DNA of 26,195 nucleotides from a virus (IMGVR_UViG_3300046468_002127:1-26195); one strand, 5' to 3'. Numbered from the stretch's first letter, positions 1-26,195 are shown. Numbers and translations: made by a program. Notes: generated from the letters alone by a model not told the origin.

Positions 1-531
1 TTTTCCATTAGAACGACTGTCTTCTTTCCTTCTCTGGAGTGACCTTTGCCGTAAAAGCCAAGCCCCGCTAGACTTCTTTTTCATGACTTCTCTTATAGCA
101 CGTAGCTTCTCACTTCTGGTTATCACTCGATCCTCAGCTTTCTGCTTGAGATCCAGCTTACCTTCCTCCAAAGACTGAGGGGGTTGCTCCGCTTTTTCGG
201 GGGAGGGCATCCTCACACCCTCCTCAGTCTCTAATACAAACTGATTCAGGGTTGAAAACTCTTCGCCACCTGGCTTTTTTCGGGTCTCTGCTGGAGTTGG
301 GGGTGCGAAAACTGATTCTGCTTTAAGTAGCTCTTTTGACTTCTCAGAATCTAAGGTATCAGAAGCATTCTCTGATACCTGAAGATCATTAGAGATCGCC
401 TCCGACTCGGCAAACTCTCTGACAGACCTTACCAGAGGGTTGTCAAAGAACCTGCCCTCGTCGCCCTGAGAAGCTACTCGCTCTAAGCGAAGCAACCTCC
501 CTTGGAGTTCTCGGATCTTATGGTCATACAT
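1..531 (-). CDS. Partial tagged protein, C-terminus beyond the left edge
   Basis: An open minus-strand frame runs from ATG at 531 to the window edge without a stop (177 codons visible), so the gene continues to the left. The N-terminus MYDHKIRELQGRLLRLERVA fits the tag seen in five other proteins here (IxxLxxRIxRLEKxA). The middle, about residues 30-125, is rich in Glu, Ser and Pro and looks disordered; from about residue 125 it becomes Lys/Arg-rich and probably helical. It starts 64 bases downstream of the tail sheath stop on the same strand, preceded by AAGGCAGGG, so it is probably co-transcribed with the sheath. No known family is recognised. The tag and position suggest a virion or head-internal protein, which is inference. 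Confidence 0.75.
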   Translation of the reverse strand, partial: MYDHKIRELQGRLLRLERVASQGDEGRFFDNPLVRSVREFAESEAISNDLQVSENASDTLDSEKSKELLKAESVFAPPTPAETRKKPGGEEFSTLNQFVLETEEGVRMPSPEKAEQPPQSLEEGKLDLKQKAEDRVITRSEKLRAIREVMKKKSSGAWLLRQRSLQRRKEDSRSNGK

Positions 532-595
532 GGTTATCCCTGCCTTCTCTTAGTAGTGTTAAACTAGAAAAGGCGGAGGATAAATACACTACAAA

Positions 596-3500
596 TCAGC
601 CACCCTGAAGAGTAAAGGTGAATTGAATATAGAGGAGGGGGTACACGGGCTTGTAGAAGACCTCCACGTTCAATTGGGTTGGGTCTTCGGGATCTCGACG
701 AACACTCAAGCCTGTGTAGGTTGAGATGATCTGGTCTCGGACGAGTTGCTTCAAGAAAGCGTTCAAACGACCCTCAATCTGCTGTATGACCTGAGGTACG
801 TACTTCACACCGATGTACCTACTCAAGAGGTTACGAGATCGAATCTGAACGTCATCTGCGATCTGGATAACCGTAGGGGTCTTAGTGAGAGTAGAAGTCA
901 TGTTTGTGGTCAAACCATGTCTGACCTTGATACCGTCCGCTCTCTGACTTATAACAGTCACACCCGCTTTAGCTGTCGCGTTCGCGTCAACCTCATCAAG
1001 AGTTCTTGAAAGTGAAGAAAGACCATTGATTACACGACCCGTCCAAGGGGTCGCACTGTCTACACTAGGGTTGCTTGTAGCAAGAGCGACACCCACCGCA
1101 ACATATTCACCGCCGACGAGGAAGCTCTGACTGACTCCCACGTCGTTTATGAAAGTAAGAGTGGCGATGTCAGGGTAAACAATGCAAACTCTTGAGTTTC
1201 CTGTTGCTTGTGCGAGAAGCTGAACTTCTCTTGGCTGAGTGCCAGGTTTTACGCCAACAACAGCACGACGCTCTGAACGATAACGAAGTGAAGACTGAAT
1301 GTCACAATGGTTAGAGATTGCGGAGAGGATTGCTGATGTCGCAGGATAAACAGGCACAATCACAGAAGGTGAAAGACCTGGTGTGATCTCACCTTCAACA
1401 CCAGAAATTGCCGAGATGACTTGATCCTCGGTAGCAATACTCTGACCCTTCGCGAGAGGGATCTGCCTACAAGCAATTGCAGAAGCACCATTAGCAAACG
1501 CGAGGTAAGCACCCAAGCTCAAAGAGTTCTCTGGACTCAGAGGCCCATAGGTGGCTACCACGTCTCCGAGAGAGGTGAAGGTACGAGTGTTAAAGAGTGA
1601 TCTAACACGGGTGAAGTCAACATAGTAGGTCTGACCTATAGAAGGCTCAGAACCACTCTTAACAAAAGTCTCTACGAGAGCAATGTCTCCTGCCTGTGTG
1701 TTGAGTGTGTTAGACACAGTGAGTTCAACACCTTGTATGAGAGACACAGGAATATTAGCGTCGGTTGTCAGGGTAGTGGATACGCTGAAGAGAACTCTTG
1801 CGTTGACACCTGTAGGGTATGACAAACCACCTTCTCTTGCGAGGAGGGAGAAGGTGAGGCCTGTTACTGAATCAATATAAGTCTGTCCTACAACACCATC
1901 TGAGCCAGAACCGTCGTTGAGGCGTGAGTCATTAGCTGACCCCGAACCCTTCGGGTTATCGGAAGTGACCACAAACCCTTGATACGCATTCTCTCCGACA
2001 GCTCCGTCGCCTACGGTGATCTTCGTACCACTTCCTCTAGTTGTAGCAACACGACCCCCTGTAACTTCAAGGATAGAGCTGGTACTAGTTGAGAGACTCT
2101 CGAAACCAACAAAACTACGACCTGTTTGGTTTACGTGGAGGTAAGACACAGCTTTCTCTGCGTAGTGACCCGCGATTGCGTCTGTGCTTGGCTCAATAGA
2201 GAAGAGAGCAGTTGCGAAAGAGGCCTTCGCAACAACATCACTCATAAGAGCTGAGGTCAAAGCTTGGGCGGTGACACCTACAGAAGAAACAGACTCACCC
2301 TCAGTTAAACCGAAAGATGAATTACCGTTACCTGCACCAACTCTAATATAGGAATCAATGTTAGAGTTTGCATTGATAACACGGATGCCCGCACCCTCAA
2401 TGTGAGCAGTGGCATTTACACCTACCGCGATTACTACATCATCAAGGATATCTGTAATTGAAGTGAGATTACCTTGAGCCGTAGCATCTGATAAATTGAT
2501 AGTGACAGTACTACCGTCAATCTCAAGAACAAGAGTGTCATTCTGGTCATTGCCAGCACTGTACAGTGTCTTTGCAGGAATACCAAGAGCGTCTACATCA
2601 CCCCAACCCAAACGAAGGAGGACACTTGGGGCATCAACTACAGATCTTCTTGAAGCAACAGCGGAGTCGCCAGCACTGAGGCCAGCATCTTCGACCCGCA
2701 CACCCTGATCAACAGATACACCTAGATCTGATGTTGGGAAGTACTTGTTACCTATAACAGTCCTACCTTTAAGAATCAAGCGGTCACGGAGCTCGCCTGA
2801 AGTAAGGGTGGTGCGTGAGTGTGCCGCGACAGGGAGGAAACCAAACTTAGTCTGAGTGCCGTTGCCATTCGTGGTTGCGTTCTGAGTATCGAAGTCTACG
2901 CCTGCAATACTGAGGAACGTATCTTCAGTATCTGCGATGAACTCAATAAATCCGTATGAGTCGTTAGCGTTTGGAAGAGAATCCAAACTAAATACTAAAC
3001 GGCCCGTGTTATCCGCAGAGCAACTGAGATCAAGACCTGTAAAGTCTGCGTTTGCACCAACGATGTCTGCGGTGATTGCATTAGTAATCGCCACGCCAAC
3101 AGCGTTAGCGAGGTCGTCGGGGCTGAGGTAAACAGCCGCACCAATCGTGGCAGAGGCTACGGCAGAAGCACCATTCGAGTCGCCGACGAAACGGAACTTG
3201 AAGCCAGCATATGAATTTGCCTTCGCTTCCCAAGCAGAGAAGCTAGACATGGCTGTGTAAACAGGTGCAGAAGCGTTCGCTGCTGTGTTGATAGCACCGA
3301 CCCAAGTCTCAACATCGTCACCTACGCCGTTAATAGAAGCTTCTGCGAGAGTTACGCCATCCACAGTGAGAGTGACCGCTCTTGTTAATGCTGTCGCACC
3401 GTAGTTAGTGTTGTTGCTCGCAACGTCATACGTAAGTAAGTCACTTACAAGAGTCGCAATGTGACCGTTACGACCAGCACCCATAGGGGCAGAGAAGTCA

Positions 3501-5407
3501 ATCGTGATTGCCTGAAGGTCTGCCTCAATAGCAAGAGTGTCTGAAGCACCCTCGACGAGGAAGTAGTCTCCGAAGCCTTCGGTGAAGAAGATCGCAGGAG
3601 TCTCGTCGTAACTACGAAGCTCAACGGTGACATTCTCCGCCACAGGGGTGCCTCCTATAACTCTAGCACCTGACATGGACTCAGACCCTGAAGGGAAGTT
3701 CAAGGCGATTTCACTAAGGTCTGTACCTTTGTCTTCAAGAGTCACGTTATAAAGAGTCTCGTTTAAAGACTTAACAGAGTAAGTGCCAACTCCAGAAGCT
3801 CCCGCAGACTCAACCTCGACTCGATACGCTTTATCTCCGAACTTGTCTTGAATATTGGAGTAGTAGAAGCTCGCAAACACCTTATGGTTCGCAGGGATAT
3901 CAGAGGCGAGAGTTACCTGTGAAGTCTGAGGGTCAACCTTAGTCACAACTGCAAGAGGGTTGACAAGGGCGTCTGAGAGGGAGACTCCTGTCCTCACTGT
4001 GACAAGATCAGCTCTGTTAGTGGCTTTCCCTGCACCAGATCCGTCAACGGGCTGGAAGGGGAGTTTAAAGACGTTTTGGAGGACTCTAGGAGGGACGGCA
4101 TTCGTAATTACAGAAGAACACTCTAAAAGATAGGCTCTCTCATCTCGGAGAGTTGGAGACACTTGGTTGTTGCCGAAAGGGGTCTGGCCATTCTGTACTG
4201 CACCCGCAGAGGCAACTGTCGCTGTACCCCAGACAATCTTGTCGTCTGAGAGTACAAAGTCCACGTCTTCGACAAACAAGGCCGCTGAGCCACCGCCTGA
4301 TGCGACAAGAGAAACTCTGTCGATGGAGGTGATGTCACGACCCGACACGTAGTCGAACTGATCTCTGAAAGTATTGTGGTAGTAGTCAACACTAATGACA
4401 GTACCTACTTTAGGGGGGAGTGCGAGGGTGATAGCGTTCGTTGAACCGTCTACAGACTCAACCGCTACAATTACCCCGTCAACCCTAACGGTCACATTGT
4501 CAGTGGAGGTAGTAATAACTCCACTGTTTGTTCCGTCTACAATAGGGCCATACTGAGTAAAGAACGTGCGGGTGCGTTCATTGCCTGTCTGGTTCAAGTA
4601 AACACCGATAGTGGTGTTAGCTGTGCCGTTACCTACAAGGATCGACCCCTCTGCTGTCAGGATGAGGTTGTCGCCACCTTCCGTGTCTTTGTAGGAGTCT
4701 GCTTCGAGAGAAGCAAGCCCTGCACCATTAATGGTTGCGATGACACGCTGGAGGGAGTTCGCTCGATCACCCTGAGCTCCGTTAGGGAGTGTGATAACAC
4801 CTGTCACACCATCTACAGTTAAGATAAGAGTGTTAGAGGTATTGTCGATCACGAAGGGGGAACTACTTCCGAGAAGTTCTGTGTCGAAAGGAGACACCTG
4901 ACTAGAAAGGTTTTCCTCTTCTACGAAAGTGTCCGTGCGGTTGAAGAAGTAAGAAACTCTTACGTCGTCTCCTTGCTTAGGGGCTTCCGCGATAGTAAGA
5001 ACTCCTTCAGCACCATCAACTGCGAGAACGACAGTGTTAATGCCGTTGATGCTCACGGTAACAGAAGAAGGAACCGTAGCGTTAGTCCCAGACCCGTCAC
5101 CCGTGACGATAGGCCATTTCCTGACCTGAAGTTGGTTTGTCTCGCCGTCGAAGTCCTGATAGGTGTAACTCCCATCGGGATTCTCTCCTGCAACCATTCT
5201 GCCTGATGGATCTTCTTCTACGATCCGTTGATCAACCACAGCAGACGAGCCTCTTACGAGGAGACTGCCCTTGCTCTCGATGGTCTGGCGACCTGTGCCG
5301 ATTAAGGTAGGCACCCTGCCTTGCAGTCGAGCTTGGTTTTGGTTTTGATTCCCAAATACGGTGCTTGTGTAAACACCTGGTGGTAGGTAACTATTTTCTA
5401 TAGCCAT
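596..5407 (-). CDS. Giant contractile tail sheath protein
   Basis: The 1603-residue product begins with LPPGVYTSTVFG, the N-terminal segment typical of contractile tail sheath proteins. The last 330 or so residues look like the sheath core: an SLSLGAYLAFANGASAI-type segment, an ISQRADGIKVRHGLTT strand, and a C-terminal helix-strand region (IEGRLNAFLKQLVRDQI, then VEVFYKPVYPLLYIQFTFTL). Sheaths are usually about 400-700 residues. The extra length is in the middle: repeated beta-rich units of the form V-x-VDGV...VDG...ITL..PP..G..V.V.YY.N (about 115-155, 300-350, 465-520) plus Ser/Thr/Asn/Gly-rich beta domains to about 1250, probably Ig-like decorations on the sheath surface. Start choice: AAGGAG lies 8 bases upstream. 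The zinc-ribbon gene ends 12 bases upstream on the same strand. Sheath identity is secure; the role of the insertions is inferred. Confidence 0.9.
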   Translation of the reverse strand: MAIENSYLPPGVYTSTVFGNQNQNQARLQGRVPTLIGTGRQTIESKGSLLVRGSSAVVDQRIVEEDPSGRMVAGENPDGSYTYQDFDGETNQLQVRKWPIVTGDGSGTNATVPSSVTVSINGINTVVLAVDGAEGVLTIAEAPKQGDDVRVSYFFNRTDTFVEEENLSSQVSPFDTELLGSSSPFVIDNTSNTLILTVDGVTGVITLPNGAQGDRANSLQRVIATINGAGLASLEADSYKDTEGGDNLILTAEGSILVGNGTANTTIGVYLNQTGNERTRTFFTQYGPIVDGTNSGVITTSTDNVTVRVDGVIVAVESVDGSTNAITLALPPKVGTVISVDYYHNTFRDQFDYVSGRDITSIDRVSLVASGGGSAALFVEDVDFVLSDDKIVWGTATVASAGAVQNGQTPFGNNQVSPTLRDERAYLLECSSVITNAVPPRVLQNVFKLPFQPVDGSGAGKATNRADLVTVRTGVSLSDALVNPLAVVTKVDPQTSQVTLASDIPANHKVFASFYYSNIQDKFGDKAYRVEVESAGASGVGTYSVKSLNETLYNVTLEDKGTDLSEIALNFPSGSESMSGARVIGGTPVAENVTVELRSYDETPAIFFTEGFGDYFLVEGASDTLAIEADLQAITIDFSAPMGAGRNGHIATLVSDLLTYDVASNNTNYGATALTRAVTLTVDGVTLAEASINGVGDDVETWVGAINTAANASAPVYTAMSSFSAWEAKANSYAGFKFRFVGDSNGASAVASATIGAAVYLSPDDLANAVGVAITNAITADIVGANADFTGLDLSCSADNTGRLVFSLDSLPNANDSYGFIEFIADTEDTFLSIAGVDFDTQNATTNGNGTQTKFGFLPVAAHSRTTLTSGELRDRLILKGRTVIGNKYFPTSDLGVSVDQGVRVEDAGLSAGDSAVASRRSVVDAPSVLLRLGWGDVDALGIPAKTLYSAGNDQNDTLVLEIDGSTVTINLSDATAQGNLTSITDILDDVVIAVGVNATAHIEGAGIRVINANSNIDSYIRVGAGNGNSSFGLTEGESVSSVGVTAQALTSALMSDVVAKASFATALFSIEPSTDAIAGHYAEKAVSYLHVNQTGRSFVGFESLSTSTSSILEVTGGRVATTRGSGTKITVGDGAVGENAYQGFVVTSDNPKGSGSANDSRLNDGSGSDGVVGQTYIDSVTGLTFSLLAREGGLSYPTGVNARVLFSVSTTLTTDANIPVSLIQGVELTVSNTLNTQAGDIALVETFVKSGSEPSIGQTYYVDFTRVRSLFNTRTFTSLGDVVATYGPLSPENSLSLGAYLAFANGASAIACRQIPLAKGQSIATEDQVISAISGVEGEITPGLSPSVIVPVYPATSAILSAISNHCDIQSSLRYRSERRAVVGVKPGTQPREVQLLAQATGNSRVCIVYPDIATLTFINDVGVSQSFLVGGEYVAVGVALATSNPSVDSATPWTGRVINGLSSLSRTLDEVDANATAKAGVTVISQRADGIKVRHGLTTNMTSTLTKTPTVIQIADDVQIRSRNLLSRYIGVKYVPQVIQQIEGRLNAFLKQLVRDQIISTYTGLSVRRDPEDPTQLNVEVFYKPVYPLLYIQFTFTLQGG

Positions 5408-5419
5408 CTGACTACTCCT

Positions 5420-5839
5420 TTACTTGTTCTGAGTTCGTATTTTTCTCATATTGTCCTGACGGTTTTCTCGGAACACCTTAGCTTTTTCAGGCAAAGAACC
5501 ATAGCTCCCGTCAGGTAGCCTCATAATATCGTAGCCGCTGGCACTGTCACTTTGATGGAGGACATCCCACTTATCTCGTTGCCTTCGATATACGGTGTCC
5601 CATTTCTGTTTTGACTCTTCGCCAATAACTCGATCAAAATCCAAATCAAAAGACTCAATCCCAGAAGTTTGGGCTTTCATACTGCCCTCAACCTCTGAAG
5701 AGAATCCTATACTAGAAACAGGTCGAGACCCTTCCGCATACGCGGTATCTCCACAAGGGCAATCTACAGACTGAACTCCTCGCACTCTTTTTCTTTGTAA
5801 GAGACCACAAGATTGACATTGGAACTTGATTATTGGCAT
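5420..5839 (-). CDS. Small zinc-ribbon protein
   Basis: The 139-residue product opens with a compact zinc-ribbon: C8-x2-C11 (FQCQSCGLL) and C27-x-C29 (DCPCGD), much like FmdB-type regulatory ribbons. The remainder is charged: an Asp-rich stretch (ESFDLDFDRVIGEE), then a basic helical tail (KAKVFRENRQDNMRKIRTQNK region). It lies directly upstream of the tail sheath with a 12-base gap on the same strand, so the two are probably co-transcribed. A role in tail assembly or late regulation is possible from position only. Zinc binding is a good prediction; the function is unknown. Confidence 0.8.
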   Translation of the reverse strand: MPIIKFQCQSCGLLQRKRVRGVQSVDCPCGDTAYAEGSRPVSSIGFSSEVEGSMKAQTSGIESFDLDFDRVIGEESKQKWDTVYRRQRDKWDVLHQSDSASGYDIMRLPDGSYGSLPEKAKVFRENRQDNMRKIRTQNK

Positions 5840-5909
5840 AGTAACCTAGCTTTTTAGATGTTCACTTTATCAGTCGATTGAATAAATAAACTATTGAATA
5901 GAGGTTACG

Positions 5910-6191
5910 ATGGAAGAACTACTCCTACTAGAACCGCGAGAGATCTTTAATGACATGATCATAGGGGTTTCCTACGAACCCTTTGCTGTCGTTTATGACA
6001 AAGATCAGGTCGTTGAATATTGGGCGGGGGAGATGTCGAAAAAAAACCCAGAACTCAAAGAAAATGAAAAATACCACATGGCGTTAGAGTACCTTGAGTT
6101 CAACACCCATAGGGGAGACCACACACCTATTTTCGTGTCCCCGCAAGACAGAGAGATACTTTTGGATCAAATCTCTGAGGAGTCAACATAG
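5910..6191 (+). CDS. Small acidic protein of unknown function
   Basis: This 93-residue ORF is the only plus-strand gene inside the left structural block. It has a plausible ribosome-binding site (AGAGG 6 bases before ATG). It is acidic, with a mixed alpha/beta pattern (IIGVSYEPFAVVYDKDQVVEYW, then a charged helix ELKENEKYHMALEYLEF) and no recognised domain. It is divergent from the zinc-ribbon gene (70-base gap, presumably holding both promoters) and convergent with the next gene, overlapping its 3' end by 25 bases. Coding status rests on the ribosome-binding site and the protein-like composition. Confidence 0.65.
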   Translation: MEELLLLEPREIFNDMIIGVSYEPFAVVYDKDQVVEYWAGEMSKKNPELKENEKYHMALEYLEFNTHRGDHTPIFVSPQDREILLDQISEEST

Positions 6192-6601
6192 AGGTCGATA
6201 GAACTATCTGTTTTAAGGTTAAACCTTACACTCTCAAGAAGCTCTCGTACAGAAGATTGAGAATCTGCGGTGAAATACTCAACATTGCCGAGTTCAACAA
6301 AGCCCGTAGAGTTTCTCATGAAAGCGACCAAGCGGTTTCTTGTCTTTCTTACGAAAACCTTTGTGAGAACCTCACGCCCTCGAAGTAGGTTGAAGAATGC
6401 TGTTACTGTTTTGCCTCTTTTTTGTTTGCGGATGGTAGAAGACTTGGCGTTAAACCTAGCATTGACCATGAGGGCAACATCTTCTGCCGCTGATGCGACG
6501 ACCTCGAGGTTCAAGGAGTCAAATCGACTAGCAGATTTTTCAAGTCTGGCGATACGGTGTTCAAGTTGAGCGATTTTCTGTGATGCTGTTAGTTGTCTCA
6601 T
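6167..6601 (-). CDS. Tagged small protein (N-terminal RLEK module)
   Basis: The 144-residue product starts with MRQLTASQKIAQLEHRIARL followed by EKSA, the clearest form of the tag. A compact domain follows: SLNLEVVASAAEDVALMVNA, then alternating strands (TVTAFFNLL, EVLTKVFVRK, NRLVAFMRNSTG, FVELGNVEYFT) and a last helix (SVRELLESVRFNL). There is no membrane segment and no recognised family. AAAGGAT upstream supports the start at 6601. Its first 53 bases are identical to those of the 10660-11259 gene although the remainders are unrelated. A virion-packaged or head-internal protein is likely by inference from the tag. Confidence 0.75.
   Translation of the reverse strand: MRQLTASQKIAQLEHRIARLEKSASRFDSLNLEVVASAAEDVALMVNARFNAKSSTIRKQKRGKTVTAFFNLLRGREVLTKVFVRKTRNRLVAFMRNSTGFVELGNVEYFTADSQSSVRELLESVRFNLKTDSSIDLYVDSSEI
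6549..6601 (-). repeat. 53-base tag repeat, copy 1
   Basis: This stretch encodes the first residues of the tagged protein and is identical, base for base, to 11207-11259, the start of another gene. The identity ends abruptly at the ATG on one side and within the RIA-x-LEK codons on the other. Confidence 0.95.
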
Positions 6602-6676
6602 AGGACAAATCCTTTCATTAATTGGGTCAGTTATCTTCTGATTATTTAAAGACTATAACGTTTGAGAGGGAGAAGG

Positions 6677-8050
6677 TTAAAGGTGAGGGTTGTAGCCCGT
6701 AAGTAGCTCATGCAGTAAGCCGACTTTGCCCTTACTTTTTAAACTACCCCCTACTTCTTGAAGGATCTTCCTCTCAGAGGCTTTGGGGTCTATTAGGGAG
6801 AACCTGACATCCTTCCCTAATAGCACACGACCTCCTTCAGAGGGTCTTAAGAAAACAACTACATTCTCCCCCTTCTTGTTTACCCTGATAGAGAAGTCTC
6901 CGAGGTCATTGTTGCCCTTCACGAACGCACTCTCCAACCCGCCTCTTTTAATGAACTTAATACTTGGGCTGTAGCTGAAGTGCTCCGAAATCAGATTCTC
7001 TTCGACCATCATCTTGAGGACTTTCTCTAGGATAGATTTAAGCACCCCCTCTGAAAACGAGTCGAAGACTCCTGCCTCTTTGTTGAGATGGTTGAGCATC
7101 TGTGACGCGGTTCTGATCTGTGAAGCCCTACGACCCTCATTGAAGAGTTTTCTCTTATTTTTAAGCATACGCTCCCAGAGAGAGAGCTTGGATTTAGCTG
7201 TCTCTTGTATAAACCCTAAGTCAGCTTTGAATTCTTCAGCAAGGGGGTCTTCAAGAAGAGAATCTGCCCTCATCATAATAGGCACTAACTCATCATCTCC
7301 TTGGGCTCGAGCGAGATCCAGATTGAGTAGTTGAACTTCTTGCTGGATCTGTTGACGAAGCCTAGCCTCTTCCTGATTTTTACGCAGCTTCTCTTTAATC
7401 CGCTTCCTGATTTCTACTCTTAGAGTCCTCAGTTCGCTACCAAAGTGCTTCTTATAGACATACTGCTCTTCAAGAGCGATCACTTTCTTCAGTAGGGTCT
7501 TGAAGTTTTTGACCTTATTCAAAGCCCTTGCTAGCTTCTGAACATTTCTACCCATAACCACCTTTTCTTCAGCAGTCACACCCTTGTGTTCTACTATTGA
7601 AGTATCGGCATATTTAAAGCCTTTAGTGCCATCAAGGTTGACCCCCTTAAAATCAACATTGCCGTACCCTTTTTTTATTTCGCAGTTAATGAAATGAGTT
7701 TTTTCGGTAGGTTCCCCTAGTCCGATAGGACTTTTCACAACTGTGCTTTTGAGGGTACAACTTCCAAAGGTCACGTCTGAATTATCGCCTCTCTTGTCTC
7801 GTATAACACAGTTGTTAAACTTATTTATTTTTAGGTGATGGCTACTCTCTCTGCCATAGCTTTTTAGGACAATAACGCAGTTGTTGAATGTGCAGCCGTA
7901 AAATTTGTGGACAGGCTCTATTATGAGCGTCGCCCCTGAAAACTTCACATTAGCAATACTCCTGCGAGGATCTCTGCTTGCCCATTCCTTTCCATAGCGG
8001 TTAAAGTCAGACGGGTTATAGCTTTTCTTTTTTGGTAGCTTGGTGCTCAT
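6677..8050 (-). CDS. Beta-solenoid / coiled-coil protein with internal tag and C-terminal domain
   Basis: The 457-residue product has four parts. (1) Residues 30-155 are repeated short strands with Asn ladders and Cys (GCTFNNCVIVL, KFNNCVIRD, FGSCTLKSTV, HFINCEIKK, VDFKGVNLDGTKG), suggesting a right-handed beta-solenoid. (2) An HKG-x-T-x-EEK linker and a long charged coiled coil follow, about 160-300. (3) Residues 302-327 carry LFNEGRRASQIRTASQ and then NKEAG. (4) A C-terminal mixed alpha/beta domain spans about 328-457. Parts 1-3 match, in order, the two pentapeptide-repeat proteins at the right end of the window; only this one has part 4. GAAAGGATG upstream supports the start. It lies between structural genes, so a virion protein is likely. 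It is not recognised as a named family. Confidence 0.8.
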   Translation of the reverse strand: MSTKLPKKKSYNPSDFNRYGKEWASRDPRRSIANVKFSGATLIIEPVHKFYGCTFNNCVIVLKSYGRESSHHLKINKFNNCVIRDKRGDNSDVTFGSCTLKSTVVKSPIGLGEPTEKTHFINCEIKKGYGNVDFKGVNLDGTKGFKYADTSIVEHKGVTAEEKVVMGRNVQKLARALNKVKNFKTLLKKVIALEEQYVYKKHFGSELRTLRVEIRKRIKEKLRKNQEEARLRQQIQQEVQLLNLDLARAQGDDELVPIMMRADSLLEDPLAEEFKADLGFIQETAKSKLSLWERMLKNKRKLFNEGRRASQIRTASQMLNHLNKEAGVFDSFSEGVLKSILEKVLKMMVEENLISEHFSYSPSIKFIKRGGLESAFVKGNNDLGDFSIRVNKKGENVVVFLRPSEGGRVLLGKDVRFSLIDPKASERKILQEVGGSLKSKGKVGLLHELLTGYNPHL

Positions 8051-8097
8051 TTAACATCCTTTCGATAGCTTTACTCAAGACCGCAATAAATGACATA

Positions 8098-9201
8098 TCA
8101 AATTATCCTCTGTACGAAACTGCTGTCTCTACCTAAGCCCACAAGAGGAGCATCAAACTCTGAGATAGGCACTAGGTCCTGACTAGACCCCCGAATAGGA
8201 ACTAGTACAGGGAAGTGGATAAACCAATCCGTCTGAAGACTAAGACTCATAGAGGCGGTGTAGAAATAATCATCTCCATTTTCATCATAAACTTCCTCAC
8301 CCTCTCCCCCGAGTCCAACGTCGGACATCTCTAAACCCATATTTGCCAGCTTTGGCCTCAACGTAGACCAAAGCCAAACCACAGTCCTATCCGCTATGTC
8401 AGCCTGTGAGTGGACATCCCTTGTAACTAAGTCTATATCCACAGAGATTTCCCACCTCCCCCCATGCTCCCTAGCTACAATCTCCTGCTTGTTGGACACA
8501 ACAATTACCTGCTCATCTCCATCCTCTATCCAGCGACCCACTGCAATGACGACACCTGGTATGATCTTGCGGAAAGCACAGTCTGGGGTTACGTGGAAAG
8601 GGCCATTCAAGAACTCATCTTTACTTGTGTACTCCGCACTTAAAGACAGTCCTTGTTGAACCTCTTCTATTAAAGTTACGGTTGACCCATTCAAGACGTA
8701 TTCCGTTGCTCCCAAAACTCTGCCCGAAGGAGCTTCTCGGATTCTCAAAGAGTCTCCGTGAGGAGTATACGCAAGCCCAATCGTGGTGGGGTCAGAGAAT
8801 ATGGGAGAAGGTTCTTTCCTATACACATATCTCTGATAGTTCATAATATAGGCATTGGGGTCTTCAACCCTGTTATTCTTTTCTACCTTGATGTGGTAAA
8901 CGCCCTCTTCTGGCTTCACGAAGCTGTCCTCTTTAGCCCACTCTATAGAGACGCTCTTCTTGTTCTTTACTTTAGCGAGTGAGACATAGCCTTTAACATG
9001 ACCTATGAAGTTATCAGGGCTTAGGATTACGTTACTCGCACCCGATGTTTTAATGACCATGCCAAACTGAGGCCTCTCATCAAAGGCGTACTTACCTTGT
9101 ATGTTTCGTGAGAGAGTTTCATAACGAGGGTGGTCTTGCCAATACTCACGAAGCTCTTTAATCATCCTATCTCGAACGGCCATTGTTAAGTGATGGAACA
9201 T
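8098..9201 (-). CDS. Large virion structural protein (tail or neck)
   Basis: The 367-residue product is mostly beta-rich. It opens with an amphipathic helix (MAVRDRMIKELREYWQDHPRY) and then QGKYAFDERPQFGMVIKTS, followed by alternating strand/turn regions (NGSTVTLIEEVQQGLSLSAEY; GRWEISVDIDLVTRD) and an acidic loop (GGEGEEVYDENGDD). There is no enzyme motif and no membrane segment. The start at 9201 is supported by a strong AAGGAGGAG site. Composition and position in the structural block suggest a tail, baseplate or neck component; which one cannot be read from sequence. Confidence 0.75.
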   Translation of the reverse strand: MFHHLTMAVRDRMIKELREYWQDHPRYETLSRNIQGKYAFDERPQFGMVIKTSGASNVILSPDNFIGHVKGYVSLAKVKNKKSVSIEWAKEDSFVKPEEGVYHIKVEKNNRVEDPNAYIMNYQRYVYRKEPSPIFSDPTTIGLAYTPHGDSLRIREAPSGRVLGATEYVLNGSTVTLIEEVQQGLSLSAEYTSKDEFLNGPFHVTPDCAFRKIIPGVVIAVGRWIEDGDEQVIVVSNKQEIVAREHGGRWEISVDIDLVTRDVHSQADIADRTVVWLWSTLRPKLANMGLEMSDVGLGGEGEEVYDENGDDYFYTASMSLSLQTDWFIHFPVLVPIRGSSQDLVPISEFDAPLVGLGRDSSFVQRII

Positions 9202-9323
9202 CTTTACTCCTCCTTAGCTGTGTTTGTAGCTTCAGAGGGGGGGTGATAAAGAATTTAGTAACGATACCCTAGCTTATCGTAGATTCTTTCCATCTGATAA
9301 GAGCTAAAGCCACTTGAGTCTCG

Positions 9324-9342
9324 GGTATAATATCTCTATACC
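9324..9342. promoter_or_regulatory. Inverted repeat and AT-rich promoter region before the methyltransferase
   Basis: GGTATA at 9324-9329 and TATACC at 9337-9342 form a perfect 6-base inverted repeat with a 7-base spacer. A TATAAT sits in the left arm (9326-9331) and another at 9351-9356, both short of the TTG start at 9376. Such a repeat over a -10 box is what an operator would look like, as in self-regulated methyltransferases. No convincing -35 box is visible. Confidence 0.35.
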
Positions 9343-9375
9343 GTACTGTATATAATAGAAGACAAGGGGGAACGC

Positions 9376-10146
9376 TTGAAAACTTTAATTAGTTTATTTT
9401 CGGGGGCGGGAGGGATGGATATCGGATTTCATGCAGCAGGCTTTCAGACTCTTGTTGCAGTAGAACAAGATCACTCTTGTTGTGAGACGCTAAGACTGAA
9501 TATGCCAAATGTACCTGTTATAGAAGGTGATATTTCAGGGATCACGACTGAAGAAATTTTACGGACGGCAGGAGTAAAGCCTCTAGACATAGACGTAGTT
9601 ATAGGCGGGCCTCCTTGCCAAAGCTTTAGCTTAGCAGGGGATCGGATGGGGATGGATGACCCAAGGGGGCTTCTTTTACTAGAGTATATTCGAGTGGTTA
9701 GAGAAGCTTTGCCAAAGGTATTTGTAATGGAAAATGTAAAAGGGATGGTAAATTGGTCAAAAGGTAGAGCAAAGGATGCAATAGTAAGTGGGATGAGCGA
9801 GCCAATCTTATATGATGATATTGAATATAGTTATGAGCTAAGTTTTCAAGTTTTAAATTCCGCACATTTTGGGGCCCCGCAGTTCAGAGAGAGATTCTTT
9901 ATTGTCGGTAATAGAATAAATCAGGTATTTGAGTTCCCAAAGGCTACTCACGGCATTACAGAATCGTCTGAATTAGTCGCGAGGGGGCAGATAACCTTGT
10001 TTAATGCATTTTCAGAAAGTACCCTTTTGCCCTACACGACAGTCGGAGATGCGATTGGCTCACTGTCCGACGCTAGCCCCCCTTCTGAAAATGCATTAAA
10101 GATTTCTAAAACTATCAAAGATAGGATTAAAAAACATGGACACTAA
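9376..10146 (+). CDS. DNA cytosine-C5 methyltransferase, N-terminal part (motifs I-VIII)
   Basis: The 256-residue product carries the catalytic half of a cytosine-C5 methyltransferase: motif I FSGAGGMDIGF (residues 8-18, S-adenosylmethionine binding), motif IV GGPPCQSFS with nucleophile C81, motif VI ENVKGM (119-124) and motif VIII QFRERFFIVG (169-178). It starts at TTG with AAGGGGG six bases upstream. It stops at TAA (10144-10146) before motifs IX and X, which lie in the +1 frame from 10136. The window has no matching restriction enzyme, so it looks like an orphan phage methyltransferase for self-protection or altered base marking. It is on the opposite strand to its neighbours and AT-richer by eye, which suggests acquisition. 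If not rejoined with the downstream frame, it lacks the target-recognition end and should be inactive alone. Confidence 0.9.
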   Translation: MKTLISLFSGAGGMDIGFHAAGFQTLVAVEQDHSCCETLRLNMPNVPVIEGDISGITTEEILRTAGVKPLDIDVVIGGPPCQSFSLAGDRMGMDDPRGLLLLEYIRVVREALPKVFVMENVKGMVNWSKGRAKDAIVSGMSEPILYDDIEYSYELSFQVLNSAHFGAPQFRERFFIVGNRINQVFEFPKATHGITESSELVARGQITLFNAFSESTLLPYTTVGDAIGSLSDASPPSENALKISKTIKDRIKKHGH

Positions 10147-10555
10147 ACTTAAAAACCACGAGAAAACCGCTCATGCTCCTAGTACGATAAAAAAGATTAA
10201 ACTTGTAGAACAAGGGAAAAAGCTTTCAGATATTACGAAAACTTTTGGGTCTACATATAGACGATTAGATCCAAATAAGCCTTCTCCGACTGTTACTAGA
10301 AGTGGCTATAGGGACTTCATTCATCCTAATTACGATAGAATGCTTACAGTCCGCGAATTGGCCTGTTTGCAAACATTCCCATTAGATTGGGAGTTCGTCG
10401 GAACACGCTTAGATTCATATAGTAGTAAAAGAAAAGTTTCGATGACTCAATTTGGGCAAGTAGGTAACGCAGTACCTCCTATCCTTGCTCAGGCCGTTGC
10501 AAGATCGGTTTTAGATATTTTAATTAAGGACGAAGAAATCTCGAAATCCATATAG
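10136..10555 (+). CDS. DNA cytosine-C5 methyltransferase, C-terminal part (motifs IX-X)
   Basis: The 139-residue frame holds the missing end: motif IX region YRRLDPNKPSPTVTRSG, then VRELACLQTFPLDWEFVG, and motif X GQVGNAVPPILAQAVA. It is +1 relative to the upstream half. The two frames are both open over about 12 codons around ATT-AAA-AAA-CAT, an A6 run; one A fewer would fuse them into one protein of about 390 residues, a normal family length. Alternatives: a sequencing or assembly indel, a recent inactivating mutation, programmed slippage, or two separately translated subunits, since the internal ATG at 10136 overlaps the first stop region. The last codons run out of frame into a ykuK-like remnant. 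Confidence 0.85.
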   Translation: MDTKLKNHEKTAHAPSTIKKIKLVEQGKKLSDITKTFGSTYRRLDPNKPSPTVTRSGYRDFIHPNYDRMLTVRELACLQTFPLDWEFVGTRLDSYSSKRKVSMTQFGQVGNAVPPILAQAVARSVLDILIKDEEISKSI

Positions 10556-10620
10556 ACGTAAGCTCCGAAAACTCTAAAGGGAAGACCTCCCAATACGCAA
10601 ATACTTTAGAGTCTATAGGC
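10533..10620 (+). pseudogene. Remnant of a ykuK/DUF458-like gene
   Basis: Read in a frame different from the methyltransferase, this stretch encodes NLEIHIDVSSENSKGKTSQY and then ANTLESIGG. This matches NIEIHIDVSPENSRARTSQY and ANTLVSM of the intact ykuK-like gene at 12116-12577. At DNA level many differences are third-base, so it comes from a diverged functional homologue rather than a recent copy. A stop at about 10521 upstream and the loss of similarity after 10620 leave no usable gene. It overlaps the last 23 bases of the methyltransferase. Confidence 0.8.
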
Positions 10621-10659
10621 GGGGTAATGAACCTTGTTGTCTTGTTTTAATATTTTCTT

Positions 10660-11259
10660 TCAGATATGCTCGTCTTCATGTGTTTCGAGAAAATCTCTAG
10701 TGTAGTCTTCGATCTCTCTCCCCAGCTCTCTAAACTCCGTCTTGAGAGCCTTTAGGGTATGCTTCCAAGCCAAGCCGTTTTTGATGTCTCTAATATTCTT
10801 GAGGTGAAATGCTTTCTTCCCATCCATGTAGACGGTGAAAGAAGGATCTTTACCTCTGATCTTGCTGCCGAGGCTCCTCTCGTCAAAGACGATAGTTAGG
10901 TCAAGATCTATATTCGCACCCCGCCACATATCGACCGTAAACTTGTTCGCACTTAGTGACTTGACATCCCTCTCATGGCTATCATGGTAAGAGCCGATAG
11001 CCCCCTCGTATTTGTTATCAGGGGCGTGTTCGTATTTGAATTCATAGTCTCGGCCCAATTGTCTAGAAATCTGAAAAGGGAGTATCTGGTCTATTAGCCA
11101 TTGCTCGTACCCTTTGCTAATGTCTTGATGTATCGCCTTGTGAATCTCTTTAGCTCGTCTCATATTGCTCTTGAAAATACCAATTAAGGCCTGCTTCTCA
11201 AGATGAGCGATACGGTGTTCAAGTTGAGCGATTTTCTGTGATGCTGTTAGTTGTCTCAT
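10660..11259 (-). CDS. Tagged protein (N-terminal RLEK module)
   Basis: The 199-residue product starts with the tag MRQLTASQKIAQLEHRIAHL then EKQA. After it comes a helical segment (RRAKEIHKAIHQDISKGYEQ) and a mixed region with strands (NIDLDLTIVFDERS, SFTVYMDGKKAFHL), ending in a charged helix (REIEDYTRDFLETHEDEH). The KAIHQDI... helix resembles KAIHEEIASW in the 17580-18587 protein, so the cargo parts may be distantly related. AAGGAGG upstream supports the start. No known family is recognised; a packaged virion protein is the inference. Confidence 0.75.
   Translation of the reverse strand: MRQLTASQKIAQLEHRIAHLEKQALIGIFKSNMRRAKEIHKAIHQDISKGYEQWLIDQILPFQISRQLGRDYEFKYEHAPDNKYEGAIGSYHDSHERDVKSLSANKFTVDMWRGANIDLDLTIVFDERSLGSKIRGKDPSFTVYMDGKKAFHLKNIRDIKNGLAWKHTLKALKTEFRELGREIEDYTRDFLETHEDEHI
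11207..11259 (-). repeat. 53-base tag repeat, copy 2
   Basis: Identical to 6549-6601. It encodes the N-terminal tag of the 10660-11259 product and ends exactly at the ATG on the 5' side. Confidence 0.95.
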
Positions 11260-11305
11260 GCTTAGACCTCCTTCTTAGTCTGGTGTAAGGAGGCAATAAA
11301 AGAAC

Positions 11306-11330
11306 AAAAAAAACCACCCCGAAGGGTGGT
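11306..11330 (-). terminator. Rho-independent terminator with UUCG loop
   Basis: On the minus strand ACCACCC-TTCG-GGGTGGT forms a perfect 7-bp stem with a UUCG tetraloop, followed by eight T. It lies just after the stop of the 11337-11717 gene and ends that transcript. Confidence 0.9.
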
Positions 11331-11336
11331 AGTACC

Positions 11337-11717
11337 TTAGTAGGTGTACGGCTCTAGAGTGTTTCCTTCTAAGTTAATGGAGTAGAATAGGCGTTTTCGT
11401 AGATCAAGATTTGTCCTATGCCAAAACGAGACCATGTCTGCGTCATAGGTTATCCAATTCAAACGAGCGGTAATTAACTCCCCTCCGTCGAGGATTCCTT
11501 TACCGTAAATGTCATTCTTGGTCTTGGCTGTCCAGATGATATCTCCCTGCCTGCCCCTAGACTTTTTGATCCAATAGAGCTTGAACCCAATGCTTTCCAA
11601 TAGGGAGACGATTTCTCTTTTGGTATGTTGTCGGCTTTCGATCTTGATCAAAAGAAAGTCAAGAGGGTCTCCCCTCCACCTGCCTCGGTGATCACAGTTC
11701 CTGTAAAATGTAGCCAT
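11337..11717 (-). CDS. Small basic protein of unknown function
   Basis: I place the start at ATG 11717, five bases past the stop of the upstream zinc-finger gene (TGATGCTATG arrangement), giving 126 residues beginning MATFYRNCDHRGRWRGD. A longer frame back to 11819 would lie inside the upstream gene and is less likely. The product is basic, with an alpha/beta pattern: DFLLIKIE, then a helix HTKREIVSLLESIGFKLYWI, RQGDIIWTAKTK, and aromatic strands. The arrangement suggests a small nucleic-acid-binding fold, but no family is recognised. It is probably translationally coupled to the SWIM protein and ends at the terminator at 11306-11330. Confidence 0.65.
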   Translation of the reverse strand: MATFYRNCDHRGRWRGDPLDFLLIKIESRQHTKREIVSLLESIGFKLYWIKKSRGRQGDIIWTAKTKNDIYGKGILDGGELITARLNWITYDADMVSFWHRTNLDLRKRLFYSINLEGNTLEPYTY

Positions 11718-11721
11718 AGCA

Positions 11722-12024
11722 TCAACCCCACATTGTGATGAAGTCAACAGACTCGCCACAGCAAGGACACTTTCCATCTCCCTCGTAAGGCTCAGGGCTG
11801 GTGGACTCATTCCACTCACAGGTATCCCTCTTCACAAGGTGGATATGCTTGCAGTCCACATGAGGTCGGTACTTCCGACCAGCACACTGACAAATCCAAT
11901 CAAAGTCATAGTGTGCGGTTCGTCCTTTGAAGACGTTGTACACGTTGCCCTTAGACCCCTCGATCTGTACGGGGGTCTTAGCAGATGGGCAGTAAGCTAC
12001 TGTAAAAGGTGTTAAATCTGGCAT
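11722..12024 (-). CDS. SWIM-type zinc-finger protein
   Basis: The 100-residue product contains CQCAGRKYRPHVDCKHIHLV, which fits the SWIM zinc-finger pattern CxCx(n)CxH, and a C-terminal CPCCGE knuckle. SWIM domains bind DNA or proteins in many DNA-handling factors. CAGGAGATAGGA precedes the start. It is the first gene of a two-gene minus-strand unit with the 11337-11717 gene; the divergent ykuK-like gene starts 91 bases away. The repeated TTGATAATAG element lies just upstream. The zinc finger is convincing; the process it serves is not visible. Confidence 0.75.
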   Translation of the reverse strand: MPDLTPFTVAYCPSAKTPVQIEGSKGNVYNVFKGRTAHYDFDWICQCAGRKYRPHVDCKHIHLVKRDTCEWNESTSPEPYEGDGKCPCCGESVDFITMWG

Positions 12025-12046
12025 TCCTATCTCCTGTTCTTTCTTC

Positions 12047-12068
12047 TTTCATATACTGCTATTATCAA
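12047..12068 (-). promoter_or_regulatory. TTGATAATAG element, copy upstream of the SWIM gene
   Basis: Read on the minus strand the element is TTGATAATAG-CAGTAT-ATGAAA, with the SWIM gene ATG 22 bases downstream. The same 5' and 3' blocks with the same spacing recur at 25203-25224, and a looser copy lies at 14041-14062. Conservation in front of unrelated genes suggests a phage promoter or transcript-start element. Confidence 0.5.
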
Positions 12069-12115
12069 AAAAAGAGGAGGTCCTGTATAATGAAGAACAA
12101 GAAAGAGAGGGTCGA

Positions 12116-12577
12116 ATGTGGCAAACAGGTAGGAGGGTTAGTGTCAACTTTTCAGACATTATCCTGTTCATCAAGAACGCTTCCAAGTATCAGTCAACCA
12201 TCTTTATAGGCACAGACAGTCAGCCTCACAGGGACGGTACCCTTTTCGTCTCTGCTATCGCGGTCACGTCATCAAACAAGGACTATGATTGTAGGTACTT
12301 CTATGTCAAGCACCCTCCAATCACCTCTTATGACTTGTTCAACAGGGTCTATTGTGAGACCCAAATGTCCTTAGAGCTGGCTCAAGACATCCAGAGAGAA
12401 GTTGAAGAAGCTAACATCGAGATACACATAGATGTTAGCCCCGAGAACTCAAGGGCGAGAACCTCCCAATACGCAAACACTCTAGTGTCTATGGTCAGAG
12501 GGTGTGGGTTTCAAGAGGTAAAGGTTAAGCCAGACTCATGGTGTGCGAGTGCTATAGCAGACTCTCACTCTAAGTAG
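12116..12577 (+). CDS. YkuK/DUF458-family RNase H-like protein
   Basis: The 153-residue product matches the DUF458 (Bacillus YkuK) family, which is predicted to have an RNase H-like fold. Visible marks are GTDSQPHRDGTLFVSAIAV near residue 32, IEIHIDVSPENSRARTSQYA near 101-120, and the C-terminal KPDSWCASAIADSHSK. The Asp and Gln positions in GTDSQ, HID and ADSHSK are the expected acidic cluster of the fold. Full family length, with GAGAGGG before the ATG. It is divergent from the SWIM gene. Biochemical activity of the family is not established to my knowledge. A remnant of a second homologue lies at 10533-10620. Confidence 0.8.
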   Translation: MWQTGRRVSVNFSDIILFIKNASKYQSTIFIGTDSQPHRDGTLFVSAIAVTSSNKDYDCRYFYVKHPPITSYDLFNRVYCETQMSLELAQDIQREVEEANIEIHIDVSPENSRARTSQYANTLVSMVRGCGFQEVKVKPDSWCASAIADSHSK

Positions 12578-12677
12578 ATAGAAGCTTCCTCTGTATCTGT
12601 GCTCTCTTCAAGCGATGTTTTCTCATGGCTTGCTCTCCTTTGTATATAAGAGTAAGGCAACGACAAAGGATCTATCA

Positions 12678-13025
12678 ATGTACACAAAGATATCAAACGG
12701 ACACAGAGTGTGGACTAAAGAGATTCACCCTCTAGAAGGACTAGATCTGTTCCAAGCGGTCTGCAAAGGCCTTGAAGAATGTGGCTTTCACGTTCGCCAA
12801 TCCGAAGACTCAGGGAGAACTTACCTCGCAGAAGCCTACGGCTTTAAGATCTATCTAGATGAACCACTCTTTGACAACCACAATGACGTATGTGATCTCA
12901 CAGGAGAGTGGTACATACAGGACTTCCATAGAGACTCACAGAAATGGGTGGACATCTTGGGCATCTTCAGCCATATCAGGTCCGCTTGGAAACAAAGACC
13001 ATATGAAGATAAGCAGAACCCATAG
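12678..13025 (+). CDS. Hypothetical protein
   Basis: The frame is open from 12615, but ATG 12678 is preceded by AAAGGAT at a good distance, so I start there (115 residues, MYTKISNGHRVWTKEIHPLE). The product is acidic and aromatic, with FQAVCKGLEECGFHVRQSE, AEAYGFKIYLDEPLFDNHND and a tryptophan-rich tail; it looks like a small alpha/beta protein. No family is recognised. Its 3' end overlaps the converging 12976-13341 gene by 50 bases. Confidence 0.6.
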   Translation: MYTKISNGHRVWTKEIHPLEGLDLFQAVCKGLEECGFHVRQSEDSGRTYLAEAYGFKIYLDEPLFDNHNDVCDLTGEWYIQDFHRDSQKWVDILGIFSHIRSAWKQRPYEDKQNP

Positions 13026-13341
13026 GGTAAAAGCTCTTTCCCTTAAACCTCTTGGAAGTAGGCTTCAACAAAAAACCATCTGGGTCAAGCTCTACTTGAG
13101 GACTCATCTTGGCAGCCTTCTTAAAAGCGGAGGATACACGGCGTGTGATCTTTTTAAACTCAGGTGTAGAGACATACCCTTCCTTGGGGCCAAACCACTT
13201 TGTAGTACTCCCATAAAAGGGTCTAACTATCACAGAATAGAGGACACCTTCTTCTCTGACCCGCTCTTTGATCACTTGTGTCCAGACCTCATGACCTAGT
13301 ATGTTTATGAAGTTTTCTATAAAAATGTCTATCTCTCTCAT
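12976..13341 (-). CDS. Hypothetical basic protein
   Basis: The 121-residue product starts at 13341 behind AGAGAGGT. It has an N-terminal helix (MREIDIFIENFINILGHEVW), a strand pair (VLYSVIVRPFYGS) and a basic stretch (KKITRRVSSAFKKAAK). No family is recognised. It converges on and overlaps 12678-13025 by 50 bases and shares a 49-base divergent gap with the 13391 gene. Confidence rests on the ribosome-binding site and the protein-like composition; a competing plus-strand frame (12859-13299) has none of these. Confidence 0.6.
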   Translation of the reverse strand: MREIDIFIENFINILGHEVWTQVIKERVREEGVLYSVIVRPFYGSTTKWFGPKEGYVSTPEFKKITRRVSSAFKKAAKMSPQVELDPDGFLLKPTSKRFKGKSFYPMGSAYLHMVFVSKRT

Positions 13342-13358
13342 AGCGACCTCTCTTGTGT

Positions 13359-13380
13359 TTGATAAGAGTAATACCTAGAA
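13359..13380 (+). promoter_or_regulatory. TTGATAA element, variant upstream of 13391
   Basis: TTGATAAGAGTAATACCTAG precedes the AGAAAGGA site of the 13391 gene by a few bases. It shares TTGATAA-A and the general spacing with the copies at 12047, 14041 and 25203 but is the weakest member. Confidence 0.35.
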
Positions 13381-13390
13381 AGGATATACA

Positions 13391-13735
13391 ATGAAAACTG
13401 TAAAAACTGAAATGACCTCATATTACTACCGTGGTGGTGAATTTGTAATCGAGGCTCACACCCTTGAGCAACTTACTTTACAAGTGCTTCATTCTAAGGT
13501 CTCTCCAAAAGAGCTGAAAGAAGTAATCAACATCCACAATAACCCAAAAGTCCACGATGCGTCTCTGTACCTCGTTGAGCTTCTCAGGCGTGAAGGCGTG
13601 AAGGTTCAGATCGGCTTCGTCCGTCGTAAAGACGGGATGGTCTACAAAGCTGTGCTGAAGAATGCCCCTAAGCTGAAAGTGATCGAGAGTTGGGCAAAAA
13701 AGTGGAAAGTTCAGCACCCCAACCTCCGATTTTGA
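13391..13735 (+). CDS. Hypothetical protein
   Basis: The 114-residue product starts at ATG 13391 behind AAAGGATATACA. A Tyr-rich N-terminal strand (MTSYYYRGGEFVIEAHT) is followed by helices (LEQLTLQVLHSKVSPKELKE; DASLYLVELLRREGVKVQI) and a basic end (APKLKVIESWAKKWKVQHP). It is predicted to be a soluble alpha/beta protein with no membrane segment and no recognised family. It is first in a plus-strand run leading to DNA ligase, 19 bases ahead of the next gene. Confidence 0.65.
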   Translation: MKTVKTEMTSYYYRGGEFVIEAHTLEQLTLQVLHSKVSPKELKEVINIHNNPKVHDASLYLVELLRREGVKVQIGFVRRKDGMVYKAVLKNAPKLKVIESWAKKWKVQHPNLRF

Positions 13736-13754
13736 AACCAAAAAGGGAAAAGGA

Positions 13755-14027
13755 ATGTACACAATACACACTGTAAAGACTCAGCTCAAAGACAGAACAA
13801 CGGAAACTTTTCAGGCTGAGACAGGCTACAAACACCCCAGATACTACTATTTCGACACTGTCTCAGAGGCAAAGGAAGCACTAGCTTCTAACAAGTTTGA
13901 GGGAAGTCTCAGCCGCGATGGTTTATCAAAGTTCTTCAGAGACGATTCGGAGCAAGTTTCATATGAGATATGGGAAGTAGGCAGTGACTCAAGAGACAGA
14001 AGAAAAATGAGTAAGCCAAAAACATAG
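13755..14027 (+). CDS. Hypothetical small protein
   Basis: The 90-residue product starts at 13755 behind GGGAAAAGGA. It begins with a strand pair (MYTIHTVKTQLKDRTTETFQ), has a Tyr cluster (PRYYYFDTVSEAKEAL) and ends with a basic tail (RDRRKMSKPKT). No family is recognised. It is co-oriented with the 13391 gene and with ligase, and is probably part of the same early or middle transcript. Confidence 0.6.
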   Translation: MYTIHTVKTQLKDRTTETFQAETGYKHPRYYYFDTVSEAKEALASNKFEGSLSRDGLSKFFRDDSEQVSYEIWEVGSDSRDRRKMSKPKT

Positions 14028-14040
14028 CCCCTCCCCACTA

Positions 14041-14062
14041 TTGATAATACTAAATATAAGTA
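14041..14062 (+). promoter_or_regulatory. TTGATAATA element upstream of DNA ligase
   Basis: TTGATAATACTAAATATAAG lies 25 bases before the ligase ATG. It shares TTGATAATA and an AT-rich 3' block at the same distance with the copies at 12047 and 25203. Confidence 0.45.
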
Positions 14063-14086
14063 ATAACAGACATTTAGGAGACAGAG

Positions 14087-15028
14087 ATGCCAAAAGAGAT
14101 TAACGTAAACTCACCCTGCGGAGTGTTCAAATTCCTTCGCCCCCAGCTCGCGAAGACCGCAAAAGAGAAGCTGATCAAAAAGGTCGAGGGTAATGATCGC
14201 TACATCGCAGAGATGAAGTTGGACGGACACCGATGCCTCTTAGGAAATAACGTGGCTTGGTCACGTATCGGAAAAGACATCGGTTGCCTCAGCCACGCAC
14301 AGGCAGAGTTGCCAAAAGGTTACCTTCTTGATGGTGAGATTATCCCTCGCGAAGGAGCTGAAGGCTCTGACCGCGTGTCTAATCTTCGAGCAGAGTCTCC
14401 TGAGTCTCTGGTCTTCTCCGCCTTTGACATCCTCTACTTCGACGGCAAGTACGTTGGAGACCGAGCTTGGTCAGAGCGAAGAAACCTTCTTCTCAGTGTT
14501 GTCAGAGATGACATGAAGAACATCGCCCTCTCAGAGATCTACCAGATGTCAGAGAACTCCACAGCGGATCTCATGCAGATCGCTTTGGAGAGGGGTCATG
14601 AGGGAATCATGGTCAAGGATGTTCAAGCACCCTACAAGGCGAACAGCCGATCAAGCTGGGCAAAGCTCAAGTTCACCGACAACTATGATGTTGTTATCGT
14701 GGACTGTGAGGCGAAGCCTTCTGAGTGGCGAGTTCGACCAGGCGAGGTCTATCGTCAAGACGGCAAGCTCTACCCAGAGGGTCTACACACAGATCCTTGG
14801 ACAAAAGGCTACGTCGGACTCAACTATGGCTTCTACGACAAGGAAGGGAACCTCCGCGTTGTAGGGTCACTAGGAGAGACAGGACCCCGAGATCAAATGG
14901 AAAAGTTCGTAGGTCGTGTTGCTGAGATTAAGGGGTATGGGCAGTACCCAACGGGAGCGATCCGCCACCCCGTATTAGAGAGATGGCGTGACGATAAGCT
15001 CCCTGAAGATTGTGTCTTCAAGTTCTAA
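14087..15028 (+). CDS. ATP-dependent DNA ligase
   Basis: The 313-residue product has the nucleotidyltransferase motifs of ATP-dependent DNA ligases: motif I MKLDGHR with the adenylated lysine K44, LLDGEI (80-85), motif III FSAFDILYFDG (110-120), motif IV EGIMVK (172-177) and motif V WAKLK (191-195). A C-terminal OB-fold domain follows. It seals nicks in replication or repair. It is on the short side for a full ligase, with no N-terminal DNA-binding domain, as in many phage enzymes. TTTAGGAG precedes the ATG. It sits at the end of a plus-strand run of small genes; regulation may involve the element at 14041. Confidence 0.93.
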   Translation: MPKEINVNSPCGVFKFLRPQLAKTAKEKLIKKVEGNDRYIAEMKLDGHRCLLGNNVAWSRIGKDIGCLSHAQAELPKGYLLDGEIIPREGAEGSDRVSNLRAESPESLVFSAFDILYFDGKYVGDRAWSERRNLLLSVVRDDMKNIALSEIYQMSENSTADLMQIALERGHEGIMVKDVQAPYKANSRSSWAKLKFTDNYDVVIVDCEAKPSEWRVRPGEVYRQDGKLYPEGLHTDPWTKGYVGLNYGFYDKEGNLRVVGSLGETGPRDQMEKFVGRVAEIKGYGQYPTGAIRHPVLERWRDDKLPEDCVFKF

Positions 15029-15085
15029 TCCCCTATGGTTTATTTACCACTAATTATTAATACTTAAACCGAATCGAGAAAAAAT

Positions 15086-15427
15086 ATGAGGATGTCAGTT
15101 AAGCCTATGGCCAATCTTGTTCTGATCAAAGAAACGATTGACTATGACAATGACAATTTGACCTCGACCTCGTCGAGTGAAGAAATCTTATCTAAGAACA
15201 TCTACTCTTTTGAAGAATTGTTAGAAGAGCTAGAGAGCAACCGTATATTTTACGGATGGTCTTGGGAAAGATTTTCATACAGAGGGAACAAACTTTCCAT
15301 CGCGACTTCAGCATTCGAAGAGGTGATGATGGCTTATGCTGAAGAAAGAGTAACTCTACACCTTAAGGGTGTTGAGTTAGATAGAGCACAGATCAAGATG
15401 ATCTCAAAAGCTCTCAGTATTCGCTAA
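15086..15427 (+). CDS. Hypothetical acidic protein
   Basis: The 113-residue product has a Ser/Thr/Asp-rich stretch (DYDNDNLTSTSSSEE), a helix (SFEELLEELESNRIFYG) and an alpha/beta end (EEVMMAYAEERVTLHLKG, AQIKMISKALSIR). The ribosome-binding site is weak (GAG at spacing 7). A second ATG two codons in (15092) is an alternative. No family is recognised. It is the last gene before the strong terminator at 15457. Confidence 0.6.
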   Translation: MRMSVKPMANLVLIKETIDYDNDNLTSTSSSEEILSKNIYSFEELLEELESNRIFYGWSWERFSYRGNKLSIATSAFEEVMMAYAEERVTLHLKGVELDRAQIKMISKALSIR

Positions 15428-15456
15428 ACAGATAAGAACCACTCTCCAAAGAGCCT

Positions 15457-15496
15457 AAAGCCCTGCTTCCCCATTATTGGGAGGCAGGGCTTTTTT
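15457..15496 (+). terminator. Strong rho-independent terminator
   Basis: AAAGCCCTGCTTCCC and GGGAGGCAGGGCTTT form a 15-bp stem (one G-U pair) with a CATTATT loop and a run of six T. It ends the 15086 transcript. The stem sequence closely resembles the minus-strand terminators at 24269 and 25253. Confidence 0.95.
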
Positions 15497-15542
15497 GTTT
15501 GTTTATAGGCAACCCTAGAGAAAGCATGAAGGAGACCGAAAA

Positions 15543-16601
15543 ATGATAGACTTCCTAGACCACCCCGACAACTTTGCGATGCAGATAAGACTAGCTTCTG
15601 CTGACAAAAGGACTTTGTGTAAGATCGCCCTGATCCAAGTCAAAAAGGCGGGTCGCATTTCTGAGATGGGCAATTGGATCTTCAACGCAATACAATCAGG
15701 TTTGATGGCGGTGAAAGGTATGCTGACTAAAGCAGCAAATGCCTTACACTCATTCACGAGAATGATTTTGTTTTCTAATGTTGTTATGAAGTCTTTGACC
15801 TCTGTCTTCCGTAATGTTGCTTATCAGAGACTTCTAGGAGCTATGTACGACTCATGGCTGTTAGGTGTCGAAGACAAGTCGGTGAACTTGAAGCGAACTC
15901 CAAAAGGAGTGGGGAAGTATCTCATGAGCAAGGTAAAAAAGAAGAAGTTTAGAAATGCCTACTCTAAGGGGGTCGGATCTTTCTACATGAAAGATCCCTT
16001 TTACGAGGAATATCTGATGGGACACAATGGTGAAGACGAATCCCAGCTCACAGCAAGGGCGAAGAAGGTTGTTTACAGAGACATAGGTACTCGAACAATG
16101 TCAGAGATGGCGAAAGTGGCCTTTGATAGTCTGAATATCGGCAATACAGCCCTTCAATTCATGAGAGACGCTATGGGGAAAGAAGCATATACAGGAAGAG
16201 ACCTAATACACGGAGGAGGTTCGGGAAGGGTGAAAAATTACAAGAGTAGTCAGGTAACAAACACTTTTTTAGCTAAGTTTCTTGTTCAGTGCGTTACTTG
16301 GGTGGCTCTGCATATAATGGGCTACGGTGTGTTTGCTTTTTATTCAATGATACCTCTAGGTGTCGTGGGTCTGTTCTACTACAGCGGTACAGAAGCGGTC
16401 TTCCAAAAAGGTGAGCTATCTAGGCAAGTCTATCGGAAGCTCTCTAAGGTCTTCAAGAAGAAGAAATTAAAGGATGATTACTTTGACATCTTAGATAAGA
16501 AGATACCTGTAAGAGACGTATTCATACGCAACAGTATAGGAGGGATCGACAACCCTACAAAGGAAGACCTAAAATCTATAAAGGAAAAGACAGATGCTTA
16601 A
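15543..16601 (+). CDS. Hydrophobic paralogue A1 (candidate packaged membrane-active protein)
   Basis: The 352-residue product starts behind AAGGAG with MIDFLDHPDNFAMQIRLAS, a leader shared with the next gene (MLNFLADPSQFQ...IRLAS). Amphipathic helices follow, then AYQRLLGAMYDSWLLGVED, PFYEEYLMG and DIGTRTMSEMAK, all conserved in the paralogue. Residues about 243-283 are strongly hydrophobic (FLAKFLVQCVTWVALHIMGY; PLGVVGLFYY), one or two membrane segments. The YxSWxxG core also resembles AAYLSWKSD in the minus-strand pair 19707/21178. No named family is recognised. A protein carried in the virion and delivered to the host membrane fits the leader, the hydrophobic segment and the neighbours, but this is inference. 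Confidence 0.75.
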   Translation: MIDFLDHPDNFAMQIRLASADKRTLCKIALIQVKKAGRISEMGNWIFNAIQSGLMAVKGMLTKAANALHSFTRMILFSNVVMKSLTSVFRNVAYQRLLGAMYDSWLLGVEDKSVNLKRTPKGVGKYLMSKVKKKKFRNAYSKGVGSFYMKDPFYEEYLMGHNGEDESQLTARAKKVVYRDIGTRTMSEMAKVAFDSLNIGNTALQFMRDAMGKEAYTGRDLIHGGGSGRVKNYKSSQVTNTFLAKFLVQCVTWVALHIMGYGVFAFYSMIPLGVVGLFYYSGTEAVFQKGELSRQVYRKLSKVFKKKKLKDDYFDILDKKIPVRDVFIRNSIGGIDNPTKEDLKSIKEKTDA

Positions 16602-17583
16602 CTTTCTCGCGGATCCCTCTCAGTTTCAAGAACGAAATATAAGGCTCGCTTCGAATAGAGAGTCTCTATATAGGACTGCTTCTTTTCAACTAAGGAAGGC
16701 TAGGTCGATCACACAAGTGAAGAACTTCATCGTGAACCTTGTTCAAACAGGTCTCGCGAAAGTCAGGAACTTCAAGAACCTCATCACCAAGGCTTTCCAC
16801 AAGATCACCAGAGCCATCTTTATATCTACCCCTGTAATATCGCACCTCACTGTTTTATTCAGGAAAGTGGCGTATCAGCGTGTTCTAGAGGGGATGTATG
16901 ATTCTTGGAGGTTGGGAGTCGAAGATAGCGAGGCGGGATTTGAGGAAAGGACACCTTCTATGGTCATAGGTGAGCTGGTCAAGAAAAGCAAAAGCAGGAA
17001 GTTTAGAAAAATTGTAACCCAAGTATCTGGGTCGGGTTATAGTACTGAGCCTTTTTATGAAGAATATCTGTTGGGCTTTGAGGGTGGTTCTTCATCACAA
17101 CTGAAGCAGAAAGCTCTAATGTTAGTTAAGAAAGACATAGGCACGCGGACGATGACAGAGTTTGCGAAGTCCCTCTTCGACATCTCGAACCCTATCCGAG
17201 CCGTAAAGAAAATAAAGAACGAGTTGAAAAAAGACGATAGTGACAGAGAGATCTCCGCCTTCGTCTCAACTTTTATAGTTGGTCTTCTGACCTATGAATC
17301 AGTGAAGTTCTTTGGCTTCATCCTTACATCTAAGATTCAAATAGGTCTAGCTTTAGTAGGGTTGTTTTACTACAGACCTACAGAGGCTTTTGTAAAAGAA
17401 GGGAAGGCATGGCAGGTCTTCAAAAAAAGCCTCAAGAGAGAGACAGACCTTTTTGTCGATGATGTTAATCTAGATGATCACATTCCACGCAAAGACGTTT
17501 TCATCGAAGATGCTATGGGTGATTTCAAGAGCCTCAAAGACTTCACTCCAGAAGATATGGAAAATCTCGAAGAGCAACTTTAG
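16594..17583 (+). CDS. Hydrophobic paralogue A2
   Basis: The 329-residue product overlaps the end of the previous gene by 8 bases and is probably translationally coupled (AAGGAAAAGAC upstream). It is a clear paralogue of A1 along its length: MLNFLADPSQFQ leader with NIRLAS, AYQRVLEGMYDSWRLGVED, PFYEEYLLGFEGG, DIGTRTMTEFAK and IPRKDVF near the end. A hydrophobic region lies at about residues 228-265 (FVSTFIVGLLTYESVKFFGF; IGLALVGLFYY). Its stop shares bases with the stop of the converging 17580-18587 gene. Function unknown, as for A1. Confidence 0.75.
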   Translation: MLNFLADPSQFQERNIRLASNRESLYRTASFQLRKARSITQVKNFIVNLVQTGLAKVRNFKNLITKAFHKITRAIFISTPVISHLTVLFRKVAYQRVLEGMYDSWRLGVEDSEAGFEERTPSMVIGELVKKSKSRKFRKIVTQVSGSGYSTEPFYEEYLLGFEGGSSSQLKQKALMLVKKDIGTRTMTEFAKSLFDISNPIRAVKKIKNELKKDDSDREISAFVSTFIVGLLTYESVKFFGFILTSKIQIGLALVGLFYYRPTEAFVKEGKAWQVFKKSLKRETDLFVDDVNLDDHIPRKDVFIEDAMGDFKSLKDFTPEDMENLEEQL

Positions 17584-18587
17584 CTTTTGTTGTAAAGGCT
17601 TCTCATCTTCTCCAACGTGCCCCATTTGGCATCACGCGAGATCAGCGATGTGAAGTCCCATCTCACTAGAGCCGCAGTGTTTTTAGTGTCGTCGAAGTCA
17701 ATAAGGAATAAGAACACAGGTCGCTTAGGGTCTTCTTCCAGCCCGCTAACTTTTTTATCTGCAAGCACGACATTTTTCCACACAGCCCCTTCTGCCGATT
17801 CTCGACCACCGTATTCGGCCCAAGCCTCATCTTCTCCTTGTTGGCGATAAGTGGATTCTGCGTAGTCTTCAACGAGACCCCCGAAGTTCTTGACACCATA
17901 GTTCTTAACGAAATCCTCTGACCAAGAAGCTATTTCTTCGTGGATCGCCTTCGAGATAAGTTTACGGTTCTCTTGGTAGTCTTTCAAGTGCTTAGAGAGA
18001 GCCTTCGCAAAGCTTGCTTTGAGGAGCAAGGGTATGTTTGATCTGAGAGTTCCGCGAATAGGATTGTACGTTATCTTCCAATCCTGCTTTTTATTTAACC
18101 ACTCTAAGGAGTGATTGAGGCTAGGCGGTGCGGTCACATAAAACCTTCTTGCCTTATAGTCAAAATTCGCTTCTACATCATTAGGGTCTTTCCACACCTT
18201 GAAGGGGGAAGAATAAATACGTAAAAAGAAATTCTCAAAAGTCAGGGTGACCTCTTCAGAACCTGACTTCTTGATAAGAGTCGGACGAATTTTGAAGACA
18301 ACTTTAAACGACATACCGCTTTTTTCAAGGACTTCAATAATTCTCTTCAGCGGTCTAAAAAGAGATGTCACGATGCTCTTCATACCTTTCCCAGAGAGGG
18401 AGAGATCAAAGTCGTACCATGGGTTTAATTGAAGTATCGTAGCCTTAAGGTCTTTTTGGCTACCGATCTCGAAGCTTCTGGACGTTGTCTTAAAATCCAT
18501 GTCAACCCATTCTTGGTACTCCGCCTCCTCCAACTTTGCGGTTCTCATTTCAAGGTTCGCCAAAGCCATCTCTGCTGTTTTCTTCAT
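17580..18587 (-). CDS. Tagged protein (divergent RLEK module)
   Basis: The 335-residue product opens with MKKTAEMALANLEMRTAKLE, a divergent form of the tag (ALANLExRTAKLEE). The body mixes strands (FKVVFKIRPTLIKK, VTLTFENFFLRIY, ARRFYVTAPP) and helices (SFAKALSKHLKDYQENRKLI). KAIHEEIASWSEDFVKNY near residue 220 resembles KAIHQDISKGYEQWLIDQ in the 10660-11259 protein. The C-terminal PVFLFLIDFDDTKNTAALVR is a strand pair. No membrane segment and no recognised family. AGAGGAAG supports the start. It is downstream of the actin-like gene on the same strand, with a 54-base gap. Confidence 0.75.
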   Translation of the reverse strand: MKKTAEMALANLEMRTAKLEEAEYQEWVDMDFKTTSRSFEIGSQKDLKATILQLNPWYDFDLSLSGKGMKSIVTSLFRPLKRIIEVLEKSGMSFKVVFKIRPTLIKKSGSEEVTLTFENFFLRIYSSPFKVWKDPNDVEANFDYKARRFYVTAPPSLNHSLEWLNKKQDWKITYNPIRGTLRSNIPLLLKASFAKALSKHLKDYQENRKLISKAIHEEIASWSEDFVKNYGVKNFGGLVEDYAESTYRQQGEDEAWAEYGGRESAEGAVWKNVVLADKKVSGLEEDPKRPVFLFLIDFDDTKNTAALVRWDFTSLISRDAKWGTLEKMRSLYNKS

Positions 18588-18641
18588 ATCTTCCTCTTTT
18601 TTTAATATCTTATATGAAAGAGGGCATATAAAAGAAAAAAA

Positions 18642-19634
18642 TCAGTCCTCGTCATACTCCTGCTGGGCAAGAACCAACATCCCCTTGCTTACCGCATGGA
18701 ACGGATCAGAGGCATGACGCACCTCTGAGATCTCAATAGGGAAACGCTTACGCTTCGTCTCAAAAACCTCACGGAAAAAGTCCATGAACCCCCCCGCTAG
18801 ACTCGTACCTCCCCCAACAACAATTGGGATAGGCTTGTTGAGCGTCAGATGACCTCCCCTAGTTACGAACTGCTGGGCGATGTTATCCAATGCGTGTTCA
18901 ATAAGAGCCTTGTAGTAGAAGCTGATCGCCTCTTCCTCACGGTTCTTAGGGTCTTTCAAGTCAATGCCCTTCTCCTTGACTGCACACATCTTAGATGCCG
19001 TACCTCCAACAGAACGTGCCGCACCTTGATCAATCCAATCTCCACCGCGAGCTACGGAGAAAGACAATCCCTCAATGGTATTGATTGCAAGAGCGATGTT
19101 GGTCATACCAGAGCCGAAGCTGATGCCGATACCTGAGAAACCTTCCTTCGCAGTCTCAGCAAAGACAATAGCCATAGCCTCGTTCGCGGGGTGCGGGGTG
19201 TACCCACACTCCTGTACGATGCGGGTAAACACACCCTTATGGTAAACCACATCCATTTGAACATCTACGGGTGCTGCGGGGATGGAGAAGTAACAATGCT
19301 CACCTTCATGAGAAGGTTCTCCGAGTACGTCTTTAACCATGTGTCCAAGCACTGTGAGAGAGTCAATCTCATCTGGAGACACAAGACCTGCTTTAAGGGG
19401 TCTACGACCCTCTCTGCCGAACATATTAGCTACTTCCATAGCTTCATCGCCGAGAACCAATAAATGGTCGTCAGATTCAATATAAGAGACTGATCCTAGC
19501 TTCAGCATTTTCTTAGCCGTGGCAGGGAGGTCAATAAAGAGATCTCTCATCCTGCGGATAGAGACTTCCTTTCCCTTCATTCTTGAAGAGACAAGGTTCA
19601 TTGTCCCGATATCTAAACCTACACCTTTGCTCAT
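18642..19634 (-). CDS. Actin-like ATPase (actin/MreB/Hsp70 superfamily)
   Basis: The 330-residue product has the nucleotide-binding motifs of the superfamily: phosphate-1 GLDIGTMNLVSS (6-17), connect-1 NEAMAIVFAE (151-160), phosphate-2 GIGISFGSGMTN (168-179) and adenosine motif IVVGGGTSLAGGF (271-283). Phosphate-2 has Ser where most members have Asp (DxGGGT). Length fits a minimal actin fold such as ParM or MreB. In plasmids and phages such proteins form filaments for DNA or capsid positioning; that is a family expectation only. No ParR-like partner is evident next door. GATAAGGAG gives the start, and its 5' end is fused to the palindrome at 19647-19688, a possible translational control. Confidence 0.88.
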   Translation of the reverse strand: MSKGVGLDIGTMNLVSSRMKGKEVSIRRMRDLFIDLPATAKKMLKLGSVSYIESDDHLLVLGDEAMEVANMFGREGRRPLKAGLVSPDEIDSLTVLGHMVKDVLGEPSHEGEHCYFSIPAAPVDVQMDVVYHKGVFTRIVQECGYTPHPANEAMAIVFAETAKEGFSGIGISFGSGMTNIALAINTIEGLSFSVARGGDWIDQGAARSVGGTASKMCAVKEKGIDLKDPKNREEEAISFYYKALIEHALDNIAQQFVTRGGHLTLNKPIPIVVGGGTSLAGGFMDFFREVFETKRKRFPIEISEVRHASDPFHAVSKGMLVLAQQEYDED

Positions 19635-19646
19635 AGTAGAGACTCC

Positions 19647-19688
19647 TTATCATCTAGGGTTGTTAGATTATACAACCTCAGATGATAA
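19647..19688 (-). promoter_or_regulatory. 42-base imperfect palindrome at the ribosome-binding site of the actin-like gene
   Basis: Outer arms TTATCATCT and AGATGATAA are perfectly complementary; the inner GAGGTTG and CAACCCT pair with mismatches around an AT-rich centre that contains TATAAT. On the minus strand the 3' arm ends in GATAA and runs straight into GGAG of the ribosome-binding site. It has no T-run, so an operator or translational switch is more likely than a terminator. Confidence 0.55.
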
Positions 19689-19706
19689 AAGCCCTACCAC
19701 AAAGTT

Positions 19707-20615
19707 CTATGCGTGGCTTTCAAGGAGTCTTACAACACTCGCTACTCGAGGGTAGTTTGAAGCAGTCTTACCTGCCGACTCTGCATCAAAGGCATCGACG
19801 TTGACACCATAACGGTAGAAAGCTTTCTCTACAAGGTTGAGCAAAAGAGAAGCCATAGCGACACCGCCTGTTGCAATACCCCCATAGAAGTTTTTGATGC
19901 CACTTAAACTTAAGCCTAAATTAGAGTAGCTATTTTCTATTTGAGAGAAGGTGTTTCCATGTCTGAACATCAACAAAAACACTGCTTTATAAGCGACCCA
20001 ATTTGCACCAGATAACACAACAGTTGCAACAGCGGGAGCTAGATCCAAGAATGCTTTAAGCAACCTGTAGAGCGTCTTTGAAGTTCTTTTCAGAGCTTTT
20101 AGGAATGCTTCATCAGACCCGCCTTTGGTAGGTCTGCCTGATTCAATATTTGAAATTTCTTTAGCGATGTGTCCGTAATCAGACTTCCAAGAGAGATAGG
20201 CGGCTTTAAGCCTTTTCTGTAGACCTCCTTCATAAGTACGGTTTATCATCTTATCAAGGGGCAAGACCGTTATATCGTCTTTTCTGAATGTAGATTTGAT
20301 GGGATTTGTGAGGTTGAATTCTTCTAAGAGCAAACTGTCTTCTGTAGGCAGATAACCTGATGTCACCACTCCCTCTATCCTGATCGCTAGAGCCAAGCCT
20401 AGTCGCTCTTTCATCGCTTCTATATTCTCGAAGTTCATGGGTACTAAAGCAGTTGACCCCAAGTCTATGAGAGCCCCCGCTATTTTCTTTAAGATGTTTC
20501 GAGGGATATTACGCAAGCGTTTCACGATGCCTGTTAAGTCCTCAATTACTCCTGCTTCTTTTTCGAGGCGAGCGATACGGAATTCGAGAGCCCTGAGTTG
20601 CTGGGCTGATATCAT
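19707..20615 (-). CDS. Hydrophobic tagged paralogue B2
   Basis: The 302-residue product starts with the tag MISAQQLRALEFRIARLEKE, then EDLTGIVKRLRNIPRNILKK. It parallels the 21178-22230 product: QKRLKAAYLSWKSDYGHI, hydrophobic region about 185-225 (APAVATVVLSGANWVAYKAV), second hydrophobic helix MASLLLNLVEKAFYRYGV and the end KTASNYPRVASVVRLLE. The ATG overlaps the previous stop by 4 bases (ATGA), so it is the last gene of a coupled operon. Two membrane segments are predicted. No named family is recognised; a virion-carried membrane protein is the inference. Confidence 0.78.
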   Translation of the reverse strand: MISAQQLRALEFRIARLEKEAGVIEDLTGIVKRLRNIPRNILKKIAGALIDLGSTALVPMNFENIEAMKERLGLALAIRIEGVVTSGYLPTEDSLLLEEFNLTNPIKSTFRKDDITVLPLDKMINRTYEGGLQKRLKAAYLSWKSDYGHIAKEISNIESGRPTKGGSDEAFLKALKRTSKTLYRLLKAFLDLAPAVATVVLSGANWVAYKAVFLLMFRHGNTFSQIENSYSNLGLSLSGIKNFYGGIATGGVAMASLLLNLVEKAFYRYGVNVDAFDAESAGKTASNYPRVASVVRLLESHA

Positions 20616-21181
20616 TTTTTACCTTTCCTTAAGGCTTTGAGGGCTTCCATAGCTGAAGCGATATCATTGTCTTCAGACACTACCTCGGAAGCGGAAGATT
20701 TAGAGGCTACCGTGTTTTTGTTCACAATAGTTGAAGGGATGAACATCAAGTCATCCTCTGGAGATTGAGACATAGGAGAGGCATTAGAGACCTGAGAACT
20801 GTTCACGCTAATAGTTGGCATTTGAGCCGCAATCGCCTGTGCGAGTACCTCAGGGGACAATATATTGCCTATTCGATCAACCAAGCTCTTCGTTAAAGAA
20901 TCCATGTCAACAGGAGATTCGATAACCCTTTCAACTACTCTCTCCACTACTCTTTCAGAAGGCTTAGTCCTTAAAGCCCTCTTGCCTGAGTTCACCCTGA
21001 GCTTCCCTTTGTTCTCTTTGACTGTAAGGGTGAGCATTCCTGATGATACGAGAAATTGCACTTCCTTGTTAGTATCATACGTCGTCTTAGGGCAATCGAA
21101 AGACTGTCCCTCAGACAAGTTGATATTCAGAGAGTTAACCCTAACCCCCTGAGGATGAGTGCATTTCACCGAATAGGTCAT
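20612..21181 (-). CDS. Hypothetical protein with a beta-rich N-terminus and disordered tail
   Basis: The 189-residue product has a small beta-rich N-terminal domain of about 55 residues (VRVNSLNINLSEGQSFDCPK; VQFLVSSGMLTLTVKENKGK). A VVERVVERVIE repeat and a short helix (SPEVLAQAIAAQM) follow, then a Ser/Asn-rich linker and a C-terminal charged helix (ASAMEALKALRKGKK). It overlaps both neighbours by ATGA (4 bases), so all three genes of the operon should be translated in a fixed ratio. No family is recognised. It may be an adaptor for the two flanking hydrophobic paralogues; that comes only from the layout. Confidence 0.7.
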   Translation of the reverse strand: MTYSVKCTHPQGVRVNSLNINLSEGQSFDCPKTTYDTNKEVQFLVSSGMLTLTVKENKGKLRVNSGKRALRTKPSERVVERVVERVIESPVDMDSLTKSLVDRIGNILSPEVLAQAIAAQMPTISVNSSQVSNASPMSQSPEDDLMFIPSTIVNKNTVASKSSASEVVSEDNDIASAMEALKALRKGKK

Positions 21182-22230
21182 GCGTAGGCCGCAGACCTGA
21201 GCATTCTTGTGAGGTGAATAACCGCTGGATACTTGCTTGCGGTCTTAGCCATCTCATCAAACTCATCAGTCTTTACAACCCAGCGGTACATGACCTTCTC
21301 AAGTACAGAGAGAAGAAGAACCATGATCCCTGCATTAGCTTTGAGTATCTCAGTATAGGGTTTTGCCATCACGTCAAAGTTAGCAGAATGGTTGATAACC
21401 TGATCATAGTTTACTGTCTTCGTCCCACCTGGTACTTCTATCTCAATCGTCTCAGGGGGTTGAAAAATAGTTGGGGTATCGTTGACATAAGGTTTTAAAT
21501 CGGGATTTGGAATGTTTATCCTGGTTGGGCCTATTTCGAGCGTCACTGATTTAGGTATCACTTCACTCTTCACCACAGAATAGCCGCCTACCTTAAAGAA
21601 GTAAGTACCCATGACTCCAAGAAGCTGAAACACAATACCTGTAGCGACAAGCTGAGTGCCTCCAATGATAGGAAGTGCTACAGAGATGAGGCGATACGCC
21701 AACTTAGAATATCTCTTGAGTCCGCCAAGAGCTATCTCGGTTAGCTTTCTCTGAGAAGTAGGAGGGTTGAGGATATGGCTGAAATCACTGTGCCAAGAAA
21801 GGTACGCGGCCTTGATCCTCTTCTGTTGCTCTCCGTCGTACATGTTTGCTAGCTTCTTAAGAGAGACTTTCTTTTTTCCTGCGATGCCTCCTGTGAAGAT
21901 TGAATCCATAGGCTTCTTGGCCTCAAAGCTGACAATTTGAGGGAGGTCGTCGGCGGTTGTAATGAGACCACTGAATGCACGGGCGATACGAATAGCAAGA
22001 AGAACACCTAAGTGGTCGTCCATGATCTTCATCTTCTTGAAGAGAGGGCGGACAAGCATCTCAAACGCTTCTCTGAGTGCGTTCACAAGATTCATGACGA
22101 AGTTCTTAGGGAGGTTGTAAATTCTCTTAAGAAGTCCTGTCACATCGGAGGTGAAACTTGCATTACGCTCAAGGTGTGCAATCCTACGCTCTAAAAAAGC
22201 GATCCGTTGTTGTGCTGATATTTTTCTCAT
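21178..22230 (-). CDS. Hydrophobic tagged paralogue B1
   Basis: The 350-residue product starts with the tag MRKISAQQRIAFLERRIAHL then ERNASF. It has SDVTGLLKRIYNLPKNFV, QKRIKAAYLSWHSDFSHI, a hydrophobic region about 175-220 (PIIGGTQLVATGIVFQLLGV), a beta-rich insert of about 75 residues missing from paralogue B2 (PTRINIPNPDLKPYV; TIEIEVPGGTKTVNY), a second hydrophobic helix (AGIMVLLLSVLEKVMYRW) and the end KTASKYPAVIHLTRML. AAGGAGA supports the start. It is first in the coupled three-gene operon. A membrane-active virion protein is the best guess. Confidence 0.78.
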   Translation of the reverse strand: MRKISAQQRIAFLERRIAHLERNASFTSDVTGLLKRIYNLPKNFVMNLVNALREAFEMLVRPLFKKMKIMDDHLGVLLAIRIARAFSGLITTADDLPQIVSFEAKKPMDSIFTGGIAGKKKVSLKKLANMYDGEQQKRIKAAYLSWHSDFSHILNPPTSQRKLTEIALGGLKRYSKLAYRLISVALPIIGGTQLVATGIVFQLLGVMGTYFFKVGGYSVVKSEVIPKSVTLEIGPTRINIPNPDLKPYVNDTPTIFQPPETIEIEVPGGTKTVNYDQVINHSANFDVMAKPYTEILKANAGIMVLLLSVLEKVMYRWVVKTDEFDEMAKTASKYPAVIHLTRMLRSAAYA

Positions 22231-22275
22231 AGTGGGTGTCTCCTTTTTTTAGAAGACCTTCCCACTATAGAAGAA

Positions 22276-22830
22276 CTATTGACTCTTCGTATTGAAGTAG
22301 TTTATCGCCCTTCGCACCGCTCTCTCTTCCCCCACCTTTATACCTTTATCCACGAAGTTGTACTTCGCAATAGCTGGGTGAATCCAACCTTTAGACCCAA
22401 CTAGGGGAGCTTGCCTAAAGATCACTTCTCCTGTCTCAGTCTTCAGGGGGATGACCTTATTTTCACCCCGTCTCCTAGCAAGCCACTTTGCTTCATAAGG
22501 ATCTTTACGCTCAAGGTACTTATTCACCCAATCCCAAGTACTTTGAATCTTGATCTTGCCTCCTTTGATGATCTCGTAAGAGAACGAGTCATAGAAGTCT
22601 TGGCTTTTAGGGATGCCCGCCCCTTTGCCAGAAGCTTTCTTTGCCTCCTCTTTTACCGCCTTGACAATCTCTTCCCCGAAGATCTTGATCACATCTTTAG
22701 TGATAGCTTCGCCTTTCAGGGCTTTAACATCACTGAACTTGTTCTTACGTGGCTTGTAGCTCCGTAAGTCCCAATTCTTTTTACTTCTTGGACGGGGTGG
22801 GTTCTTGAGTTTACGGGCATCAAATTTCAT
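22276..22830 (-). CDS. Candidate minor tail / tail-completion protein
   Basis: The 184-residue, very basic product begins with a Lys/Arg/Pro-rich arm, then helices (DVIKIFGEEIVKAVKEEAKK). A strand region contains KIQSTWDWVNKYLE, and a GWIHPAIAKYNFVDKGIKVG stretch precedes a final helix. A WIHP motif before a C-terminal helix is typical of HK97 gp10-like minor tail or neck proteins, which seems the best match. GAGAGGTG supports the start. It is downstream of a structural gene on the same strand with a 23-base gap. Family assignment is tentative. Confidence 0.6.
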   Translation of the reverse strand: MKFDARKLKNPPRPRSKKNWDLRSYKPRKNKFSDVKALKGEAITKDVIKIFGEEIVKAVKEEAKKASGKGAGIPKSQDFYDSFSYEIIKGGKIKIQSTWDWVNKYLERKDPYEAKWLARRRGENKVIPLKTETGEVIFRQAPLVGSKGWIHPAIAKYNFVDKGIKVGEERAVRRAINYFNTKSQ

Positions 22831-22853
22831 CGGGCACCTCTCTTAAATATAAA

Positions 22854-24224
22854 TCAGTAATTCTGATTTTCCCAAGCCGCTGTTCTACCCTTACGCTCTA
22901 CAGAATCTGATACATCAGGCCTGTTCGCACCCGAAGGATAAGCACTGTCTCCAATAAGAGGATACTTAGCATCAGATCTCGCAGTGTAAGTGTCTCTCTG
23001 TGGCCAATACCCATACTGAGTCTTTGCCCAATATACAGGAACTCCGTCTACAGGGAAGTTATATCTCATATCTCCGCTGTCAAGATAAGCAATGTTAAAG
23101 TGTTGCTGGAGAATATTACCTCTATTAGAAGGGTATCTGACAGCACCTATAGAGTACCTGTCATTGTTAGTCTTAACAATGAAGTCCTTCTGAGACACGA
23201 TAGGACTAGGTCCGATCCAGATCTCATAGGAGTGTTCTTTACGCCGACCTCTGTCTTCTTGAACAATCCTCTTCTCCGTCTCATCCGTAGCAATGATGAT
23301 GTCATAAGGGCCTTCATAGCCACCTTTAATCCCTGTACCAAAACAGATCTTGCAAAGGCTGTCAGGTTGCTTCCCATACGATAATGTCTCCCTGTTGAAA
23401 GCTGTACAGAAGCAAGGCTCTCCCACTTGCTTACGGGTGAACAACTTAACCCTCTCACCGCTTTGCTCTAAGATCCAATTGTTCCTACGGATGCCTTCTC
23501 TCCAGATGTAGTCGATCTTCTCAACCTCCCTGTCAGAGAAAGGTTGACATTGATCCAACGGGGTCTCATGGAGTCTCCCTGTTAGAGGATCTTCTGCCAC
23601 TGTAGTAAGTCTATAGAAGTCTCTCCTGTCCACGCCAACGCCAAGTCTTGTGCTTGGATCGTATGCTAGGTAGCTGACTTTAACTACAGACTGATCTGTG
23701 ATCTCTAGAATGTTGCTCTCTCTAAGAGTGACGGCATCAGTTGTCGGAACACCTCTGTAGTAGAGAACCACTTGTCGCAGGTCGCCCAAGACTCTCGCGA
23801 CGGGTATGACTTCACCGTCTACCGTAACGACTACATCTTTGGACGAGTCTGCTGAATCATATATGCCATTGAGTTTAGCGATAGGGTACTTTGTAAGGAA
23901 GCGATAAGGGTCTTCTGCTTGCCCGCCTCTGGAGATCCATGCGGAGCCTTGTACTACTTCCTCATGGACAGTCCAAGTATGCATTTGATCCCTATAGAGA
24001 TTACCTCCTACAGGGACTACGTTTACTCTATAGTATGTTCCTCTATCAGAGTTACTCGATCTGTATATATTGACCCCTCTGATGATCCAGCCTTCATTGC
24101 CGTGAAGCAATGCTGGGTTATCCCATCGCACGTCGATCTCTCCTTTTTTGAAGGGAGAGACAGCGATTGTGTTCTTAGGAGGGAGTGGCCAAGGGCTTCT
24201 ACTGTTGTACCATCCATGTGACAT
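22854..24224 (-). CDS. Virion structural protein with a zinc-binding Cys cluster
   Basis: The 456-residue product has a fibronectin-like N-terminal beta domain of about 100 residues (EIDVRWDNPALL, WIIRGVNIYRSSNSD, YYRVNVVPVGG). A middle beta domain follows (DVVVTVDGEVIPVARVLGDL). Four cysteines, C271-x-C273 and C291-x2-C294, are followed by FGTGIKGGY, a probable zinc knuckle similar to the CxxCxGTG elements seen in other phage structural proteins. More strands follow to the C-terminus. There is no enzyme motif. GAGAGGAT supports the start. It is probably a tail, baseplate or neck component; which one is not clear. Confidence 0.78.
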   Translation of the reverse strand: MSHGWYNSRSPWPLPPKNTIAVSPFKKGEIDVRWDNPALLHGNEGWIIRGVNIYRSSNSDRGTYYRVNVVPVGGNLYRDQMHTWTVHEEVVQGSAWISRGGQAEDPYRFLTKYPIAKLNGIYDSADSSKDVVVTVDGEVIPVARVLGDLRQVVLYYRGVPTTDAVTLRESNILEITDQSVVKVSYLAYDPSTRLGVGVDRRDFYRLTTVAEDPLTGRLHETPLDQCQPFSDREVEKIDYIWREGIRRNNWILEQSGERVKLFTRKQVGEPCFCTAFNRETLSYGKQPDSLCKICFGTGIKGGYEGPYDIIIATDETEKRIVQEDRGRRKEHSYEIWIGPSPIVSQKDFIVKTNNDRYSIGAVRYPSNRGNILQQHFNIAYLDSGDMRYNFPVDGVPVYWAKTQYGYWPQRDTYTARSDAKYPLIGDSAYPSGANRPDVSDSVERKGRTAAWENQNY

Positions 24225-24268
24225 AGCTCATATCCTCTCATCTTTAGCTATGTGAGAGGTATATAAAC

Positions 24269-24306
24269 AAAAAAAGAGCCCCACCCCCCGTTAGGGGAGC
24301 AGGGCT
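24269..24306 (-). terminator. Rho-independent terminator after the first pentapeptide gene
   Basis: On the minus strand AGCCCTGCTCCCC pairs with GGGGGGTGGGGCT (three G-U pairs) around a TAAC loop, then C and seven T. It ends the 24344-25183 gene. Confidence 0.9.
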
Positions 24307-24343
24307 TCCTTAAATCTGATCTATGCCTCAGTACGGCGATATC

Positions 24344-25183
24344 TTACTTGTCGAGATCTCTCTTGAGAACTTTAATCTCTCTCTGAAGCTCTCGGTTCAT
24401 CTCACTAGCTACGCGAATCTGCGAAGCCCTTTTACCTCTGCTGAAGAGCTTCTTCAGATAATTAAGACCCTTACCTAAAACAGAATACTTCTTCTCGATC
24501 TCCCCTTGGAGGTCGTCGAGGATGTTTTCATACTCTCTAACGTAATCAGGTTGAGCTTGTAGAGATCCCACTTCTTGAGCGAGAGCTTCCAGCTCCTTGT
24601 CTTTCTTAGCTCTGGAGACACGTTTGGTGACATCTTGGATTGTCTCTCTTCGGGCTTTTTCCTCTACCGTCTCCCCTTTGTGGAGAAATTTATCAGAGAT
24701 GGACAGAGGTATGCCTTTCGCACCTGTCAGATCCGCTCCCTTGAGTTTCGCACCTGTCAGATCCGCACCCGTGAGATCCGCATCGTCTAGTTTTGCTCCT
24801 TCAAGATCCGCATCTTTGAGAATCGCATTAGTAAGAATCGCACCCCAGAAATCCGCACCCCTGAGATCCGCTTTGCTGAGATTCGCATCACTGAAATTCG
24901 CATCTATGAGTTTCGCATCTATAAGATACGCACCTGTGAGATACGCATCCCTGAGCCGAGCACCTGTAAGTGTAGTATGAGAGAGATCCGCACCTATAAG
25001 TTCCGCATGATTGAGATACGCACCGTCAAGATCCGCACCTGATAGTTTCGCATCTTTGAGATCCGCACCTACAAGATCCGCACGCGATAGTTTCGCATCT
25101 ATAAGATTCGCACCTGAAAGATCCGCGTAGTGAAGATCCTTATCTCCATAGAGGGCTCTTTTTAAGTCGTTTGGGTTAGCCAT
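24344..25183 (-). CDS. Pentapeptide-repeat protein with coiled coil and RASQIR end
   Basis: Most of the product, about residues 15-150, is pentapeptide repeats of the A(D/N/K)LxxA type (ADLSGANLIDAKLSRADLVG), folding into a right-handed beta-helix. An HKGETVEEKARRETIQD linker and a charged coiled coil follow, and then LFSRGKRASQIRVASEM and a final helix. Some family members (Qnr, MfpA) mimic DNA and protect or inhibit gyrase; no such role can be read here. AAGG abuts the first ATG (25192), so I prefer the second ATG at 25183 (279 residues, MANPNDLKRALYGD). The coiled coil and RASQIR part match the 6677-8050 protein. It ends at the terminator at 24269. Confidence 0.85.
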   Translation of the reverse strand: MANPNDLKRALYGDKDLHYADLSGANLIDAKLSRADLVGADLKDAKLSGADLDGAYLNHAELIGADLSHTTLTGARLRDAYLTGAYLIDAKLIDANFSDANLSKADLRGADFWGAILTNAILKDADLEGAKLDDADLTGADLTGAKLKGADLTGAKGIPLSISDKFLHKGETVEEKARRETIQDVTKRVSRAKKDKELEALAQEVGSLQAQPDYVREYENILDDLQGEIEKKYSVLGKGLNYLKKLFSRGKRASQIRVASEMNRELQREIKVLKRDLDK

Positions 25184-25202
25184 TGTTTTCATCCTTAGTT
25201 GA

Positions 25203-25224
25203 TTTCATGTATCTCTATTATCAA
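25203..25224 (-). promoter_or_regulatory. TTGATAATAG element upstream of the pentapeptide gene
   Basis: On the minus strand it reads TTGATAATAG-AGATAC-ATGAAA, closely matching the 12047 copy. It lies between the terminator of the upstream gene and the ATG at 25183, the expected place for a promoter. Confidence 0.5.
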
Positions 25225-25252
25225 TTCTCCACAAGGACACCTATATATAAAC

Positions 25253-25290
25253 AAAAAACCCCTACCCCCCAATAATAGGGGGCAGGGCTT
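25253..25290 (-). terminator. Rho-independent terminator after the second pentapeptide gene
   Basis: On the minus strand the hairpin AGCCCTGCCCCC-TATTATT-GGGGGGTAGGGG (one G-U pair) is followed by six T. It ends the 25316 gene and shares its stem sequence with the terminators at 15457 and 24269. Confidence 0.88.
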
Positions 25291-25315
25291 CCTTAAACTC
25301 TAGTACTGCGATATC

Positions 25316-26195
25316 TTACTTGTTGAGGTCTCTCTTCAGCTCACTGATCTCTCTCTGAATTTCTCTATTCATCTCACTAGCTACGCGGATCTGCGAAGCC
25401 CTTTTACCTCTGCTGAAGAGCTTCTTCAGATAATTAAGACCCTTACCTAAAACAGAATACTTCTCCTCGATTTCAGTTTGCAGGTCTTCGAGGACTTTTC
25501 CGTACTCTTTAACATAATCAGGTTGAGCTTGTAGAGAACCCACTTCTTGAGCGAGAGCTTCCAGCTCCTTGTCTTTCTTAGCTTTGGAGACACGTTTGGT
25601 GACATCTTGGATTGTCTCTCTTCGGGCTTTTTCCTCTACCGTCTCTCCTTTGTGGGGGAATCTATCAGATATGGACAGAGGTATACCTATCGCACCTTGA
25701 AGATCCGCTCCATTGAGTTTCGCATCTGTCAGATCCGCACCTGAAAGATCCGCAAGATTGAGATCCGCACCGCCAAGATTCGCATTAGTAAGAATAGCAC
25801 CTATAAGTTTAGCCTGATGGAGATTCGCACGTCTGAGATCCGCTTTACTTAAGTTAGCACGTTCAAGTTTCGCATTTATGAGTTCCGCATTAGTAAGGAT
25901 CGCTCTTCCAAGCTTCGCATCTGTCAGATCCGCACCTGATAGATCCGCACCTATAAGATTCGCACCCCAGAGTTTCGCTTTGCTGAGTTTCGCTTTGCTG
26001 AGTTTCGCTTTGCTGAGTTTCGCATCTATAAGATTCGCACCTTTGAGTTTCGCATCTATAAGATACGCACCTTGAAGACTCGCACCAATGAGTTTCGCAT
26101 TGTTGAGATCCGCACCTGTCAGATCCGCATCCCAGAGACCCGCATCCCTGAGATCCGCATTTCTGAGATCCGCATTTGTGAGATCCGCTCTGGGA
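25316..26195 (-). CDS. Pentapeptide-repeat protein, N-terminus beyond the right edge
   Basis: The minus-strand frame is open from the stop at 25316 to the window edge (293 codons) with no start inside, so the N-terminus lies outside. About 160 residues of pentapeptide repeats (ADLxxANLxxA type) are followed by HKGETVEEKARRETIQD, coiled coil, LFSRGKRASQIRVASEM and a final helix. Its last 120 or so codons are almost identical in DNA to those of the 24344 gene, while the repeat part differs. A GTG at 25543 inside the coiled coil could be misread as a start, but the reading frame upstream is clearly protein-coding. Function as for its twin. Confidence 0.85.
   Translation of the reverse strand, partial: PRADLTNADLRNADLRDAGLWDADLTGADLNNAKLIGASLQGAYLIDAKLKGANLIDAKLSKAKLSKAKLSKAKLWGANLIGADLSGADLTDAKLGRAILTNAELINAKLERANLSKADLRRANLHQAKLIGAILTNANLGGADLNLADLSGADLTDAKLNGADLQGAIGIPLSISDRFPHKGETVEEKARRETIQDVTKRVSKAKKDKELEALAQEVGSLQAQPDYVKEYGKVLEDLQTEIEEKYSVLGKGLNYLKKLFSRGKRASQIRVASEMNREIQREISELKRDLNK
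25970..26023 (-). repeat. Perfect 15-base tandem repeat inside the pentapeptide gene
   Basis: The unit GAGTTTCGCTTTGCT (plus strand) occurs three times without change, followed by a partial fourth copy. It encodes three identical pentapeptides in phase with the solenoid, suggesting recent slippage or expansion. Confidence 0.95.

Follow-up and report, generated by a model that had tools for sequence, protein, structure and literature searches.

Two basic protein families with conserved leaders, putatively packed into the head of a huge phage, and the modular tag carried by one of them

In huge phages, hundreds of genes have no known function. In phages T4 and P1, N-terminal capsid-targeting sequences bring proteins into the head, and as described in PMC9024508 they also do so for foreign proteins. 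For the giant phage SPN3US, PMC10052503 describes a prohead protease, gp245, which removes N-terminal propeptides, two of them of 20 to 24 residues, and prefers serine at P1'. Here we analyze a 26,195-base virus record (the window, meaning the whole stretch of DNA under study), in which the region from 15,543 to 22,230 encodes two pairs of leader-bearing proteins, A1/A2 and B1/B2, on either side of a gene for an actin-like ATPase.

The locus and its two protein pairs

The window region is also present, near-identical, in a 177-kb IMG/VR contig (3300046167_000921) and, at 95-98% identity, in a 22.8-kb contig (3300005941_001827). The capsid protein of the 177-kb contig has 89% identity to the capsid of the 485-kb uncultured phage LR745208 and 38-47% identity to the capsids of Bacillus phage G and Tunturiibacter phage Tunturi_5, which indicates that the window phage belongs to a huge myovirus lineage. 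A 1603-aa tail-sheath-like protein is encoded in the window at 596-5407. The features discussed below are collected in Table 1.

Table 1. Coordinates of the proteins, tags and sites in the window
Feature	Position	Strand	Basis and remarks
144-aa tagged protein, MRQLTASQKIAQLEHRIARLEKSAS	6167..6601	-	tag profile; body unrelated to B
199-aa tagged protein, MRQLTASQKIAQLEHRIAHLEKQAL	10660..11259	-	tag profile; body unrelated to B
A1, 352-aa helical protein	15543..16601	+	ORF; N-terminal leader MIDFLDHPDNFAMQ, then IRLAS
A1 site IRLAS, residues 15-19	15585..15599	+	A-family alignment; [KR]xAS in 7/7 members
A2, 329-aa paralogue of A1	16594..17583	+	ORF, BLASTP; start overlaps the end of A1
A2 site IRLAS, residues 16-20	16639..16653	+	A-family alignment
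C, 335-aa protein, variant tag MKKTAEMALANLEMRTAKLEEAEYQEW	17580..18587	-	downstream of the actin-like gene; weak tag match, 3e-3 (copy in the 177-kb contig)
Actin-like ATPase, clade core gene	18642..19634	-	Pfam PF25216 Volactin, E=1.1e-74
B2, 302-aa tagged paralogue of B1	19707..20615	-	ORF, BLASTP, B alignment
B2 C-terminal sites KTAS and RVAS, residues 283-286 and 290-293	19737..19769	-	B alignment
B2 N-terminal tag MISAQQLRALEFRIARLEKEAG	20550..20615	-	tag profile match
D22, 189-aa protein between B1 and B2	20612..21181	-	4-base overlap on each side; core neighbour of the actin-like gene clade-wide
B1, 350-aa tagged B-family protein	21178..22230	-	ORF, BLASTP, B alignment
B1 C-terminal site KTAS, residues 329-332	21235..21246	-	B alignment, conserved; ~18 residues before the end
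B1 N-terminal tag MRKISAQQRIAFLERRIAHLERNAS	22156..22230	-	tag profile match
E, core gene upstream of B1	22276..22830	-	locus comparison
F, virion structural protein, first in the core cluster	22854..24224	-	phrog_1004, E=2.1e-4
Pentapeptide-repeat protein, mirror arrangement at C-terminus	24344..25192	-	body, RASQIRVAS, then short helix MNRELQREIKVLKRD

As an earlier note on this DNA had proposed, the members of each pair are clear paralogues, with 37% identity between A1 and A2 (BLASTP, E=2e-59) and 31% between B1 and B2 (E=9e-33). The leaders that it pointed out, IRLAS on the A proteins and an RLEK type on the B proteins, are likewise real and conserved among relatives. All seven A-family members in the alignment begin with a leader patterned as M-x-x-(F/L)-L-x-x-P-x-x-F, ~14-20 residues long, and have [KR]xAS behind it; A2 has a second site, RTAS, at residues 27-30. 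A search of the contigs with this leader matched A proteins only, and the A proteins are without the helical tag that marks the B proteins. The family occurs in four contigs and one distant relative only, with A1 orthologues at 98% identity in 3300005941_001827 and ~50% in the 312-kb contig 3300020178_000002.

The first expansion of the B family, to 68 members, was driven by the leader, and trimming the leader reduced it to 13. Every B member is tagged, and in the 13-member alignment nearly all have [KR]xAS ~18-20 residues before the C-terminus. Copy number varies, from 3 in the 177-kb contig to 8 in the 312-kb contig. Proteins of both families are basic (net charge +9 to +25), and Pfam and PHROGs searches with A1, A2, B1 and B2 returned nothing significant.

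The actin-like protein has 298 relatives in viral contigs, and gene orders were compared across 80 loci fetched with it. Nearly all the well-covered loci among them share the order F-E-D22-actin. B genes before and after D22, by contrast, are confined to the window phage, to its 95% relative, and to the 312-kb contig and a smaller one identical with it; the 312-kb contig has four B genes near its actin-like gene. Other close relatives have different tagged proteins near the D22/actin spot, and LR745208 has none. In the window, the two pairs flank the actin-like gene, as the earlier note had stressed, but the 312-kb contig has its A pair at 117-119 kb and its actin-like gene at 157 kb, ~38 kb away. 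From these gene orders, the flanking is not conserved and is incidental, and B occupies an accessory slot. B1, D22 and B2 overlap by 4 bases each and are therefore probably expressed as a single transcript.

The modular tag and the [KR]xA(S/G) site

The tag on B1 and B2 is a helix of ~24 residues with a heptad pattern, in which hydrophobic residues follow the 3-4-3 spacing of short coiled coils. Its consensus is MRR(S/T)ASE(I/V)IxxLExR(I/V)ARLE(K/R)xA(S/G). With an iterated profile of the B leader, tagged proteins were found in contigs of 177 kb (10 proteins), 312 kb (26), 275 kb (12) and 376 kb (31), and none were found in the 485-kb LR745208. When the tag is removed from the 74 N-terminally tagged proteins of the four contigs, 61 body clusters without detectable similarity are left; with a scan of viral contigs added, the set grows to 145 unique proteins with the tag at their N-terminus (median length 164 aa), which form 104 body clusters, B being the largest. 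Pfam and PHROGs searches with 104 tagged representatives gave no function for nearly all of them, the exceptions being pentapeptide repeats and one JmjC/cupin protein. Among GenBank phages there was no match to A1, B1 or the 24-aa tag, the last being a weak query in tblastn because of its length. The tag is a common N-terminal sequence on otherwise different proteins, as in targeting of the T4/P1 type, from which we infer capsid targeting.

Within a genome, the DNA encoding the tags has a mean identity of 0.41-0.66 over 60 bases, and the 60 bases upstream 0.29-0.34. As the tag DNA differs and the upstream DNA does so even more, what is maintained is the peptide. A 5' hairpin precedes tagged genes in one relative only (7/30 tagged genes versus 0/372 others), and no common 5' regulatory hairpin of tagged genes was found in the window phage.

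The second element is a short motif. Proteins of the 177-kb contig contain 94 copies of [KR]xAS versus 37 in shuffles, a 2.5-fold enrichment; [KR]xAA, [KR]xSA and [KR]xGS are not enriched there over shuffles. The motif peaks 16-35 residues before the C-terminus (12-fold and 7-fold in two contigs) and is also concentrated in the first 35 residues. In two other contigs, it is ~10-fold enriched in the first 15 residues, where the tag starts with MRRSAS. In the tagless LR745208, no [KR]xAS peaks are seen near protein ends. Of 156 tags, 113 (72%) have [KR]xA within 10 residues behind the helix, whereas control windows placed later in these proteins have it in 4-7%, and in 29 of the 113 the site is shifted 1-7 residues later (for example, RLEANLNRTAS, RLEGKTAS and RLESENAKTAG). 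This variable distance indicates that helix and site are two distinct elements. In pentapeptide-repeat proteins the arrangement is mirrored at the C-terminus, where the body is followed first by RASQIRVAS and then by a short helix. About a quarter of the tags have S in place of A, in most cases, or no clear site.

The same motif recurs in proteins of head maturation. The head maturation protease (phrog_18299, E=1.7e-14), whose family is also matched by gp331 of Tunturi_5, is encoded three genes upstream of the capsid gene and has IRVAS-G at a conserved N-terminal place, with more sites near its C-terminus. An acidic protein encoded between the two, next to the protease, is a scaffold candidate by position and composition; it contains as many as 10 sites, several of which keep their place in relatives. 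Residues 26-30 of the capsid protein form a conserved KLA-AS, which is not exactly [KR]xAS. Sites in these three proteins point to a protease preference for [KR]-x-Ala followed by a small residue, and the co-occurrence suggests that [KR]xA-(S/G) is the prohead protease site. In LR745208 the capsid protein is closely related and the protease related, yet there is no tag, so head assembly does not require it.

Proposed function and alternative explanations

We think it probable that A and B are families packed into the head and delivered together with the DNA, and that the tag is a capsid-targeting propeptide cut by the prohead protease. During head assembly, the tag helix of B1 and B2 would dock on the scaffold or core, and the protease would cleave where the helix ends, after [KR]-x-Ala. 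A second cut in B, at the conserved site ~20 residues from the C-terminus, would free the body inside the head. The A proteins have a 14-20-residue leader of their own, and cleavage there would be at the conserved [KR]xAS behind it. Upon infection, A and B bodies would enter the host, where their hydrophobic C-terminal halves may insert into or lie on a membrane. The earlier note had called the proteins possibly packaged. The modularity of the tag and the presence of the site in capsid, protease and scaffold-like proteins lend this indirect support, and docking, cleavage, packaging and ejection are steps that we infer from sequence. Whether the arrangement amounts to a general delivery system, in which one interchangeable tag of helix and cleavage site, at either protein end, loads the head with dozens of injected proteins per phage, mostly of unassigned function, and alone identifies this arsenal, we judge to be evenly balanced.

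If the tag does mark head-packaged, injected proteins, dozens of candidates per phage for early-acting counter-defence or host takeover could be recognized from sequence alone. It would also be a label that could be used as it stands to bring reporters into phage heads of very large size, and would illustrate how a targeting signal can be shuffled among ~100 unrelated proteins within one phage lineage.

The I-L-I-L heptad spacing is typical of short coiled coils, and the B genes surround D22, the partner of the actin-like gene, so that the tag might instead be a docking helix that gathers proteins in the infected cell, at a replication compartment or the actin-like filament, with neither packaging nor cleavage. 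We consider this improbable, as dozens of related phages have the actin-like gene and D22 in their core and yet lack the tag, and as a docking helix would have no need of a separate [KR]xA(S/G) at a shifting distance, nor would that site be expected in protease, scaffold-like and capsid proteins. It is also unlikely that A and B, rather than being delivered cargo, have an ordinary structural or neck role in the virion, for example as connector accessories. Although the B genes lie within a cluster headed by a virion structural gene, and structural proteins are also cut by prohead proteases, as PMC10052503 describes, B is missing from most phages with the same core cluster, its variable copy number suits accessory cargo, and A has the narrow distribution given above.

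A further alternative bears on the families themselves. The earlier note had united the four proteins in one family with a shared Y-x-R...YxSW core. YxSW is indeed in all four, but Y-x-R is missing at that place in B1 and B2, and the single family is not supported by profile-profile comparison, which gave probabilities of at most 1% with registers inconsistent between runs. In a first run, hhalign aligned A with B at 0.2%, over 14 columns around YxSW; deeper alignments of 7 A and 13 B members gave 0.6%, and 1% once the leader was trimmed, the aligned region differing each time. Iterative searches gave no significant cross-hits between A and B, and homology was rejected after BLAST-type, HMM and profile-profile searches, with and without the leader. 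The view of A and B as distant branches of one helical family with a YxSW core, which would form a membrane channel or pilot-protein set, draws on the confinement of YxSW, among 209 ORFs of the 177-kb contig, to A1, A2, B1 and B2 (4 found, 2.3 expected from shuffles), on their similar lengths, tandem duplication and helical low-confidence models, and on hydrophobic stretches in the C-terminal half of most members. Set against the profile scores, the lack of cross-hits and the missing Y-x-R, this makes a single family very unlikely. We treat A and B as two separate families, a very remote homology being still conceivable given the failed structure predictions: AlphaFold models are helical, with mean pLDDT of 45.6 for A1 and 54.4 for B1, too low for fold comparison, and Foldseek with the low-confidence B1 model gave no match at E<=0.001.

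Most members have a hydrophobic stretch (Kyte-Doolittle >=1.6 over 19 residues), 11 of 13 in B and 5 of 7 in A, versus ~15% of all proteins; these members are paralogues and not independent counts. The hydrophobic segments of the earlier note are thus present in most members, but they are modest, and A1 has none at this threshold. The channel or envelope modification that it proposed is possible but weak, with marginal segments, poor models and no fold match, and membrane activity of the A and B bodies is weakly supported.

Comparison with known systems

The actin-like ATPase matches Volactin (PF25216), the archaeal actin of Haloferax volcanii, over its full length; unlike Volactin, the gene here is phage-borne and sits in the fixed F-E-D22-actin cluster. 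The prohead protease of T4 recognizes sites of the LxE/IxE type. The site proposed here, [KR]xA-(S/G), is unlike that of T4, and the present contigs have 10-31 tagged proteins each, with a mirror arrangement at C-termini. What the systems would have in common is a short N-terminal sequence on proteins bound for the head interior, followed by a protease site, as PMC9024508 describes for T4 internal proteins and the prohead protease gp21. In P1, according to the same source, the N-terminal signal of DarB takes the protein and a heterologous reporter into the capsid, as proposed for the tag, but the signal is described there for one protein, whereas here a recurrent helix is found on ~100 unrelated bodies.

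The present case would resemble SPN3US and phiKZ, giant phages with many internal proteins and with ejection proteins that have N-terminal propeptides (PMC10052503). The propeptides removed by gp245 are mostly of 111-254 residues, longer than the tag here, and in the account of PMC10052503 only the protease loses a C-terminal piece and no common modular tag is described. Our literature search found no paper combining huge phages with capsid targeting, which is not proof that the tag is undescribed. The arrangement described here would work in the manner of T4, P1 and SPN3US but be distinct from them in its single tag, shared by dozens of unrelated proteins in each phage, in its different site and in its use of both protein ends.

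Elements upstream of tagged genes

In the 376-kb contig (3300033182_000980, loci L164-L182), several genes for proteins bearing the N-terminal helical tag have in common an upstream CTCCAT, complementary to and pairing with the ATGGAG of the ribosome-binding site; this element accompanies 7/30 tagged genes and 0/372 others. None was seen upstream of tagged genes in the window phage. Upstream of the start of the tagged gene B1 (22231-22300, minus strand), a predicted hairpin, AGTGGG...CCCACT, encloses the ribosome-binding site; the predicted energy for these 70 bases is -21.5 kcal/mol.

Possible terminal modules

The C-terminal tail of the B family (B1 and its paralogue B2), KxASxYPxVxxLxxxL, also has weak matches (E 0.016-0.6) in three contigs, in each case to a distinct, small and conserved protein of 133-136 aa; the B proteins may therefore have in this tail another module that is shared. 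At the C-terminal end of a series of near-identical pentapeptide-repeat proteins (window and L021, its near-identical counterpart), GKRASQIRVASxMNREIQREIKxLKRD mirrors the tag-plus-site arrangement.

Features of the window and of related contigs
Feature	Position	Strand	Remark
DNA cytosine methyltransferase-like gene, two overlapping ORFs	9376-10146 and 10136-10555	+	
Actin-like protein, Volactin family	18642-19634	-	core gene of huge-phage clade
D22, partner gene of actin-like gene	20612-21181	-	
Pentapeptide-repeat proteins	24344-25192, 25316-25543	-	also L021
Small protein with B-like tail	L027:3350-3757	+	
Small protein with B-like tail	312-kb contig 267342-267752		
Small protein with B-like tail	376-kb contig 368543-368944		

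Differing ORFs and the actin-like gene

The methyltransferase-like gene is split both in the window and in the near-identical 177-kb contig. Protein C has 335 aa in the window (17580-18587, minus strand) versus 277 aa for the same-start ORF in that contig (L021:19183 onward), a difference due to a frameshift or sequencing error.

D22 almost always precedes the actin-like gene, in the order F-E-D22-actin (loci L046-L125; F and E lie upstream of B1 in the window). The actin-like protein has 298 relatives in viral contigs; the Volactin family is known from haloarchaea.
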